Assembly: GCF_017051705.1 (NCBI RefSeq)
Contig: NZ_JAFIDJ010000002.1
Coordinates: 826,384-890,383 of the forward strand
Direction: 5' to 3'
From: Algoriphagus lutimaris
Lineage (GTDB): Bacteria; Bacteroidota; Bacteroidia; Cytophagales; Cyclobacteriaceae
DNA: 64,000 bases
Part shown: one piece after another, positions 1 through 64,000 of the stretch
Layout of the letters: every line of letters begins with the position of its first letter
Numbering within the stretch: position 1 is the first letter of the stretch
Notes under the pieces: generated by a model
Seen by the model: the letters and a program-made list of their open reading frames with translations, nothing else
Database searches by the model: none
Told to the model about the DNA's origin: nothing
Position numbers and translations under genes: made by a program

Positions 1-298
1 CGATACTGGTATCAAACACTTTTCCACTCAAGAATTTACCTGTATAGTGAACAACTACTGTATCACCTACATAAACTGAATCTTTACTATTGGACAGCTC
101 TTGCCAAATAATGTAATAGGCATTCGCCTGATCCTTGTATTCTTTGACATTGACTATGGAAGTAGTATCCAAATAAGCCTCAATCTCTGCTTTATCTTCT
201 AAGAAAATAGCTTCTGAAGTCTCTTCAGTGTCAATACAAGATACAAGTGTAATGCTTCCTACAAGTAAGGAAAGAAATGAATACAGTTTAATTTTCAT
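1..298 (-). CDS. FKBP-type peptidyl-prolyl isomerase lipoprotein, partial (3' end outside window)
   Basis: Start codon is at 298; the reading frame is open to the window edge, giving about 99 residues. The N-terminus is a lipoprotein signal (MKIKLYSFLSLL...TLVSC) with the lipid-anchored Cys near residue 21. After a linker, the segment GDTVVVHYTGKFLSGKVFDTS is the typical start of an FKBP fold, so a periplasmic or outer-membrane proline isomerase is likely. It lies 45 bases downstream of a second FKBP lipoprotein on the same strand and probably shares its transcript. The C-terminal half, with most active-site residues, is not visible. Confidence 0.8.
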   Translation of the reverse strand, partial: MKIKLYSFLSLLVGSITLVSCIDTEETSEAIFLEDKAEIEAYLDTTSIVNVKEYKDQANAYYIIWQELSNSKDSVYVGDTVVVHYTGKFLSGKVFDTSI

Positions 299-342
299 TG
301 TGTTGGTATAGTTTTAATTGTTTGTCCTAAGTCTTGGCGGAC

Positions 343-1269
343 TTATTTCTGAACATCTACTACCTCTACATCGAAGATTAGGATAGAATTAGGTCCAATC
401 ATAGCTCCAGCTCCATTTTCACCATATGCCAATGGAGAAGGTATCAAGAACTTCCCTTTAGAACCTTTTTTCAACAATAACAATCCTTCATCCCATCCAG
501 GAATTACCTGACCCATTCCTACATTGACAGGAAGTGGTTCGTAGGGTCTTTGAGGATTATAAACATCATTCTCCTTAGCTAATTCCTCTATAGAAGTATC
601 AAATAAAGTCCCGTCCAACAGGTAACCAGCATAATTCACATTCATGGTAGTACCTGGAGTGACTGGCTCACCTGTTCCTTCTTCTTCGATCACATAATAT
701 AGTCCGCTCTCAGTCTTATTCGCATTTAAACCCTTTTCCGCAACATATGCTTCAATAGTTTTTGCTTCTTCTACCAATAATTCCTTTGCTCTATCCGCTC
801 TTTTTAGTTCTTCAGCTTCCATGGTTTGGTTGAAAAAAGCCTCAATTTCTAACTGATCCATGATTTCAAACGCACCTAATCTTACTTTTACTACATCATC
901 CTCTTTCAAGAATGGAGGAAAATTCTCCCCAAAAATAATTTTGGCAGTAGATTCAAATGCGATGCTGTCTCCTTTTTTCAAGTTCAAGAAAATCTCATCC
1001 ATCCCATTGGTAGGAGTAATGGAATCATTAGCCATCAAATAGCCTGGAAATGGCTGGTCTGCTGTGGAATAAATGACAGAGTCATCTCCATTGGTAATTT
1101 CCAAGTTGTAAAGAAGAAAATCTCCATTAGGAGCCGTCTCATTTCCCTCAGAAACGTAGGCGTACTCAATTCCGTCTTTTTCGGTTACTTTTTTCTTTTG
1201 ACAAGAAGAAACTAGGGCTACCCCAAGCATCAAGACGATTAAAGCCAATAGGCTGTTGTTATTTTTCAT
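343..1269 (-). CDS. FKBP-type peptidyl-prolyl cis-trans isomerase lipoprotein
   Basis: A 308-residue lipoprotein with a hydrophobic signal ending VSSC (Cys about residue 23). The C-terminal part, about residues 195-308, is a full FKBP domain: NVNYAGYLLDGTLFDTS, then GMGQVIPGWDEGLLLLKKG, then the PSPLAYGENGAG loop and the final ILIFDVEVVDV strand. The N-terminal half (about 40-150) has the look of a second, degenerate FKBP-like domain, with a GD-rich strand and LNLKKGDS. The role would be folding of periplasmic or outer-membrane proteins. It sits between nrnA upstream (48 bases) and another FKBP lipoprotein downstream, all on the minus strand. Confidence 0.9.
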   Translation of the reverse strand: MKNNNSLLALIVLMLGVALVSSCQKKKVTEKDGIEYAYVSEGNETAPNGDFLLYNLEITNGDDSVIYSTADQPFPGYLMANDSITPTNGMDEIFLNLKKGDSIAFESTAKIIFGENFPPFLKEDDVVKVRLGAFEIMDQLEIEAFFNQTMEAEELKRADRAKELLVEEAKTIEAYVAEKGLNANKTESGLYYVIEEEGTGEPVTPGTTMNVNYAGYLLDGTLFDTSIEELAKENDVYNPQRPYEPLPVNVGMGQVIPGWDEGLLLLKKGSKGKFLIPSPLAYGENGAGAMIGPNSILIFDVEVVDVQK

Positions 1270-1316
1270 AAAGATTAAGTGAATTTTCTAAGTAAAGTGT
1301 GGTGATAAAATCGGGC

Positions 1317-2351
1317 TTAATTTGCTCCAACAGGTTCAACAGGGAAAAGCGAATCCTGATTTTCTTCTACTAATTTTTCAAATCTTTCTACAGTTTCTTT
1401 TAGTCCCAAATTTGACTTACCTCCAGAAGCATTTTTATGTCCACCTCCATTGAAATATTGAGCAGCAAATTTATTTACTGATACTTCACTGGATGATCTG
1501 AAAGAGATCTTGATGCCATCTTCACGCTCTGAGAATAAAGCGGCCAATTTTATGCCATCCAAAGATAAAGCATAATTAACCAATCCTTCTGTATCTCCAG
1601 TCTGGCTTTGATATTTTTTAAGATCTTTTTTGCTGATGGCAAAATAAGCAGTATGTAGATCTTCTCGGACCACCAATCTTCTGCTGATGGCAAATCCGAT
1701 AAATTTCAACCTGTTGACTGAATTGGAATCATAAATCCAATTGGCAATCTGGGAACTATTCGCTCCCAAATCCAATAACTCTGCCACTACCAAATGTACG
1801 TTTTTAGTAGTATTAGGATGTCTAAAACCTCCCGTATCAGTCATGATCCCTGCATAAAGACATTCTGCAATATCCTTATCGATCAAGGACTTGTCTCCTA
1901 GTTCATCGATCAACTCAAAAACCAGTTCACAGGTAGCTGCGGCCTGAGTACTTGAGTATTCAAAATCTGCGAAATCTTCAGGATCCTGATGATGGTCAAT
2001 ATTGACCACATAAGCTTTGGATTCACGAATCATCTCTCCCAATTCGTTTACCCTGTTCAAAACAGAGAAATCCAGGCAAAAGATAATGTCGGCTTCTTCC
2101 AGCTTATTAATGGCAATCTCCCGATGTTCAGGTTTGCTAAAATCCAATACGTCATCATTCCCTTTCATCCAGTTAAGGAAAGAAGGGTAATCGGTTGGAG
2201 TCACTACACTTACCTCATGTCCTTTTTTGATCAAGTAGTTAGCAAGACCCAAAGAGGAACCCAGTGCGTCAGCATCGGGCTTCACATGAGTGGTAATGAA
2301 TATTTTTTTGGGGGATGAAATTTCTTTCTTAAATGAGGCTAATGCTTCCAT
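1317..2351 (-). CDS. nrnA: DHH/DHHA1 phosphoesterase, NrnA-like (oligoribonuclease / pAp phosphatase)
   Basis: A 344-residue cytoplasmic enzyme of the DHH family. The metal-binding motifs are THVKPDADALG (about 21-31), LDFS (about 93-96), the DHH triad at 119-121, and MTDTGGFRH further on. The C-terminal DHHA1 substrate-binding domain ends with GGGHKNASGG. NrnA enzymes degrade 2-5-nucleotide RNA and dephosphorylate 3'-phosphoadenosine 5'-phosphate. Length matches the family. It is divergent from ndk (188-base gap) and lies upstream of the two FKBP lipoproteins. Which of the two NrnA activities dominates cannot be read from sequence. Confidence 0.92.
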   Translation of the reverse strand: MEALASFKKEISSPKKIFITTHVKPDADALGSSLGLANYLIKKGHEVSVVTPTDYPSFLNWMKGNDDVLDFSKPEHREIAINKLEEADIIFCLDFSVLNRVNELGEMIRESKAYVVNIDHHQDPEDFADFEYSSTQAAATCELVFELIDELGDKSLIDKDIAECLYAGIMTDTGGFRHPNTTKNVHLVVAELLDLGANSSQIANWIYDSNSVNRLKFIGFAISRRLVVREDLHTAYFAISKKDLKKYQSQTGDTEGLVNYALSLDGIKLAALFSEREDGIKISFRSSSEVSVNKFAAQYFNGGGHKNASGGKSNLGLKETVERFEKLVEENQDSLFPVEPVGAN

Positions 2352-2496
2352 TTTTTAGAATTAGCGGCACTTTGGCTCTAAGTAAGTCGCAAAGGTCACT
2401 AATTTTTTGACAAATCCCAACTTATGCATTTACCTGAAAATTAGCCGGATATCCGATAAATAATTTATAATACTCGGAAGATGGATTAAATTCTCC

Positions 2497-2504
2497 TATT
2501 TTTG
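2497..2504 (+). promoter_or_regulatory. Candidate -7 promoter box for ndk
   Basis: TATTTTTG matches the Bacteroidetes housekeeping -7 consensus TAnnTTTG, 35 bases before the ndk start. No convincing TTG element is visible at the -33 position, so the call is tentative. Confidence 0.45.
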
Positions 2505-2538
2505 CGCCCGAATTAAACCAATGTAAATAAGAAAACCC

Positions 2539-2961
2539 ATGGCAACAAACAGAACATTTACCATGATCAAGCCGGATGCTTTTTCAGCAGGCAACTCAGG
2601 AGCTATCCTTAAAATGATTGAAGAAGCTGGTTTCAAAATCATAGCAATGAAAGCAACTCAATTGACCCCGGCTACTGCAGGTAAATTCTATGAAGTGCAT
2701 AAAGAAAGACCTTTCTATGCAGATCTTTGCGCATATATGTCTTCTGGACCTATCATTGCGGCGATCTTGGAGAAAGAAAATGCAGTAGAAGATTTCAGAA
2801 AATTAATTGGTGCTACCAATCCAGCTGATGCTGCGGAAGGTACTATCAGAAAAATCTTCGCTAAATCAATCGAAGCAAATGCAGTTCACGGATCTGATTC
2901 TGATGAAAATGCAGCAATCGAAGGAAATTTCTACTTCTCTCAAATCGAAAGAATAGGATAA
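2539..2961 (+). CDS. ndk: Nucleoside diphosphate kinase
   Basis: A 140-residue protein of normal Ndk length. It begins FTMIKPDAF, the conserved family start, and contains the active-site NAVHGSDS motif with the phosphorylated His at 117, followed by the usual Glu-rich end. It transfers the gamma phosphate from ATP to NDPs to balance nucleotide pools in the cytoplasm. It is a single-gene transcript: nrnA is divergent upstream and a strong rho-independent terminator follows 25 bases after the stop codon. Confidence 0.98.
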
Positions 2962-2986
2962 TATACATACCCAATCTATTCTGAAG

Positions 2987-3011
2987 GCACCTCCATAGGG
3001 GGTGCTTTTTT
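2987..3011 (+). terminator. Rho-independent terminator of ndk
   Basis: Stem GCACCTCC/GGGGGTGC (8 pairs including one G-U) with loop ATA, followed by six T at 3006-3011. Confidence 0.9.
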
Positions 3012-3332
3012 GATTTTTATCAATTCCATTTCCAAGTTAGTGCCCTAAAAAATAGATTCTTCAAGTCTAACAAGGTTTCTATTTCGCCGTCTTTACAAAA
3101 TAGCCATTTTGAAGACTTAAGGTTTTCAGATAAGAACCTAGACAAGAAATGACTTGATTAGCTCACTCCTAAGTCGGTTTAAGAACAAATGGAGTGATGT
3201 TCATTATAATGAGAACTTCCTTTTAAAGTAGGCAACAGCCTGAGTGAAGATGACTATAGCATCGCTACTGATCATGGTAAAAGTAGAAGAGTTAAATGGA
3301 TATATTGGTTTTGCAGATTAAACCAATTACGC
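3012..3332. other. Intergenic stretch without a recognised gene
   Basis: No open frame with recognisable homology, RNA gene or repeat was seen. It may contain the degraded 5' part of the DUF4202 remnant that follows, but no DUF4202 N-terminal motif could be found here. Confidence 0.4.
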
Positions 3333-3578
3333 ATGAACACTTCCCAGAGAACTATTTCAAAAATCGATGAAGAAACCCAGACTCTGGAAGACGTGATCTG
3401 CCTGGTTTTTTTGAGAGATTATTTCGAGGAGTTTTCCACCAAATCCGAAAAAGAGTAAATCATAATAATCTTTCGAAAAACCTGGGGAAAAATGTAGGAA
3501 AGAGGCCATCAAGCTTCACTCCAATTAATCTTTACAAAAGAGAATCTACAGCTAATCCAAAAAGTAGGGTTAGAATAA
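3333..3578 (+). pseudogene. DUF4202-family remnant (C-terminal part, two in-frame stops)
   Basis: One reading frame gives ISKIDEETQTLEDVICLVFL, then RDYFEEFSTKSEKE, a TAA stop (3456-3458), IIIIFRKTWGKM, a TAG stop (3495-3497), then ERGHQASLQL and TKENLQLIQKVGLE, and a final TAA at 3576-3578. From memory of the family this matches the C-terminal third of DUF4202 proteins (the LEDV..LVFL..YF motif, then RKTW.KMS..GH.AAL). Homology continues in the same frame through both stops, so this is a dead gene rather than a 41-codon small protein. The N-terminal two thirds are missing or unrecognisable. The function of intact DUF4202 proteins is not known to me. Confidence 0.75.
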
Positions 3579-3658
3579 AATGAATCCTCCATTGATTTCA
3601 ATAGCTGGTCTTTTATACGTAAAAGTGCTTATTTTACTACGTATTAAATTTAGTATGT

Positions 3659-4321
3659 ATGTCTCCAACCCAAATAGTTCTTGTTGATGATCATGAGTTA
3701 GTTCGTGATGGAATTAAATTCCTATTGGAGAAAGAATCTGGTTTTGAGGTAATTGCTGAAGCTGCAGACGGCGTGGAAGCTTTACACGTAATTGCCAAAA
3801 AACAACCTGATCTGGTGATAGTAGATATTCGAATGCCCAATATGGATGGCATTGAGTTAGTAAGGCAGTTGGAACAAAAGTATCCCAATGTCAAAAAAAT
3901 GATTTTGTCAATTCATAGTACTGAAGAATATGTAGTAGAATCGATAGAAGCTGGTGTAGATGGATACTTACTGAAAGGATCATCCAAAGATGAATTTATA
4001 AAAGCATTGAAAACAATTGCAGCTGGAAGCAAGTATTTCGCTGGTGATGTTTCTGCCATCATCATTCATCATTATGTCGAAAATAAACCTAAAGTCACCC
4101 ATAAACCTAAATCAGTTCCTGATGAATTGGCAGCTTTGACCAATCGGGAAAAACAGATTTTGGATTTGATCCTGGAAGGGAAAGGCAATAACGAAATTGC
4201 AGAGGCCCTAAAGATCAGCAAAAGGACAGCAGAAGTACATCGCTTTAATCTGATGAAGAAACTTAATGTGAAGAACCTGGTTGAGCTTACCAATAAATCA
4301 AAAGAGCTACACTTAATTTAA
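3659..4321 (+). CDS. NarL/FixJ-type response regulator with LuxR HTH
   Basis: A 220-residue two-component response regulator. The receiver domain (about 1-125) has the acidic pocket D10-D11, the phospho-acceptor D56 in VIVDIRMPNMDG and the conserved Lys in YLLKGSS. The C-terminal LuxR-type HTH (about 152-215) shows LTNREKQILDLILEGKGNNE and the recognition-helix region SKRTAEVHRFNLMKKL. It would bind DNA when phosphorylated. No histidine kinase gene is adjacent, so it is an orphan here. An out-of-frame ATG at 3655 overlaps the start region; the 3659 start gives a family-typical N-terminus. Confidence 0.93.
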   Translation: MSPTQIVLVDDHELVRDGIKFLLEKESGFEVIAEAADGVEALHVIAKKQPDLVIVDIRMPNMDGIELVRQLEQKYPNVKKMILSIHSTEEYVVESIEAGVDGYLLKGSSKDEFIKALKTIAAGSKYFAGDVSAIIIHHYVENKPKVTHKPKSVPDELAALTNREKQILDLILEGKGNNEIAEALKISKRTAEVHRFNLMKKLNVKNLVELTNKSKELHLI

Positions 4322-4641
4322 ACTTGGCAGTGAATCCAAATACTTTAAAAAGAATCTTCATATCTCTTTTTGAGAATTCTGAACTTACAGATAGGACTAG
4401 TGGAAATGGGGATTCAGGTAACTAAGTGTAGACGTGGGTAAAATGAGAGATTTAATTTTCCTAATATTAGTAAAGTGGCATAGCTCCTGAATAAAATTGA
4501 TTTTATAACTACTTTTAAATCAATATTTTAATTACTTTTCTTATAGTTAAATAACTATCATTTTTTGCTTTTTTGACTCAAAATATTTTAATAATTTTTC
4601 TAAGAAATTTTTAACAATTCAACTTTTAAACCCAAAGTAAA
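4322..4641. other. AT-rich intergenic region upstream of an unknown lipoprotein
   Basis: No gene or RNA recognised. The last 150 bases are very AT-rich and probably carry the promoter of the lipoprotein gene at 4642; I cannot define its boxes with confidence. Confidence 0.4.
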
Positions 4642-5298
4642 ATGAAAAATTTAAAGATTAGTTTATCTGCTTTTAGCTTTTTGGCTGCATTAGTGTTTTT
4701 TGGATGTGACAACAGTGTGACCGAAGATCAAACTCCATTGAAGGGGCCCGAAATGGGCTTACGATTAAGTACTATGACAGATGATGGGAAAGTGCTGGAT
4801 ACGGAAACTACTACTCCAATCCTAAACAAAAAATCCATTAACTCTAAAAGTAGATTAGCCACAGACCTAGCAGTTACCGGTGAGTTTAATACTCCATCTG
4901 GAAATTTCTATGATTTTAGTGCTGTCATGAATAGCAGCGGAATTCGTGGAGAAATGGTAGTGGATCATACCTTAGCGGGAAGGATTGAATCAGAAACGAT
5001 TTGCGTCTCTAACGTAGACAATGAGGCCATCTTTGCCGTGCTACTTACCAGCGTAGAAACTCCTATTGGAGCTTTACAGGAGAACAACATTGTTTTCATC
5101 AAAGTGACAGACAATGGGGAAGGTAAAAACAGCGATCCAGATCAACGTAGTGATATTCTCCTAATCTTTTTTGATTGGTTTAATTTTTATGAAACACCAG
5201 AAGATTTTTTGGTAGACTTTCCTTGCTCTGCGGTATTTGACAATCCTAACTTTGTTGGATTTACAGATATTGAAGAAGGACAAGTTCAAGTTCGATAA
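4642..5298 (+). CDS. Unknown lipoprotein
   Basis: A 218-residue protein with a clear lipoprotein signal (LAALVFFGC, Cys about residue 22), so it is expected at the outer membrane or periplasm. The mature part is acidic, without a family I recognise; it contains one internal Cys pair candidate (TICVSN and DFPCSAV) that could form a disulfide. Its own promoter region lies upstream and a strong terminator lies downstream, so it is probably monocistronic. The preceding response regulator is on the same strand, 320 bases upstream; a regulatory link is possible but unsupported. Confidence 0.75.
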   Translation: MKNLKISLSAFSFLAALVFFGCDNSVTEDQTPLKGPEMGLRLSTMTDDGKVLDTETTTPILNKKSINSKSRLATDLAVTGEFNTPSGNFYDFSAVMNSSGIRGEMVVDHTLAGRIESETICVSNVDNEAIFAVLLTSVETPIGALQENNIVFIKVTDNGEGKNSDPDQRSDILLIFFDWFNFYETPEDFLVDFPCSAVFDNPNFVGFTDIEEGQVQVR

Positions 5299-5313
5299 TA
5301 AGAAACCACATGG

Positions 5314-5345
5314 AATACCCGCATCATATTTGTGGGTATTTTTTA
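5314..5345 (+). terminator. Rho-independent terminator
   Basis: Stem AATACCCGCA paired with TGTGGGTATT (10 pairs, one G-U), short AT loop, then a T run. It ends the lipoprotein gene at 4642-5298. Confidence 0.88.
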
Positions 5346-5395
5346 TCGTACCTTCTTTTCATTTTAAGTCAAAAGGACACAAGTTTTTAAGGCTA

Positions 5396-5427
5396 GTTAT
5401 TTGAAAACCTATTTTCAAATAACTTTT
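5396..5427 (+). terminator. Perfect 12-bp hairpin followed by T run, in gene-poor DNA
   Basis: GTTATTTGAAAA and TTTTCAAATAAC are perfect inverted repeats around loop CCTA, followed by TTTT. It looks like a weak AT-rich terminator, though no gene ends just before it apart from the already terminated lipoprotein. Confidence 0.5.
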
Positions 5428-5813
5428 AAAATCAAGATTGCCCAACCACCTCAATTACAACGAATTCCTTAAATTGTTTTCTTTAATCATTCTGATTCTA
5501 GTATATATTTTAGAAATATAAAAATTAGGTTGATGAGAACTTGTTTTTACAATTGTTTGGGATGATACCAATTCACCTCACACAAAAAATTAATCAAAAA
5601 TTCTTATTCTAACTTCGATGGCAGTTTTCTTTTTAGCTTGCCAAAAAAATCAATCCTGAACTAATATCTGCGGAATTGAAATCCGGATTAATTAAAAAGA
5701 TTAAAAATCCTTAAAATTGAGCTTCGAGATTATATTCCGATAATTGTCAGAACTCGAAGAGCAGTATTGGCTCCCTAGTTATCGGAAATCTTTTTGAATA
5801 GGCTAAAAACCAT
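5428..5813. other. Gene-poor stretch with possible lipoprotein-signal remnant
   Basis: No intact gene. At 5619 an ATG opens 13 codons, MAVFFLACQKNQS, that read like the end of a lipoprotein signal with lipobox FLAC and then stop. It may be debris of a lost gene; no longer homology supports this. Confidence 0.3.
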
Positions 5814-6830
5814 TCACCCCCCAATCGCGATCATACTGCGATTATCGGAATGCAAGTCCGGATCGGATAATTTTTCAAGATTATCCATGCCGGCACGAAC
5901 GGCCTTTTTATGAAAAATGGATTCCAAAATCAGGTTTTCTACATCTTCCCCAGCTCGTAAAGCTGTCAACAAATCGGTTTCCCGATTGGAAAACAAACAA
6001 TTTTTTATCTTCCCGTTGGCAGTTAGGCGGATGCGATTACAAGTTCCACAAAAAGGATTGGTCACGGATGATATCACCCCAAAATCTCCCAGAAAACCTT
6101 TAATCTGAAATTTCCGGGCAGTTAGGTTTTGTTCGTCCGGTAAGGAAACCAAGTTTTCTGATCCAAAAGCAGCACCCACTTCCGCGAGCACTTCCTGTTC
6201 GGAAACCATTTTGGATCGATCCCATTTGTTCCCATCGAAAGGCATAAACTCTATAAACCGGGCAGATATGGGCAGGTCTTTGGTAAATCGCACAAAGTCA
6301 ACCACTTCATCGTCATTCAGCCCTTTCATCAGTACGATATTCAACTTCACCTCAAAGCCTTCCCGGATAAACAAGTCCAGGTTATCCAGGGTCTTCTGAT
6401 AACCTGATCTGCGGGTGATTTCCTTGAACCGTTCTTCTTTCAAGGTATCCAGACTGAAATTGACTTTTTTAAGCCCATGCTTTTTGAATACGGGAAGAAA
6501 GCGATCAGCCAAAATCCCATTGGTGGTAATGGAAAGGTCCACCTCAAATTGGGATAACCGGCTTAAAATATCTTCAAAATCCTTTCGAAGCAGTGGTTCG
6601 CCCCCTGTCAATCGAATCTTCTTTACTCCAAGACCCACAAAAGTTCTAGTTAGACTTTCTATCTCCTCAGCATTCATCAGGAATTTGGAAGGCGTCAAAG
6701 GAATTCCCTCTTCCGGCATGCAATACTTGCAACGCAGATTACATTTCTCGATCAGAGAAATCCTGAGATAGTCGTGTTTCCTACCAAATTGATCTTTGAG
6801 TACCTGAAGATGTTCAGTCTGCTGTTTCAT
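5814..6830 (-). CDS. moaA: GTP 3',8-cyclase MoaA
   Basis: A 338-residue radical-SAM enzyme performing the first step of molybdopterin synthesis. The N-terminal [4Fe-4S]/SAM motif is C30-C34-C37 (CNLRCKYC), the RLTGGEPLLRKD segment follows, and the C-terminal second cluster motif is NPFCGTCNRIRLTANG...NCLF. The protein ends in IGG, as MoaA proteins do. Its start overlaps the end of moaCB by 17 bases, so translation is probably coupled. It is the last gene of the minus-strand molybdenum-cofactor cluster. Confidence 0.97.
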   Translation of the reverse strand: MKQQTEHLQVLKDQFGRKHDYLRISLIEKCNLRCKYCMPEEGIPLTPSKFLMNAEEIESLTRTFVGLGVKKIRLTGGEPLLRKDFEDILSRLSQFEVDLSITTNGILADRFLPVFKKHGLKKVNFSLDTLKEERFKEITRRSGYQKTLDNLDLFIREGFEVKLNIVLMKGLNDDEVVDFVRFTKDLPISARFIEFMPFDGNKWDRSKMVSEQEVLAEVGAAFGSENLVSLPDEQNLTARKFQIKGFLGDFGVISSVTNPFCGTCNRIRLTANGKIKNCLFSNRETDLLTALRAGEDVENLILESIFHKKAVRAGMDNLEKLSDPDLHSDNRSMIAIGG

Positions 6831-7731
6831 GCTGAGCTCCTTTCAAGATTTTAAATACGTGTAATAAATGCGGGAATACCGCATCCATGGATTCTTTTGC
6901 TCCATTGGTACTTCCTGGCAGCGCCAAAACCAAAGCATCCCCAATTGTTCCTGCTACGGATCTGGACAGCATGGCATAAGGCATGATTTTCTGTCCATAG
7001 CTTCGAATAGCTTCTTCGATCCCAGGAATTCTTCTTTCCAGGATAGGTTCCAATGCTTCTGGGGTCACATCTCGTTTGGAGAGACCTGTACCTCCTGTGA
7101 AAATGATCAGTTTATTGGTATCTGCATATTCCAATGCCTTTTGACGGATCAATTCCAGTTCATCGGGAATAACCTCATAGGAGGACACCTCCACTTCCAT
7201 GGATTTAAGTTTCTCTACAATGGTTTTACCTGCCGCATCTTCTTTGATTCCTTTGGAAATGGAATCCGAACAAACGATTACCGCAGCATTGATGGTTTTA
7301 GGGTTTTGTTGCTTGAAGCTACTTTTGCCTCCTTTTTTCTCCACCAAACCTACTTCACGGATTACAATTCCCTTGTCGATCGGCTTGAGCATATCATACA
7401 TGGTCAAAGCAATCACAGATGCACCATGCATGGCTTCCACTTCTACCCCTGTTTTATATACCGTTTTAACAGTGATGTAAATATGTATTTCCAATCCTTG
7501 GATATCGTATTCCACAGCGGTGTATTCGATGGGAAGGGGATGACAGTCTGGTATGGTGATGTGGGTATTTTTCACGGCAAACAAACCCGCCACTTTCGCC
7601 ATTTCAAAGACGTTGCCTTTGGGCACTTTATTTTCGACCACTGCTGCGATCGTTCCGGGCATGCTCACATGAACAATGGCCTTTGCCTTCGCAACTCGTA
7701 GCGTCGTTATTTTATGTGTAATGTCTACCAT
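6814..7731 (-). CDS. moaCB: Bifunctional MoaC-MogA/MoaB fusion (molybdenum cofactor)
   Basis: About 306 residues from the chosen ATG. The first half is MoaC (cyclic pyranopterin monophosphate synthase), with IPDCHPLPIEY, the VEAMHGASVIALTMYDM stretch and DKGIVIREVGL..K.GGKS. The second half, after a short linker near residue 145, is a MogA/MoaB-type molybdopterin adenylyltransferase with FTGGTGLSKRDVTPEAL and ALPGSTNGAKE. A 15-residue upstream extension to 7776 is open, but the 7731 ATG (MVDITHKI) fits the MoaC family start and follows an AGGA stretch. The fusion joins a middle step with a late step of the pathway. Confidence 0.93.
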   Translation of the reverse strand: MVDITHKITTLRVAKAKAIVHVSMPGTIAAVVENKVPKGNVFEMAKVAGLFAVKNTHITIPDCHPLPIEYTAVEYDIQGLEIHIYITVKTVYKTGVEVEAMHGASVIALTMYDMLKPIDKGIVIREVGLVEKKGGKSSFKQQNPKTINAAVIVCSDSISKGIKEDAAGKTIVEKLKSMEVEVSSYEVIPDELELIRQKALEYADTNKLIIFTGGTGLSKRDVTPEALEPILERRIPGIEEAIRSYGQKIMPYAMLSRSVAGTIGDALVLALPGSTNGAKESMDAVFPHLLHVFKILKGAQHETAD

Positions 7732-7852
7732 TCCTATATTATATTCTGGCTTTTCCTTCCTACCGCAACTGATCACTAAAAACTGTCTTCAAATTTCAGC
7801 TTTCTCACTTTATACTTCTTCCTTTCCCTCTACCTACTGCGACAGAATACTG

Positions 7853-8281
7853 TCAACTATTAACTTTCCACTGACTCTCCTCATTTTCAAAAATCTCCTT
7901 TCCGAAAATAGGAACCTCTGATTTCACTTGATTCACCAACCATTCGGTGGCTTCATATACTTGCTTTCTTCTAGGAGCAGACACAAAAACGAAGATACAG
8001 ATACCTCCTACTTTCACATTTCCCAAACTATGGTAGATATGCATGCAGGTCAAGTCGAATTTCTCAAAAGCAGCTTCCCGGATTTCATGTAGCTTTTCAT
8101 TGGCCATATCCTCATAACAGGTAAAGTCAATGGACTCTACCTTTTTACCATCTACTTCATCCCCTCGTACTTGTCCCAAGAAGATATTATGGGCACCAAT
8201 GCTATGTTTGCCTTGATGCTTGGCAATCGAATCTGCTATGAATTCCGGAGAAATCGCTCCCTCAAGAAATACCTTTTTCAT
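7853..8281 (-). CDS. moaE: Molybdopterin synthase catalytic subunit MoaE
   Basis: A 142-residue MoaE protein. Visible family features are HNIFLGQVRGDEVDGK near the N-terminus, TCYEDMA, the IYHSLGNVKVGG segment and VNQVKSEVPIFGKEIF with the conserved active-site lysines. It pairs with the thiocarboxylated MoaD to insert dithiolene sulfur into cPMP. It lies between moaCB and moeB on the same strand, with 121- and 89-base gaps. Confidence 0.96.
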   Translation of the reverse strand: MKKVFLEGAISPEFIADSIAKHQGKHSIGAHNIFLGQVRGDEVDGKKVESIDFTCYEDMANEKLHEIREAAFEKFDLTCMHIYHSLGNVKVGGICIFVFVSAPRRKQVYEATEWLVNQVKSEVPIFGKEIFENEESQWKVNS

Positions 8282-8370
8282 GTAATTTTTATTATAAAGT
8301 TATTAGCTACATGGAATCTCGCATAATCACTGATTAGTTCACAATAAAATCCTCCTGATTCCGTGCGATT

Positions 8371-9387
8371 TCATGTATCAATTAATTGTAATAAATCATT
8401 AGCACCCCCTCGAATCAACTTCAAATTCTGAAATCCTTTCTTGGAAAGCAACTCTGCTGCACTTCTACTTCTAATTCCAGATTGACAAAAGATTCTAAAT
8501 TCTATTTTAGGATCCAACTTTTCACTTTCTCTTTCCAAGACCGAAAGAGGTATTTGGAGGGTATTCGAGAAAGAGACTTCCGGTTCTTCTCCAATTTCTC
8601 TGACATCTAGCAAAATAGAATCCCCATTTAATGCTTCCTCTGCCAATATCATGTCGAAGGAAACAGAAATATCGGGCTTTTTTGGGGAGGATACCTTCCC
8701 AAATTCAAATACTTGTTGGGTGTTTTGAAGCAAATCATATATCAACAGCTTACCCGACAGTACCTCACCGATCCCTAAAATAATTTTAATGGCCTCATTT
8801 GCCTGAAGCATTCCGATTAATCCCACAGTGGTTCCTAAGACCCCAGCCTCTGCACAGTTCGGCACGGATTGGTTTTCCTGAGGAAATATATCCCGATAGG
8901 AAGGCCCTCCTTCATAATTGAAAACGGAAACCTGACCCTGGAATTGATGGATGGAGCCGTATACAAAGGGTTTTCCAAATTCCAGACAGGTATCATTGAT
9001 GACATACCGAATAAATAGATTATCCGTAGCATCTATGATCAAATCATAAGTAGGAAAAATTTCCTGAGCGTTTTTTGAAGTCAGAAATTCCTTGTACACC
9101 AAAACTTCCACCTTTGGGTTATTCTTAGAAATGGAAGCGGCCGCTTCATACGCTTTGTAAAAGCCCAGTTGATCCGGAGTATAAAGCACTTGCCGATGAA
9201 GATTGGATTCTTCAATTTGGTCTCCATCAATAATTCCGATGGTACCAACTCCTGCCGCTGCCAAATAAGGCAAAACAGCACAACCCAATCCTCCAGCACC
9301 TATCACTAGCACCCGGCTGTTCAACAGTTTTTGCTGACCGGACTCTCCCACTTGAGGTAAGGTTGTCTGACGGATGTATCGATTCAT
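8371..9387 (-). CDS. moeB: MoeB/ThiF-like adenylyltransferase with C-terminal rhodanese domain
   Basis: About 338 residues. The N-terminal E1-like domain carries YIRQTTLPQVGESGQ, the nucleotide loop VIGAGGLGCAVLPYLAAAGVG, and the DGDQIEESNLHRQ metal/ATP motif; it adenylates the MoaD C-terminus. The C-terminal rhodanese domain (about 245-338) has the active-site loop CQSGIRSRS, which can carry the persulfide. This arrangement resembles eukaryotic MOCS3/Uba4. The paired zinc CxxC motifs of E. coli MoeB are absent; only single cysteines such as PNCAEAG remain. The start at 9387 follows the moaD stop by one base; an in-frame ATG at 9432 would overlap moaD. Confidence 0.93.
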   Translation of the reverse strand: MNRYIRQTTLPQVGESGQQKLLNSRVLVIGAGGLGCAVLPYLAAAGVGTIGIIDGDQIEESNLHRQVLYTPDQLGFYKAYEAAASISKNNPKVEVLVYKEFLTSKNAQEIFPTYDLIIDATDNLFIRYVINDTCLEFGKPFVYGSIHQFQGQVSVFNYEGGPSYRDIFPQENQSVPNCAEAGVLGTTVGLIGMLQANEAIKIILGIGEVLSGKLLIYDLLQNTQQVFEFGKVSSPKKPDISVSFDMILAEEALNGDSILLDVREIGEEPEVSFSNTLQIPLSVLERESEKLDPKIEFRIFCQSGIRSRSAAELLSKKGFQNLKLIRGGANDLLQLIDT

Positions 9388-9388
9388 T

Positions 9389-9625
9389 TCAGCCTCCGGA
9401 AAAGGGTGGTAAGAAGGCGATTTCGTCCCCATCTTCTAATAGCTGTTCAGAGAGATTGGATACGATTTTCCTGTTCACCGCAATTTGAAAATTATATTCG
9501 CCCAAACTGTGTCGGGAGGTTAAATCTGAAAGAACTTTAGATAAGGTCATATTCTCCTCCGCAATATTTTCTGATTCACATTGAGCCGCCTCTGCTATAA
9601 TTCCGAAATACTTTACCTGTATCAT
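9389..9625 (-). CDS. moaD: Molybdopterin synthase sulfur carrier MoaD
   Basis: A 78-residue ubiquitin-fold protein that starts MIQVKYFGIIAE and ends FLPPFSGG. The terminal Gly-Gly is the site adenylated by MoeB and converted to thiocarboxylate, the sulfur donor for MoaE. It is almost fused to moeB (stop and next start separated by one base), indicating translational coupling of the carrier with its activating enzyme. Confidence 0.96.
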   Translation of the reverse strand: MIQVKYFGIIAEAAQCESENIAEENMTLSKVLSDLTSRHSLGEYNFQIAVNRKIVSNLSEQLLEDGDEIAFLPPFSGG

Positions 9626-9894
9626 AGACTATAAATTTCTCCTAATTTACGAATGGAATGGTATTAAGATTCTTAAAAATTAACTCATCTTCCTATTCTT
9701 CTTTGATTTTTTTGGATGTCAAGTTCATCCCTTCTCACACGACAATGACTGCCATAGCCGCCATTTATCCTTTTCCTTTCAACTGATGGATGATCTCAAT
9801 TGTTCCAAAATCAAGAATTACCTTTTCCCCAGACCGATTTCAACAGGGTTTTGATGATTTGATTTTCCTGTGATACTAATCATGGCTAGGTTTG

Positions 9895-10470
9895 TTAGGT
9901 GAGGCTAAGTAATTCTTCTTGTGTATTGATATTTCGTATTGCAGCTTGATCTTTTGGAGTAATGACTAATTTTTGATGCCTAAGGCTATCCACTAAAGGG
10001 CAAAGCTTTAAATGTTGCTGCTCAATGGCATATTGGAATGCCTGAAGCAAGGATTTTTGATAGCACCCGATTAAAGGATAATCATGCTTGCCATCTGAAA
10101 GGATAAAGACATCTTTATCGGATCCTTTTGCAGTTTGAATCAAAGCGGACAACACTTCTGTAGTTATCTTGGGGATATCACAACTTAAAATCAGATTGTA
10201 CCTAAAGCTGGAATCAGCCAAAGCAGTATAAATTCCTCCGACTGGCCCTTGATCCTCCACCAAATCCGGAATCATGGGTAATCCAAAGCATGCATAAGCA
10301 ACGTTCTTGGTTACCAAGGTAATGGTGCTAGTCATAGGAGTAACCGCATCCAGAATCCATTGAAGAAAAGACTTCCCATGAAATTCCACCAGCCCTTTCT
10401 CCGTATTCATTCTGGAGCTTTTTCCTCCACAGAGAATATAAACCGCTATATCTTCGTTGCTTCGGAGCAT
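9895..10470 (-). CDS. mobA: Molybdenum cofactor guanylyltransferase MobA
   Basis: A 191-residue nucleotidyltransferase. The N-terminal GTP-binding loop is ILCGGKSSRMNTEKG, followed by PDLVEDQGPVGGI and LILSCDIPKI, all diagnostic of MobA. It attaches GMP to molybdenum-molybdopterin to form the bis-MGD type cofactor, which suggests that DMSO-reductase-type enzymes exist elsewhere in the genome. It follows moeA by 8 bases and is separated from moaD by 269 bases in which I recognise nothing. Confidence 0.94.
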   Translation of the reverse strand: MLRSNEDIAVYILCGGKSSRMNTEKGLVEFHGKSFLQWILDAVTPMTSTITLVTKNVAYACFGLPMIPDLVEDQGPVGGIYTALADSSFRYNLILSCDIPKITTEVLSALIQTAKGSDKDVFILSDGKHDYPLIGCYQKSLLQAFQYAIEQQHLKLCPLVDSLRHQKLVITPKDQAAIRNINTQEELLSLT

Positions 10471-10478
10471 CAGGTCAA

Positions 10479-11651
10479 TTAAAGTTTAAAGGGGATGTAC
10501 ATGACCTCATCCCCATCCTGGATTTCTTTTACATCATCAGGTACGAATAAAAACGCATTGCTTTGGGTAAAAGACACCAACATACTGGATGCCTGCTTTG
10601 GATAGACTTCCAATTCACCGGCATGTTCTCTCACCTGAAGAAATAGGGCCTTATTAAATACATTTTTATAATTCCCCTTCAATCTACCTTTTTTCAAATT
10701 GATGTCTATGGCGGCAGTTCCATTCATTTTGCGAATGGCCGCAGTCACATATATCAAGAAACATGTTAGGGAAGAAGCAGGATTCCCAGGCAACGCAAAC
10801 ACCTGCTTTTCCCCCTTTTTTCCATACCAAAGCGGTTTCCCGGGCTTTTGATTTACTTTATAGAATTTCTCCTGCACCCCATTTTTCTCCAGGCTTTCTT
10901 TGACAAAGTCATAATCACCCACTGAAATTCCTCCTGAGATCATCACGAGATCAGCTTCCAAGGCTTTTTGGATGGCTTGGAAAGTGTATTCTTTATCGTC
11001 AAGCACATGGGCAGAATAGAGCAAATCCACTTTCTCCGATTGCAGGGCAGCCTCCAACATATACTGATTACTTTCATACACTGATCCAGGTTCTAGAGGC
11101 GTTCCCGGCTCCTGAAGTTCATTTCCTGTTACAATTAGCGAAATTTTGGGTATACGTATGACTAAAACCTTGGAGATCCCTAAACCAGCCAAAAACCCCA
11201 CAATCGCCGCATTGATTTGGGTTCCTTTTTTTAGGACAACCTCATCTTGTTTTATCTGTTCACCAATTTGTCTCACATTGGTTCCCTTCTCAGGCATTTT
11301 TAGGATTCGGATGCCATCAATTGTTTTCTCCACATGCTCTTGCATCACCACAGTATCTACCTGATCCGGAACTCTAGCACCAGTAAAAATTCTAAGGCAA
11401 TCAGATATGGACACCTTAAATTCCTGGAAATCTCCCGCTTTGCTTTCGCCAATTAGCTTCAAATCTCCCTTCGCTCCATGTTGGAAGGCATAACCATCCA
11501 TGGCTGATTGGCGAAATGGGGGGAGATTGATTGGAGCTTTGACATCTTCTGCTAAAACACACCCATTTACCTCAGAAAGAGGCAAAAGCATAGGAGCCAA
11601 AGCTTCTGTGTTTTGATCGATGATAGAAAGCGCTTGAAATACTGAAACCAT
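10479..11651 (-). CDS. moeA: Molybdopterin molybdenumtransferase MoeA
   Basis: A 390-residue MoeA protein. It shows the N-terminal PPFRQSAMDGYAF motif, the RIFTGARVPDQVDTVV segment, the molybdopterin-binding GGISVGDYDFV loop and ALPGNPASSLTCF near the C-terminus. It inserts molybdate into adenylated molybdopterin produced by the MogA half of the fusion gene. It is the first gene of the minus-strand cluster, so the promoter should lie at 11652-11780. Confidence 0.96.
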   Translation of the reverse strand: MVSVFQALSIIDQNTEALAPMLLPLSEVNGCVLAEDVKAPINLPPFRQSAMDGYAFQHGAKGDLKLIGESKAGDFQEFKVSISDCLRIFTGARVPDQVDTVVMQEHVEKTIDGIRILKMPEKGTNVRQIGEQIKQDEVVLKKGTQINAAIVGFLAGLGISKVLVIRIPKISLIVTGNELQEPGTPLEPGSVYESNQYMLEAALQSEKVDLLYSAHVLDDKEYTFQAIQKALEADLVMISGGISVGDYDFVKESLEKNGVQEKFYKVNQKPGKPLWYGKKGEKQVFALPGNPASSLTCFLIYVTAAIRKMNGTAAIDINLKKGRLKGNYKNVFNKALFLQVREHAGELEVYPKQASSMLVSFTQSNAFLFVPDDVKEIQDGDEVMYIPFKL

Positions 11652-11783
11652 AATTGATGTTGAACAAGGTACTAGGTTAGGTAAATTAAGTATTATTACG
11701 TATTTATTTCCATGAAAAGAGAATCCTCTCCTTTAAATCCTGCCAAGAAAAAAGAAATCTAAGCAATCCTTATTGCAAGACAT

Positions 11784-11815
11784 AAAAAAGCCTGAAACCA
11801 ATTTGATTCCAGGCC
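11784..11815 (-). terminator. Rho-independent terminator of the LemA/TPM operon
   Basis: Read on the minus strand: GCCTG...CAGGC stem with extra A-T pairs, then a run of six T. It lies 50 bases after the TPM protein stop codon. Confidence 0.8.
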
Positions 11816-11864
11816 AATATTAATTCAGATATCTGTTTTCATCCATCTGACTTCTTACTTGTTT

Positions 11865-12665
11865 TTACCAACTTCCACCGGCACCTCCTCCACCAAAAGA
11901 CCCTCCTCCGAAGCCGCCAAAGCCTCCTCCACCACCGCCGAAGCCACCGCTTCCTCCGAAGCCGCCGCCTCTACGACCACCACCCAGCATATTGGCCAGC
12001 ATAATGGTTGTCCAAAGATCTACACCTCCACCTCGACCACCCATGTGGTTATCATTGTCATTTTTATTTCGGATCAATGGAAGAATCACAAAAAAGAAAA
12101 TAAAGATCAATAGCAAGAAGATGGCTCCTCCGCCCTTTCCTTTAGACTCAATATCCTCTGCCTTATATTCTCCGGAAGCCAATTTGATAATCATATCTGT
12201 GGCTTGGTCCAAGCCCTGATAATAGGCCTCCATTTTGAAGTTAGGGATGATGAGCTGCTCTACAATTCTTTTGGCCAAGGCATCAGGAACTGCTCCTTCC
12301 ATACCATATCCAGTGGCAATGAAGACTTTTCTGTCATCCATTGCTGCCAAAATAAGAATCCCATTATCATTTTCGGAACCTCCAATTCCCCAGGCATCTC
12401 CCAGTCTAAATGCATAATCCGAAATGTCATATTGACCGACGGATCGCATCATGACGATGGAAATCTGGGTAGAGGTACTATCATTGTAAGCCACCAGTTT
12501 ATTCTCTAATTGTTGCCGTTCCGAGTTGGAAAGGGTATTGGTAAAATCATTGACCAACCTCGGAGGGTTTGGGGCAGGAGGAAAGTCCTGTGCAAAAGTC
12601 CCTCCGGCAAACAAAAAGAGAATGATGACAAGTGGTCGGATCTTATGATCCAAAAGAAATCTCAT
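11865..12665 (-). CDS. TPM-domain membrane protein with glycine-rich tail (YgcG family)
   Basis: A 266-residue protein with a signal peptide (ends GGTFAQ), a TPM domain (about 35-160; LVNDFTNTLS, TQISIVMMRSV, GILILAAMDDRKVFIATG), one transmembrane segment (IFLLLIFIFFFVILPLI, about 180-197) and a long Gly-rich tail ending GGAGGSW. TPM domains have been linked to phosphatase-like activity and photosystem or membrane-protein maintenance; the role in heterotrophs is unclear. It overlaps the upstream TPM gene by 23 bases and is the last gene of a LemA-TPM-TPM operon. Confidence 0.9.
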   Translation of the reverse strand: MRFLLDHKIRPLVIILFLFAGGTFAQDFPPAPNPPRLVNDFTNTLSNSERQQLENKLVAYNDSTSTQISIVMMRSVGQYDISDYAFRLGDAWGIGGSENDNGILILAAMDDRKVFIATGYGMEGAVPDALAKRIVEQLIIPNFKMEAYYQGLDQATDMIIKLASGEYKAEDIESKGKGGGAIFLLLIFIFFFVILPLIRNKNDNDNHMGGRGGGVDLWTTIMLANMLGGGRRGGGFGGSGGFGGGGGGFGGFGGGSFGGGGAGGSW

Positions 12666-13080
12666 CAGGAAGTTCGTTTATGTCTGAATCCCCTTGGTAA
12701 GGAAAATGGGCTCCAAGCTGGGTTCCGGCTTCATTAATACCTTCTATCAGACCCTGTGTAAATTCGCCAGCCTTGAAACGGCTGACCATATTTTCTTTAA
12801 TTTTTTCCCAGAAACCATCCGGAACGGCTTCGTTGATTCCTGAATCACCCAAAATCGCAAACTTCTTATCTTCTACTGCTAGGTAGAATAGGACCCCATT
12901 TCGGTCCTGAGTCTGATACATTTTGAGTTTATCAAAAACCACCACCGCACAATCAAGCACGTCCCCTTTACAGCGACTCTCGATGTGAACTTGAATTTCT
13001 CCGGAAGTGGAAACCTCTGCGGACTTAATTGCATCTACTATTGCTTTTTTGTCCGCAGAACTGAATAATTTTTCTGCCAT
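12643..13080 (-). CDS. TPM-domain protein (small)
   Basis: A 145-residue soluble protein consisting essentially of one TPM domain: VSTSGEIQVHIESRCKGD, GVLFYLAVEDKKFAILGDSGI and GFWEKIKENM. It has no signal peptide or membrane segment. It sits between lemA (10-base gap) and the larger TPM gene (23-base overlap), so the three proteins are likely made together and may interact. Confidence 0.9.
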   Translation of the reverse strand: MAEKLFSSADKKAIVDAIKSAEVSTSGEIQVHIESRCKGDVLDCAVVVFDKLKMYQTQDRNGVLFYLAVEDKKFAILGDSGINEAVPDGFWEKIKENMVSRFKAGEFTQGLIEGINEAGTQLGAHFPYQGDSDINELPDEISFGS

Positions 13081-13090
13081 GGAATTTTAC

Positions 13091-13681
13091 TTAAAACTGT
13101 ACTGAGGGAGCATTTTCAGCCCCAGCAGATGCTTCAAAGTAACCTTTGGCTTCAAAGCCATACCATCCCGCAAATATGTTATTAGGGAATGTTCTGAGGT
13201 TAGCATTATAAGCCTGAACAGACTCATTAAAGTTCCTTCTGGCCACAGCGATTCTATTTTCTGTTCCTTCCAACTGGGCTTGAAGCTCTAGGAAGTTTTG
13301 ATTTGCCTTCAAATCCGGATACCGCTCTACAGTGACCAATAATCTGCTTAAAGCACCGGAAAGCTGGTCCTGGGCCTGCTGAAATTCTGCTAATTTATCT
13401 GGAGTTAAGTTTCCTGCATCTACATTGACGGAAGTCGCTTTGGCTCTCGCTTCAATTACCCCAGTGAGGGTTTCCTGCTCAAAATCTGCATATCCTTTTA
13501 CGGTATTGACCAAATTTGGGATCAAGTCTGCTCTTCTCTGATATTGCGTTTGTACCTCAGCCCATTGAACGTTGATTTGCTCTTCGGTTTGAACAAATTG
13601 ATTGTAAGTTCCTACTGCCTTGGTGTACATATAGATACCCACCACTGCTAAGATCAAAATAGGAATCAATAATTTTTTCAT
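13091..13681 (-). CDS. lemA: LemA family protein
   Basis: A 196-residue LemA protein with one N-terminal membrane helix (LLIPILILAVVGIYMYTKAVG) and a long helical cytosolic or periplasmic part. Diagnostic stretches are YNQFVQTEEQINVQWAEVQT, QRRADLIPNLVNTVKGYADFE and RNFNESVQAYNANLRTFPNN. LemA proteins are conserved partners of TPM proteins in many bacteria but have no settled biochemical role. It is the first gene of the operon. Confidence 0.95.
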   Translation of the reverse strand: MKKLLIPILILAVVGIYMYTKAVGTYNQFVQTEEQINVQWAEVQTQYQRRADLIPNLVNTVKGYADFEQETLTGVIEARAKATSVNVDAGNLTPDKLAEFQQAQDQLSGALSRLLVTVERYPDLKANQNFLELQAQLEGTENRIAVARRNFNESVQAYNANLRTFPNNIFAGWYGFEAKGYFEASAGAENAPSVQF

Positions 13682-13801
13682 AGTCTGTTTTTTGGTTTAG
13701 AAATCGGAATTAATCACGAAAATCACAGAAAGAGGTTTGATTATCTCCCCAAACTGAAATCAAAAATATCCATTTTTTATTCCAATCAGGTCAATCCTGA
13801 A

Positions 13802-15052
13802 TTAAATCTGCTTTTTGAGCACAATACGAAATACCATATCCTTATACTTGGTCAAGTCCAAGCCTTCGTACCTACGGACCTCAAATTCAATTTCTTTTCC
13901 TTCTTCTGATCTCAAAAGCTTGATGACATCTGACAATTCCCAGATAAAAGCTGGAATCTTGTTGATGGACAAAATTTCGTCAAACTCCTCAATCCCAGCC
14001 TTGCTGGCAGGAGAGTTGACCCTTACTTGTCCTACATAAATCCGGTTTTCCTCATTTGGAACTTTCTTGACAGAAATCCCACTCATATCGTATTCAAATG
14101 GAGCGTAATATTTTTCACCTCTGCGGATCAGCAATCTGTTTCTGGGGTAATCAATGATCAATTTCATTCTTCCCAGGACTTCAGAACCTAAACTACCTTG
14201 CCTTCCTGACTCTTTGATCACATAGCTGAAAGGCGTTTCGTTAGGATAGGAAGTAAGGACATCTTGCAACCTAAAACCTTCAAGATTGAGAGATTTCACT
14301 CTCCCTATAAATCCTTCCAGAACCCCTCCCAAGCTTTGCCCCAATTCGGATTCAATAAACAGTTCAGGTAAAATAATATCATCGGAAGTTTCTTTGTTCA
14401 ATAACAAACCATGGTTTGCCCCAGTATCAATCAATAGTTTGGGTTTAAGGATACTTCCATCCTGTTGCCTTACTTTTGCCTCAATATAGGGTTTACTATT
14501 CTCTACAATCATCTCCAGCTTTTTATAAAAAATTGGTCGCCATTTCACGGCATCATTTTCATAAAAGGTTATCAGTTCCTTATCGTAATCGATTTTGACT
14601 GGATTGTATTTAAAGAATTCATAGCCTATAATTCCATATACAGGAATACCAATCACAGTCTCCAACTCTAAAAAGTCCTCTTCCAGAACCAATAAATTTT
14701 GATATGTCCCTTCAATAGGCCCTAAATCAAAGGTGTTGGTAGGAGAAACGAAAGCAGACAGACTCGCTGAACCATCCGCTCCAATCAGGTCAAGTTGACG
14801 GGAATAATTCAATTCCATAGCGTCCCCTAGGTTTTTACTGAATAAAATATTGGAGCGAACCCCAGTATCCACTAGAAAATTAACCGGGTAATTTCCATTG
14901 ATGGAAACGGGAATAATAATCAAACTATTGGAAGCGTAAAAAGGAAGTTGAACTTTATGTTGCTCCTCCTTCATATAGAATCCAGGAAGTTGGGCATAGG
15001 TAGGCAGCGAGGCAATCCAAATGAAAAGAAATAAGGCTATCCTTGCACACAT
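13802..15052 (-). CDS. Secreted retroviral-type aspartyl protease with C-terminal PDZ domain
   Basis: About 416 residues from the chosen ATG, which opens a good signal peptide (MCARIALFLFIWIASLPTYA); the frame extends 20 codons upstream to another ATG at 15112. Two Asp-Thr-Gly motifs, FLVDTGVRSN and LLIDTGANHG, mark the two lobes of an aspartyl protease, and a PDZ domain follows (about 320-400; VNSPASKAGIEEFDEILSIN). Such proteins are probably periplasmic proteases or inactive relatives; both catalytic Asp residues are present here. It is a single gene divergent from the Fur gene. Confidence 0.85.
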   Translation of the reverse strand: MCARIALFLFIWIASLPTYAQLPGFYMKEEQHKVQLPFYASNSLIIIPVSINGNYPVNFLVDTGVRSNILFSKNLGDAMELNYSRQLDLIGADGSASLSAFVSPTNTFDLGPIEGTYQNLLVLEEDFLELETVIGIPVYGIIGYEFFKYNPVKIDYDKELITFYENDAVKWRPIFYKKLEMIVENSKPYIEAKVRQQDGSILKPKLLIDTGANHGLLLNKETSDDIILPELFIESELGQSLGGVLEGFIGRVKSLNLEGFRLQDVLTSYPNETPFSYVIKESGRQGSLGSEVLGRMKLIIDYPRNRLLIRRGEKYYAPFEYDMSGISVKKVPNEENRIYVGQVRVNSPASKAGIEEFDEILSINKIPAFIWELSDVIKLLRSEEGKEIEFEVRRYEGLDLTKYKDMVFRIVLKKQI

Positions 15053-15206
15053 GTTTAAAGAAAAGTCCGGGTGACTGATATAAGGTAAATCTTTTTGTAA
15101 AATTTTCAGCATAGAATTCTCTAAACCCTAAGCTAACCTTATGTTTTACGCAATAGTTTCTCTTTTGTTAAATTAGAATAAAACCAAATTAGCATAGAAA
15201 AGGATG

Positions 15207-15249
15207 GGATTCTTGCCAAAATTTCAAGAATCCTCCATCTTTATTTTTT
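15207..15249 (+). other. Hairpin with T-rich tail in the fur-family leader
   Basis: GGATTCTTG (15207-15215) pairs perfectly with CAAGAATCC (15225-15233), followed by a T-rich stretch to 15249, 14 bases before the regulator's ATG. It looks like a terminator placed in front of the gene, possibly a leader attenuator. No upstream plus-strand gene would need it. Confidence 0.5.
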
Positions 15250-15262
15250 AGCAACCCGAGAT

Positions 15263-15736
15263 ATGGCTGATAAAGCACTTATAGAGAAAGCAAAAAAGAT
15301 TTTTGAAAACTTCCTTACCAAACAAGGAAGCAGAAAGACCCCCGAACGATTCTCTGTAATCGATGAATTGTATTCCCTTCCAGAAGACGAACATATGGAT
15401 GTGGAAGGCCTTTTTTTAAGCATGAGAAATAAAGGTTATACCATCAGTCGGGCCACCATTTACAATACATTGGATCTTTTGGTAGAAAGTGGTCTAGCAG
15501 TCAAACACCAATTTAAGGATAAAGTTGCCCTCTATGAGCAGGCGCTTACTTACAAGCATCATGATCACCACGTGTGCAACCAATGCCGAAAAATCCGTGA
15601 ATTCTCTGATCCGAAAATCAATGAAATCAAAGAATCCATGGGAAAGGAATTTAAGTCTTCCATAAAAAGTCACTCCTTGGTGCTTTATGGGGATTGTTTG
15701 ATTGAAAATTGTGAAAACAAGATTCCGTTGGTTTAA
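15263..15736 (+). CDS. Fur family transcriptional regulator
   Basis: A 157-residue Fur-family repressor. The winged-helix N-terminus contains RKTPERFSVIDELY and the recognition helix region RATIYNTLDLLVESGL; the dimerisation part has HHDHHVCNQCRKIREF, the metal and zinc site. The second structural CxxC typical of Fur is partly kept near the C-terminus (YGDCLIENCEN, spacing four). Whether it senses iron, zinc or peroxide cannot be decided from sequence. Its 3' end overlaps the convergent SRPBCC gene by four bases. Confidence 0.92.
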   Translation: MADKALIEKAKKIFENFLTKQGSRKTPERFSVIDELYSLPEDEHMDVEGLFLSMRNKGYTISRATIYNTLDLLVESGLAVKHQFKDKVALYEQALTYKHHDHHVCNQCRKIREFSDPKINEIKESMGKEFKSSIKSHSLVLYGDCLIENCENKIPLV

Positions 15737-16176
15737 TCCTCTTTCTTGAAGACTTTCCTGTAAATCGGAATTCGATAAGCAAATTGAAGAATCATGGCAG
15801 GATATAAAAGCCATGTCAGGAGCTGAAATGGGGCTTGATAACTTATTTCGTCTTGAATAATACTGCCTTCACCAGATTGGATAATTCGATGCTTATGTTT
15901 CCAGGATTTTAGAAAAAAGGGCAACTCAATTCCCTCATCAATAAAATAAAATTCCTCTTCGGTAGTTTGGTCATCCGTAATTTTACTTACCCATTTCTGC
16001 TTGAAGAACATAAAATTCAATTCTAAGGAAACTATATCTCCTTTCTCAGATCCATCAAACCTGATCAGTTTCACCGGAGGGAAGGGTGGACTTAATTTTT
16101 TAAAAAGGGTCGCTTGAAATCCTTCTTTTACCGAAAGATAATCCTGCTCCACACTCGTTTTAATTTTGATATTCAT
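15733..16176 (-). CDS. SRPBCC-fold protein of unknown function
   Basis: A 147-residue protein with the layout of the SRPBCC (START-like) ligand-binding superfamily: an N-terminal IKIKTSVEQDY strand, LFKKLSPPFPPVKL, repeated beta strands and a C-terminal amphipathic helix (LLTWLLYPAMILQFAYRIPIY). Ligand unknown. It follows the oxidase subunit III gene by 9 bases on the same strand, suggesting co-transcription, and converges with the Fur-family gene. Confidence 0.7.
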   Translation of the reverse strand: MNIKIKTSVEQDYLSVKEGFQATLFKKLSPPFPPVKLIRFDGSEKGDIVSLELNFMFFKQKWVSKITDDQTTEEEFYFIDEGIELPFFLKSWKHKHRIIQSGEGSIIQDEISYQAPFQLLTWLLYPAMILQFAYRIPIYRKVFKKED

Positions 16177-16185
16177 GCAAATTGA

Positions 16186-16800
16186 CTAGAAACTAAGAAC
16201 AAATAAGAAGAATAAAACCAACCAAATGGCATCCATGTAATGCCAATAAAAAGTAAATAGTCTAATCCTCATTTTCTCGAAGGGATTGGTTAGCATTACG
16301 AGGTTTTTAATCTGATCTCTTTGGTGTTTTCTCAATTGAACCCACATAATGAGGGCAAATACCATAGCTCCCAATAAATGGAAAATATGGATACCCGATA
16401 ATACGTATAAAAAACTACCACTGGGAATACCTGTGAAACTAATCCCCATATTGCTCAATTCCATCCATCCAACCAACTGGAAACAGGTAAAAGAAATTCC
16501 CAACAAAATAGTGTTTCGCAAGGATGCCTGAAGCTTATCGGTATTTTCCTCCTGATAATGCAATCTCATTTGGGTGGCAGTATAGCCACTCAAAATCAGC
16601 AGCATGGTAGAAATCAGGAAAGCGATCGGAACGCGATGATTTAATCCTTCCAATTGCCTTAATCCGGAAAAAAGGAAAGCGACCACCAAAAAAAGGAAAA
16701 TCAGGCCACTCCCAAGCATTCCTAAGTATAGGAGTGTTTCATATGGATGTAGGCTTTCCAGCTTTTGGAACCAAGTTTTAGTTTCTTTTGTATTCCCCAT
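16186..16800 (-). CDS. Heme-copper oxidase subunit III-like membrane protein (solitary)
   Basis: A 204-residue protein with five predicted membrane helices, the architecture of CoxC/CyoC subunits. Helices start near residues 24, 60, 92, 130 and 182; the family-like segment SGIHIFHLLGAMVFALIMW and the terminal FTFYWHYMDAIWLVLFFLFV are typical of subunit III. No subunit I or II gene is nearby, so it is an orphan copy, perhaps an accessory assembly or stabilising subunit. It is followed by a small SRPBCC gene. Confidence 0.85.
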   Translation of the reverse strand: MGNTKETKTWFQKLESLHPYETLLYLGMLGSGLIFLFLVVAFLFSGLRQLEGLNHRVPIAFLISTMLLILSGYTATQMRLHYQEENTDKLQASLRNTILLGISFTCFQLVGWMELSNMGISFTGIPSGSFLYVLSGIHIFHLLGAMVFALIMWVQLRKHQRDQIKNLVMLTNPFEKMRIRLFTFYWHYMDAIWLVLFFLFVLSF

Positions 16801-16864
16801 GTTTGATAAACATTTTATCTATCCTTAGGTTCAGAGTTTTCTAAATCAACTCAATTTAGCTCTA

Positions 16865-19800
16865 TTGACGATCAAATGCGTTAAATTTGATCTCCAAACC
16901 TTACTTACAAACTACGCTACTATTTTGGATCGACAGGCATTTCTCTCCATCTACCAATCAGACCCGATTTTTCAGACGCTTTCGCATGAATTAAACAAGA
17001 AAGAAAAATTCCTCTTACAATTGAAGGGTCTTTCCGGAAGTCTTGATATGGTGCTTTTTTCAAGCTATTTCCTCCAACATGGTGGTTTTCACCTAATCAT
17101 AGCTACGGATAAAGAACAAGCTGCCTACCTCAATTCAGATCTTCAAAATCTGTTGAACACAGAAGATCATATGATTTTTCCTTCGAGTTTCAAGCGAGCT
17201 TACCAATACGAGGAAGTAGACAATGCCAATGTATTATTACGTTCTGAAATCCTAAATCTTGTACTGGATGCCAAGACCAATTCCAGGATTATTGTCACCT
17301 ACCCAGAAGCGCTTTATGAACGGGTTATCAATAAAAGATCCTTGAAAGAAAATACGTTTACGGCTTCTGTGGGAGAATCTGTGGATATGGAATTTGTTTC
17401 CGAAGTCTTGACCAGCTATGATTTCGAAAAAACCGATTTTGTCTATGAACCTGGTCAATTTGCCATAAGAGGGGGAATTTTGGATGTGTTTTCTTTTTCG
17501 AATGAACACCCCTACCGTCTTGAACTTTTTGGAAAAGAGATTGAAAGTATTCGAACTTTTGACCCGGAAAGCCAACTTTCCATTGCCAATGTCGATGAAA
17601 TTTCACTGATCCCGAATGTTCAGACGAAACTACTTCAGGAAGTTCGCCAGTCTTTTCTAAGCTTTCTACCCCAAGACTGCAAAATCTGGTATAAGGACTA
17701 TCAGCTCAACCTGGATGTGATGGACGAGTGTTTTCATAAAGCAGAACAGGCTTTTGATACCATTGCAAAGCAAACCCAGACTGATAAGCTCATGCTGAAG
17801 CCCTCTGACCTTTTTGATAAAGGAAAGGATTTTCGGGAATTGGCAACTAACCATTCTCAAATTGAATTTGGGAAGCAATTTTACCTCCGGGGAGGGAAAG
17901 AAATCAAATGGGATAGTCAGCCCCAACCTTCTTTTAATAAGAACTTTGACTTATTGGTAAGCAATCTTTCTGAGAATGAGAAAAAAGGATTTACCAATAT
18001 CCTGACTGCGGAAAATGAAAAGCAAATAGAGCGTCTGCTGGGAATTTTCAGAGAGTTGGATCCTACCCTGCAAGTACAAAGCATGCTGCTGGGCTTAAGA
18101 GAAGGATTCGAAGATCGGATTCTAAAACTGGTTTGCTACACGGATCATCAGCTGTTCGAACGTTTCCACCGATACAAGACCCGAAACAAAGCCAGCAAGT
18201 CCAAAGCGTTGACCATCAAAGAACTGAAGGCACTACATCCTGGAGATTACATTGTGCATGTGGATTATGGGGTCGGCCGATTTGCAGGATTGGAAAAGGT
18301 GGATGTGAATGGAAAACTTCAAGAAGCCGTCAGGCTGGTCTTCCGGGACGATGATTTGCTATATGTAAATATTCACTCCCTACACAAAATCTCAAAATAT
18401 TCTGGGCAAGAAGGCACCATGCCTTCTATGTCAAAATTAGGTTCTCCGGAGTGGGACAACAAAAAGAAAAAGGTAAAGCGGCAAGTCAAAGACATAGCCA
18501 AGGATTTGATCTCCTTGTATGCAAAAAGAAGATCTACGCCTGGTTTTGCCTTCAGTAGGGATTCTGTATTGCAGGTGGAATTGGAGTCTTCCTTTATCTA
18601 TGAAGATACTCCAGATCAGGCCATGTCTACTGCAGATGTGAAAGCCGATATGGAAAAATCATACCCTATGGATCGTTTGGTTTGTGGTGATGTAGGTTTT
18701 GGAAAGACAGAAGTGGCCATTCGTGCTGCATTTAAAGCAGTCAACGATCGAAAGCAAGTGGCTGTTTTGGTTCCCACCACGATTTTAGCCATGCAGCATT
18801 ATCAGACTTTTTGTGAACGTCTGGAAAATCTACCAGTAAAAGTGGAGTATATCAACCGATTCCGTACCGCCAAACAGGTCAAAGAGATTGTTGCTCAGGT
18901 GAAGACTGGAGAAATAGACATTCTGGTTGGGACGCATAAAATCGTCAACAAAGACATCGTTTTCAAAGACTTAGGCCTGTTGATCATCGATGAAGAGCAA
19001 AAATTTGGGGTAAAAGTAAAAGACCAACTGAAAAATCTTCGAGTCAATGTTGACGTATTGACTTTGACCGCCACTCCGATTCCAAGGACCCTTCATTTTT
19101 CGCTGATGGGCGCTCGGGATTTGTCAGTCATTGCCACGCCTCCACCCAATAGACAACCCGTAACTACCGAAGTCGCGACCTTTCAGGAAGAAACTATTCG
19201 TGATGCGATAGCCTATGAGTTAAGAAGAGGCGGACAAGTATTTTTCGTTCACAATCGCGTAGGAGAAATTGACAGCATTGCCAATTTGATCATGAAACTG
19301 GTTCCTGATGCCCGAGTAGTTGGAGCCCATGGACAGATGGATGGCAAAAAGCTCGAAAAAATTATGGTGGATTTTATCAATCATGAATACGATGTGCTCG
19401 TTTCTACCAACATCATTGAATCAGGATTAGATATTCCTAATGCAAACACGATTATCATTAACCGAGCTCATATGTTTGGTTTGAGTGATTTGCACCAAAT
19501 GAGAGGAAGAGTGGGGAGAAGCAATAAAAAAGCCTTCTGCTATTTATTGACTCAGCCGATGTCTGGCCTTACCCCTGAAGCGAGGAAAAGACTACAAACA
19601 TTGGAGGAATTTTCTGATCTGGGAGATGGATTCAAAGTCGCTATGAAAGATCTGGATATCAGGGGAGCGGGCAACTTATTGGGAGCAGAACAAAGTGGAT
19701 TTATTACTGATCTAGGATTTGAAATGTATCATAAAATCCTAGATGAAGCAGTGCAGGAATTGAAGGAAAATGAGTTTGCTGCCCTTTTCGAAGTGGATCT

Positions 19801-20278
19801 GAAAGAAAAAGTGAAAGTATTGGTACAGGATTGTACCATTGAAACAGATTTGGAACTCTTGATACCCGAAGAATATGTAACCAATATTTCAGAAAGATTG
19901 GGGCTCTATTCCAAGTTGGATACCATTAAAAACGAAGAAGAACTGAGTAAATTCTCAGCGATGCTGATCGATCGATTTGGTCCTTTGCCTGATTCGGTCA
20001 AGGATTTGATGGAAACGGTACGATTGAGATGGATGGCAGAAAAACTGGGAATTGAGAAGCTAAATTTGAAAGGCAAGCAAATGAAATGCTACCTACTCCC
20101 TTCTACCAGAGATGATTTCTATTCCTCCGAGATATTTGGGAAGATTATGAAATTTGTTCAGTTACATGCGAAGCAAAGTAAAATAAAGGAGTACAAAAAT
20201 CGTTTGATTTTAACAGTATCAGAAATTCCAACGATCTCAAAGGCTCAAAGTGCTCTAAAAGAGATGTCTGAAGTCTGA
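16865..20278 (+). CDS. mfd: Transcription-repair coupling factor Mfd
   Basis: A 1137-residue Mfd, near full family length. It has an N-terminal UvrB-like region, the RNA-polymerase-interacting domain beginning GDYIVHVDYGVGRFAGLEK (about 455), a superfamily 2 translocase with Walker A GDVGFGKTEVAIR, DEEQ box and TATPIPRTL, then the MRGRVGRS helicase motif and a C-terminal TRCF domain. It dislodges stalled RNA polymerase and recruits UvrA. The first codon is TTG; an alternative TTG at 16925 (giving DRQAFLSIYQSDP) matches the usual family start better. No ATG lies near. Confidence 0.96.
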   Translation: MTIKCVKFDLQTLLTNYATILDRQAFLSIYQSDPIFQTLSHELNKKEKFLLQLKGLSGSLDMVLFSSYFLQHGGFHLIIATDKEQAAYLNSDLQNLLNTEDHMIFPSSFKRAYQYEEVDNANVLLRSEILNLVLDAKTNSRIIVTYPEALYERVINKRSLKENTFTASVGESVDMEFVSEVLTSYDFEKTDFVYEPGQFAIRGGILDVFSFSNEHPYRLELFGKEIESIRTFDPESQLSIANVDEISLIPNVQTKLLQEVRQSFLSFLPQDCKIWYKDYQLNLDVMDECFHKAEQAFDTIAKQTQTDKLMLKPSDLFDKGKDFRELATNHSQIEFGKQFYLRGGKEIKWDSQPQPSFNKNFDLLVSNLSENEKKGFTNILTAENEKQIERLLGIFRELDPTLQVQSMLLGLREGFEDRILKLVCYTDHQLFERFHRYKTRNKASKSKALTIKELKALHPGDYIVHVDYGVGRFAGLEKVDVNGKLQEAVRLVFRDDDLLYVNIHSLHKISKYSGQEGTMPSMSKLGSPEWDNKKKKVKRQVKDIAKDLISLYAKRRSTPGFAFSRDSVLQVELESSFIYEDTPDQAMSTADVKADMEKSYPMDRLVCGDVGFGKTEVAIRAAFKAVNDRKQVAVLVPTTILAMQHYQTFCERLENLPVKVEYINRFRTAKQVKEIVAQVKTGEIDILVGTHKIVNKDIVFKDLGLLIIDEEQKFGVKVKDQLKNLRVNVDVLTLTATPIPRTLHFSLMGARDLSVIATPPPNRQPVTTEVATFQEETIRDAIAYELRRGGQVFFVHNRVGEIDSIANLIMKLVPDARVVGAHGQMDGKKLEKIMVDFINHEYDVLVSTNIIESGLDIPNANTIIINRAHMFGLSDLHQMRGRVGRSNKKAFCYLLTQPMSGLTPEARKRLQTLEEFSDLGDGFKVAMKDLDIRGAGNLLGAEQSGFITDLGFEMYHKILDEAVQELKENEFAALFEVDLKEKVKVLVQDCTIETDLELLIPEEYVTNISERLGLYSKLDTIKNEEELSKFSAMLIDRFGPLPDSVKDLMETVRLRWMAEKLGIEKLNLKGKQMKCYLLPSTRDDFYSSEIFGKIMKFVQLHAKQSKIKEYKNRLILTVSEIPTISKAQSALKEMSEV

Positions 20279-20415
20279 TTTTCGTAAAATTTAACTGGCA
20301 TAAATATTGTTGTTTTCCATACCAAATTTGTAGAATACTCGAAAATTTGCATAATAAGCACCTTTTCTTAAACTTGCGTTCTAGAAATTTGATTGGAAGT
20401 AGTCTGTAATGCTTC

Positions 20416-20423
20416 TATATTTA
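20416..20423 (+). promoter_or_regulatory. Candidate promoter of the gliding lipoprotein gene
   Basis: TATATTTA (close to TAnnTTTG) lies 19 bases after a TTGG, an acceptable Bacteroidetes -33/-7 spacing, and 33 bases before the ATG. Confidence 0.4.
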
Positions 20424-20455
20424 CAAACTGATCAAGACCTTAAATAGATATAAAT

Positions 20456-21679
20456 ATGCGTCTGAGTAACAAATCATGGGGAATGTGGACAGCTGCCTTG
20501 GCTATTGTAGCTGGCTCTGTTTTAACCTCTTGTAACAAAACTCCAGGTTATGGTAGAAGAACTGCCAATAACCCAGGCAAAAAAAGTGCGACGACAGGAG
20601 CTGAGTTCAGTTTTGAAGAAAACGACTCTACTAACTTCTTTGTGGCAAAAAATGCGGAACAAATTCCTGGACCAAACTTGAAATTCATCCAAGGTGGCCG
20701 GGCTGTTTTGGGTTCTCAAGAGGAAGATGTGATGGCATTCCGAGACAACCAGGAAAGAACCGTGACAATTTCCAATTTCTACATGGATGAAACTGAAATC
20801 ACGAATAATGACTATCGTGAATTTCTTTTCGATATGAAGAAAAAGGTAAGTGCTGATTCTCTTTTGAAGTTGGAGCCATCGGAAAATGTTTGGTCTGGCG
20901 CTATGTCTTTCAATGACCTTTATCAGTCATACTATTTCAGGTTCCCTGGATTTAATTTCTATCCTGTTGCTGGAGTTTCTTGGACTCAAGCAAACGTTTA
21001 TTCAAAATGGAGAACTGAATATGTTCAGGAAATCATTCGAAAAGAAAGAGAAATTGACTCTACTTTTACTAAAAACCAATTGATCGAACGAGGAGTTGCC
21101 ATGGCTGATTTCCGTTTGCCAAACGAAGGTGAGTGGGAATATGCAGCCAAAGCAATGATCGGTACCCAATACTTAGACGAAAATCAGGAATATGGTAGAA
21201 TTTATCCTTGGGATGGTCGCGGTGTGAGAAATCCATACAATGTGAAGAGAAAAGGCAAGCAGGGTGATTTTTTAGCTAACTTCAAAAGAGGTCGTGGGGA
21301 CTATGCAGGTATTGCTGGTAATCAAAGAAATGATGGAGAAATCCTTCCTACCAACGTGTATGATATGGCTCCAAATGATTTCGGATTGTACCACATGGCT
21401 GGAAACATGAATGAGTGGGTTTATGATGTTTATCGTCCACTTTCATACCAAGATTTTGATGACCTTAATCCATTGAGAAAAGATGGAGTATATGATGAGA
21501 TTGACAATTATGAGACTACCATGCTAAGCGATGAGTTTAGAGTATACAAAGGAGGCTCTTGGAAAGATGTTTCTTATTGGTTAGCTCCAGGTACTCGTAG
21601 ATTTATGCACCAAGATTCTGCTACCAACTCTATTGGTTTCAGATGTGCAATGATCTCTATTGGAGAAAAAGGAAAATAA
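20456..21679 (+). CDS. GldJ/GldK-type gliding-motility lipoprotein (SUMF1 fold)
   Basis: A 407-residue lipoprotein (signal AGSVLTSC, Cys about 26) with a formylglycine-generating-enzyme-like fold: LKFIQGGRAVLGS, ISNFYMDETEITNNDYREF, VSWTQANVYSKWR, FRLPNEGEWEYAAKAM, MAGNMNEWVYDVY, KGGSWKDVSYW and a final GFRCAMIS. In Bacteroidetes these lipoproteins (GldJ, GldK/PorK) belong to the gliding and type IX secretion machinery. No gldLMN genes follow, which favours the separately encoded GldJ over GldK, but I cannot separate them by sequence here. A strong terminator ends the gene. Confidence 0.85.
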   Translation: MRLSNKSWGMWTAALAIVAGSVLTSCNKTPGYGRRTANNPGKKSATTGAEFSFEENDSTNFFVAKNAEQIPGPNLKFIQGGRAVLGSQEEDVMAFRDNQERTVTISNFYMDETEITNNDYREFLFDMKKKVSADSLLKLEPSENVWSGAMSFNDLYQSYYFRFPGFNFYPVAGVSWTQANVYSKWRTEYVQEIIRKEREIDSTFTKNQLIERGVAMADFRLPNEGEWEYAAKAMIGTQYLDENQEYGRIYPWDGRGVRNPYNVKRKGKQGDFLANFKRGRGDYAGIAGNQRNDGEILPTNVYDMAPNDFGLYHMAGNMNEWVYDVYRPLSYQDFDDLNPLRKDGVYDEIDNYETTMLSDEFRVYKGGSWKDVSYWLAPGTRRFMHQDSATNSIGFRCAMISIGEKGK

Positions 21680-21698
21680 TTCTAAATATTTGTTGAAG

Positions 21699-21733
21699 AG
21701 CCCCGAGCGAATTTTCGTGTCGGGGCTTTTTTA
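21699..21733 (+). terminator. Strong rho-independent terminator
   Basis: AGCCCCGA paired with TCGGGGCT, extended inside by GCGAA/TTCGT, followed by a run of T. It separates the gliding lipoprotein from rluF and shows that the longer upstream reading frame of rluF is not the real start. Confidence 0.93.
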
Positions 21734-21761
21734 TTTCCAAAGAATCAGGAAATTTTACAGT

Positions 21762-22493
21762 ATGGAAGAGAATAAAGGAATCCGAATCAATAAATACCTG
21801 AGTGAAGTAGGTTTTTGTTCCAGGAGAGAAGGCGATAAGCTTCTTGAAGCAGGGAGGATTACTTTAAATGGTAAAATCCCGGAAGTGGGCACTAAAGTAA
21901 TGCCCAATGATATTGTGAGGGTAGATGGCAAGCCAGTGGGAAAGCCGATTCAAAACCATGTGTATATCGCATTCAATAAACCCGTAGGAATAGTTTCCAC
22001 CACCGATACCAAAGGGGAGAAGAATAATATGATAGACTATATTGGGCACCCTCAAAGGATTTTTCCAATCGGTAGATTAGACAAGGACAGTGAAGGCTTA
22101 ATTTTCCTGACCAGTGAAGGAGATATTGTCAATAAAATCCTGCGGTCCAAGAACAACCATGAAAAGGAATACATTGTCACTGTGGACAAGCCTATCAACG
22201 ATCGCTTTATTCAACGCATGAGCTCTGGGATTCCCATTTTGGACACTGTCACTGATCCCTGTAAAGTGGAACGGATTTCCCGATTCAAATTCAGAATTAT
22301 CCTCACCCAAGGGCTGAATCGCCAAATCAGAAGAATGTGTGAATATTTGGGATACGAAGTGAAGCAATTGAAACGCATCCGGATTATGAATGTGCGCCTG
22401 GATATCCCGATAGGTAAGTGGAGAGACTTAACCGAAAAGGAACTGAAAGAACTCAACTACCTGGTAGCAGACAGTTCAAAAACCTTCGATTAA
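21762..22493 (+). CDS. rluF: 23S rRNA pseudouridine synthase RluF
   Basis: About 243 residues from the ATG at 21762, which lies after the terminator of the previous gene. The N-terminal S4 RNA-binding domain reads IRINKYLSEVGFCSRREGDK; the catalytic segment is PIGRLDKDSEGLIFLTSEGD with the active Asp. The stretch IVNKILRSKNNHEKEYIVTV and the C-terminal NRQIRRMCEYLGYEVKQLKR fit RluF, which modifies U2604 (E. coli numbering), better than RluB or RluE. It acts during large-subunit maturation in the cytoplasm. Confidence 0.9.
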   Translation: MEENKGIRINKYLSEVGFCSRREGDKLLEAGRITLNGKIPEVGTKVMPNDIVRVDGKPVGKPIQNHVYIAFNKPVGIVSTTDTKGEKNNMIDYIGHPQRIFPIGRLDKDSEGLIFLTSEGDIVNKILRSKNNHEKEYIVTVDKPINDRFIQRMSSGIPILDTVTDPCKVERISRFKFRIILTQGLNRQIRRMCEYLGYEVKQLKRIRIMNVRLDIPIGKWRDLTEKELKELNYLVADSSKTFD

Positions 22494-22867
22494 ACCCATT
22501 AGAATCTATTTTTTTGCCTTTTTAGTTTAGACTAAGCTTGTTCTATAATTGTTGATTATACTTTTATAATCTAATAAACTAATTATTGAAATAGGGTTTA
22601 TTTTTTTCACTAAGCTTTTATTTTTTACCAATTATCCCCTCAAGTAAACTGATTTAAATCATAATAAAACGAATTTTAAATCAATCATAATCAGTGATTT
22701 GTAAGATAACTTGTGGTATACACATTAATTAAGTACCAGGTTTTCTAACAATCAATCTGTGGATAAGCAAGACAGTAAACTCAGGTTAATTTTTCGAGAA
22801 TTTAATACCTCAACATTAGAGGAAGGAAGTACCTAGTATTTCTATTATCAACCTAAACTAATAAACA
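22494..22867. other. AT-rich intergenic region
   Basis: No gene or RNA recognised in 374 bases. The sequence ACTAAGCTT occurs twice (22531 region and 22609 region), both before AT-rich runs; this is probably chance. It should contain the rluF 3' end and the promoter of the next gene. Confidence 0.4.
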
Positions 22868-23890
22868 ATGAGATCTAAAGCATTGATGATTATAGGAATT
22901 GTAGTAGCTATTCTTTTAGGCTGTATTTCAAAGAATGAGGATAAATCAACCTTGGAAGTGGTGACCAATGGAAAAAATAAAGTAGACACCTTAATTTATT
23001 CCAATCCACAAAATTATTCCAACACCCTAGAATCGGGACCTGATGTCCAAAATATAGAAGTCAGGAATTATAAGGACCTATTTGAACTATACGAGAAGCT
23101 TAACTATACTCCTGAAGCTTGGCAGTCTGGCATCAGGGAAGTTCCAAGAGTATACCTTCCGATCATTGGTGACCGATGGGGATCCGGAAACTCAGAGGAA
23201 GTAACCACAGACAACAAAAAGAGGCTCTTCTTTCGAACCTTAGCCCCTTTGATATTAAGATCGAATGAACTGATTTTAAAAGACAGAGACAGACTGGGTG
23301 AAATAAGATCTTCTTTGAAACAGAGTAATTCCATTTCAAAAGAAGATCAGACATGGATTGTTAAGCTTGCCAAAGTTTACAAAGTGGAGGTAAAAGAGGA
23401 TGAGATTTCGGTTGATCGGGTTGATGAATTATGGAAAAAAGTGGATATCGTTCCTGTCTCTTTGGCATTGGCTCAAGCAGCTGAAGAAAGTGGCTGGGGA
23501 ACTTCAAGATTTGCAGCATTAGGAAATGCAGTTTATGGCCAATGGACATGGGGATCCAATGCAATAATCCCGGAAAATCAACGAAAAGAAAAAGGGAATT
23601 ATGGAATTGCCTCCTTTGAAAATCTTCAACAGTCCATCTGTGCCTACATGCTCAATTTAAATACCCATCGAGCTTATTCCAGCCTAAGAGACAAAAGGGC
23701 AGAGCTGAGAAGAAATAATGAAGAAATCACCGGATATATTCTTGCTGGACAATTAACCAAGTATTCAGAGCGTGGTGAGGAATATGTGAAATCTCTAAGA
23801 GGCTTGATGGACTATAATCAACTTATTCCAACTGATGAGGCCTATTTGTCTTCTAGCCCCATTATTTATTTAGTTCCTGTAGCTAATTGA
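22868..23890 (+). CDS. Bax-like glucosaminidase-domain lipoprotein
   Basis: A 340-residue lipoprotein (signal VVAILLGC, Cys about 19). The C-terminal half is a mannosyl-glycoprotein endo-beta-N-acetylglucosaminidase-type domain similar to E. coli Bax: PVSLALAQAAEESGWGTSRF with the candidate catalytic Glu, GNAVYGQWTW, YGIASFENLQQSICAYMLNL and YSERGEEYVKSLR. It probably cleaves or binds peptidoglycan at the cell surface or periplasm. The N-terminal 150 residues (NYKDLFELYEKLNYTPEAWQ) are also Bax-like. It is followed by an outer-membrane protein gene, 72 bases on. Confidence 0.88.
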   Translation: MRSKALMIIGIVVAILLGCISKNEDKSTLEVVTNGKNKVDTLIYSNPQNYSNTLESGPDVQNIEVRNYKDLFELYEKLNYTPEAWQSGIREVPRVYLPIIGDRWGSGNSEEVTTDNKKRLFFRTLAPLILRSNELILKDRDRLGEIRSSLKQSNSISKEDQTWIVKLAKVYKVEVKEDEISVDRVDELWKKVDIVPVSLALAQAAEESGWGTSRFAALGNAVYGQWTWGSNAIIPENQRKEKGNYGIASFENLQQSICAYMLNLNTHRAYSSLRDKRAELRRNNEEITGYILAGQLTKYSERGEEYVKSLRGLMDYNQLIPTDEAYLSSSPIIYLVPVAN

Positions 23891-23962
23891 AGTCAATTCT
23901 AAGGTAAACCAAATTCTATTTTCCCATGAATTCAAAATGAAGAAAAAATCTTAATTCAAAAA

Positions 23963-24766
23963 ATGAAATCTCTAATCTGCCTTTTCAGCGCCATTTTATT
24001 GGCAACCGGAACTATTTACGGGCAATCTCAGGAAGAGCTGTCTAAACAAGCTGCTAATCCATTAGCAAACCTGATGAGCTTTCCTTTTCAGAATAACCTT
24101 AATATGAATTATGGCCCTTTTAATAGGAATTTGAATATCATGAATTTCCAACCAGTGATTCCATTTGGGTTAAAAAAAGGGACGATCATTACCAGGACCA
24201 TTTTGCCATTCATGAAAATTCCTGATTTCTCAAGCGAAACTGGAAAGTACTCTTCCGGTTTAGGAGATATGGTATTAACCGCTTTCTATTCGCCAGAAAG
24301 TAGTGTGACTTGGGGAATTGGTCCCGTATTGGAACTTCCCACTGGCGGGAGGAAAAGAGGTTCCCAAAAATGGAGTGCAGGCCCTTCTTTTGTGATTCTG
24401 GTTCAACCAGGGGACTGGACCTTTGGAGCACTCGTAAATAATGCCTGGTCTTTTGCCGGAAATGAGGATCGCTCGGATGTAAATCATATGCTATTTAACG
24501 CCTTCATTGTACTACAACTTGGAAATGGTTGGTATGTGAACAGCGCTCCAATTATAACTGCCGATTGGACAGCTCCCTCAGGTCAACAGTGGACTGTGCC
24601 TGTAGGTGGAGGAGGAGGAAAACTTGTGATGATAGGAGGAAGACTACCCTTAAACCTTCAATCTCAGATTTATTATAATGTGGAACATCCAGACTTTGGC
24701 CCTGATTGGCAATGGAGATTACAACTACAGATACTTTTGCCAAAAAGCATACTTTCAAAAAAGTAA
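23963..24766 (+). CDS. Outer-membrane beta-barrel protein, paralogue of the protein at 32079-32876
   Basis: A 267-residue protein with a signal peptide ending TIYGQ and alternating aromatic/polar strands of a small beta-barrel. Conserved blocks shared with the second copy are QAANPLANLMSFPFQNN, NLNIMNFQPVIPF, SSGLGDMVLTAFYSP, VTWGIGPVLELPTG, WTFGALVNNAWSFAGNEDR and the C-terminal DWQWRLQLQILLP. Relatives are often called transporter or neuromedin-U-like in databases, without functional proof. It lies after the Bax-like gene and converges with the GH16 gene. Confidence 0.75.
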   Translation: MKSLICLFSAILLATGTIYGQSQEELSKQAANPLANLMSFPFQNNLNMNYGPFNRNLNIMNFQPVIPFGLKKGTIITRTILPFMKIPDFSSETGKYSSGLGDMVLTAFYSPESSVTWGIGPVLELPTGGRKRGSQKWSAGPSFVILVQPGDWTFGALVNNAWSFAGNEDRSDVNHMLFNAFIVLQLGNGWYVNSAPIITADWTAPSGQQWTVPVGGGGGKLVMIGGRLPLNLQSQIYYNVEHPDFGPDWQWRLQLQILLPKSILSKK

Positions 24767-24826
24767 GGGAAAAATAATGATCCACCTTTATGAACTACCG
24801 ACGACCCTATAAAATGGGACTTACTA

Positions 24827-24861
24827 TTTGGTATTAGAGTAAAGTTTACTAGAATACCAAA
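24827..24861. terminator. Hairpin between convergent genes
   Basis: TTTGGTATT and AATACCAAA (9 bp perfect), with an inner AGTAAA/TTTACT pairing. It lies between two convergent stop codons, so it could terminate both transcripts, though there is no clear T run. Confidence 0.5.
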
Positions 24862-24863
24862 CC

Positions 24864-25709
24864 CTATTTTCTCTGATAAACCCGAACATAATCCACTTGA
24901 TACTCCCTTGGAAAATCTGTAGGAGAAGGATCCCCTCCGTTAGAGCCAATAGCCAAATTCAGTAAAATATAGTGGGGTTGATGGAACGGGTTAAACCCAT
25001 CAGGATTTAAGGTTTTGCTTAGATCAATTTCATTCAATAGAACTTCATCCAGGTAGATTTTGATAGATTCTTCCGTCCAATCCATTTTCCAAATATGGAA
25101 TTCATCGGCCCATTGAGGGTCATTTTCTAAAAATTCTGAAAGAGGAATCTTAGCTTCGTCCCAATTAGCTCTTTTGGTCGCATCCGCCCAAGCAGCATTG
25201 GCTAAAATGGTCTGCTCTCCCTTCACCTGATAAAACTCCATTACATCTATTTCTCCATTTGCTGGCCAGGGCTTACTTATTCCCAAAGTCCAAATAGCTG
25301 GCCACATTCCTGAAGCTGTATCAATCTTAGCGCGGACTTCCAAAATACCATATTGAAATTCAAACTTGCCTCTGGTATTGATACTAGAAGAAGTATAATC
25401 AGCAAATTCCCGTGCTTTTTTCCAATTATCGCTCCCTGATTCATAAGCAGGATTAGCTAGTTTTTCTCTTCTCCCTTGGATCAGGAGTATCCCATTTTTC
25501 TGACTAGCATTGGCCTCCTGATACCATTGAAGCTCATTATTTCTGACAAACCCCTTTTCAAAATTCCATGTAGAAAGATCAACGGAACCCTCTTCATTAA
25601 ACTCATCTTGCCAGACAAGTTGATATCCTGCCGGGATTTCCTGAGCAAAGGAAGGTTGCATCATTGCAGCAACTAAAAAAACGAAAAGAGATCTGAAAAT
25701 GATGTTCAT
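24864..25709 (-). CDS. Secreted glycoside hydrolase family 16 (laminarinase-like beta-glucanase)
   Basis: About 281 residues from the ATG at 25709, which starts a signal peptide (FLVAAMMQPSFAQ); the frame extends 22 codons upstream. The catalytic GH16 motif is NGEIDVMEF, with nucleophile and acid/base Glu. Other family blocks are YQLVWQDEFNEEG, FEFQYGILEVRAKID, SGMWPAIWTLG and FNPFHQPHYILLNLAIGSNGG. It likely hydrolyses beta-1,3 or mixed-linkage glucans outside the cytoplasm. No SusCD pair is adjacent, so it is a stand-alone glycan enzyme. Confidence 0.92.
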   Translation of the reverse strand: MNIIFRSLFVFLVAAMMQPSFAQEIPAGYQLVWQDEFNEEGSVDLSTWNFEKGFVRNNELQWYQEANASQKNGILLIQGRREKLANPAYESGSDNWKKAREFADYTSSSINTRGKFEFQYGILEVRAKIDTASGMWPAIWTLGISKPWPANGEIDVMEFYQVKGEQTILANAAWADATKRANWDEAKIPLSEFLENDPQWADEFHIWKMDWTEESIKIYLDEVLLNEIDLSKTLNPDGFNPFHQPHYILLNLAIGSNGGDPSPTDFPREYQVDYVRVYQRK

Positions 25710-25899
25710 AAAAAACAAGGTTTGAAAAAGGAAGGTACAGCATTTTCGAATTGGTTTGGTCAGAAAATCCTTCAAGTAGCAAGAAATAGGGTTTAAAACT
25801 TAGCGAAAACCTCCAGTCAATTGAACACACAACCTATTGAATTTCAAATCATTAATTCGATTTCAACGTATAAAGAGTATAATCAAAACCCAAAATAAC

Positions 25900-26343
25900 A
25901 TGAATGCTGTACAAAAAATGGAACATTGGGCAGATGCCCATCATCCACAATGGATTGATTTTTTACGAGTGGTATTAGGCCTATTTATCTTTTATAAAGG
26001 GGTCTTATTCATTTCAAATACGGATGCCTTGCTAGAAATCATGAAAAATGCGGATCTACAATTTGTAAATTTAGGATTAGCACACTTTGTGGCTTTTGCC
26101 CATTTGGTAGGAGGAATATTGATCGCCATGGGCTTGGTCACCCGATTTGCCATAGCCTTCCAGATCCCAATTCTTTTAGGGGCCGTATTGTTCGTGAATA
26201 TTAATCAAGGCTTTTTATCAGTCTCCAATAACCTGGAATTTGAAACCTCCATTTTGGTATTGGTACTTCTGATTGTCTTTTTAATATTCGGATCAGGAAA
26301 ATTTTCGGTAGATCATTGGATGAAAAAGCACCCAAATGGCTAA
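25900..26343 (+). CDS. DoxX family membrane protein
   Basis: About 147 residues from the second ATG (MNAVQKMEHWADAHHP); an upstream ATG at 25837 is less likely. Four membrane helices are visible (starting near residues 20, 60, 82 and 112), with DFLRVVLGLFIFYKGVLFI and AHLVGGILIAMGLVTRFA, typical of DoxX/DoxD-like proteins. Relatives have been tied to redox or sulfur metabolism but the general function is unknown. Its stop is six bases from the stop of the convergent lipoprotein gene. Confidence 0.85.
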   Translation: MNAVQKMEHWADAHHPQWIDFLRVVLGLFIFYKGVLFISNTDALLEIMKNADLQFVNLGLAHFVAFAHLVGGILIAMGLVTRFAIAFQIPILLGAVLFVNINQGFLSVSNNLEFETSILVLVLLIVFLIFGSGKFSVDHWMKKHPNG

Positions 26344-26349
26344 TACCGT

Positions 26350-26853
26350 TTAATCCACTCTTCTATAGGTGAGGGCTCCAACACAACTGTTCACTCTTCC
26401 ATTAGGAGTGTCATTGCAAGGATACACCAAATCAAAAGATCTGTTATTTGAAGAAAAAATCATACTACCAGTAATGGGGTAGGTGCCTGTAACCTCCGTT
26501 TCCTGAAGATTTTCTTTTGGAACATACAAGAGGTATGCATCCAATTTTAGCTCATACATCTTGGTAATATTCTCTGTGTAGGACTCTCCACGGAGTTCGT
26601 ACGTTCCAATTGCATTACTATAATAACCAAGTATGGTGGTAGTCTCACTTTCTCTAATCAAAATACTTTTCTCCAAAGTGCCATCTTTCTGAAAAATATA
26701 TTGGAAAATAAAAAAGACCTTCTGATCGGAATTATAAACTGCACGCTGCCAAATTCCTTCAAGCGGACTGAGCGGTAGTATGTCTTTGTCTTCTTTACAG
26801 GAAAATAAACCTAAGAGAATTGTGAAAAGAAAAAATGCCCTAGCGTTCTTCAT
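26350..26853 (-). CDS. Unknown lipoprotein, lipocalin-like
   Basis: A 167-residue lipoprotein (signal LLGLFSC, Cys about 19). The mature part begins LSPLEGIWQRAV and runs through repeated beta strands (FFIFQYIFQKDGTLEKS, GTYELRGESYTE), the pattern of lipocalin-like or DUF-type Bacteroidetes lipoproteins. Two cysteines near the end (YPCNDTPNGRVNSC) could form a disulfide. It is convergent with DoxX and upstream of an outer-membrane protein gene on the same strand. Ligand unknown. Confidence 0.7.
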   Translation of the reverse strand: MKNARAFFLFTILLGLFSCKEDKDILPLSPLEGIWQRAVYNSDQKVFFIFQYIFQKDGTLEKSILIRESETTTILGYYSNAIGTYELRGESYTENITKMYELKLDAYLLYVPKENLQETEVTGTYPITGSMIFSSNNRSFDLVYPCNDTPNGRVNSCVGALTYRRVD

Positions 26854-26927
26854 TGATTTCTAATTTTAGAAAGGAGGAAAACTTTTCCCAATAACGAAAC
26901 GATTAAGTCAATCGCAACGATCTGACT

Positions 26928-27653
26928 TTAATCCTTCAAACCGGCTTTTCCTCTTCCAATTGGAAGATTATAATAGATGGCAAGTTGACTGTGCTTATTA
27001 CTCCCTTGGTTTTTCATCACATTAACTATTCCCCCAACATATCGGATCCCCACTGCATCTACCTTATACTTCCCGATGAATGTTCCAACCCCTACAATAT
27101 AGGAAACGTCAATTTGATTGATCTGATCTTTAACATCCACTTCCAGAACCAAATCTCCATCAGGTACACTTCTTGTAAAATAGTCTTTTGCTTTTTTTGT
27201 TCTCCAGGAAAACTGAGCACCAGCCTCTACAAACATCCCCTTATCATTCATATACCGAATGGTGGGAGCAGCACTCAAATAATTGATTTTCCGATCAAAA
27301 TGAGTGTTTGAAAATTGAGAATCCAAATCTGGATCCATAAGTGAATAAGCTGGAATTTCTGATGCTCCTCTGATATATTTACCAAGCAAATCCATATTCC
27401 AAGCCCAATGATCGTCAAATTTTCGACTAAAAAACAATCCTAAATTCAAAGAGCCCAAACCCAATGCTCTAGAATCTTCAATGTTCGTGATCCCATTAAA
27501 GCTGTAATCAATATGCATTCCAAAGGCGTTTTTCTCTGTATTTAACTTATCTCCAAATATCAAGCTCATTAATACTTGGGCATTTGAATAGCTTACTACT
27601 CCAAAGAATAAAACAAGGGTGAAAATGAAATTAGGGCGCAGCTTCATGGTCAA
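26928..27653 (-). CDS. Predicted outer-membrane beta-barrel protein
   Basis: A 241-residue protein with a signal peptide (FTLVLFFGVVSYSNAQ) followed by alternating strands: LGSLNLGLFFSRKF, WAWNMDLLGKYIRG, YLSAAPTIRYMNDKGMFVEA, VSYIVGVGTFIGKYKVDAV and a C-terminal LAIYYNLPIG. This is the pattern of an OprF/OmpW-size outer-membrane barrel. I do not recognise a specific family. Translation may start at residue 3 (MKLRPNF). It is the neighbour of a small lipoprotein on the same strand. Confidence 0.7.
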   Translation of the reverse strand: MTMKLRPNFIFTLVLFFGVVSYSNAQVLMSLIFGDKLNTEKNAFGMHIDYSFNGITNIEDSRALGLGSLNLGLFFSRKFDDHWAWNMDLLGKYIRGASEIPAYSLMDPDLDSQFSNTHFDRKINYLSAAPTIRYMNDKGMFVEAGAQFSWRTKKAKDYFTRSVPDGDLVLEVDVKDQINQIDVSYIVGVGTFIGKYKVDAVGIRYVGGIVNVMKNQGSNKHSQLAIYYNLPIGRGKAGLKD

Positions 27654-27819
27654 TGGGATTTATTTCAATCTATTGTTTTTTACTGATGCCTGCAAACCTA
27701 CAATTCAAATTCAATAAAAACTGAATAGGAAGATAAATAAAAGCTTAGTGCGGCAAATCATTGAAATGAGTTTAAAAGGTTCCCTTTCTTAAGATAATAT
27801 CCATATAGGGTAAGTGAAA

Positions 27820-28842
27820 TTAATTTGGGTAAATCAACTCCCAATCTTTTGCCATATCCACTACCAACCAATGGTTTTTTTCAGCATCATCTAAGCCTTT
27901 GACCAATTTTCCAATGGAAGATTCCCGGTCATAGGCATACTCTCTAATGGAATCTGTATGATGGATATAAATCCCCAATCTTGGGCCATCAGAGTTTGTT
28001 GTGTATTCCAGCATTTCATAATCCCCATCCGAATTCCCCACCGCAATAGTCGGCTTCATTCCAATATGCTGATGTATGCCGACTGGCTTACCTCCCTTAT
28101 CATCAAAAAAGTTTAATTCCGGTATTTTGAGGATTTGAAGTTTCCCATCTACTTCTTCATATTTGGCTTTTAAGGAGGAACCTACCACCTGATAAGGAGG
28201 TATGCCATAGGCTTCTTCTGCCCAAACCCTTAAAAAGTCAATCCCTCCGCCTGACACAATAAACGTTTTGTAGCCATGGTCTCTTAAATAATCCAGCAAC
28301 TCCAACATGGGTTGAAATATCATTTGGTTAAATGGTTTACCTGTTATGGGATGCTTACTCATTGATAACCACTCACGAACAGAGTTTGCGAACTCATCTT
28401 CTGTCATATTTGCATGGGAAACCATCATCAACTCAGCCAAGGCTTTTTCACCTCCAGCCAAAGCTCCATTTAAATCGTCATTAAGAATTGACTGAACAGC
28501 TTCACTTTTTGACCATTCTGGATGTTCAGCTGCATGCTTTTTGATAAAGTCCACCGCGTAAAAAAGTTGGAAATAGAGCGGCTTTTCAGACCATAAAGTA
28601 CCATCATTATCAAAAACAGCTATCCTCTCATTTTTGGGAATAAAATCAGTACTTGTTGAATCTGTAGTTTTTTCCACAAACGCTGTAATTCTAGCTTTAC
28701 TTGGTCCTTCATTCCATGATTCAAGAAACTCCATCTTTTCAGCAACAACCGGATTATTTTTATTGTCACTTTCTTCGTTAGTTCTACAACTAATGAGGCT
28801 TAAATTGATGATTATTATGATATAAATACAACTCTTGTTCAT
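27820..28842 (-). CDS. Exported HAD-superfamily phosphatase-like lipoprotein
   Basis: About 340 residues from the ATG at 28842, which gives a lipoprotein signal (IIIINLSLISC). The HAD motif I is AVFDNDGTLWSEKP (DxDGT), motif II FIVSGGGIDFL, and the acidic motif IV is AVGNSDGDYEM, so it belongs to the phosphoserine-phosphatase-like HAD group. Substrate unknown. It is 57 bases downstream of a sulfatase on the same strand but separated by a terminator hairpin. In many marine bacteria such HADs sit next to sulfatases, which fits a role in processing sulfated or phosphorylated compounds. Confidence 0.85.
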   Translation of the reverse strand: MNKSCIYIIIIINLSLISCRTNEESDNKNNPVVAEKMEFLESWNEGPSKARITAFVEKTTDSTSTDFIPKNERIAVFDNDGTLWSEKPLYFQLFYAVDFIKKHAAEHPEWSKSEAVQSILNDDLNGALAGGEKALAELMMVSHANMTEDEFANSVREWLSMSKHPITGKPFNQMIFQPMLELLDYLRDHGYKTFIVSGGGIDFLRVWAEEAYGIPPYQVVGSSLKAKYEEVDGKLQILKIPELNFFDDKGGKPVGIHQHIGMKPTIAVGNSDGDYEMLEYTTNSDGPRLGIYIHHTDSIREYAYDRESSIGKLVKGLDDAEKNHWLVVDMAKDWELIYPN

Positions 28843-28865
28843 TGGTTTCATAGAGAATAATAGGA

Positions 28866-28896
28866 ATTAAAAAGCCGGTCTTTTGGGACCGGCTTT
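28866..28896 (-). terminator. Rho-independent terminator of the first sulfatase gene
   Basis: AAAGCCGGTC and GACCGGCTTT (10 bp) with a short loop; read on the minus strand it is followed by a short T run. Confidence 0.85.
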
Positions 28897-28899
28897 GAC

Positions 28900-30456
28900 T
28901 TACTTATTATGTGATTTGACCATATTATTTATTTGCTCTTCCACTTTACTCAAACTCCAATCGCCCGCAGTCTGACTTGGAGGATAATCTTGGAAGGTAG
29001 ATAAAAAATTAAAAGCATATCCTTGCATTGCAATAAGAATAAAGGCCCGATCAATATACCAATCATAATAGGTGTTTGAACCAATAAGTGCTTTTTCAAA
29101 AGGATCTCTTCTTAAGTTAAACAAATAGGGGGCCCTTAATTCTACAAAAGGTTCTAACCATATTTGAAGTCTATCAGCTCTATTCTCTAAAAACATTGCC
29201 TTCCAATCTTGGTACCTTAAAGCTGCTACAGCCCCCGCATCATCCACATAAATAAATCCTTCTCTGGGAGACTCTTCCACTTTTCCAGTCAAATAATCCA
29301 GCTGGTTCACTCCATCTATGTAATTTTTATAAGTTCGTCCACCCATTGTTACTCCATTCATGATTTTTTCTTTCACATTTGGATCTCCGGCCATGGCAGC
29401 AAATGTTGGTAACCAATCTTCGTGAGAGACTATACCATTCAAAGTTTTTCCCGCTGGTATTTTACCAGGCCATTTAATAAATGCAGGAACCCTATATGCT
29501 CCTTCCCAACTGCTATTTTTCTCTCCATGGAAAGGAGTAGTGCCTGCATCTGGCCAGGTGTTATAATGAGGTCCATTATCTGTACTGTAGAACACAATGG
29601 TATTTTCTGCAATTCCCAATTCATCCAATAAATCTAACAATTGCCCTACATGCATATCATGCTCAATCATTCCATCTGTATATTCATCATTGCCTGGATG
29701 TCTATTCTCTTCCTTCACGTGCGTTCTAAAGTGCATCCGAGTAGCATTCCACCATGTAAAGAATGGCTTATCTGCATCTACTTGTTTTTTGATAAATTCC
29801 TTTGCCGCAGCGATTGTTTCATCGTCAATGGTCTCCATCCTTTTTTTGGTCAAAGCCCCAGTATCTTCAATTTTTTGTCCCCCATTTCCATCGGCCCAAC
29901 TATGAATGACTCCTCTTGGTCCATAAACCTCTCCGAAAGATTTGCCATTTTTCAAGACAAGATCGGTTGGGTAATCAAAATTTTCTGGTTCTTCTTCCGC
30001 ATTCAAATGGTATAAATTTCCAAAAAACTCATCAAAGCCATGCATAGTTGGCAAATGTTCGTCTCTGTCACCCTGATGGTTCTTCCCAAATTGGCCAGTT
30101 GAATACCCCAAGTTCTTTAGGACAGTGGCGATGGTAATATCCGTCATCTGCCATCCTTCCTTAGCTCCTGGCATTCCTACTTTGGTCATTCCTGTGCGAA
30201 CGGGTACATTTCCTCCAATAAAAGCTGCACGACCAGCCGTGCATGATTGTTGAGCATAATAATCTGTAAATCCTACACCCTCACTTGCAATTCGATCAAT
30301 ATTAGGAGTCCTATAGCCCATCATGCCGCGGTTATTATGGCTGATGTTCCATGTTCCAATATCATCTCCCCAAATCACCAGAATATTGGGTTTATCCTGA
30401 GCCCAAACTAATGAGGTCCATAAAAATATCCCCACTATTAAATAAATCTTTTTCAT
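28900..30456 (-). CDS. Arylsulfatase, exported
   Basis: A 518-residue type I sulfatase with a signal peptide (MKKIYLIVGIFLWTSLVWAQ). The metal site [11 protein letters not shown] is near residue 25. The formylglycine motif is C72-T-A-G-R76, a CxAxR version of the usual CxPxR; the Cys must be oxidised to formylglycine for activity. STDNGPHYNTWPD and the FHGEKNSSWEGAYRVP segment complete the active site. It cleaves sulfate esters in the periplasm or outside. A close paralogue lies 2.7 kb upstream. Substrate unknown. Confidence 0.92.
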   Translation of the reverse strand: MKKIYLIVGIFLWTSLVWAQDKPNILVIWGDDIGTWNISHNNRGMMGYRTPNIDRIASEGVGFTDYYAQQSCTAGRAAFIGGNVPVRTGMTKVGMPGAKEGWQMTDITIATVLKNLGYSTGQFGKNHQGDRDEHLPTMHGFDEFFGNLYHLNAEEEPENFDYPTDLVLKNGKSFGEVYGPRGVIHSWADGNGGQKIEDTGALTKKRMETIDDETIAAAKEFIKKQVDADKPFFTWWNATRMHFRTHVKEENRHPGNDEYTDGMIEHDMHVGQLLDLLDELGIAENTIVFYSTDNGPHYNTWPDAGTTPFHGEKNSSWEGAYRVPAFIKWPGKIPAGKTLNGIVSHEDWLPTFAAMAGDPNVKEKIMNGVTMGGRTYKNYIDGVNQLDYLTGKVEESPREGFIYVDDAGAVAALRYQDWKAMFLENRADRLQIWLEPFVELRAPYLFNLRRDPFEKALIGSNTYYDWYIDRAFILIAMQGYAFNFLSTFQDYPPSQTAGDWSLSKVEEQINNMVKSHNK

Positions 30457-30798
30457 AATGAAAACAGTTAGGTTAGTAAAATTCTAAATCTAAAACATGA
30501 TCAAAGTCAAATCTCACCCATTTGATGAAAATTCAGTCCTTTTAAAAGTATAGGCTTGTTAAGAATAGCCTAATATTGACAAAATGGTATTTCCTCCGTA
30601 AAAACATCCCATCCATTCTCCAACATCTTAACCTATAAGTATTTACTCTCTAAAATCAATTTTTAATTTACTGAAATCTTAGAAAAACTCTTCTAAAATC
30701 CATACATTTTACTAGTTCAGCCATATTTATATTTATCATATAGGATCAAATCCAATTATAAATAATAATCAACGTAAAATTTTGATGACTTAAAACTA
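30457..30798. other. AT-rich intergenic region between sulfatase and AraC-type regulator
   Basis: No gene or RNA recognised. It should contain the promoter of the downstream minus-strand sulfatase gene; no box could be assigned with confidence. Confidence 0.35.
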
Positions 30799-31962
30799 TT
30801 AGAAGACTGTATCTGGAATCTCTTTCAAATATTGGCTGGGTGTAATTCCTTTGACTTTTTTAAAGGAAGATATAAATGTAGTACGATTCGAAAATCCGCA
30901 TTTAGAGGCTATTCCATCTAAGGTCATTTTTTCATGGTACCCTTCAAAGATCAACTGTTCAAATTCCTCAATTCTAAACTGGTTGATCCACTGATTGAAA
31001 TTCATATGAAAACAGGCATTGATAGCGGGGGAAATCTTATAAACGGGAATATCTGATGCTACACTCAAATCATTGATGGAAAAACCCTTCTTTAAAAATA
31101 ATTTCTCCTCCTGAATCAAATGATTCAATTTTTGACAAAGCTCTTGGTTTTCCCGCTCCAACCTTTGCAGTTCCTTTACACTAGTTTCACTGGTTTTTTT
31201 AAAATCAATCCTTTCTTGGGATTCATTTTCCCAATAAAAACCATACAAGAGTGAAGGATGGAAGAATAAAAATATTCCTGATCCTATAAGAGTGATCGCT
31301 AAAGTAAGGGCTTGCATCCCCAGGGTATATGCTTCTACCAAATTGATAACCCTAAAAAATGGAGGTAAAATCGAAATGCTCATTGTCACCACCATAAACC
31401 AAAGGTAACGGTTAATATCCCGGTTGACCTTAGCCTCTTCTCTCCTTATTAAATTTCGGTTAATCCACAGCAATCGGATACTTAAGATCAAAAAAAGCAA
31501 TAAATAAATCTGCCGAAAGTAGAAATGAAAGCTATCAGGAAGAAAGCTGCTTTCGCTAAATAAGAAATGATCCTCTCCTAATTGTTGAGCCAGGATAATG
31601 CTGGATTTTTCCTCCCCCGAAAGTAAATAATAAGGCAAAAAATCAATCAAATTTAGGAGAGACGGTAAAAAAATAAGTAGGTCCGGGCTTTTAAATAAAG
31701 GTCCTCGATAAAGTAAATACCTGACAAAAAGATAAAATAGTGGAGCAACAAGGTATGCAGAAAGATTCCCTGTTCTTGAAATATGGGGTACATTAACCAT
31801 ATCTCCACTTTGATATAGAATAGAAACTAAGAGGCAATGACAAACGGTGAGTAAACAAAACCCTAACAAAATATTTCCATTTTCCCTCGATCGAGGGAAG
31901 AATATCAGGATTATAGATACCAATAACCCTATGATCATTCCAGGCCAAAAGAGAAATAACAT
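30799..31962 (-). CDS. Membrane-bound AraC-family transcriptional regulator
   Basis: A 387-residue protein with about seven N-terminal membrane helices (1-240) and a C-terminal AraC DNA-binding domain (about 285-385). The HTH region contains FSINDLSVASDIPVYKIS and GIASKCGFSNRTTFISSFKK, ending GITPSQYLKEIP. This layout is known in Bacteroidetes for sensors that detect envelope signals and act on DNA directly. It lies between two sulfatase genes, making them its likely targets, though no operator was identified. Confidence 0.88.
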   Translation of the reverse strand: MLFLFWPGMIIGLLVSIILIFFPRSRENGNILLGFCLLTVCHCLLVSILYQSGDMVNVPHISRTGNLSAYLVAPLFYLFVRYLLYRGPLFKSPDLLIFLPSLLNLIDFLPYYLLSGEEKSSIILAQQLGEDHFLFSESSFLPDSFHFYFRQIYLLLFLILSIRLLWINRNLIRREEAKVNRDINRYLWFMVVTMSISILPPFFRVINLVEAYTLGMQALTLAITLIGSGIFLFFHPSLLYGFYWENESQERIDFKKTSETSVKELQRLERENQELCQKLNHLIQEEKLFLKKGFSINDLSVASDIPVYKISPAINACFHMNFNQWINQFRIEEFEQLIFEGYHEKMTLDGIASKCGFSNRTTFISSFKKVKGITPSQYLKEIPDTVF

Positions 31963-32078
31963 ATACGGTAGCGAGGAGGTTAAGCTACTTAAATATAACC
32001 CTTTATCTTCTTGAGAATGAAGTGATAAATAATAATCACCTTATTTTTGTTTTGAGGAAAAAAATAAATTCCAACGGT

Positions 32079-32876
32079 CTATTGTGGAAAAAGGAAGATT
32101 AACACCGCTCTCCATCCCCAATCTGCTTTGCCTCCTTCGGGAGCTACCAGGTTTATCCGTGGACCTACTGCAAACTGTGTTTTTTGTTTTCCGAGTGAAG
32201 TCACAGCACTGAAAGTTGGGTTCAACCAAATCGTCGAAGATGAGGTTTTCCAGTTTTGTGTCCACTCCATATTGGCTCCAACTCCTGCCCCGGTTTTCCA
32301 ATTATACACCAAAAAAGGTTGAACAAACATTTGGCTGACATCAGGGCGGTCCTCATTTCCTGCTACAGACCAGAGTTGATTGATCAATCCACCAACCGTC
32401 CATCCATTGGCTTGTTTTAATGCCACAGCCGTTGGGCCCATTCCAAATTTTTTGGTGGTCAAATAATCATTGGTACCAATAGGCAAAAGCAGTGCAGGCC
32501 CAACTCCCCAAGTTACTTTGTCGGAGTTTTTTGGTGAAAAGAAAGCAGACATTACCGCATCTCCTAAACCGGATTGTTTTTCCCCCGGTGCAGAAATATT
32601 GTATTGCGTAATAATTGGTAGCACCACCCGAGTGATCATATTCCAATTTTTACTTACTGAAACTGGAATTACTGGCTGAATATTCAGTGTATTTCTTGTC
32701 CCTTGAAAAGAACTTATTCCATAATCAGTGTTATTCTGTAAAGGTACCGATATCAAGGAAGCTATAGGGTTTGCAAGTTTTTTTGCTAGTTCGGCAGCAT
32801 CATCTTGTGCATTAGCCGTGAGTGTGTATAAAAAAAATAGGCAAGTACATAGAGTAAAAACCTTCTTCACTGTCAT
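32079..32876 (-). CDS. Outer-membrane beta-barrel protein, paralogue of the protein at 23963-24766
   Basis: A 265-residue protein with signal peptide (LTANAQ). Blocks shared with the paralogue: AKKLANPIASLISVPLQNN, TLNIQPVIPVS, QSGLGDAVMSAFFSP, VTWGVGPALLLPIGT, VGGLINQLWSVAGNEDRPDV and the C-terminal WGWRAVLIFLFP. The final aromatic-rich strand supports an outer-membrane barrel. Placed between the AraC regulator and the second sulfatase, it could be the uptake or export pore for sulfated compounds or their products; this is a context guess. Confidence 0.75.
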   Translation of the reverse strand: MTVKKVFTLCTCLFFLYTLTANAQDDAAELAKKLANPIASLISVPLQNNTDYGISSFQGTRNTLNIQPVIPVSVSKNWNMITRVVLPIITQYNISAPGEKQSGLGDAVMSAFFSPKNSDKVTWGVGPALLLPIGTNDYLTTKKFGMGPTAVALKQANGWTVGGLINQLWSVAGNEDRPDVSQMFVQPFLVYNWKTGAGVGANMEWTQNWKTSSSTIWLNPTFSAVTSLGKQKTQFAVGPRINLVAPEGGKADWGWRAVLIFLFPQ

Positions 32877-33095
32877 GTTGGTTTAAACCAATAAAGATAG
32901 TTTAATCTTAGATAATTAAAATCTTTTACGCTTATAATCTAACAAACTTGGAAAGATTAGGAGGTTAATTCAGTTTCTGAAGAAGATTGAGGTATTCAAA
33001 ACAGTAATTGGAATATAACTTCAAACAGCTCGGCAAATTTCAGGGTTAACCGTGGTCTTACACGTACCTGGATAAAAAATGGTGCTCTCTATTCA

Positions 33096-33132
33096 TAAAA
33101 ATACCCCCAAAAAGAAATAACTTTTTGAGGGC
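33096..33132 (-). terminator. Rho-independent terminator of the second sulfatase gene
   Basis: Read on the minus strand: CCCTCAAAAAG, loop TTATTT, CTTTTTGGGGG, then TATTTTT. It lies 36 bases after the sulfatase stop codon. Confidence 0.85.
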
Positions 33133-33167
33133 ATATCAAATTCAAAATTTCTTTTACATGAAGATAT

Positions 33168-34751
33168 TTATTGCTTACTTTTTTTGATAAACTCTTCTAC
33201 CACATTAGACATATCAAAACTTTTACCTCCCTGAACTGGGGGATATTCAGCGAGGGATTGTAGATGTTCCTGCATAAGAACTCCCATGGGTTGAAGTAGC
33301 CATGAAACTTTTTGCATAAGATGTCCATACGAATCTTTATTATCATAAGACTCAAAGGGGTCCATTCTAATATTAAAAACTAAGGGAACCGTCCTAGGAA
33401 TCACATTTGCATAATAATCTTCTTTGGTTGAGAAATGGAATTTCCAGGGTCCCATCCTGACAGCAGTAAGTTTCGACTCATAATAATAGAAAATTGAATT
33501 TCTTGCTGAGTTATCTGTTTCACCTTTCCAATACGCTAAATTGTTAACGCCATCAATAACTTGCTTTTTTTCGCTCATAACTTTGTCTGCAATATTATCT
33601 ATCCCCGCAGCCGCAGCAAGTGTGGTGAACATATCCATATGACTTTGGATGCCATTAAGTTTTTGTCCCGGTTTGATTACTCCAGGCCATCTTAACATTG
33701 AAATTACACGCACTCCACCTTCATAAGTAGTCATTTTCTCACCACGGAAAGGAGTTGTTGCACCATGTGGCCAAGAAGCGTGCTCAGGACCATTATCAGT
33801 TGAATACCAGATAATTGTGTTTTCAGCCAAGCCTTGTTCTTCCAACCATTGAAGCACCATTCCTATATCATGATCATGTTGTAACATTCCTGAACCATGA
33901 ATGTCAGCTTCACTGGTATATTCCTCCGCAGCATATTTCCATTTTTCATCCAAACGAGTATATAAGTGCATCCTACTGGTATTTAACCAGACAAAGAATG
34001 GCTTATCTTCATCCTTGGCTTTTTTCATAAAATTTTCAGCCATTGGGATTACCTCTTCAGAATCAAAGTTTTTCATTCTTTCCTGAGTAAGCGGTCCCGT
34101 ATCTTCTATTCGCTGCATTCCCACTTTTCCAAATCTTGGATCCTCCGAGTTATCCATTTGATCAGTTGCCCAAGAATGAATGACACCTCTTGTACCAAAT
34201 CTCTTCTCATACGATTCTAAATCACCGGAAAAAGCTTTTCCAAATCGTTGATAATCTCGTTGCTCAGATTCTTCTTGGGTATTTAGGTGATACAAATTTC
34301 CATAAAACTCATCGAATCCGTGGGCAGTTGGAAGATGTTCATTTCGATCACCCAAGTGATTTTTACCAAAATGGCCAGTTGCATAACCTGCTTCTTTCAT
34401 ATAACTAGCAAGGCTAGGAGATGCAGCTTGTAAACCTAAGGCATCACCAGGCTGACCTACCGTAGTCATTCCTGATCTTATAGGATATTGACCTGTAATA
34501 AATGAAGCTCTTCCTGCTGTACAACTTGGTTGAGCATAGTGATCTGTAAATCGAATACCCTCCATTCCAATTCGATCAATATTGGGTGTGGTATATCCCA
34601 TTGTACCCATTCCATATGCACTTACATTTTGCCAACCTATATCGTCCCCCCAGATCACCAAAATATTCGGCTTATCTTGAGCCCACACCAGGCATGGCCC
34701 CAATAAGAAGAGGTTCAAAGTCCATAGAAAAATAGAATTTACTTTCTTCAT
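33168..34751 (-). CDS. Arylsulfatase, exported (second copy)
   Basis: A 527-residue type I sulfatase with a signal peptide ([10 protein letters not shown]). It has the DD metal pair in [11 protein letters not shown], the formylglycine motif C77-T-A-G-R81 ([13 protein letters not shown]), [14 protein letters not shown], and [20 protein letters not shown]. It is clearly paralogous to the sulfatase at 28900-30456 in every conserved block. It shares the locus with an outer-membrane barrel and a membrane AraC regulator. No formylglycine-generating enzyme gene is visible in the window. Confidence 0.93.
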
Positions 34752-35205
34752 TTATTATATATTTAAGGTAAGATTTCGGACTAAAAAAAGTTTAAGTCAT
34801 CGTTAAAATTAATATGTTTTTTTGACAATTTTTTCTACTCAAAATTCAACCTTTATTGATTACAATAAAAATTAATCAAGCTCCATTGGTTTAAAACACA
34901 GCTTGAAAGGATGATATTTAAATTTTAAAAGACTTTAATCAAAGGGTCAAAAAAAGCCTGACAAATCATTAACTAATTAATACAGATTCTTTCTATTCGT
35001 TTGATTATTGCCTATTTAACAATCTTCTCAAACAAATGTTATTTTAGATCAATTGATTCACAGTACCTGCCCAAATAGGCATATTCTTAAACGTATACTT
35101 TAAATTCAGACTATTAAACCCAGATACCTACCATTGATCTTATTTTTGAAGTCAAAATCGATCGAAAGGGGTTATTTTAATTAGCGAAAATTAAACCTTA
35201 CCGTT
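34752..35205. other. Divergent intergenic region
   Basis: 454 AT-rich bases between the divergent sulfatase and S9-peptidase genes; it must hold both promoters. Apart from the box noted at 35141 I see no gene, RNA or repeat. Confidence 0.4.
35141..35148 (+). promoter_or_regulatory. Candidate -7 promoter box of the S9 peptidase gene
   Basis: TATTTTTG fits TAnnTTTG and lies 57 bases before the ATG. The -33 element is not clear. Confidence 0.4.
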
Positions 35206-37644
35206 ATGAACAAAAATTTTACAATCTGTATACTACTTGCGCTAGTTGTCTGGCTAGGAATCCCTGATTCTCAGGCACAAACAGGCTACCAGAAACCACC
35301 AAAGTCAATTGCTGACTTGGTAAATGCGCCTAATACTCCTTCGGTAAATTTTAGTAAAAATGGGGATTGGATGCTGTTATTGGAAAGTGCCGATAACCCT
35401 AGCATTGAATCGCTTTCCCAACCAGAATTGAAAATTGCGGGACTTCGAATTAATCCGGCAACTTCTGGGCCCAGTAGAGGAAGAGGCATCGAAAAAATAA
35501 AAATAAAGATGACCCAAGGAGGAGAAGAAAAGCAAATAACAGGACTTCCATCTCAACCTAATATGAGTGACTTTAGAGTTTCTCATGATGAAAAATACCT
35601 AGCATTTACCCAAACTGAAGCAACCGGGATCAGCCTTTGGGTAGTAGATTTAAGCACTTTTGACGCAAAAAAATTAACGGATCCTATCATTAATGATGTG
35701 ATGGGCAATTCAGTGATTTGGACTCCTGAAAATAAATTATTGATCAAAGCAGCCAACCCTAGTAGAGGTACGATGCCTCAAAGACCTGCTGCTCCTGCAG
35801 GCCCTATTATTCAAGAAACTACCGGAGAAGCAGCTCCAAGCAGAACCTATCAAGACTTGTTATCAGACCCATATGATGAGGCTTTATTTGCTTATTTCAT
35901 GGATTCTCAATTGATGTTGGTGGATTTGAATGGTACAAAAAATGCAATCGGAAGCCCTGGAATGATAAAATCAGTGGATCTTTCCCCTGACGGATCCTAT
36001 ATTTTAGTAGACTTGATCAAAAAACCTTTTTCCTATTTAGTTCCAGCTTATCGATTCCCATATGATGTGGAAATCTGGTCAAAAGAGGGTAATAAAATGA
36101 AAACCCTTGCGGAAATTCCATTGGATGAAAACCGTCCCACAGGCTTTGATGCTACTGTTACTGGTCCCAGAAATATTAGCTGGAGAGCTGATAAACCTGC
36201 CACCCTCTATTGGGTGGAAGCACAAGATGGTGGTGATGCCAGGGTAGAGATGGAGGAAAGAGAAATCATCTACTCCCTAGAAGCTCCATTTACTAGCAAC
36301 AAGAAAAAACTGGCCAGTAGCTCCTATAGATTTGCCGGAATCGCATGGTCTGATGACAACTTTGCCATCATGAACGAACGATGGTCACAAGCTAGAAAAG
36401 AAGTTAGGTCGGTAATCAATCCATCTGATCCTTCCCAGGAAAAAAGAGTGATCATTGATCGATCTTCTGATGATTTATACAATGACCCTGGAGATCCGCT
36501 TTTCACCGAAAATGAATTTGGAAGGAATGTACTTCTTAGAAATGGCGATTTGGTCTTCATGACTAGCCAAGGAGGTTCTCCTGACGGAAATATGCCTTTT
36601 CTCTCCACATTTAATACCAAAACGAAAGAGCAGGAAATCTTATGGAGATCACAAGCTCCTTATTATGAACGAGTTGTTAAGGTTTTAGATGACAACGGAA
36701 CAGAATTTATCACCCTGAAAGAAAGTACAGATATTCAGCCAAACTATTGGTTGGTCAATACAAGAAAGAGAATTGCTCCGATGCAATTGACAAATTTTGA
36801 ACATCCGTATGAGTCTTTAAAGGGAATACAAAAACAATTGGTAACTTACAAACGAAAGGACGGATTGAATCTTTCTGCAGTCATTTATACTCCAGCAGGA
36901 TATGATCCGGCAAAAGATGGTCCGCTACCAGTTTTGATGTGGGCTTATCCAAGAGAATATAAGTCCAAGGAAGTTGCAGCTCAGGTTCGTGGTTCAAAAT
37001 ACGCTTTTACTAGATTGAGTTGGGGCTCCCCTTTGTATTGGGTGACCCGAGGATATGCGATCATGGACCGTACCGAAATGCCGATTGTAGGAGAGGGAGA
37101 TCAAGAACCGAATGATTATTTTGTGGAGCAGTTGGTAGCCAATGCAGAAGCGGCCATTGACCATATTGTAGAATTAGGGATTGGTGATCGGGACCGAATT
37201 GCAGTGGGAGGACACTCTTATGGGGCATTTATGACCGCCAATTTACTTTCTCATACCAATCTGTTTGCAGCAGGAATTGCCAGAAGCGGGGCATACAACC
37301 GAACCTTGACCCCATTTGGATTCCAATATGAACAACGCACCTATTGGGAAGCACCTGAGGTATATTTCAATATGTCCCCATTCTCTTTTGCTCACAAAGT
37401 AGAAACCCCAATTTTGTTGATTCATGGACAGGCGGATAATAATTCCGGAACTTTCCCCATCCAATCAGAACGCTATTACAATGCCTTAAAAGGCCATGGA
37501 GCGACTGCTAGATTGGTTTTTTTACCCAATGAAAGCCATGGTTATGCAGCAGAAGAATCCATATTGCATACCCTTTGGGAGATGGACACCTGGCTGGAAA
37601 AGTATGTAAAAAACAAGAATGAAATCCAGAAAGGAACCGATTAA
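35206..37644 (+). CDS. S9 family (prolyl oligopeptidase) serine peptidase, exported
   Basis: An 812-residue protein with a signal peptide (VVWLGIPDSQAQ). Residues about 30-550 form a beta-propeller-like region; the C-terminal alpha/beta hydrolase domain carries the nucleophile motif GGHSYGAFMTANLL, the Asp in HGQADNNSGTFP and the His in PNESHGYAAEES. These peptidases cleave short peptides (dipeptidyl or glutamyl type) in the periplasm. It is a single gene with its own terminator-like hairpin. Confidence 0.9.
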   Translation: MNKNFTICILLALVVWLGIPDSQAQTGYQKPPKSIADLVNAPNTPSVNFSKNGDWMLLLESADNPSIESLSQPELKIAGLRINPATSGPSRGRGIEKIKIKMTQGGEEKQITGLPSQPNMSDFRVSHDEKYLAFTQTEATGISLWVVDLSTFDAKKLTDPIINDVMGNSVIWTPENKLLIKAANPSRGTMPQRPAAPAGPIIQETTGEAAPSRTYQDLLSDPYDEALFAYFMDSQLMLVDLNGTKNAIGSPGMIKSVDLSPDGSYILVDLIKKPFSYLVPAYRFPYDVEIWSKEGNKMKTLAEIPLDENRPTGFDATVTGPRNISWRADKPATLYWVEAQDGGDARVEMEEREIIYSLEAPFTSNKKKLASSSYRFAGIAWSDDNFAIMNERWSQARKEVRSVINPSDPSQEKRVIIDRSSDDLYNDPGDPLFTENEFGRNVLLRNGDLVFMTSQGGSPDGNMPFLSTFNTKTKEQEILWRSQAPYYERVVKVLDDNGTEFITLKESTDIQPNYWLVNTRKRIAPMQLTNFEHPYESLKGIQKQLVTYKRKDGLNLSAVIYTPAGYDPAKDGPLPVLMWAYPREYKSKEVAAQVRGSKYAFTRLSWGSPLYWVTRGYAIMDRTEMPIVGEGDQEPNDYFVEQLVANAEAAIDHIVELGIGDRDRIAVGGHSYGAFMTANLLSHTNLFAAGIARSGAYNRTLTPFGFQYEQRTYWEAPEVYFNMSPFSFAHKVETPILLIHGQADNNSGTFPIQSERYYNALKGHGATARLVFLPNESHGYAAEESILHTLWEMDTWLEKYVKNKNEIQKGTD

Positions 37645-37666
37645 AAATTCCCTTTTCTTCGAAGAC

Positions 37667-37702
37667 AAAAGAGGCTTTGGTAAAACCAAGGCCTTCTTTA
37701 TT
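37667..37702 (+). terminator. Imperfect terminator hairpin after the S9 peptidase
   Basis: AAAGAGGCTTTGGT and ACCAAGGCCTTCTTT pair with one bulge around loop AAA, followed by a T-rich stretch. Confidence 0.7.
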
Positions 37703-37784
37703 TTAACCAAATAAAACAGCTGCATTTTAAACACAAATTAGTTCTCAAAAGGGTTCTTTTTTTTCCAAAAAAAACAGCCTAAAA

Positions 37785-37818
37785 TTATCCTAAAAAAGTG
37801 AGAAAAAACCTAGGATAA
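37785..37818. promoter_or_regulatory. Inverted repeat upstream of the BCCT gene (possible operator)
   Basis: TTATCCTA and TAGGATAA are perfect 8-base inverted repeats 18 bases apart, about 90 bases before the likely original start of the BCCT gene. It may be an operator or a weak hairpin. Confidence 0.3.
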
Positions 37819-37908
37819 GAAGCCTTTTTTCATACGTATTTGCCTCTTAAATAAGGATTTACAAAAACAGTGGATATACCGTCCCATATATTTCCCTAAG
37901 CCCGATAA

Positions 37909-38017
37909 ATGGGTTAAATTAGCCAAAAAAACACCCTTAGTTATCAAAGATTCTAAAAGTACCCAAGTTCCCTTTTTAAAGAGCATTCAACCCTGGGTTT
38001 TTTTTCCCTCCGCTGGC
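37909..38017 (+). other. 5' coding extension of the BCCT gene, out of reach of any canonical in-frame start
   Basis: The frame of the BCCT gene is open back to a TAG at 37811 and reads KLAKKTPLVIKDSKSTQVPF then LKSIQPWVFFPSAG just before the TTG at 38018. This looks like real BCCT N-terminal sequence including the first half of membrane helix 1. No ATG, GTG or TTG occurs in this frame between 37814 and 38018. An ATG at 37909 is one base out of frame (ATG GGT TAA); removal of one base would give MGKLAKKTPLVIKD joined to the rest. Confidence 0.65.
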
Positions 38018-39475
38018 TTGATTGTTTTATTTGTTACACTCACCTTGATCTTCCAAGAATCCGTAGGAGATTTATTTGAATCTGCACAATCCTACATTTC
38101 TACAAGGTTTGGTTGGCTTTACGTCCTAGCTGTAAATGTTATTCTGATTTTCTGTATTTACCTTGGGTTTAGCAGATATAAAACCATCCGTCTTGGAGGG
38201 AAGGACGCCAAACCCGAATTCAGTACCTGGGCATGGTTAAGTATGCTTTTCAATGCAGGTATAGGATTGGTTTTGATGTTTTATGCAGTAGCTGAACCGG
38301 TTAGTCACTTTTCAAATCCTCCTTATGGGGAAGCGGGAACTTTGACCGCTGCTAAAAATGCCCTCAACTTATCCTATTTGCATTGGGGCCTCCACGGCTG
38401 GGGTGTATATGCTTTAATGGGATTATCCATCGCTTTTTTCAAATACAATAAAGGACTTCCTCTTGGAGTGCGTTGGATTTTATATCCATTATTAGGGGAT
38501 CGGCTGAAAGGTCCAATTGGTCATTTCATTGATACCATGGCCGTAGTTGCTACCATGTTTGGTCTGGCCACTACCCTAGGATTAGGAATTCAACATATCA
38601 ATTCTGGTATGGAATACCTATTCAATATCCCTATCAGTGCCAATGTTCAAGTAATCCTGATAGGAATCATCACTATTTGTGCCACCGCTTCAGTGGTTTC
38701 AGGTTTACATAATGGAATTCAAGTCCTTAGTAAAATAGCATCTATTATGGCGATTACCCTAATGGCTTTTATGATCATCGTAGGACCCACCTTATTTATC
38801 CTTGGCTCGACTGTTCAGAGTACCGGCTCTTATATTCAAAGCCTTATCGGTACTGCGACTTGGATGGAAGTTTATCGGGGAACGCATTGGATGGATAGCT
38901 GGACCTTTTTTTATTGGGCTTGGTGGTTCGCCTGGGCTCCATTCGTGGGACTATTTATTGCAAGGATTTCAAGAGGTAGAACGATTCGCGAATTCATGAT
39001 GGGAGTATTACTTGGTCCTACAGCAGCTAGTATCATATGGATTTCCATCTTTGGAAATACTGCTTTTTATGTGGAATTATTCGGGCCAGGAGGAATAAGT
39101 GAAGCAGTTCAGGAAAATATCAACACAGGTCTATATTCACTACTTGAATTATACCCTCTTCCTTACCTAAGTATCTTTTTTGTGGTACTTGCCGGAGTTA
39201 TTTTCTTTGTTACTTCTTCCGATAGTGGATCATTGGTAATCGACTTTATCACCAGTGGTGGAAGAGATGACACCCCTGTCAAACTACGAATTTTCTGGGC
39301 ATTAATCGAAGGGGCAGTAGCTTCAGTATTAGTGTTGGGAGGAGGATTGATTGCCCTTCAAACTGGTTCTCTAGTTACTGGATTACCCGTATGTATATTG
39401 ATGCTAGTAGTTTGCTATTCAATCTTTAAAGCACTCAAAAAATATAGAGTAGAACATAAAGAAAGCCACGAATAG
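38018..39475 (+). CDS. BCCT family transporter (choline/betaine/carnitine type), 5' end uncertain
   Basis: 485 residues from the first usable in-frame start (TTG). BCCT markers: GGKDAKPEFSTWAWLSMLFN, AGIGLVLMFYAVAEPVSHF, the Trp-rich stretch FFYWAWWFAWAPFVGLFIAR (helix 8 substrate-box region) and a long TSSDSGSLVIDF. About twelve membrane helices. BCCT carriers import choline, betaine or carnitine with Na+ or H+. The start is doubtful because coding sequence clearly continues upstream (see 37909-38017). It converges with a BetA-like dehydrogenase, which supports choline as substrate. Confidence 0.88.
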   Translation: MIVLFVTLTLIFQESVGDLFESAQSYISTRFGWLYVLAVNVILIFCIYLGFSRYKTIRLGGKDAKPEFSTWAWLSMLFNAGIGLVLMFYAVAEPVSHFSNPPYGEAGTLTAAKNALNLSYLHWGLHGWGVYALMGLSIAFFKYNKGLPLGVRWILYPLLGDRLKGPIGHFIDTMAVVATMFGLATTLGLGIQHINSGMEYLFNIPISANVQVILIGIITICATASVVSGLHNGIQVLSKIASIMAITLMAFMIIVGPTLFILGSTVQSTGSYIQSLIGTATWMEVYRGTHWMDSWTFFYWAWWFAWAPFVGLFIARISRGRTIREFMMGVLLGPTAASIIWISIFGNTAFYVELFGPGGISEAVQENINTGLYSLLELYPLPYLSIFFVVLAGVIFFVTSSDSGSLVIDFITSGGRDDTPVKLRIFWALIEGAVASVLVLGGGLIALQTGSLVTGLPVCILMLVVCYSIFKALKKYRVEHKESHE

Positions 39476-39493
39476 GAATTATTCGTGGCTTTT
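39462..39493. terminator. Bidirectional terminator between BCCT transporter and choline dehydrogenase genes
   Basis: AAAGCCACGAAT and ATTCGTGGCTTT form a perfect 12-bp stem; the BCCT stop codon lies within it. A T run follows on the plus strand, an A-rich stretch precedes it. Confidence 0.88.
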
Positions 39494-39521
39494 ATAGAAA
39501 GGGCTGTTGACCGAAGTTTTA

Positions 39522-41189
39522 CTATTTGGTGACAGCCTCTTTTTTTGAATCAGGCATTTCTATTTTATAATAAGGAACATTTTCAGCTGGCAGAGGAGCA
39601 TTTCCCAAAATAATGTCAGCAGCTTTTTCAGCCACCATCATCACAGGAGAATAAATATTTCCATTGGTAACATAAGGGAATACAGAAGCATCCACTATTC
39701 TGAGGTTTTCCACTCCATGTACTTTCATGGTTTTAGGGTCGGTTACATCCATTGGGCCCACACCCATTCTACAAGTCGAACATGGATGATAGGCACTTTC
39801 ACCTTCTTTGGCTACGAAGTCCAAAATCTCTTCATCCGTCTGGACATCCTTACCAGGGGAAAGTTCCTCCCCTCTCAATTCACCCATGGCATTTGTCTCA
39901 ATAATTTTTCGCGACAAGCGAATGGCTTCCACCCACTCTTTACGCTCTTTTTCTGTGGACAGGTAATTGAAAAGAATACTCGGGTAGTCTTTTGGATCTG
40001 CTGATTTAATTTTCACTCTTCCTCTCACATCCGTGTTCATTGGACCCACGTGAAGCTGAAATCCATGTCCCTCCTTTGGGGCAGAACCATCGTAGCGGAT
40101 TGCCAAAGGCAAAAAGTGGAATTGTAAATTTGGATATTCTACAGTGTCATTGCTTCGGATAAATCCTCCTGCCTCAAAATGATTGGAAGCTCCTAGTCCT
40201 TTTCTCCTGAATAACCAGTCGAACCCGATTTTTGGTGCTCTCCAGGGGCTCAAAGCTGGAAATAAACTAACCGGCTTTTTACAGGCCCACTGAACATATA
40301 CTTCCAAATGATCCTGAAGATCTTCTCCTACTCCTGGCAAATCATGCACCACTGGGATTCCCAAACTTTTCAAATGTGGGGCATTTCCTACTCCTGAAAG
40401 CTGAAGTAATTGAGGCGTATTGATCGCCCCTCCACAACAAATGATTTCCTTGGCATATACTTGCTTGACGTTTCCTCCTTTTTGATATTCTACCCCAACC
40501 GCTTTTTTCCCTTCAAAAAGAATCCTCATCACCATGGCTGAGGTTTCTACATGAAGATTCTTTCGGTGTTTTATTGGATGAATATAGGCACGGGCAGCAT
40601 TCAATCTTCTAGACTTGTATATGGTCTGATCAAACTTCCCGAAACCTTCTTGTTGGTATCCATTCACATCATCTGTCAAAGGATATCCTGCTTCCTTAAC
40701 TGAATTAAAAAAGGCATCAAACAACGGATTATTACACTTGGGAGTAGTCAACTTCAAGTTTCCTTTGTCCCCTCGGTAATCGTCCCCTCCAATCAATCGC
40801 TCCTCCACTCTTTTAAAATAGGGAAGACAATGAGCATAATCCCAATCTTCCAAGCCTTTATCCTGAGACCATTTATTGAAATCCATGGCATTACCACGGA
40901 TCCAAATCATCCCATTGATACAGGAAGATCCCCCCAAAACTTTCCCGCGTGGCTGGGCAATTCTGCGGTTATTCATATAAGGCTCCGGGTCTGAAGAATA
41001 ACCCCAATTGTAATGGGTCCCCGTTAAAAGGTAGGTGAGTGCTGCAGGCATATGAATTCTAAAATCCAGGGTATAATCTGGTTTTCCAGCTTCTAGTACC
41101 AACACTTCTTTTGAGGGGTCTTGACTTAGTCTGTTGGTAAGGACAGCACCAGCAGAACCGCCTCCAACAATTATATAATCGTACTTCAT
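39522..41189 (-). CDS. betA: GMC-family choline dehydrogenase-like flavoprotein
   Basis: About 555 residues, the BetA length. The FAD-binding motif is YDYIIVGGGSAGAVLTNRL; the family-typical MIWIRGNAMDFNKWSQDKGL, the second GMC signature (GGAINTPQLLQLSGVG) and the active-site stretch ESAYHPCSTCRMG are present, with the C-terminal DASVFPYVTNGNIYSPVMM. BetA oxidises choline to betaine aldehyde and often on to betaine. No betB gene is next to it. Start chosen at the second ATG (MKYDYIIV); an ATG three codons upstream also works. A different primary alcohol remains possible. Confidence 0.85.
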   Translation of the reverse strand: MKYDYIIVGGGSAGAVLTNRLSQDPSKEVLVLEAGKPDYTLDFRIHMPAALTYLLTGTHYNWGYSSDPEPYMNNRRIAQPRGKVLGGSSCINGMIWIRGNAMDFNKWSQDKGLEDWDYAHCLPYFKRVEERLIGGDDYRGDKGNLKLTTPKCNNPLFDAFFNSVKEAGYPLTDDVNGYQQEGFGKFDQTIYKSRRLNAARAYIHPIKHRKNLHVETSAMVMRILFEGKKAVGVEYQKGGNVKQVYAKEIICCGGAINTPQLLQLSGVGNAPHLKSLGIPVVHDLPGVGEDLQDHLEVYVQWACKKPVSLFPALSPWRAPKIGFDWLFRRKGLGASNHFEAGGFIRSNDTVEYPNLQFHFLPLAIRYDGSAPKEGHGFQLHVGPMNTDVRGRVKIKSADPKDYPSILFNYLSTEKERKEWVEAIRLSRKIIETNAMGELRGEELSPGKDVQTDEEILDFVAKEGESAYHPCSTCRMGVGPMDVTDPKTMKVHGVENLRIVDASVFPYVTNGNIYSPVMMVAEKAADIILGNAPLPAENVPYYKIEMPDSKKEAVTK

Positions 41190-41254
41190 AGTAATCAATA
41201 TTTTGAGGTTATTAAACCTACTAGGGTCCTTGCATCTCCTAGTTCAACTCTAAT

Positions 41255-42496
41255 TTACTCCTCTGTAATCCAATAATTTAAATAGCCTGAAGGGGTTTCC
41301 AAGACTATTTTATAGTATTCTGAATCTGAATTTTCCGGGGAAAATGTGAATTTTTCATCAGAGAGATTTACCTCTCCTATAGACTGGTAGTCATCAGTTC
41401 CACCCATTTTAAAATGATTGGTAGTACTAATCCAAACTTTTCCTGTCCCTGTTTTAGAAAGCGAATTCCATGTCAAATGAATTTGTTCTCCTTTTTCAAC
41501 CGCTTTGAAATTACTCACATCCACCTGCCCAATAAATGGAACACCATCCAACTCCATTGCATGTTCCTTAGGGATTTCAAGATCCAAGAAGTTGACGATG
41601 GATGGGAAAATATCTACAGTAGCGCCTACTTCATTAAAATGAGCATTGGTCTCTGGATAATTAGTAGCAATCCAAACACTTCTCTCACGCTCACTTTGAC
41701 CACCATGACCATATCCACTATCCTCTCTACCGTGGTCTGTGGTAATGACAATTAGCCAATCTTCATTATACTTAGATTCTCGTTTTTTGATTGCATCCCA
41801 GACTCTTCCTACTTGGATATCTGCCTTTTGGATGGCGTCAACAAACTGTGGGCTATTGCCGAACTTATGAGACATATCATCAGTAAACTCCAAGTACATC
41901 CAGGTTAGATCTGGTGATTTTTCTAATATTTCCTCTGCCGCTTTTTTTGAAACCTCTTCATCGATCAAATGAATATAGGTTCGTTCTTCATCATGAGGAT
42001 AACTGACGGTATCTATTTCCAAACCATCAAAATGATAATCAACGGTCAAATTACCAGTTTGGGGAAGACCATCTCCCACCAATTTGGTTCTGTTGTCTAA
42101 CCAAGTAGAATAAATAGCATTCTTTTTTTCAGGGTTGTTATTCTTGAGTACCCTAAATAACGTGGGGTAATGATAATTCGGATCTTTAATAGAATTCCCC
42201 CAAACATTGTGTTTGTTTGCCCAAACTCCGGTAAGCACCGTATTGTAACCTACAGCTGAAATGGTGGGTGTTTGGCTGTAACCATCTTTTTCACCACCCA
42301 TCATTGCTTTGGTTATTCCTCCTTCAGCTATGATTTTATCCAAATTTGGGGTAGGAACCGTATCCAGAACATCATCAGGAATGCCGTCTAAGATTACAAA
42401 TATGGCTTTTTTAGCAGTTGGTTGATTTTTCTCTTCGGTAGTACAAGATTGTAATGCCACCAATACGAGGCATACAGCTACAAATAGGTTTTTCAT
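41255..42496 (-). CDS. Exported nucleotide pyrophosphatase/phosphodiesterase-type lipoprotein (alkaline phosphatase superfamily)
   Basis: A 413-residue lipoprotein (LVALQSC). The ENPP-like catalytic core has the first metal Asp in FVILDGIPDD, the nucleophile region QTPTISAVGYNTVLTGVW, AND metal ligands TDDMSHKFG, TTDHGRE and GHGGQS. Residues after about 330 form an extra beta domain (VSNFKAVEKGEQIHLTWNSL), fibronectin-like. Members cleave phosphodiesters such as glycerophosphocholine or nucleotides. It directly follows susD on the same strand after a hairpin, so it belongs to the SusCD unit. Substrate is inferred only from context. Confidence 0.85.
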   Translation of the reverse strand: MKNLFVAVCLVLVALQSCTTEEKNQPTAKKAIFVILDGIPDDVLDTVPTPNLDKIIAEGGITKAMMGGEKDGYSQTPTISAVGYNTVLTGVWANKHNVWGNSIKDPNYHYPTLFRVLKNNNPEKKNAIYSTWLDNRTKLVGDGLPQTGNLTVDYHFDGLEIDTVSYPHDEERTYIHLIDEEVSKKAAEEILEKSPDLTWMYLEFTDDMSHKFGNSPQFVDAIQKADIQVGRVWDAIKKRESKYNEDWLIVITTDHGREDSGYGHGGQSERERSVWIATNYPETNAHFNEVGATVDIFPSIVNFLDLEIPKEHAMELDGVPFIGQVDVSNFKAVEKGEQIHLTWNSLSKTGTGKVWISTTNHFKMGGTDDYQSIGEVNLSDEKFTFSPENSDSEYYKIVLETPSGYLNYWITEE

Positions 42497-42518
42497 TGTA
42501 GTTATTATAAATGGAGGA

Positions 42519-42540
42519 AGCCCGGCACATTTACCGGGCT
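42519..42540 (-). other. Intercistronic hairpin between susD and the phosphodiesterase gene
   Basis: AGCCCGG and CCGGGCT (7 bp, GC-rich) around an 8-base loop, without a T run on the minus strand. Likely stabilises or partially terminates the susCD message rather than fully ending it. Confidence 0.65.
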
Positions 42541-42560
42541 ATTTATCTTACTTGATTAGT

Positions 42561-44351
42561 TTATTCCCATCCAAAGATCTGAACTAGATTTGGATTTAAA
42601 GTTACTTGTTGAATTGGGATAGGTCGGTAATAATATTTAGGCTCCACGAAGTTTCTTTCCTTCGTTTCAGTAACCATGTTACCTCCATTCTCACCATCTG
42701 TTAAGAATACATCTACATTATCGTCAATTGTTCCAGCCTTGTAGTAAATCAAAGCTTCACCCAGACTGTTTTTTTCTTTATCATCTCCAACAGGGATAGT
42801 ACTGTCCTTATCCACTAAAATAATGTCTTCTATTCCATCTCCCGTCATATCGTATTTTCCAAGACCTGGAAAATACATCCCCTCTGGAATATTTTCCAGA
42901 AGTTTACCTGCATTCCATCTCATCAAATCATCATACCGATATCCTTCCAAGGCCAACTCTACTCTTCTTTCTCTTCTGATTTCAAGTAGTACACCTTGGT
43001 TAGCACCTGAAACTGAAGGATATTTAGAAGTCAAGAATTGATCAGGATTTCCATTGGCTGCTGCCATTTCCAAATTTGGCATACCTACTCTTTGTCTCAA
43101 AACATTAATGGTCATGTCTAAATCTCCTTGGCTTAATTCATTCAATTCAGCTTTTGCCTCTGCATGAATCAATAAGGTTTCCGCAAATCGATACACAGGG
43201 AAATCATCACTGGATACTTCCACATTATCAATGCTGTTAACATAGCCTTTCAATTGATGATATCCAGTAAAATTTTTATTTAGAGATTGAATGTATGGAG
43301 TAGCATCAGGCTGTCTTATCCAGCCTGGATAAACGACAGTTTGACTTAACCTTGGGTCTCTATTCTGAAACTCCTCTACAAAAACTTTTTCATTGTAACC
43401 TTCCAAATCGGTAAACCTCGATCCGTCTTTCATCAAATAACTTAATACTAGATCCTTTGAAGGAGATTGCTCATAATCACCAAAGATGACGGTATTGAAA
43501 TTAGCTCCTCGGTCTTTATTGGAATCATAAATATTAGCTAAAATTACTTCAGGGTGGCCTACCAAATCCTGTGCACCAAATAAAGATCCATAATCACTTT
43601 CTGGATTTCCAGAGTTAAAAATGGAAAACAAACCTGAATTCATGATTTCTAGAGAAACGTTCTTAGCTTTTTCCAAAAATGCCGCTGCACTTCCTTCTAA
43701 TCCCAATTCAGTATGGTATTTTCTATAAGTTCCCTCATATAAAGCTACTCTCGCAGTAAATGCTTTGACTGCCCAAACATCAGGAGTACCTGTAGGAACT
43801 GATTCTCTTACATTTGCCATAGCAAAGTCCAAGTCTTCCATGACCTTGGTCATGACCATTTCCCGGGAATCTCTGGGCTTATATAAATCTTCATCACCTG
43901 GACTCAACGTACTTTCATACCATGGTACATCAGAATATCTTTTTACCATGTTGAAATAGAACAACGCACGATAATACCTCGCCAAACCTACATAATGGGC
44001 AATCCCTTCCTCGGTACCCGTGGCTTTGCTGTAGTTATCAAGGAAATAATTGATGTTTCTAAGTGTTCCCCAGTTCCAGCCACTGGTAATTGTCTGTGAA
44101 CTTGGAGAACCTGTCATGATATTTTTTATTTCAATGGCGCCGGTAGTGGCACTATTGTCACTGCTTTGGTCAGCTAAATAACTTCCAGGTCCAGCCATGG
44201 TAAGTAACCCATTTACATACAATTCTAAATCTTCCTCTGTTTTGAAAAACTCTTCAGGAGCTACTGAAGTCTGAGGATATTTATCTAGAAAATCATCGTT
44301 ACATGAAGCTAAAAGGAAAGCTGCACTTAAATAAAGGAAATATTTTTTCAT
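42561..44351 (-). CDS. SusD/RagB-family outer-membrane binding lipoprotein
   Basis: A 596-residue SusD-like lipoprotein (LSAAFLLASC). It has DDFLDKYPQTSVAPEEFF at the N-terminus, the RYYRALFYFNMVKRYSDVPW helix of the TPR core, and the C-terminal RREGRVELALEGYRYDDLMRW-like stretch (here RRERRVELALEGYRYDDL) plus PIPIQQVTLNPNL. SusD proteins sit on the SusC barrel and capture ligand at the surface. It lies 18 bases after susC. The ligand is not predictable; the neighbours suggest a phosphodiester or phospholipid head group rather than a glycan. Confidence 0.95.
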   Translation of the reverse strand: MKKYFLYLSAAFLLASCNDDFLDKYPQTSVAPEEFFKTEEDLELYVNGLLTMAGPGSYLADQSSDNSATTGAIEIKNIMTGSPSSQTITSGWNWGTLRNINYFLDNYSKATGTEEGIAHYVGLARYYRALFYFNMVKRYSDVPWYESTLSPGDEDLYKPRDSREMVMTKVMEDLDFAMANVRESVPTGTPDVWAVKAFTARVALYEGTYRKYHTELGLEGSAAAFLEKAKNVSLEIMNSGLFSIFNSGNPESDYGSLFGAQDLVGHPEVILANIYDSNKDRGANFNTVIFGDYEQSPSKDLVLSYLMKDGSRFTDLEGYNEKVFVEEFQNRDPRLSQTVVYPGWIRQPDATPYIQSLNKNFTGYHQLKGYVNSIDNVEVSSDDFPVYRFAETLLIHAEAKAELNELSQGDLDMTINVLRQRVGMPNLEMAAANGNPDQFLTSKYPSVSGANQGVLLEIRRERRVELALEGYRYDDLMRWNAGKLLENIPEGMYFPGLGKYDMTGDGIEDIILVDKDSTIPVGDDKEKNSLGEALIYYKAGTIDDNVDVFLTDGENGGNMVTETKERNFVEPKYYYRPIPIQQVTLNPNLVQIFGWE

Positions 44352-44369
44352 GATTTTTTCTATTCTTAA

Positions 44370-47300
44370 TTACAGATCTATGTTGATTCCGAATGCAAAT
44401 TTTCTCTGGAATGGATATGAATTTGCATCTCCACTCGACGCATTAACCGATTCCGGATCCACATATTTCTTGATGGCAGAGATTTCATATAAGTTCTCTC
44501 CCGTTACATAAAATCTTACTTTGGTTACGTTTAGCCTTTCTGTCAACACCTGAGGAAGGCTATAACCAAGAGTGATATTTTTAAGTCTTAAATAAGCACC
44601 ACTTAGCAAATAGTTGGTTTGAGGAATATCCAACCCTGCTCCATAATTAGCATCTGCCAACCAAGATTGAAGTACCGGATAGCTTGAATCCAAATTTTGC
44701 TCTGCTAAGCCCGCTTCAATGTAAGATTGAGAATGCTGAGCCAATAAATCAGTTCCATCTGCCTCTGCTCTGTAGAAATCAAGGTTCCAAGGATAAACAT
44801 TCCCGTAAGGCTGTTGGTAAGGTCCCCAGAAGAGGTAACGGCTTGGGTAATAATCTCTTTTAGCTACGCCTTGTAAGAAAAGGGATAAATCAAATCCACT
44901 CCAGCCTACGTTAATGTTAGCTCCATATCGATATCTAGCAGTAGTGTTACCAATTAATCTCAAGTCCTTTGGATCATCTTGGGATTGACCTCTTTCGATT
45001 TTACCATCATTATCTTGGTCTACATACTTTGGCCAGCCTGGAACAATGTCCAAAGCTCCCCATGGTACGATACTGGATTGATCCAATTGAGCAATTTCAT
45101 CTTCATTGGCAAATAACCCATCACTTTCAAGCCCCCACAACTCACCCACTTCCTGGCCTACTCTCCAATTGGAAAATAAGTTTTGCTCATTTTGGAATTT
45201 GGTAATGGTAGATCTAGAATCTGAAAGGATCATTTTCACACCAAAAGTTACTGGGTTGGATGTGCTTCCTACCTGATCTCTATATCCAATGGAAAAGTCA
45301 AATCCTTTTGTTCTTAAATCAGCTGCATTTTGCTTTGGAGGTGCGGTTCCTAATACTCCTGGAAGTTCTACTGGGTCCGTAAGCATTCCTTTGGTATCCC
45401 GGATGAAATAATCAAAAGTACCACTGATTCTATCTCCTAAAAATCCGAAATCCAAACCTACGTTTGTAGAGATTACTTCTTCCCAAGTATAGAAATTAGG
45501 ATCTACCGCTAAAGATGGAGCAGAGGTAATAATGGTTTTCTTACTACCGTCTATTAGGTAACTAGACAAGTTGGTTGGCAAAGCTTGGATATATCCAAAG
45601 TTCGCTACATTCTGATTTCCTAAACTACCATAAGAGGCTCTCACTTTGAACGTAGATACTACATTGGTCAAAGGTTGGAAGAAACCTTCATCCATCATCA
45701 ACCAGGAAGCAGAAACGGATGGGAAGAAGCCCCAACGGTTGTCGCTTGGGAATCTGGATGACCCATCATATCGTCCATTCACCTCAAGGATGTATTTATC
45801 ATTGAAGGTGTAGTTAATTCTACCAAACAAACTTCTTACAGAATAGGCACTATAGGATGGCGTAATGAATGATTCTCCAGTAGTCAAACCTATGTATGGA
45901 AGGGAAGAGGAAATCAACACTCTTCTTTCTGCTTGAATCGTGGAGTAGTCATAATTTTCTTGGTTGTAACCTGCTAAGATTCCGAAGTTATGCTTACCAA
46001 GAGTTTTGGAATATCTACCATAAAAATCCAAGATGGTGGTATTCAAAGATCCGTTTCTTTCGATTACAGATCCATCTCCACCTTCTGTTCGGATGTCTTC
46101 AGGACCAAAGCCAATATTATATTTCTTTCTATTCCAATGGTATTTCCATTGCTCTCTTTTGAAACTGGCCGTTCCTTTGAAAATCAAATCCCCGTTTAAC
46201 ATGGTAGCGGTAGCTCCCAAAATATTTTGGAAACCAAACATGTTTTCTTGATTCTCTCCTCCATCTACTAACCTGGCAGCTAATCTTCCTGTCGCTGTGT
46301 TTGCCCAGGAACCATCAGGGTTGACCGCCACATCAATTGGTCTTAAGTTGTAAACACTTGTAATATTGTTGGTCGGATCTTCTCTTTTAGTCTGGTAGAT
46401 GTTCAGATTATTGTCCACATCTAGCCATTTCAACGGCTTAGCAGTTACTCGAGCTCTAAGGGAATACCTTTTCCAATAGTCATCAGCTAATTTATTTAGT
46501 CCGTTTTCATTGGTATAATCACCTGAGACGTAATAGCCCATTGGCATTTTTCCACCACTATTTCCACTAATCGCTAAACTATGGTTGGTAGAAAAGCTGG
46601 ATTTATTGAAGAAGTAATCATACCAGTCATAATTACCCATGTAAGCCCAACGATTTGGGTTATTGGGATCTAATCTAGTATCCTCGATAGAAGGATCTTC
46701 TGATCTTTCTTTTGCCCATTGGTAATGCGCATCAGAATAATTGACATAATCCCAAGGTGTATTATTGGTAGATGTTTCCAACACTCTGGAATGGATATAC
46801 GGATCTGTTACAGGTTCTGGAAGTACAGAAGGTCGACCCCATGCAAAATAGTTATTGTAGGTTATTCGCTGATTACCGGATGTTCCTTTTTTGGTGGTAA
46901 TCAAAATCACTCCAAATGCGGCTCTGGCACCATAAATTGCAGCTGAAGCAGCATCTCTAAGTACGGAGTAAGATTCAATATCAGAAGGATTCAACCTCAA
47001 TAAATCGCTGTTGTTTCCTGCAATTCCATCAATTATAATCAAAGGGTCTCCTCCATTGATAGAAGTAAAACCTCTAATATTGATATTAGGAACGGATCCA
47101 GGTCTACCTCCTTGATAGGTAATGTTCAAACCAGGACTCATCCCTTGAAGTCCTTGCATAACATTCGCGATAGGTCTATCGGCAATTTCTTCTCCAGCCA
47201 ATTGATCCACGGCACCCGTTACATTTACCTTTTTCTGAGTTCCGTATCCCACTACAACTACCTGCTCCAGCAACGTATCTTCTTCTTCGAAAGTAAGATC

Positions 47301-47609
47301 AATGATACTGTTTCCTCTCACAGGCTGCTCCATGGTCTTATATCCAATGAAAGAAAATACCAATACAGCATTTTCATTGGAAACCTCAATCGTATAAGAT
47401 CCATCCAAATCAGTGATCGTACCATTTTGAGTACCTTTTTCCAATACGGATACTCCAGGCATTCCTAATCCTGATTTATCAGTGATCGTTCCTTTGATTT
47501 GAGATTGTGCGAACGAACTAATCGCAAAAGTCACAACCAAAAAAATCATAAGGCCTGTCCTCCTTATCAAGGAGTTTCGGTCTGGGATTCTTTGTAAAAC
47601 TTGTTCCAT
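44370..47609 (-). CDS. SusC/RagA-family TonB-dependent outer-membrane transporter
   Basis: A 1079-residue TonB-dependent transporter. After the signal peptide comes a carboxypeptidase-regulatory-like domain (IKGTITDKSGLGMPGVSVLE, about 36-115), then the TonB box/plug with VVVGYGTQKKVNVTGAVDQ and the SusC signature NVMQGLQGMSPGLNI...PNINIRGFTSINGGDPLIII, and a 22-strand barrel ending FPFQRKFAFGINIDL. It imports the ligand bound by SusD using TonB energy. It is the first gene of a susC-susD-phosphodiesterase transcript; a shared palindromic motif lies upstream at 47692. Confidence 0.96.
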   Translation of the reverse strand: MEQVLQRIPDRNSLIRRTGLMIFLVVTFAISSFAQSQIKGTITDKSGLGMPGVSVLEKGTQNGTITDLDGSYTIEVSNENAVLVFSFIGYKTMEQPVRGNSIIDLTFEEEDTLLEQVVVVGYGTQKKVNVTGAVDQLAGEEIADRPIANVMQGLQGMSPGLNITYQGGRPGSVPNINIRGFTSINGGDPLIIIDGIAGNNSDLLRLNPSDIESYSVLRDAASAAIYGARAAFGVILITTKKGTSGNQRITYNNYFAWGRPSVLPEPVTDPYIHSRVLETSTNNTPWDYVNYSDAHYQWAKERSEDPSIEDTRLDPNNPNRWAYMGNYDWYDYFFNKSSFSTNHSLAISGNSGGKMPMGYYVSGDYTNENGLNKLADDYWKRYSLRARVTAKPLKWLDVDNNLNIYQTKREDPTNNITSVYNLRPIDVAVNPDGSWANTATGRLAARLVDGGENQENMFGFQNILGATATMLNGDLIFKGTASFKREQWKYHWNRKKYNIGFGPEDIRTEGGDGSVIERNGSLNTTILDFYGRYSKTLGKHNFGILAGYNQENYDYSTIQAERRVLISSSLPYIGLTTGESFITPSYSAYSVRSLFGRINYTFNDKYILEVNGRYDGSSRFPSDNRWGFFPSVSASWLMMDEGFFQPLTNVVSTFKVRASYGSLGNQNVANFGYIQALPTNLSSYLIDGSKKTIITSAPSLAVDPNFYTWEEVISTNVGLDFGFLGDRISGTFDYFIRDTKGMLTDPVELPGVLGTAPPKQNAADLRTKGFDFSIGYRDQVGSTSNPVTFGVKMILSDSRSTITKFQNEQNLFSNWRVGQEVGELWGLESDGLFANEDEIAQLDQSSIVPWGALDIVPGWPKYVDQDNDGKIERGQSQDDPKDLRLIGNTTARYRYGANINVGWSGFDLSLFLQGVAKRDYYPSRYLFWGPYQQPYGNVYPWNLDFYRAEADGTDLLAQHSQSYIEAGLAEQNLDSSYPVLQSWLADANYGAGLDIPQTNYLLSGAYLRLKNITLGYSLPQVLTERLNVTKVRFYVTGENLYEISAIKKYVDPESVNASSGDANSYPFQRKFAFGINIDL

Positions 47610-47691
47610 ATAGTATTGAGTTGAATTGTTTCTTTTTCAAATTTTCTATTCCAAAAACGGTTAAAAAATTGCCAATTTAACCAAGAATTTA

Positions 47692-47722
47692 TTGAACATT
47701 CATTCAATATTAAATATTGTAA
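47692..47722 (-). promoter_or_regulatory. Shared palindromic operator-like motif, copy 1 (upstream of susC)
   Basis: 31 bases beginning TTGAACATTCATTCAA and continuing into CAATATTAAATATTG (perfect 7-bp inverted repeat around one A). 26 of 31 bases match the copy at 48968-48998. It lies 82 bases upstream of the susC start. Confidence 0.75.
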
Positions 47723-47913
47723 TTTAAAATTCAAAGGAATTAAATTTCCATTTTAAATAGTTAATAATAATTTAATACTTAGTGTTAGTAATTAATCCTG
47801 AAGAAATGAATCAATAATAAAATGCTAAAAATTGAAGTTTTTCCACAAAAAATTGACCCATTGATTATAGCAAGCTGCTTATTTGCAGTTTATGAATCAT
47901 TGAATGGAATTAT

Positions 47914-47950
47914 ATAAAAAAACATAAGCCACCCTTAAATGATGGCTTAT
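47914..47950 (-). terminator. Rho-independent terminator of the metallophosphoesterase gene
   Basis: Minus strand: ATAAGCCA...TGGCTTAT stem followed by GTTTTTTT. It separates this transcript from susC, so the two copies of the palindromic motif serve separate promoters. Confidence 0.87.
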
Positions 47951-47983
47951 TAGATAATTGTCAATTCAGAAAAATATGGTTTT

Positions 47984-48880
47984 TTATCGCAGAGGGAAAT
48001 ATTCATTTTCCACCTGACCATCTTCATATAATTTTAAAATTGCATATCCAGGAGGAGTCTCCAAGTAATACTGTTTACCAGCAGATTCCTGATCTCCATC
48101 TCCCCACCAAAATCCACTAAGGGATCCATTACAGAAATAATGTACATCATTGTACCAAGTTCTGTCCAACAAATGTTGATGACCACTCAAACACACCCGA
48201 ACCTTATCTTTATGTTGGTAGAATAATTTTTTCAATTCTTTATGGTCCTGATGCTGACCACCTACCAGCGCATTGGTAATGGATGTAATTGGAAAATGAG
48301 ACATGACTAAGGTTGGAGTATTTTCGGCAAGTTGAATTAGGTCATTTTCTAACCAGTTCATCTGCTCTTCCCCAAGGCTAATTCCCTCATGATTTCCATC
48401 CAAAATGACAAAATGCCAGCCATTTTTATCAAAGCTGTAATAAGGTGATGGCATCCCCAAACGTTCCACTACATAAGGCTTCCCATACATCGGCTCTTGA
48501 TTTTTATCAGCAACATCCCACCAAGGATCGTGGTTACCAATACAGCTATACACTTCACTTTCTTTGATTTCTTCCCTGAATTGATCCCAAACTTCCCATT
48601 GTGCAATGACTCGATCCTTTGTCACTCCTTCATACGAAGCATCATGGATGCTATCCCCTCCATTTAGATAAAAATCGGGTTTATGTTTTTTAACGATTTT
48701 CAACCAGTCTATGGCTCTAGAAGGAACATCTTCTTCGGGCCGAATATGAACGTCAGTAATATGGGCAACTGTTAACACCGGTTTTTTAGCAGAATTAATG
48801 TCTTTAGCAGATGAAACGGTAGGCAATCCTATTCCTGCAGAAATAAATCCAGCATTTGTTAAAAACTTCCTTCTATTCAT
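47984..48880 (-). CDS. Tat-exported calcineurin-like metallophosphoesterase
   Basis: A 298-residue protein with a twin-arginine-like signal (MNRRKFLTNAGFISAGIGLP). All metallophosphoesterase motifs are visible: HITDVHI (DxH), LNGGDSIHD (GD), CIGNHDPWW (GNHD), MSHFPI and SGHQHLLD (GHxH). It would hydrolyse a phosphomonoester or diester in the periplasm with a two-metal centre. It is divergent from the TetR gene and shares a 31-base motif with the susC promoter, so it is probably co-regulated with the SusCD unit. Phosphocholine or glycerophosphodiesters are plausible substrates. Confidence 0.88.
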   Translation of the reverse strand: MNRRKFLTNAGFISAGIGLPTVSSAKDINSAKKPVLTVAHITDVHIRPEEDVPSRAIDWLKIVKKHKPDFYLNGGDSIHDASYEGVTKDRVIAQWEVWDQFREEIKESEVYSCIGNHDPWWDVADKNQEPMYGKPYVVERLGMPSPYYSFDKNGWHFVILDGNHEGISLGEEQMNWLENDLIQLAENTPTLVMSHFPITSITNALVGGQHQDHKELKKLFYQHKDKVRVCLSGHQHLLDRTWYNDVHYFCNGSLSGFWWGDGDQESAGKQYYLETPPGYAILKLYEDGQVENEYFPLR

Positions 48881-48967
48881 ATTCTCTTTAAATCAATTTT
48901 TCCTGACTAAAAGCCATGAAAATCAGCATTTTTTGAATTATTTTTATTTTTAGTCACCCGATTTCTG

Positions 48968-48998
48968 TTGAATGACCATTCAATATTATATATTGTAA
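48968..48998. promoter_or_regulatory. Shared palindromic operator-like motif, copy 2 (between metallophosphoesterase and TetR genes)
   Basis: TTGAATG-AC-CATTCAA is a perfect 7-bp inverted repeat, followed by CAATATTATATATTG. It lies 87 bases upstream of the metallophosphoesterase start and 66 bases upstream of the tetR start, fitting autoregulation of a TetR repressor. Confidence 0.75.
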
Positions 48999-49064
48999 AA
49001 GTCAAAACAAAAGAATTTACTCTAATTAAAGAGTGCATTAACTTTATTTTAATAATTAATTAAC

Positions 49065-49649
49065 ATGGCCACAAAGGTTTCTGCTGATAGGAAAAGAGAA
49101 ATAATTGAAGGGTTTTATCAGCTTTCCAAAGAAAATGGAATTGAAAACACATCCATTGCCAAAATCGGAAAACACCTGGGGATGCCCCCTAGTCTGATCA
49201 TGCATTATTTCCCCACCAGGGACATTTTAATTTCTAATCTCATCTCATTTATTCTAAAGAGATTATTGCAAATTTATACACCTATTATCAAGGAATTGAG
49301 GGTTCAAAACTATACCGACCCTCATACATTTGTAGAGCGAATGTTTTCGAGAGACTGGAACCTATTGATTGATGATGGAGTATTTTATAGTTGCTTTAGC
49401 TTGATTTTCAGGAATGATACTATTAAGCGGGAATACCGAAACCTTCATCTCAAACTCAGAGAAAATTTGAAGGAGATTCTTGATCAAGATGAAAAATTGA
49501 ATAAAAAAGATACTGCATTACTTTCTGAGCAAATCTTTGTAGTAGTAGAAGGTGCTTACTATTATTTATCCATGATTGATGATGAGGAGCTTTACGAGCA
49601 AAAAGTCGAGATTTTTAAAAATCAGGTTTACGATTTACTAAGAGGCTAA
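49065..49649 (+). CDS. TetR family transcriptional regulator
   Basis: A 194-residue TetR-type regulator. The N-terminal HTH (about 10-55) reads KREIIEGFYQLSKENGIENT SIAKIGKHLGMPPSLIMHYF with the expected recognition helix; the C-terminal ligand domain (about 60-194) has no clear family. By position it is divergent from a metallophosphoesterase and next to a SusCD, BCCT and choline dehydrogenase block; BetI, the choline-responsive regulator of betaine genes, is also TetR-type. It probably binds the palindrome at 48968. Ligand not shown by sequence. Confidence 0.9.
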   Translation: MATKVSADRKREIIEGFYQLSKENGIENTSIAKIGKHLGMPPSLIMHYFPTRDILISNLISFILKRLLQIYTPIIKELRVQNYTDPHTFVERMFSRDWNLLIDDGVFYSCFSLIFRNDTIKREYRNLHLKLRENLKEILDQDEKLNKKDTALLSEQIFVVVEGAYYYLSMIDDEELYEQKVEIFKNQVYDLLRG

Positions 49650-49671
49650 ATTCTTACCAGTACTCAATTTT

Positions 49672-50137
49672 TTAAAATCGTTTTGCAACTCCTAAAGCAA
49701 ATGACGTCACATCATAAATATTAGACCTTACATCCTGGGATAAAACAGCAACCATCTCCCAGCCATTTGAAATTTCTACTCCATATTCCAAACTTATAGG
49801 ACCCTGTAATGGTAGGAGCAATAGGTCTTTCACGCTCTACCACACCTCCCTCATCTCCTGTTTCGATAAAATAATTCTCGTTGACAAAATCCGTTTGAAC
49901 CCCCAAAGCAAACTTATTTGAAAACCAATAGCTGTAATCCACTGCAAAAGAAGGGACCATGGTAAATTGCTTTTTCCCTTCACTGGATCTGCCCTGACCA
50001 ATTCTGGAATGACCCAATAATAAGGCAATCACATGTTTTCCTTCCTTCGTTTCCTTCTCTATCTCTTCCTGTGCTTTTAATTCTGAAAAAGAGCTTAGAA
50101 TCAAAAGAACAATTGTAAAGTGAAAAATTCTATTCAT
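49672..50137 (-). pseudogene. Small outer-membrane protein gene with frameshift near the 3' end
   Basis: The frame from 50137 encodes a signal peptide (LILSSFSELKAQ) and a beta-barrel-like region (VDYSYWFSNKFALGVQTDFV) but ends abnormally at 49721 with SRNFKWLGDGCCFIPGC. Removing one base of the CCC run at 49802-49804 (GGG on the minus strand) restores TITGPISLEYGVEISNGWE and then LSQDVRSNIYDVTSFALGVA with a proper end KRF at 49672. The gene is therefore frameshifted, by mutation or sequence error. Function of the intact protein is unknown; it looks like a family of short outer-membrane proteins. Confidence 0.7.
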
Positions 50138-50238
50138 GTGGTAGTAGTTAAAAGCTTATTACAAATTACAAATCAACTGGAATCGAAAAAAGCAGGAACT
50201 GTGTCCTGCTCTGATTTCCTGTTTAAAACTACGGAATG

Positions 50239-50763
50239 TTATTGCGCATTTTTAGAAAGAGTCATCTCGAAAAATTGATACCAATTCTCTCCTTTCTTAA
50301 TTTCTCCAATTTCAAACCAAGTTTCTTGTTCATCAATCCGGATGATGTATCGAATATCTTCCCTTGGATACCAATAGAAATTACCATTAATAGTCTCTGC
50401 TTTGAATTCTCCTTTTCGGCCGTTTTGTAGATAGGATTGAAAGGAGTATTGATCTTTTTCTCCTCCAAAGGTTACTATGGCCATTGCATTATGAATGATT
50501 TGATCATGAGTCTTTCCCTGTCCTTCAATCAAAATTGCTGTAGAGTCCAATTTAAACTGGATGTGTTCTGTTTGGGTAAACTCATATCTTTCCCGGTCAG
50601 CTCCCATCATCCATCCACTTCCTGACCATGATCCGATTAAGTGTTGAAGAGAACTTATCGCCTCTTTTGAAACAGGATCGGTTTCTACGTTTTGAGAAAA
50701 CGCCTGGTACTGAACTCCTGTAAGAACCCAGATTCCTAACATAATTTTAAATAAGTTTTTCAT
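50239..50763 (-). CDS. Exported DUF1579-like protein
   Basis: A 174-residue protein with a signal peptide (VLTGVQYQAFSQ). The mature part, starting SLQHLIGSWSGSGWMMG, then FKLDSTAILIEGQGK, AMAIVTFGGEKDQYSFQSYL and GEFKAETINGNFYWYP, has the lipocalin-like pattern of DUF1579-type proteins. Function unknown. It is the distal gene on the minus strand behind a winged-helix regulator and a membrane protein. Confidence 0.7.
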   Translation of the reverse strand: MKNLFKIMLGIWVLTGVQYQAFSQNVETDPVSKEAISSLQHLIGSWSGSGWMMGADRERYEFTQTEHIQFKLDSTAILIEGQGKTHDQIIHNAMAIVTFGGEKDQYSFQSYLQNGRKGEFKAETINGNFYWYPREDIRYIIRIDEQETWFEIGEIKKGENWYQFFEMTLSKNAQ

Positions 50764-50805
50764 TTGTAAACTGGTTTATTTTATAAACTAAAATGACAAA
50801 AAATT

Positions 50806-51093
50806 TTAATGGATGTAATTCTTTAAATTTTCTACATAGTCTTCAAAAGCCTTTATCCCTTTGGAAGTAATTTTACAGGTGGTCAAAGGTCTTTTACCTT
50901 TAAACGATTTATGGATTTTGATATAACCTGCCTTTTCGAGTTTATCCAACTGAACACTCAGATTACCCGCGGTCGCTTCCGTTTTTTCCTTTAAGAAAGT
51001 AAACTCTGCTTCCTCCAGTCCTATCAACAATGACATGACTGCCAGTCTTAATTGAGAGTGAAGAAGAGGATCAAGTGGCTTAAACACGTTCAC
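50806..51093 (-). CDS. Winged-helix transcriptional regulator (ArsR/PadR-like)
   Basis: A 95-residue DNA-binding protein with a winged-helix fold: LRLAVMSLLIGLEEAEFTFL, the recognition helix ATAGNLSVQLDKLEKAGYI and a wing KSFKGKRPLTTCKITSKG. It overlaps the preceding membrane-protein gene by 14 bases, so the two are translated together and may form a regulator-target or sensor pair. Signal unknown. Confidence 0.88.
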   Translation of the reverse strand: MNVFKPLDPLLHSQLRLAVMSLLIGLEEAEFTFLKEKTEATAGNLSVQLDKLEKAGYIKIHKSFKGKRPLTTCKITSKGIKAFEDYVENLKNYIH

Positions 51094-51655
51094 GGTAGTT
51101 TTTTTTCAAATAATATCCGGGCACAAGATATCCTAAAATGATGGCAATCCCTGCTACTAGGTACTGATCCATGACCGGTAATGTAAAAGCAACGATGGCT
51201 CCTATACCAAGGATTACTCCACCCAGTTTAACTACGTTGACCCGAATAAGAGTCCCCGTAACAAACATTCCCAAAGCTGCCAAAATTAAAATCACCGGAT
51301 TCTGATTGAATTCCAAAATATTCATAAATCCCAACACGATGATAATTCCAACAAACACGGCAATCCACAATTGGCTGATCACGATGTCTAAATGAGTTCT
51401 GACTCTTGCCTTTTTTCCCTTTCGAATACCATGCACCGTGCTTACAATCGTCGTTGGGATCACTAATAGCCATATCAAATAGGAATTGGCTATCCCTGCT
51501 TTCATCAAAGCATAATGCCCCAAATTACAGATGGATATCGCCCACCCCCATAGTAGAATCTGAAAACTTCCATCTCCAGCTACTTCCCTTTTCGCTTTTC
51601 TGATCATGTCAGTAATCAGTGCTAATGAATCTTTACTGCTAAGCTCTTTTTCCAT
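51080..51655 (-). CDS. Membrane protein of unknown function (six helices)
   Basis: A 191-residue protein with about five or six membrane helices (starting near residues 28, 58, 92, 115, 138 and 160) and a short cytosolic N-terminus. No family recognised. It overlaps the winged-helix regulator gene by 14 bases; this type of regulator-membrane pair is common in Bacteroidetes and the regulator probably controls it. Confidence 0.7.
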   Translation of the reverse strand: MEKELSSKDSLALITDMIRKAKREVAGDGSFQILLWGWAISICNLGHYALMKAGIANSYLIWLLVIPTTIVSTVHGIRKGKKARVRTHLDIVISQLWIAVFVGIIIVLGFMNILEFNQNPVILILAALGMFVTGTLIRVNVVKLGGVILGIGAIVAFTLPVMDQYLVAGIAIILGYLVPGYYLKKNYRERV

Positions 51656-51797
51656 AATAGTTTTTTGTTTTCTTGCTATAACGGAACAAATATAAATAGG
51701 TTTACATTATAAACCTATTTATATACAAATATTTATGAATCAATTGTTTGAAACGAAGAAAGATGCCTAATTTTAATAATAAAGGAACATACCAATT

Positions 51798-52250
51798 ATG
51801 AAAGATATCTTTGATCCAGCTGTCACTGCTAAACTAATAGACAGGATCAATCAATTGACACCTGAAACTCAAGGACTTTGGGGAAAAATGAGTGTAGACC
51901 AAATGCTTGCACATTGTAATGTGGCCTATGAAATGGCATTTACTGATAAGCATGCAAAACCTAATGCGTTGGTTCGGTTTCTCCTAAAGACTTTCGTCAA
52001 AAATGGGGTTGTCAATGAAAAACCCTACCCAAAAAATGTAAGGACTGCTCCTGCTTTTATCATTGCTGACTCTAGAAATTTCAATGAGGAAAAGGAACGT
52101 TTGATTGGTTACTTGAACCATACCCTAGAATTGGGAAAGGAACACTTTGAAGGAAAAGCATCTATTTCCTTCGGGCCAATGACTGCTCAAGAATGGAATA
52201 ATCAATTCTATAAACATTTGGACCATCATCTGAACCAATTTGGCGTATGA
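51798..52250 (+). CDS. DUF1569/DinB-like protein
   Basis: A 150-residue protein with the start LIDRINQLTPETQGLWGKMS followed by VDQMLAHCNVAYEMAF, the pattern of DUF1569 proteins, which share the four-helix DinB fold with His metal ligands (HCN, and HLDHHLNQF at the end). Function unknown; DinB-like proteins may act in thiol metabolism or stress. It overlaps the glyoxalase gene by four bases (ATGA). Confidence 0.82.
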   Translation: MKDIFDPAVTAKLIDRINQLTPETQGLWGKMSVDQMLAHCNVAYEMAFTDKHAKPNALVRFLLKTFVKNGVVNEKPYPKNVRTAPAFIIADSRNFNEEKERLIGYLNHTLELGKEHFEGKASISFGPMTAQEWNNQFYKHLDHHLNQFGV

Positions 52251-52618
52251 ATCATCCAGCAAAATCAATTCGAACATTTATAGGAGCCAAAAACTTCGAA
52301 GAGAGTACTCGATTTTACCAAACCCTAGGTTTTACTGTAAAACCTCTAAGCAAAGGGTTCTCATTAGTGACTGTTAAGGAAAATATCTGCTTTTATCTAC
52401 AGGACTATTATTCCAAAGAATGGTGTGAAAACTGCATGATTTTTTTGGAAGTGGATCAGCTGGAATCTTATTGGGAAGCTATGAAAGTGCTTGGTATTCC
52501 GGATAAGTTTAAAGGAGTCAAGTTGAGCACTATCAAACATGAAGAATGGGGAAGTGAGTTTTTTCTTCACGATCCAGCAGGAGTTCTATGGCACTTTGGA
52601 GTGTTTAAAAACAACTAA
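52247..52618 (+). CDS. Glyoxalase/bleomycin-resistance (VOC) family protein
   Basis: A 123-residue VOC-superfamily protein: SIRTFIGAKNFEESTRFYQT, LGFTVKPLSKGFSLVTVKEN and the C-terminal EEWGSEFFLHDPAGVLWHFG with the metal-ligand positions. Members bind metal and act as glyoxalases, dioxygenases or drug-binding proteins; the specific role is unknown. It is translationally coupled with the DinB-like gene before it, so both may serve the same detoxification step. Confidence 0.85.
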   Translation: MNHPAKSIRTFIGAKNFEESTRFYQTLGFTVKPLSKGFSLVTVKENICFYLQDYYSKEWCENCMIFLEVDQLESYWEAMKVLGIPDKFKGVKLSTIKHEEWGSEFFLHDPAGVLWHFGVFKNN

Positions 52619-52683
52619 GAATTACTTTTTTATTTGCTTTAAAATCAGTAGTTTAGTTCAACTAACACTAAACCAGATTTTTT

Positions 52684-53292
52684 ATGAAAAAATTAACCTC
52701 ACTATTTTTGATCTTATTTTTTGTAGGGGTTGGAGCAATGGCTCAAAACTCCAGTGGGCCAGCAGCCATGAATCAAATGTTGTCTAAAAATGTAAAATAT
52801 CCAGCAGAGGTCAGAGCAGAGAATAAGTCTGGATTTGTCACTTTATCCATATCCATGGATGATTCTGGTTATCCCATGGGAAAGCCTACGGTTTATTCTT
52901 CTCATGAAAAATTATCTGAAGAGATATTAAGAACCTTTGCGTTGTTAAAAGAAAATTGGGATCCTAGTTTTTTAGATGGAAAAAAGACCGGTGAAGAATA
53001 CTTGATGACTTTTGAGTTCCGCTTAAGCCAAGGAGGTGAGTTTATTAAAAATCCATTGACGAAGTATAAAACTCCTGAAAAAGTAGATCATCTTGCTGTA
53101 TTAAATAAAGCAATTGAGGAAAACCCCTATTCTTCCAAACTATATCATGAAAGAGGCGAGTATTACCAAATGATTGGAGAAAACTGGCTTTCAAAATTAG
53201 ACTTCAATCAAAGTACATTTCTAAAAAATCAAGAGATAACCCATGTAGTGATTGTGGGATATGGAGCATCCAATCATCCAAAATCACTTTAA
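52684..53292 (+). CDS. Exported protein with TonB C-terminal-like domain
   Basis: A 202-residue protein with a signal peptide (FFVGVGAMAQ). The segment NVKYPAEVRAENKSGFVTLS followed by ISMDDSGYP resembles the C-terminal domain of energy-transducer TonB proteins as found in many Bacteroidetes proteins. The C-terminal part (about 125-170) could be one TPR-like unit (LNKAIEENPYSSKLYHERGE). Lacking a membrane anchor it is not a classic TonB. Function unknown. A strong terminator follows. Confidence 0.75.
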   Translation: MKKLTSLFLILFFVGVGAMAQNSSGPAAMNQMLSKNVKYPAEVRAENKSGFVTLSISMDDSGYPMGKPTVYSSHEKLSEEILRTFALLKENWDPSFLDGKKTGEEYLMTFEFRLSQGGEFIKNPLTKYKTPEKVDHLAVLNKAIEENPYSSKLYHERGEYYQMIGENWLSKLDFNQSTFLKNQEITHVVIVGYGASNHPKSL

Positions 53293-53314
53293 AAGATTAG
53301 CAATTGTTAAGCCT

Positions 53315-53345
53315 AAGGAGAACTGTAATCAGTTCTCCTTTTTTA
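53315..53345 (+). terminator. Rho-independent terminator
   Basis: AAGGAGAACTG / CAGTTCTCCTT, 11-bp perfect stem, loop TAAT, then a T run. It ends the TonB-like gene and lies inside the falsely long reading frame of the next gene. Confidence 0.93.
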
Positions 53346-53405
53346 TTATACATTCGGTTTTGGTTTAATTTCTTCAAAGCTACCTTTGTATCAAATTTTA
53401 TTAAA

Positions 53406-53879
53406 ATGAAGTGCCTTTATTCAATTTTTACTGTCTTATTTCTTTTTCTTCTAAGTTCTTGCTCCAATGAGAAAGTAACAAATAAAAAGGAAGCAGAAAC
53501 AACTGATAATTTACAGGAGCAATTAAGCGAAGGGTTACCAATTGGAGACAACTCCAGAACCTCCTTGGATTGGAATGGGACTTATTCAGGGATCATACCC
53601 TGCGCTGACTGCGAAGGGATAGAAACCACCCTGACACTCAATCAGGATCTAACCTATTACATAGTCACCAATTATTTAGGGAGAAATGATGCTTTGGAAG
53701 AAACCTTCAACGGAACCTTCAAATGGGATGATACGGGTTCGAAAATATTCTTAGAAGGCGTAAAGTATGCTCCGAACCAATATAAAATCGGTGAAAATCA
53801 AATTTGGCAATTAGACAAATCAGGTAACATGATTACCGGAGACTTGGCCGACCATTACATCCTTTACAAAAAACCTTGA
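53406..53879 (+). CDS. NlpE-like lipoprotein
   Basis: About 157 residues from the ATG at 53406, which begins a lipoprotein signal (FLFLLSSC, Cys about 17). The frame is open upstream to 53304, but that part contains a terminator. The core SLDWNGTYSGIIPCADCEGI then ETTLTLNQDLTY and the end DHYILYKK are typical of NlpE N-terminal domains, which bind copper through CxxC and report envelope stress. The second NlpE domain of E. coli is absent. It converges with oxyR. Confidence 0.88.
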   Translation: MKCLYSIFTVLFLFLLSSCSNEKVTNKKEAETTDNLQEQLSEGLPIGDNSRTSLDWNGTYSGIIPCADCEGIETTLTLNQDLTYYIVTNYLGRNDALEETFNGTFKWDDTGSKIFLEGVKYAPNQYKIGENQIWQLDKSGNMITGDLADHYILYKKP

Positions 53880-54812
53880 TTACTTAAACCGAACGATTTT
53901 ACCGTGGGATTTGGAAGTCATTTTTGCAGGAATAGATTCAGTTATCTCGTTATATAGGAGCTCTACTAATTTTTGTTTCAGGTAACTGCGGTTCAAAATT
54001 ATACTTACTTCCCGAATAGGAGGTACTCCAAAAAATGGACGAATTCTTGATTTTTCCTCATCGGATAAGTCAAACGTAGCTAACTCTGGAAGCAAGGTGA
54101 CTCCTTGGTATTTATTGACCATGTTTTTTAGGCCTTCCAAAGATCCACTTTCATAATGGAAGTTACTGGGCCCACTCAATCTTTGATCACATAGATTGAT
54201 CACCTGGTCCCTGAAACAGTGACCTTGTTGTAAAATCCACAAGTCCTCTTGATTGATCATTTCTGGCCTGAATTCTTTTTCTTTCAATAAGGGATGGCCT
54301 TTGGACAAATAGGCATAGAATTTTTCATAAAACATAGGCTTTTCGACCACCCCAATTTCATGAAGTGGAGTGACTACAATCCCTAAATCCAACTCATCAT
54401 TTTTGAGTTTTCTGACAATTTCTTCGGTCATCATTTCCTGAACTTCCATTTTCACCTTTGGATATTTTTCAAGAAACTTTCTAATAAAAAGATGAAGTAA
54501 ATAAGGAGCGAGCGTAGGAATAATCCCCAGCTTAATCACGCCAGAAATATCTCCCTTCAATTGGGCCACCAACTCAAAAATTCCTTTGCTTTCAGATACT
54601 ACTCTTTTGGCTTGGCCAATAATCTGAACTCCAATCTCGGTGGGAATTACAGGCATTTTGCTTCTATCAAACAAAATCACCCCTAATTCTCTTTCCAGCT
54701 TACTCAACTGTGCGCTTAATGTGGGTTGGGTAACAAAGCAACTTTCAGCTGCATGCCCAAAATGCCGATGTTTATCCACGGCAATTAAATATTCTAGTTG
54801 TTGAATAGTCAT
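53880..54812 (-). CDS. oxyR: Hydrogen-peroxide sensor OxyR (LysR family)
   Basis: A 310-residue LysR regulator. The HTH is LEYLIAVDKHRHFGHAAESC with TQPTLSAQLSKLERELGV. The ligand domain carries the two redox cysteines in GHCFRDQVINLCDQR, at residues 199 and 208, exactly as in E. coli OxyR, so it should sense peroxide by disulfide formation. It is convergent with the NlpE gene and divergent from a Gfo/Idh/MocA oxidoreductase. Targets are unknown; ohr and thioredoxin-like genes lie nearby. Confidence 0.95.
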   Translation of the reverse strand: MTIQQLEYLIAVDKHRHFGHAAESCFVTQPTLSAQLSKLERELGVILFDRSKMPVIPTEIGVQIIGQAKRVVSESKGIFELVAQLKGDISGVIKLGIIPTLAPYLLHLFIRKFLEKYPKVKMEVQEMMTEEIVRKLKNDELDLGIVVTPLHEIGVVEKPMFYEKFYAYLSKGHPLLKEKEFRPEMINQEDLWILQQGHCFRDQVINLCDQRLSGPSNFHYESGSLEGLKNMVNKYQGVTLLPELATFDLSDEEKSRIRPFFGVPPIREVSIILNRSYLKQKLVELLYNEITESIPAKMTSKSHGKIVRFK

Positions 54813-54992
54813 GAAAGTAGGTTTAGGTTAATAAAAGTAAAGATTTTTCGAGAACCCTCTAGCGAACCCAAACAAGGAACCTGGATACCTTTGGTCAAAA
54901 TAAGGTTTGAAAATTTCACTAAACTTCAGAAAAACAGTAATTTATTTCCTCTAATCGTGAATAGACAATCAACAAACCCAAAATAAATACAA

Positions 54993-56300
54993 ATGAGTAA
55001 ATCTTCTTTTTCAAGAAGGAAGTTTATTGGGACTTCCCTTCTTAGCTCTATCGGTCTTAGTAGCATCCCTGCACTCTCTTTTGCCAAATCTAATCCCGCC
55101 TTTAAAAAAGATTCCGAGACCATCAAACTGGGCTTTATTGGTGTAGGTAGGCAGGCAATGGGACTGCTTAATAATATGATGAACAATCCTTCTGTGGATG
55201 TGATAGCAGGCGCAGATGTATACGAAATAAAGCTACAGCGTTTTAAAGAACGCGTGGCAAGGAATTATGAGGAACATCAGCGAGAAGCCAAAGAAGTTCG
55301 TCTATATGCAGATTATAAGGAATTGTTGGCAAACCCTGAGGTAGATGCAGTAGTCATCGCCTCACCAGACCATTGGCATGCTATGATGGCAATTGATGCT
55401 TGCCATGCAGGAAAAGATATTTACCTGGAAAAGCCGCTGACATTTACCATTCATGAAGGGCAGGAATTAATCAAAGCAGTAAGAGGGAACAATATTGTGT
55501 TAGCTGTTGGTAGTATGCAACGCTCCGCTGCAAATTTCCAACATGCTGTACGAATGGTGCAAAAAGGAAACCTAGGTAAAATTACTGAAGTGCTGGTCAA
55601 TGTGGGAACTCCTCCTCATCCCAAGCCATACGATTTACCAAAGCAGGAAATTCCGGCAGGATTAGATTGGAAAACTTGGACTGGTCCTCTTCCAGATATT
55701 CATTATAACGAAGAACTAAACCCTCCTATCAGTTTAAATCCTGAACAAAATGAAAAAGTGTGGGGAGCTTGGAGATGGTATGAAGAAACCGGTGGTGGAT
55801 TGATGACCGATTGGGGTGCACATATGATTGACATAGCACAATGGGGAATAGGAATGGATAGAAACGGACCAGTGGAGATTATACCTGCAACAGATTCCAG
55901 TCCACTCACCTATTTTTATCCAAATGGTGTAAAGATACATATCACTCCATTTGATGAGGGGCGACAAGGAGTCAAGTTCTTTGGTGAAAAGGGCTGGATA
56001 AAAGTTTCACGTGGCCAATACGATACCAATGTTCCGGCATGTGAAAGAAAATTCAGTAATGAAGAAACCAGATTCAATGCTCATCACGTCGATTTTATCG
56101 ATTCTGTCAAAATGAGAAAAGATCCAATTGTTCCTGTGGAAATAGGCCATAGCACTTGTACTTCCTGCACTTTGGGAAATATCGCTCATAAACTGGGAAG
56201 ACCATTGAAATGGGATCCAACGAAACAAGTGTTTATCGATGATTTTGAAGCCAACACGCATTTGCATTATGTGTACCAGCATGGGTATTCCTTAGGCTAA
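54993..56300 (+). CDS. Gfo/Idh/MocA-family oxidoreductase, Tat-exported
   Basis: A 435-residue NAD(P)-dependent oxidoreductase with an N-terminal twin-arginine signal (SRRKFIGTSLLSSIGL). The Rossmann loop is LGFIGVGRQAMGLLN, and the EKPLTFTIHEGQE block contains the catalytic Lys; the C-terminal domain includes GGGLMTDWGAHMIDIAQWG. These proteins act on sugars or inositol-like substrates, with the cofactor bound before export. It lies downstream of oxyR (divergent) and upstream of a thioredoxin-type lipoprotein, 36 bases on. Substrate unknown. Confidence 0.88.
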   Translation: MSKSSFSRRKFIGTSLLSSIGLSSIPALSFAKSNPAFKKDSETIKLGFIGVGRQAMGLLNNMMNNPSVDVIAGADVYEIKLQRFKERVARNYEEHQREAKEVRLYADYKELLANPEVDAVVIASPDHWHAMMAIDACHAGKDIYLEKPLTFTIHEGQELIKAVRGNNIVLAVGSMQRSAANFQHAVRMVQKGNLGKITEVLVNVGTPPHPKPYDLPKQEIPAGLDWKTWTGPLPDIHYNEELNPPISLNPEQNEKVWGAWRWYEETGGGLMTDWGAHMIDIAQWGIGMDRNGPVEIIPATDSSPLTYFYPNGVKIHITPFDEGRQGVKFFGEKGWIKVSRGQYDTNVPACERKFSNEETRFNAHHVDFIDSVKMRKDPIVPVEIGHSTCTSCTLGNIAHKLGRPLKWDPTKQVFIDDFEANTHLHYVYQHGYSLG

Positions 56301-56336
56301 TTCAAACTTTCTCAACCCTCCTCAATCTTCTGTGTT

Positions 56337-57560
56337 ATGAAATCAAAGTTGAAAATTATTCTAGTTGTTGAATTATTACTGCTTTTGACTTTTCTACTTA
56401 CAAAATGTAACAGCAAATCAGTTGATGAAAAAGGAGGTGAACAGTCAGGTTTAGATCTAGAAGAGTCAAGCTTTGTAGCAAATCCTCAAATGGTGGAAGA
56501 AAAACCAATTGGAAAACTGGCAATAGGAGACAAGGCTCCAGATTTTAACTTACCTGGGGTCGATGGTGATTTCCATCAACTCTCAGACTATAGTGAAGCC
56601 GATGTATTGGTAGTGAACTTTACCTGTAATCACTGCCCAACTGCACAAGCTTATGAAGATCGATTTATTCAAGCAGTGGAAGACTACAAAGGCAAAAACG
56701 TTGCCTTTATAGCTATTTCTACTAATAGCCCCATCGCTATTCTTCCAGAGGAGTTGGGATATACTGACCTCAGTGATACCTATGAGGAAATGAAAATCAG
56801 GGCGAAGGACAAAGGCTATAATTTCCATTATTTATATGACGGAGACCAACACAAATTTTCCTTGGCATATGGTCCCACTGCCACACCACATGTATTTGTA
56901 TTCGATAAGAATAGAAAATTGACCTATTCCGGAAGAATCGATGCTTCCGAAAAACCAGGCACTGCGAATGCAGAGGATTTAAGAAATGCCATTGATTTGA
57001 CTTTGCAGGGAAAAAGTCTTCCCTCTGATCAAGCTCAAACTCCATCTTTTGGCTGTTCTATGAAATGGGCCTGGAAAAATGAATACACCATTAAAACCAA
57101 TAAAGCCTGGAAAGAAAAAGAAGTGAATTTGGAAAAATTATCTCCGTCTGAATTAGCGGAACTTCTAATTAATGATACAGATGAATTGCTACTTGTGAAC
57201 TTCTGGGCTACTTGGTGTGGCCCTTGTATCATTGAGTACCCAGAGTTTGTTACACTTCAAAGAATGTATGGGGAACGTGATTTTCAATTCGTTTCCATAA
57301 GCATGGATAATCCTGAGCAAGAGGCCAAAGCGCTGAAGTTTTTGAAAGGAAAAGCCTCTGCCTTACCCAATTACATCATGAACACGGATGATAAATATGA
57401 AGTAATCGAGGTGGTGGGAGAAAACTGGGACGGAAGTTTACCGATCACCTTGTTGGTGGAGCCAGGAGGGGAAATAGCCTATTTCGTACCCGGAACCATT
57501 GATATACTCGCCCTCAAAAGACAAATTGTAGATCACTCATTAATCGGGAGATATTATTGA
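56337..57560 (+). CDS. Lipoprotein with two thioredoxin-like domains
   Basis: A 407-residue lipoprotein (LTFLLTKC). The first domain (about 60-210) is AhpC/TSA-like with the cysteine pair CNHCP in VLVVNFTCNHCPTAQAYEDR; the second (about 265-400) is TlpA/thioredoxin-like with WCGPC in LVNFWATWCGPCIIEYPEF. Both active sites look intact. It probably reduces or repairs proteins in the envelope, perhaps with a cytochrome or peroxide role. It lies between the Gfo/Idh gene and ohrR-ohr, on the same strand. Confidence 0.88.
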   Translation: MKSKLKIILVVELLLLLTFLLTKCNSKSVDEKGGEQSGLDLEESSFVANPQMVEEKPIGKLAIGDKAPDFNLPGVDGDFHQLSDYSEADVLVVNFTCNHCPTAQAYEDRFIQAVEDYKGKNVAFIAISTNSPIAILPEELGYTDLSDTYEEMKIRAKDKGYNFHYLYDGDQHKFSLAYGPTATPHVFVFDKNRKLTYSGRIDASEKPGTANAEDLRNAIDLTLQGKSLPSDQAQTPSFGCSMKWAWKNEYTIKTNKAWKEKEVNLEKLSPSELAELLINDTDELLLVNFWATWCGPCIIEYPEFVTLQRMYGERDFQFVSISMDNPEQEAKALKFLKGKASALPNYIMNTDDKYEVIEVVGENWDGSLPITLLVEPGGEIAYFVPGTIDILALKRQIVDHSLIGRYY

Positions 57561-57617
57561 AAATCTTTGGATTTAGTTTTTATGCAGTTAAATTGTATAA
57601 AACTTAATTTATAGAAA

Positions 57618-58058
57618 ATGGTCTCCCTTCATCAACTCTCTCTAGCACTTTATAGTACTTCAAGGTTACTGATTCAACTTCTTCAAAACACCCTAAAAGA
57701 ATTTAATCTAACCTATCCTCAGTATGTAACTATGACAGTACTGTGGGAAGAGGATAGCATTTTGGTAAAAGAAATAGGAGAAAGACTTCACTTAGACTCT
57801 GGAACGCTGACTCCATTGTTAAAAAAATTGGAAGCAATGAATTACGTCAAGCGACAACGAGGAGAAAATGATGAACGAACTGTTCATATTGAGTTGACCT
57901 ACCCTGGCAAGTCACTTCAATCGAAAGTCCAGCAAGCCCTTCTGCCTTTAGAGGAAATTCTAAACGAAATTCCAGGTTTGGAATTATACGATTTAAACCA
58001 TTCCCTACAAAACTTGTTAGAAAGCGTAGAAACTCTAAAAAATTCTAAAAAGGAATGA
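57618..58058 (+). CDS. ohrR: MarR-family regulator of the OhrR type, lacking the sensing cysteine
   Basis: A 146-residue regulator clearly related to OhrR: QLSLALYSTSRLLIQLL, LTYPQYVTMTVLWEED, the DNA-binding LHLDSGTLTPLLKKLEAMNY and a wing ERTVHIELTYPGK. The conserved N-terminal Cys (Cys15 in B. subtilis, in QLCFLLY) is Ser8 here, and the protein has no Cys at all. It can therefore not use the usual cysteine chemistry to sense organic peroxides. It overlaps ohr by four bases (ATGA). Confidence 0.88.
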   Translation: MVSLHQLSLALYSTSRLLIQLLQNTLKEFNLTYPQYVTMTVLWEEDSILVKEIGERLHLDSGTLTPLLKKLEAMNYVKRQRGENDERTVHIELTYPGKSLQSKVQQALLPLEEILNEIPGLELYDLNHSLQNLLESVETLKNSKKE

Positions 58059-58495
58059 AAAAATTAAAGGTTGATTATACTGCTGTGGCTTTTAATACAG
58101 GAGGGAGAAAAGGCCACGTCAGAACTGACGATGGAAAAATTGACATGGAAGTCTCTATGCCCAAAGAAATTGGAGGAGATGGTGAAAAGACCAATCCTGA
58201 GCAGCTTTTTGCAGCAGCCTATGCTGCATGTTTTGGAGGAGCTTTGGGAGCAGTTGCCAAAAAAACCAGCTTGAGAGATTCAGAAATCAAAGCACTAGTC
58301 CATCTTGGTCATTATGGCCCAGACAGCTACGGACTTGAAGTGGACATCGAGGTAAAAATCCCACATGCTGAATCTCTTGAAGAAGCACAAAAGTTAGTCG
58401 AAGCAGCCCACCAAGTTTGCCCTTATTCCAAGGCTACTAGAGGGAATATGGTGGTGAGAGTAAAAGCTGTTGAAAAAGTCAGGCGTCAAAATTGA
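58055..58495 (+). CDS. ohr: Organic hydroperoxide resistance protein Ohr
   Basis: A 146-residue Ohr peroxidase. The peroxidatic and resolving cysteines are C59 (AACFGGAL) and C122 (HQVCPYSKATRGN), with the catalytic Arg in NTGGRKGHV. It reduces organic hydroperoxides with lipoyl-type thiols in the cytoplasm. It is translationally coupled to ohrR. Its last codons form the 5' arm of a long terminator hairpin. A truncated second ohr copy lies 1.9 kb downstream. Confidence 0.95.
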   Translation: MKKLKVDYTAVAFNTGGRKGHVRTDDGKIDMEVSMPKEIGGDGEKTNPEQLFAAAYAACFGGALGAVAKKTSLRDSEIKALVHLGHYGPDSYGLEVDIEVKIPHAESLEEAQKLVEAAHQVCPYSKATRGNMVVRVKAVEKVRRQN

Positions 58496-58510
58496 CGCCT
58501 GACTTTTTCA
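58471..58510. terminator. 19-bp perfect hairpin overlapping the 3' end of ohr
   Basis: TGAAAAAGTCAGGCGTCAA and its exact reverse complement are separated by only AA. The ohr stop codon (58493-58495) lies in the 3' arm. T-rich on both outer sides, so it can terminate in either direction. Confidence 0.92.
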
Positions 58511-58961
58511 GAATAAATAATAAAAAAGGTAAATCAATAAGGGGAAATCTTTCCTTCTTCAAAAAGGTGATTTGCAAGCTTCATATTGGATGATTTAGTG
58601 ATTGGAAAAAATTAATCTAGGTAATCTTAACCAAGAGAAGGGCTAAAAAACACCTTATGAAGATTTACAAAATTCAAATTCATTTAAATTGACAGATATT
58701 CGAAGCCTATAAATAAGACTTGATTTTAATTTCAAGCGCAGATTTTTCAGTTTATGTGGTTATCATCAATTTAGGTCTAAGTGAATGCCACATTAAAGCG
58801 ATCTTTTAGCCACTTTAGAATATCACTCCAGGAGAAAAGTGAAATTGAACATGTTTCTTGCCTCAAGCTTCAGCTTATTGGTAAACCAACCTATTTAATA
58901 AACATACCTTAGCTTCATAGAAAGCATTCTTTATCATTTTACTGGCCAATAATTCCTCATC
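58511..58961. other. Gene-poor stretch
   Basis: No recognised gene in about 450 bases. A 40-codon open stretch near 58779-58905 has no homology I can name. Together with the following broken genes it looks like decayed DNA. Confidence 0.4.
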
Positions 58962-59348
58962 CTATTTCCCTGCATTTTTCTTGGCTCTGCGTTGGGCCAT
59001 TTTTTTTACCGCTTCCTCATAAGTAATGTGTATAGTCTTCCCTGTCTCCATGGTGAAGATTATGAATATCCCGACACTGAGGAAAGTGTAGAACAAATGG
59101 AAAAACAACATCTCATCACCGGATGCCTCAATCAAAGGTCCTGAATAAGGAGTATTCATTGACATAGTCGTCACTGAATAGAGGATAGACTCCTTTAACG
59201 GCCAACCACCAGCAAGCCAAGTATACAATGTCCCAACTAGCAGGACCAATAAATTAAGCAAACCGATAGAACGGTAGTACCGATCCTTGATCAGGCGTTT
59301 GATAATTCCGATCAGAAACTGAAAAGCAAGTAATATTGTCGTTAACAT
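58962..59348 (-). CDS. Two-helix ion-channel-like membrane protein with altered pore loop
   Basis: A 128-residue protein with helices near 1-20, 28-48 and 80-100. The layout helix, pore loop, helix resembles the Ion_trans_2 potassium channel unit: ESILYSVTTMSMNTPYSGPL followed by LFYTFLSVGIFIIF. Where channels have TVGYGD, this protein has MNTPYSGP, so K+ selectivity is not expected. The C-terminal tail is basic (KKMAQRRAKKNAGK). It may be a divergent channel or a non-conducting relative. Confidence 0.6.
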   Translation of the reverse strand: MLTTILLAFQFLIGIIKRLIKDRYYRSIGLLNLLVLLVGTLYTWLAGGWPLKESILYSVTTMSMNTPYSGPLIEASGDEMLFFHLFYTFLSVGIFIIFTMETGKTIHITYEEAVKKMAQRRAKKNAGK

Positions 59349-59619
59349 AGAAATTTTTAATGAATAATAAATAAATCATTGAACATAAACAACTTTGTCC
59401 GATATTCAGCCCTTTAAAGAAATAATGATTATTTGACAAGAGTGGAAATTGTAATCCTAAACCTTCTACGGATTAAGAAAATACTCTTGGCCGTAGAAGT
59501 ATAATATAATAGTTCGACAAAACCTCACAGCCTGATGACGCAGAAACCAAGGTAAAGGGATGGCACAGACCATTTTTAAGATTTTGGATTAAAAACATGC
59601 CTCACAAAAAAACTTATCT

Positions 59620-60356
59620 TTAACCCATTGTTTGATCATTTTTGTCCATATAGGAGGTGTTTTCTCTAGAAATTTCGGATGTAATGGATTCTTTTTTAGA
59701 TAGATACTCATACCTCTCATCCAAGGACTTTACTATATAGCCTCCGTTTTCGGGGATTTTTTGAAAATAAACCGTGCACTGGAAAACACCCCATTCAATT
59801 TTTTGACCCATAAATTTCAGAGGCTCGGTATTTACTAATTCTACCTTTTCCAAATCATCTCCAACTAGATAAATTAAACCCTTTACTTTTTTCCCAAATT
59901 TCAATTCTGGTTCTAATTTGGATGGATCATAAAGAAAGGAGAACACTAGATTAGATCCATCCTGAATGACTAAGGTCAAAGTACTTTCATCATACAAATA
60001 GGACTTGGAAAAGCGGATTTAAGAATGCATTTCCTTCACAGCCTTGACCAGTTCTTTCTCCTTTATAATCCTAAGGGAGTCCGGATTGTATTCTATTTGG
60101 ATATCTAATCCTTCCTTGAAGTTTGGATCATAATTCAAAATAAATTGAACAGGATCTGCTTGTCCATTTTTCATCCTTTTGGCCACTGTGTTTTGGACAT
60201 AGGCACCCTCTTGCAGGGTCGCACTCAAGACAGCATCCAGGATTTTAGGTGAAATTCCACGAGCTTTAAGATAGCTACTATTTAAAGGAATGGAACTTTG
60301 GCAAACCCAAATCCTAGAATTCAAGAAAGAAAAAGTGTAAAAAATATTTTTTTCAT
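59620..60356 (-). pseudogene. Broken gene of an exported protein (two stops and a frameshift)
   Basis: ATG at 60356 opens a signal peptide, MKKIFFTLFLS, that hits a TGA at 60321-60323 and would continue ILGFGFAKVP. The rest is in another frame from 60324: SYLKARGISPKILDAVLSAT, then VKAVKEMHS, a TAA at 60019-60021, and IRFSKSYLYDESTLTLVIQD in the same frame down to 59620. So one ancestral protein of about 240 residues is interrupted by a stop, a frameshift and another stop. No family recognised. The second and third pieces could still be translated alone, but the pattern argues for decay. Confidence 0.7.
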
Positions 60357-60392
60357 GGTAGATTTCTTCTTAGAATAAATCATGAAGGCTGA

Positions 60393-60686
60393 ATTAGTAG
60401 TAATCCTGAACAATTATTAGCTGCGGCCTTTTCTACTTGTTTTGGAGGGGCGCTGGCTTCAGTTGCACAGAAAGTAAGTTTGCGTGATTCTGAAATTACA
60501 GCCAAAGTACATTTAGGAAGTTTTGGTCCTGAAGATTATGGTATTGCAGTGGATATTTTTGTAAAAATCCCACATGCAAGTTCTTTAGAGGAAGCTCAAA
60601 AACTTGCAGATGAAGCACATGAAATCTGTTTGATTTCCAAAGCCACCAGGGGAAATATTGAAGTAAATGTGAGGGCCATAGATTAG
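60393..60686 (+). pseudogene. 5'-truncated second ohr copy
   Basis: The frame reads NPEQLLAAAFSTCFGGALAS, then VSLRDSEITAKVHLGSFGPE and ends AHEICLISKATRGN...VRAID. It matches Ohr from about residue 47 to the end, including both cysteines, but the first 45 residues with the catalytic Arg are absent and an in-frame TGA precedes at 60390. No start codon fits except a late TTG. It is a remnant of an ohr paralogue rather than of the intact gene at 58055. Confidence 0.85.
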
Positions 60687-60795
60687 CAATTAAAACTTGG
60701 TCTAACATCCAAAGTGTGAATACTACAACCGAAATCTATTGGAGGATAATACTTAAATTAATGGAGTATAATTTGAAATCACTTGATTAAGAATT

Positions 60796-62085
60796 CTAAA
60801 AATATTCATTCAACCCAAAATAAATGGCCCCCTTGCCATCAGCCCCAATTCCATAATCTAGAGTTACATTGGAGCGAGTTGCCTTTTGAAACATGAACCT
60901 TAGACCTGCCCCAGCTCCACCCTTGATGGTTTGAAATAGTTTTACGTTTTGGTCAATTGAGGAGGCAGATGTGGCATTGGCAAAAACTGCTCCTCCCAAA
61001 AAATCCGGATTTTTATTAAATAAAGGAATTCTGAATCGATATTCTAATTCAGAATAAATAAGGTTTTCCCCCCTGAATCTCCCTTGGGGATATGCACGCC
61101 CTGATCTACCCAGTTGATCCCAGCCTAGTGCGGGTAATCCCATATAGGGTAATTTGCCAAAAGCAGTCAGATTGGCAAAAGCCCAAAGTGCTATAGTATT
61201 TCTTTTAACTCTTTGGGAAACATTCCAATATTGTCGATATTCCAGCCACCATGAATGAGTACTTTTCTGATTTCCTAACCAACTCGGAAGAAATCTGTAT
61301 TGGGCAAAGGCATACCTTCCTTTATAGGGAAAGTTCACATTGTCTCGTGTATCAAGTACTGAATTCAAACTAGGGCCTGTGATAGAGTATTGCGCTAATT
61401 CAAAATCATGCAATACATTATACGCGAAATGGTTGGTAATCCTTTTTGGATCACTCTCCAGGTCCAAAAGTGTATCATCGATATTGTAATATCGATCTAG
61501 ATGGTATCCAAAGCCTAAATAAAATTCGTTTTTGATCCGCTTCAAGGCAACCTGAGAGATTCGTAGGAGATTAAAATTCATCAATTCTTCTAAATCAACA
61601 CCATCCTTGTAATCCCCCAGCTCGAAGCCGTTTCCAGGCTCATTCAAAAAAATCTCACTTTGTTTGCCTGTTCCTAATCCATAAGTTGGTTGAGAAGAGT
61701 CCAAAAATCTCCAGTCTCCCAATAAAATCCAGTTGTTGTGATTCGTATAGATGGTTGTCTTCAAACTGAGAACCAATTGTTTTTTGGAAGAATAGGTAGC
61801 ATTAAAAAATCCAGAAGAAAGATTGGTGTCTTCTAATTCGCCAATCAGCATGTTTGTTGATGCAGCTACACCGTAAATAGCCCCAAAAGCCGGGTTATAG
61901 GATATCACCGGTAGGGGGATAAAATATAACTTTCTAGGCTTGATTTGAGCTTTAGTAGAGTCTTTTTTAAAAAGCTGCCGGCCTTCTGCTTCCTGAGAAA
62001 TCCCAAGGAACCCTAGGATAAAAAAAATACCAGTAGCAAATATAAAGCCATTAAAAACCCTTTTCCCGTCAGCAATTTTATTCAT
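60796..62085 (-). CDS. BamA/TamA-like (surface antigen D15) outer-membrane protein
   Basis: A 429-residue protein with an N-terminal signal region (FIFATGIFFILGFLGISQ) and a 16-strand-like barrel resembling the C-terminal domain of Omp85 proteins: YSITGPSLNSVLDTRDNVNF, YKGRYAFAQYRFLPSW, GRFRGENLIYSELEYRFRIP and GGAGAGLRFMFQKATRSNVT with a C-terminal GKGAIYFGLNEYF. POTRA domains appear absent, so it is a barrel-only member, probably of the lipid or protein transport family rather than BamA itself. Downstream is the ohr remnant. Confidence 0.82.
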   Translation of the reverse strand: MNKIADGKRVFNGFIFATGIFFILGFLGISQEAEGRQLFKKDSTKAQIKPRKLYFIPLPVISYNPAFGAIYGVAASTNMLIGELEDTNLSSGFFNATYSSKKQLVLSLKTTIYTNHNNWILLGDWRFLDSSQPTYGLGTGKQSEIFLNEPGNGFELGDYKDGVDLEELMNFNLLRISQVALKRIKNEFYLGFGYHLDRYYNIDDTLLDLESDPKRITNHFAYNVLHDFELAQYSITGPSLNSVLDTRDNVNFPYKGRYAFAQYRFLPSWLGNQKSTHSWWLEYRQYWNVSQRVKRNTIALWAFANLTAFGKLPYMGLPALGWDQLGRSGRAYPQGRFRGENLIYSELEYRFRIPLFNKNPDFLGGAVFANATSASSIDQNVKLFQTIKGGAGAGLRFMFQKATRSNVTLDYGIGADGKGAIYFGLNEYF

Positions 62086-62267
62086 AAATAACCCTTTATT
62101 TGACTTTGTTCCAACGTGAAACCAATGGCTCTAAGCTTCTTGCGTTTGTGAAGTTCCGGAATTTAAACTCAGGCAAATGGCTTTTTAAACTAAATAGAAG
62201 AAGTCAATTTTAACTTTACAAAGCGATAAATAAAGAAACCAAGATGTTGAATTAAGAGTAGTTTCGA

Positions 62268-63311
62268 TTATAATGTAAGCCCTCTGAGATAGTTTTTACC
62301 TTTCCATCCAAATCTATAACCTACGCCTGCTACAATCTGCTCTCTACTGCCCAAAAAGGTGTATATCGCATTAAATTGAAAACGATGATTAAGTTGATAG
62401 TTAGCGCCAACGGTCATACTAACAGGATAATACAATCTCTTTGTAAAATCATAATAAATACTAAGCGGATCTTCACTCCTTAAAAAGTTTGAGAACCCAT
62501 CATAAATACCTTCATATAACTCTCTTTGTTGATCATCGAGATCACCATACCATTCGTCCAATTTATCTGCAGCTTCTAATTTTCCCTCTGGTGTGATCCC
62601 AACTAATTTTTCCAAATTGGCAGATCCATTGCTCTTAGGATTCAAACCTATATATTGGGCTCCGACCAGCAACACAAGATTCTGTTGGGGCTTTCCTCTA
62701 AATCTAAGCATATAGCCAACTCTTCCATCAACAACGGTAGATTTTGATGGTCTATCTAGACTGGGGACAAAAGTCCAAGCTTGGACATAGTTAGCTGCCA
62801 TTACCAAAGGTCCCACACCACCTGCGGCTACAGTACCCCAGCCAATAGTGTTTCCTGAATTTTCTGTTTGAAATTGTAAAGAAAACGGAAGCCCCATATC
62901 CACATTCGTTTTAGACTCTATATGACCGGCTATAGCGAAAAAATTGATAAAAGGAAGAACATAAAAATCATACCGGGCTACAATTGCATTTACGCTGGCA
63001 TCAATAGATCTAAAACGTGCGAGACCATCCACATTTACCATCTTATCTGGGGCAAAACCGACTTTGAGATCATCCAGAATTAAGTTCTGTGTGGAATAAC
63101 CATAAGATATCGACACCCCATTTGGATAAGGAAGATCAAAACCCAACTCCCTCAATTTTGCTCCCATCACCGGGAATCGCCAAGGATAATTTGAAGTTTT
63201 TATACTATCTCTATATTTTTCATAAACTTCATCCAAACTCAAGTTTCCAATTTGACTAAAAGCTGATGTCCCAAACAAAATAAAAACTACTACTAATGTT
63301 AACTTCTTCAT
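62268..63311 (-). CDS. Predicted outer-membrane beta-barrel protein
   Basis: A 347-residue protein with signal peptide (LFGTSAFSQ). Barrel-like strands: YGYSTQNLILDDLKVGFAPD, VNAIVARYDFYVLPFINFFA, NTIGWGTVAAGGVGPLVMAA, GRVGYMLRFRGKPQQNLVLL and the C-terminal REQIVAGVGYRFGW. No family recognised with certainty. It lies only four bases after the tandem-repeat protein gene on the same strand, so the two are probably co-transcribed and may work together at the outer membrane. Confidence 0.7.
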   Translation of the reverse strand: MKKLTLVVVFILFGTSAFSQIGNLSLDEVYEKYRDSIKTSNYPWRFPVMGAKLRELGFDLPYPNGVSISYGYSTQNLILDDLKVGFAPDKMVNVDGLARFRSIDASVNAIVARYDFYVLPFINFFAIAGHIESKTNVDMGLPFSLQFQTENSGNTIGWGTVAAGGVGPLVMAANYVQAWTFVPSLDRPSKSTVVDGRVGYMLRFRGKPQQNLVLLVGAQYIGLNPKSNGSANLEKLVGITPEGKLEAADKLDEWYGDLDDQQRELYEGIYDGFSNFLRSEDPLSIYYDFTKRLYYPVSMTVGANYQLNHRFQFNAIYTFLGSREQIVAGVGYRFGWKGKNYLRGLTL

Positions 63312-63315
63312 AAGA

Positions 63316-64000
63316 CTATTTATGGCTTAGTACTATTGTTGCTTCTTTAAAATTATTTGCAATCTGGACTTGCTCCCACAAATTATTATAGATCAAAAGA
63401 GCAATGATTGCAGATACTCTCTTTTCAGTGATTACATCCTCGAAGATTCCACTGGCTACCACCGCATTGATCAATTTTTGGGAAAGATCTTTTGCATCGA
63501 TAGCATTGATTGATTGAAGAACAGGAAGAAGAATTGCAGTTATATTTTCTTCGTTTATGGTATCTTTTATTATATCAAGAGATAAAATGCCTTTGGCAAT
63601 ATATCTGGCTAATGCCTCGGCATTGATGTTTGCAATGAAATCAATAGCAGGTTGTATTAAGAGTTTAATTGACTCTTCGGTTACATTTTCTTTAATAAAT
63701 TTATTGAGTGCCTGCGCGATTTTAAAGGATACCAACTCTGGATTAATATTGTCCAAAATGGGGCTTAAAAGGTTTGACAAATAATCGATTATTTGCGGAG
63801 ACACGTTATCTACCAAGTTCACTAACCAAGCTGAAATAGTCGATCCAACAAGCTCTGGATCCAACTGTTGTAATGCATTGATTGCAGAGACAAATACAGA
63901 ATTGATATTTTCAGTATTTAAAAATCCAGAAATCACCAATTTTCCCACTTCTGCAGCTGCTTTCTCTGCTCCACCTGCTAGGCTTATAACGGGCTTCGCT
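63316..64000 (-). CDS. Tandem-repeat protein, 5' partial
   Basis: The frame is open to the window edge (at least 228 residues). From about residue 28 of the visible part it is built of roughly 40-residue units, each like ITEENI..LL.P.L..I..ID.E.LS..IA..L; four full units and one partial unit can be aligned. The pattern is all-helical and amphipathic, without Cys. Upstream sequence AKPVISLAGGAEKAAAEVGK is visible at the edge. It is followed after four bases by a barrel gene. Function unknown; the repeat may form a rod or surface scaffold. Confidence 0.7.
   Translation of the reverse strand, partial: AKPVISLAGGAEKAAAEVGKLVISGFLNTENINSVFVSAINALQQLDPELVGSTISAWLVNLVDNVSPQIIDYLSNLLSPILDNINPELVSFKIAQALNKFIKENVTEESIKLLIQPAIDFIANINAEALARYIAKGILSLDIIKDTINEENITAILLPVLQSINAIDAKDLSQKLINAVVASGIFEDVITEKRVSAIIALLIYNNLWEQVQIANNFKEATIVLSHK

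Follow-up and report, generated by a model that had tools for sequence, protein, structure and literature searches.

A candidate PusCD-like organophosphate locus that may supply choline for betaine synthesis in Algoriphagus lutimaris

The locus analysed here lies within a 64,000-nucleotide stretch (the window) of the 4.7 Mb genome of Algoriphagus lutimaris, where it occupies 37.8-49.6 kb. Its first gene encodes a BCCT transporter, a quaternary/tertiary amine carrier (37814..39475, + strand; PF02028 608 bits), in an open frame with a non-canonical start codon. It is followed on the minus strand by the choline dehydrogenase BetA (39522..41198; TIGR01810 819 bits; in-frame ATG at 41189), an exported PF01663 phosphoesterase of the alkaline-phosphatase superfamily and probable lipoprotein, here called PDE (41255..42496; PF01663 72.6 bits, cut-off 23; Ser at the nucleophile position), a SusD-like surface lipoprotein (42561..44351; PF07980 187 bits, LPAM_1 21.6 bits), a SusC-like TonB-dependent transporter (44370..47609; TIGR04056 816 bits) and a Tat-type calcineurin-like metallophosphoesterase, MPE (47984..48880; PF00149 58 bits; N-terminal RR motif). 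A TetR-family regulator of the TetR_C_37 type closes the locus on the plus strand (49065..49649; PF18665 139.5 bits; PF00440 26.2 bits, cut-off 24). All of these genes had been named in an earlier note, in the right positions and order, and the family matches are clear; the locus start given there, 37909, falls outside the BCCT reading frame. BCCT and BetA are convergent and TetR is divergent from MPE, while SusC, SusD, PDE and BetA are co-directional with operon-like gaps of 18, 64 and 56 bp. The distance from MPE to SusC is 374 bp.

SusCD systems have mostly been described for glycans. A family profile search detected no carbohydrate-active enzymes among the genes of the locus, which sets it apart from a glycan PUL. 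Two sulfatase genes terminate about 3 kb ahead of BCCT. At 28900-34751, two aryl-sulfatase-like genes enclose a regulator of the AraC type and a small protein predicted to belong to the outer membrane, both recognised by eye, and these sulfatase/AraC genes probably form a separate locus.

BetA exceeds the TIGR01810 equivalog cut-off (819 bits versus 732.1), and its best solved relative is 9lq0 (657 bits). The BCCT protein passes its family cut-off (TIGR00842, 490.7 bits versus 407.55); it falls below the BetT choline-transporter cut-off (NF007399, 512.9 bits versus 695) and below that of the betaine-BCCT model as well. Its score against the betaine carrier model is higher than that against BetT, and its best solved relatives are the trimethylamine transporter 8zw8 (483 bits) and the choline transport protein 9vbn (424 bits). 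In the window interval 37814-38018, no in-frame ATG or GTG was present upstream of the first membrane segment, and the start options are a TTG inside that segment or a non-standard ATT or ATC. The BCCT genes of loci L023-L026 share this peculiarity: stops close the frame upstream, and no ATG or GTG follows them. The same genome encodes a betaine-aldehyde dehydrogenase, BetB, outside the window and about 29 kb beyond TetR (G000:C8:905341-906783; NF009725 760 bits, cut-off 593). This BetB gene directly adjoins a gene for an MscS-type mechanosensitive channel (PF00924; L184 15410-17790), a spot common to several relatives, and this adjacency suggests a link to osmotic stress.

BCCT and BetA might in principle be an independent osmoprotectant pair for betaine or choline uptake that converged here by chance. 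The position of BCCT on the other strand without an operator, its preference for the betaine carrier model over BetT and the trimethylamine carried by its best solved relative agree with such an origin; nevertheless, BetA is co-directional with PDE and only 56 bp behind it, and full-score BetA occurs only beside this core among the 58 genomes surveyed below. We regard an independent pair as quite improbable.

BetI had been cited in the earlier note as a TetR regulator of betaine genes; the regulator of this locus is not of that type, as it lies far below both BetI family cut-offs (TIGR03384, 32.7 bits versus 201.3; NF001978, 34.8 bits versus 118). Two candidate TetR operators are present in the locus: one upstream of SusC (47690..47719, - strand), in the block CAATATTTAATATTGAATGAATGTTCAATA, which is near-invariant in 8/8 aligned loci, and one between MPE and TetR (48968..48995, + strand), TTGAATGACCATTCAATATTATATATTG, whose palindrome is kept in 8/8. 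Alignment of these eight core loci demonstrated that the palindrome TTGAAYGNNYRTTCAA is common to the upstream regions of SusC and MPE/TetR within otherwise diverged sequence; a second palindrome, CAATATNTAATATTG, overlaps it and is more strictly conserved before SusC. Nine whole genomes were then scanned with an 18-base pattern, with double counts arising from self-complementarity merged. The core operator TTGAAYGNNYRTTCAATA was found at just two sites, before SusC and between MPE and TetR, in eight of the nine; the ninth (G019) gave a single match, before SusC, which persists there with no TetR homologue detected in the flanks. The reversed-pattern control produced 0 matches in 9/9 genomes, and in the whole-genome scan the operator pattern was absent before BCCT and BetB. 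Of 12 aligned loci outside the genus, 11 show a related site in the interval from TetR to SusC, several of them with one arm mismatched, and the twelfth (L120) yielded its site in a palindrome scan; that scan, for which the arms had to be exact, recovered such a site in just 4 of the 16 loci covered and in none of L110, L123 and L143. The conserved sites and their spacing point to the TetR protein as the likely binder of the paired sites.

The two phosphoesterases belong to unrelated superfamilies, and their division of labour can be read in two ways. The predicted PDE fold matched alkaline phosphatases, iPGM and NPPs about equally, the model being equally close to SPAP/PafA and to NPPs, so that the match is tied between mono- and diesterases; by Foldseek alone, sulfatases rank first. 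The earlier label of an ENPP-type phosphodiesterase therefore stands as far as a PF01663 phosphoesterase is concerned and is too specific beyond that. In the family alignment (33 of 41 sequences found), the nucleophile position is occupied by Ser and position +4 by Tyr in 33/33 sequences, as in ENPP6, which the available text of PMC4757880 describes as a choline-specific glycerophosphodiesterase with a Ser nucleophile and Tyr at +4. Both proteins are of the PF01663 type and share a Tyr and a Glu equally spaced before the metal Asp-His. Part of the ENPP6 choline pocket is missing from PDE, however: Ala stands in place of Tyr72 (+1) in all 33 aligned sequences, the window protein has no Cys apart from its signal and lipobox and hence none for the ENPP6 loop disulfide, and overall similarity is low (5ege, E 2.6e-6).

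For MPE, the best model matches are Rv0805 and GpdQ, and the sequence profile retrieves purple acid phosphatases first. The likeness to the Enterobacter glycerophosphodiesterase GpdQ is one of metallophosphoesterase fold alone, with a TM-score of 0.66 over the MPE model and only 18 % identity. In one genome (G019; L030 15976-17309 / L055 3191-4009), a PF13350 tyrosine-phosphatase-family protein occupies the position of MPE before SusC, a replacement that fits MPE as a phosphomonoesterase. Loci L099-L103 and L106-L108 carry MPE after the SusD of a different SusCD (37-47 % identity to that of the window), mostly without an adjacent PDE; MPE thus looks like a member of a wider SusCD-associated phosphoesterase family. 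Within the same pathway, the roles could be swapped, with a GpdQ-like MPE cutting the glycerophosphodiester and the PF01663 protein acting as a PhoK/PafA-like phosphomonoesterase. This arrangement, which overlaps our best explanation, would suit the MPE model and the equal closeness of PDE to SPAP/PafA and NPPs, and it is opposed by the purple acid phosphatase profile match and by the tyrosine-phosphatase replacement; we consider it a real possibility, on balance not the favoured one.

To assess how often the gene set recurs, we conducted two surveys. The PDE survey covered 58 genomes including the window's own; any PDE match was obtained in 38, and 29 loci were taken with their flanks. TetR-MPE-SusC-SusD-PDE in the window's order was found in 7 of these 29. 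One further locus (L030) has SusC-SusD-PDE with the tyrosine-phosphatase-family protein in the place of MPE and no TetR found, and in the remaining 21, PDE is 46-53 % identical and MPE is absent from the flanks, which in some cases belong to short contigs. Two of these 21, from two other genomes of the genus, carry TetR-SusC-SusD-PDE with a distant SusCD, a TetR of 42 % identity and no MPE (L037 9312-16177, L041 9408-16383). The MPE survey used the best 80 of 129 confirmed loci, with flanks that did not exceed 10 kb and fell short of this on some contigs; the closest relatives of MPE among these 80 are from Algoriphagus. Fifteen of the 80 have the five genes in the window's order, more widely spaced in L093 and L096; all fifteen come from Algoriphagus or Echinicola, and five genomes are common to the 15/80 and 7/29 sets. 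Related genomes, which the earlier note had proposed to check for the gene set, hold a five-gene order that recurs more often than by chance.

The choline genes are distributed differently from this core. BetA and BCCT lie beside it in the window, in 4 of the 29 PDE loci (4 of the 7 in the window's order, arranged as in the window) and in 4 of the best 80 MPE loci; of the 15 ordered cores in the MPE survey, 4 have BetA and BCCT, one has an alternative choline set and 10 have neither. Among the other 65 MPE loci, TetR, SusC, SusD and MPE occur together within the flanks in 30, all five genes in other orders in 16, and the set without a TetR match in 8. No BetA, BCCT or ChoX (the choline-oxidase-like enzyme described below) was found near these 65 in flanks of at most 10 kb, and matches to BetB or the CHT symporter were only remote (28 % in L125; 25 % in L142). 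Pedobacter, Mucilaginibacter, Dyadobacter and others have core versions with no real BetA, BCCT, BetB, ChoX or CHT in the flanks. The choline model had been made to depend on BetA and BCCT accompanying homologous loci, and outside a subset of Algoriphagus they are missing; since most homologous loci lack both, a core that is a dedicated choline locus everywhere is ruled out. TetR-MPE-SusC-SusD-PDE is a recurring core of Algoriphagus and Echinicola that other Bacteroidota have in rearranged or partial form, and the choline genes are an add-on to it in Algoriphagus.

A. yeomjeoni (L089; G017, L052) has a second, unrelated choline module on this core, in the form of three genes that separate TetR from the genes coming after it in other loci. 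They encode a betaine-aldehyde dehydrogenase (NF009725 767 bits, cut-off 593; TIGR01804 664.8 bits, just below 668.6), a GMC enzyme, ChoX, that is nearest to choline oxidase (495 bits to 2jbv versus 188 to choline dehydrogenase 9lq0), and a CHT1-type sodium symporter (700 bits to 9rws and 409 to CHT1; next family 65). The 9rws structure is sfCHT, which, according to the available text of PMC13220886, was shown to transport choline, and A. chordae and A. aquimarinus are among the CHT homologues aligned there. The A. yeomjeoni locus thus includes an sfCHT/CHT1 homologue, whereas the window locus has none and carries BCCT instead. G028 carries this trio about 23 kb away from the core, flanked by mutS and a gene for an MscS-like channel. 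BetA carriers have BetB without ChoX and CHT, at the distance given above in the window's genome and about 235 kb off in G026. ChoX occurs in 2/58 genomes and full-score BetA in 5/58 (the window's own included), the latter each time directly behind this PDE. ChoX and full-score BetA never occur together and BetB accompanies either, which gives BetA-BCCT and ChoX-CHT the appearance of interchangeable modules for a single BetB. Because two unrelated choline modules stand beside one core, choline is the likeliest head group in Algoriphagus.

The distribution of BetB bears on the same question. The 58 include 36 genomes of the genus, with MPE in 9 and BetB over cut-off in 8: BetB is present in 8/9 MPE-positive and 0/27 MPE-negative genomes (Fisher p = 3e-7, or 7e-5 when confined to the 21 with a completeness of 95 % or more; neither value allows for shared descent, to which much of the co-occurrence could be due). 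In G001, a contig end interrupts the core locus (L191), and in G014 (A. terrigena) the core is present and BetB was not found. An extended BetB search covered 34 of 36 chosen genomes. BetB was found in 3 of nine further Algoriphagus/Echinicola core carriers (G014 again among them), giving 11/17 distinct carriers with BetB and 6/17 without; it is also present in Echinicola shivajiensis, whose MPE accompanies another SusCD (L099). An order-wide sample of 241 genomes contained MPE in 3 and BetB in 2. Outside Algoriphagus and Echinicola, most MPE carriers lack BetB, which was found in only 2/24. This last figure, together with the core versions of Pedobacter, Mucilaginibacter, Dyadobacter and others that have no flanking choline genes, favours a core devoted to general organophosphate scavenging for phosphate, with another head group or broad specificity, beside which BetA and BCCT settled without sharing its substrate. 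There is precedent in PUSI, where, in the available text of PMC8115612, PusCD and two diesterases of the periplasm are jointly controlled by phosphate. However, two unrelated choline modules adjoin the core in different species, BetB tracks MPE within the genus, and BetA lies only 56 bp behind PDE, and we judge general scavenging to be unlikely as the account of this locus.

We therefore prefer, with a probability of roughly 0.58, to read the locus as a PusCD-like organophosphate system coupled to choline metabolism, releasing choline for betaine synthesis. TetR, to judge from the conserved sites and spacing, would bind the paired TTGAAYGNNYRTTCAA sites and control itself, MPE and the SusC-SusD-PDE-BetA operon. 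The cargo taken through the outer membrane by SusCD would be a choline-bearing phosphoester, for example glycerophosphocholine (GPC), a lysophospholipid or a polymer decorated with phosphocholine, from which PDE and MPE, still outside the cytoplasm, would release choline and phosphate in successive steps. BCCT would import the amine, its specificity being putative; BetA and BetB, identified by family cut-offs, would oxidise choline to glycine betaine, perhaps for osmoprotection. The weightiest point for the choline reading is that two unrelated choline modules have joined the core, and the weightiest against it is the presence of the core without choline genes elsewhere. It also counts against it that GPC, as a small substrate, is not obviously in need of SusCD. 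Of the choline-phosphoester locus first proposed, import and oxidation as one unit in this genome are supported by the two modules and by BetB tracking MPE, and the extension to homologous loci is not, most of them lacking BetA and BCCT. A bolder version, which we put forward tentatively and with some doubt, is a TetR-switched SusCD importer of the outer membrane, dedicated to bulky phosphocholine-bearing molecules (lysophospholipids or phosphocholine-decorated polymers), in which head-group release, choline uptake and betaine synthesis form one unit and the choline module has been attached twice as unrelated gene sets.

PusCD are a described SusCD minority linked to organophosphates, each with a putative substrate, and here the head group can be named from genetics, through unrelated choline-processing modules beside one core. 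This provides a concrete substrate class that is testable in culturable type strains, links phosphoester scavenging with betaine synthesis, offers the two-site TetR operator as a handle for finding the inducer, and would hint at what the related gene sets in Pedobacter and Mucilaginibacter do.

A literature search, with most subscription papers outside its reach, found no report joining glycerophosphocholine, SusD and choline in Bacteroidetes. The bet operon (betT-betIBA) shares BetA, a BCCT carrier and a TetR-family regulator with the window locus, which differs in having BetB elsewhere, a regulator that is not BetI, and SusCD and two phosphoesterases in addition. A SusCD locus for a lipid head group had been called unusual; this is right in that PusCD are a described minority, and organophosphate SusCD are already known as PusCD in the available text of PMC8115612. 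The PUSI system of Flavobacterium reported there comprises PusCD1 and two periplasmic diesterases under phosphate control, and the word choline does not appear in the main text of that paper as available. The window locus has the SusCD pair with co-localised phosphomono/diesterases by which PusCD are defined, and it resembles them further in its exported phosphoesterases, including a PF00149 protein, and in the lack of adjacent glycoside hydrolases. According to that text, phosphate depletion induces PUSI, which includes an enzyme of the PI-PLC type, whereas the window locus has a PF01663 enzyme, a divergent TetR with its candidate operator, and choline genes.
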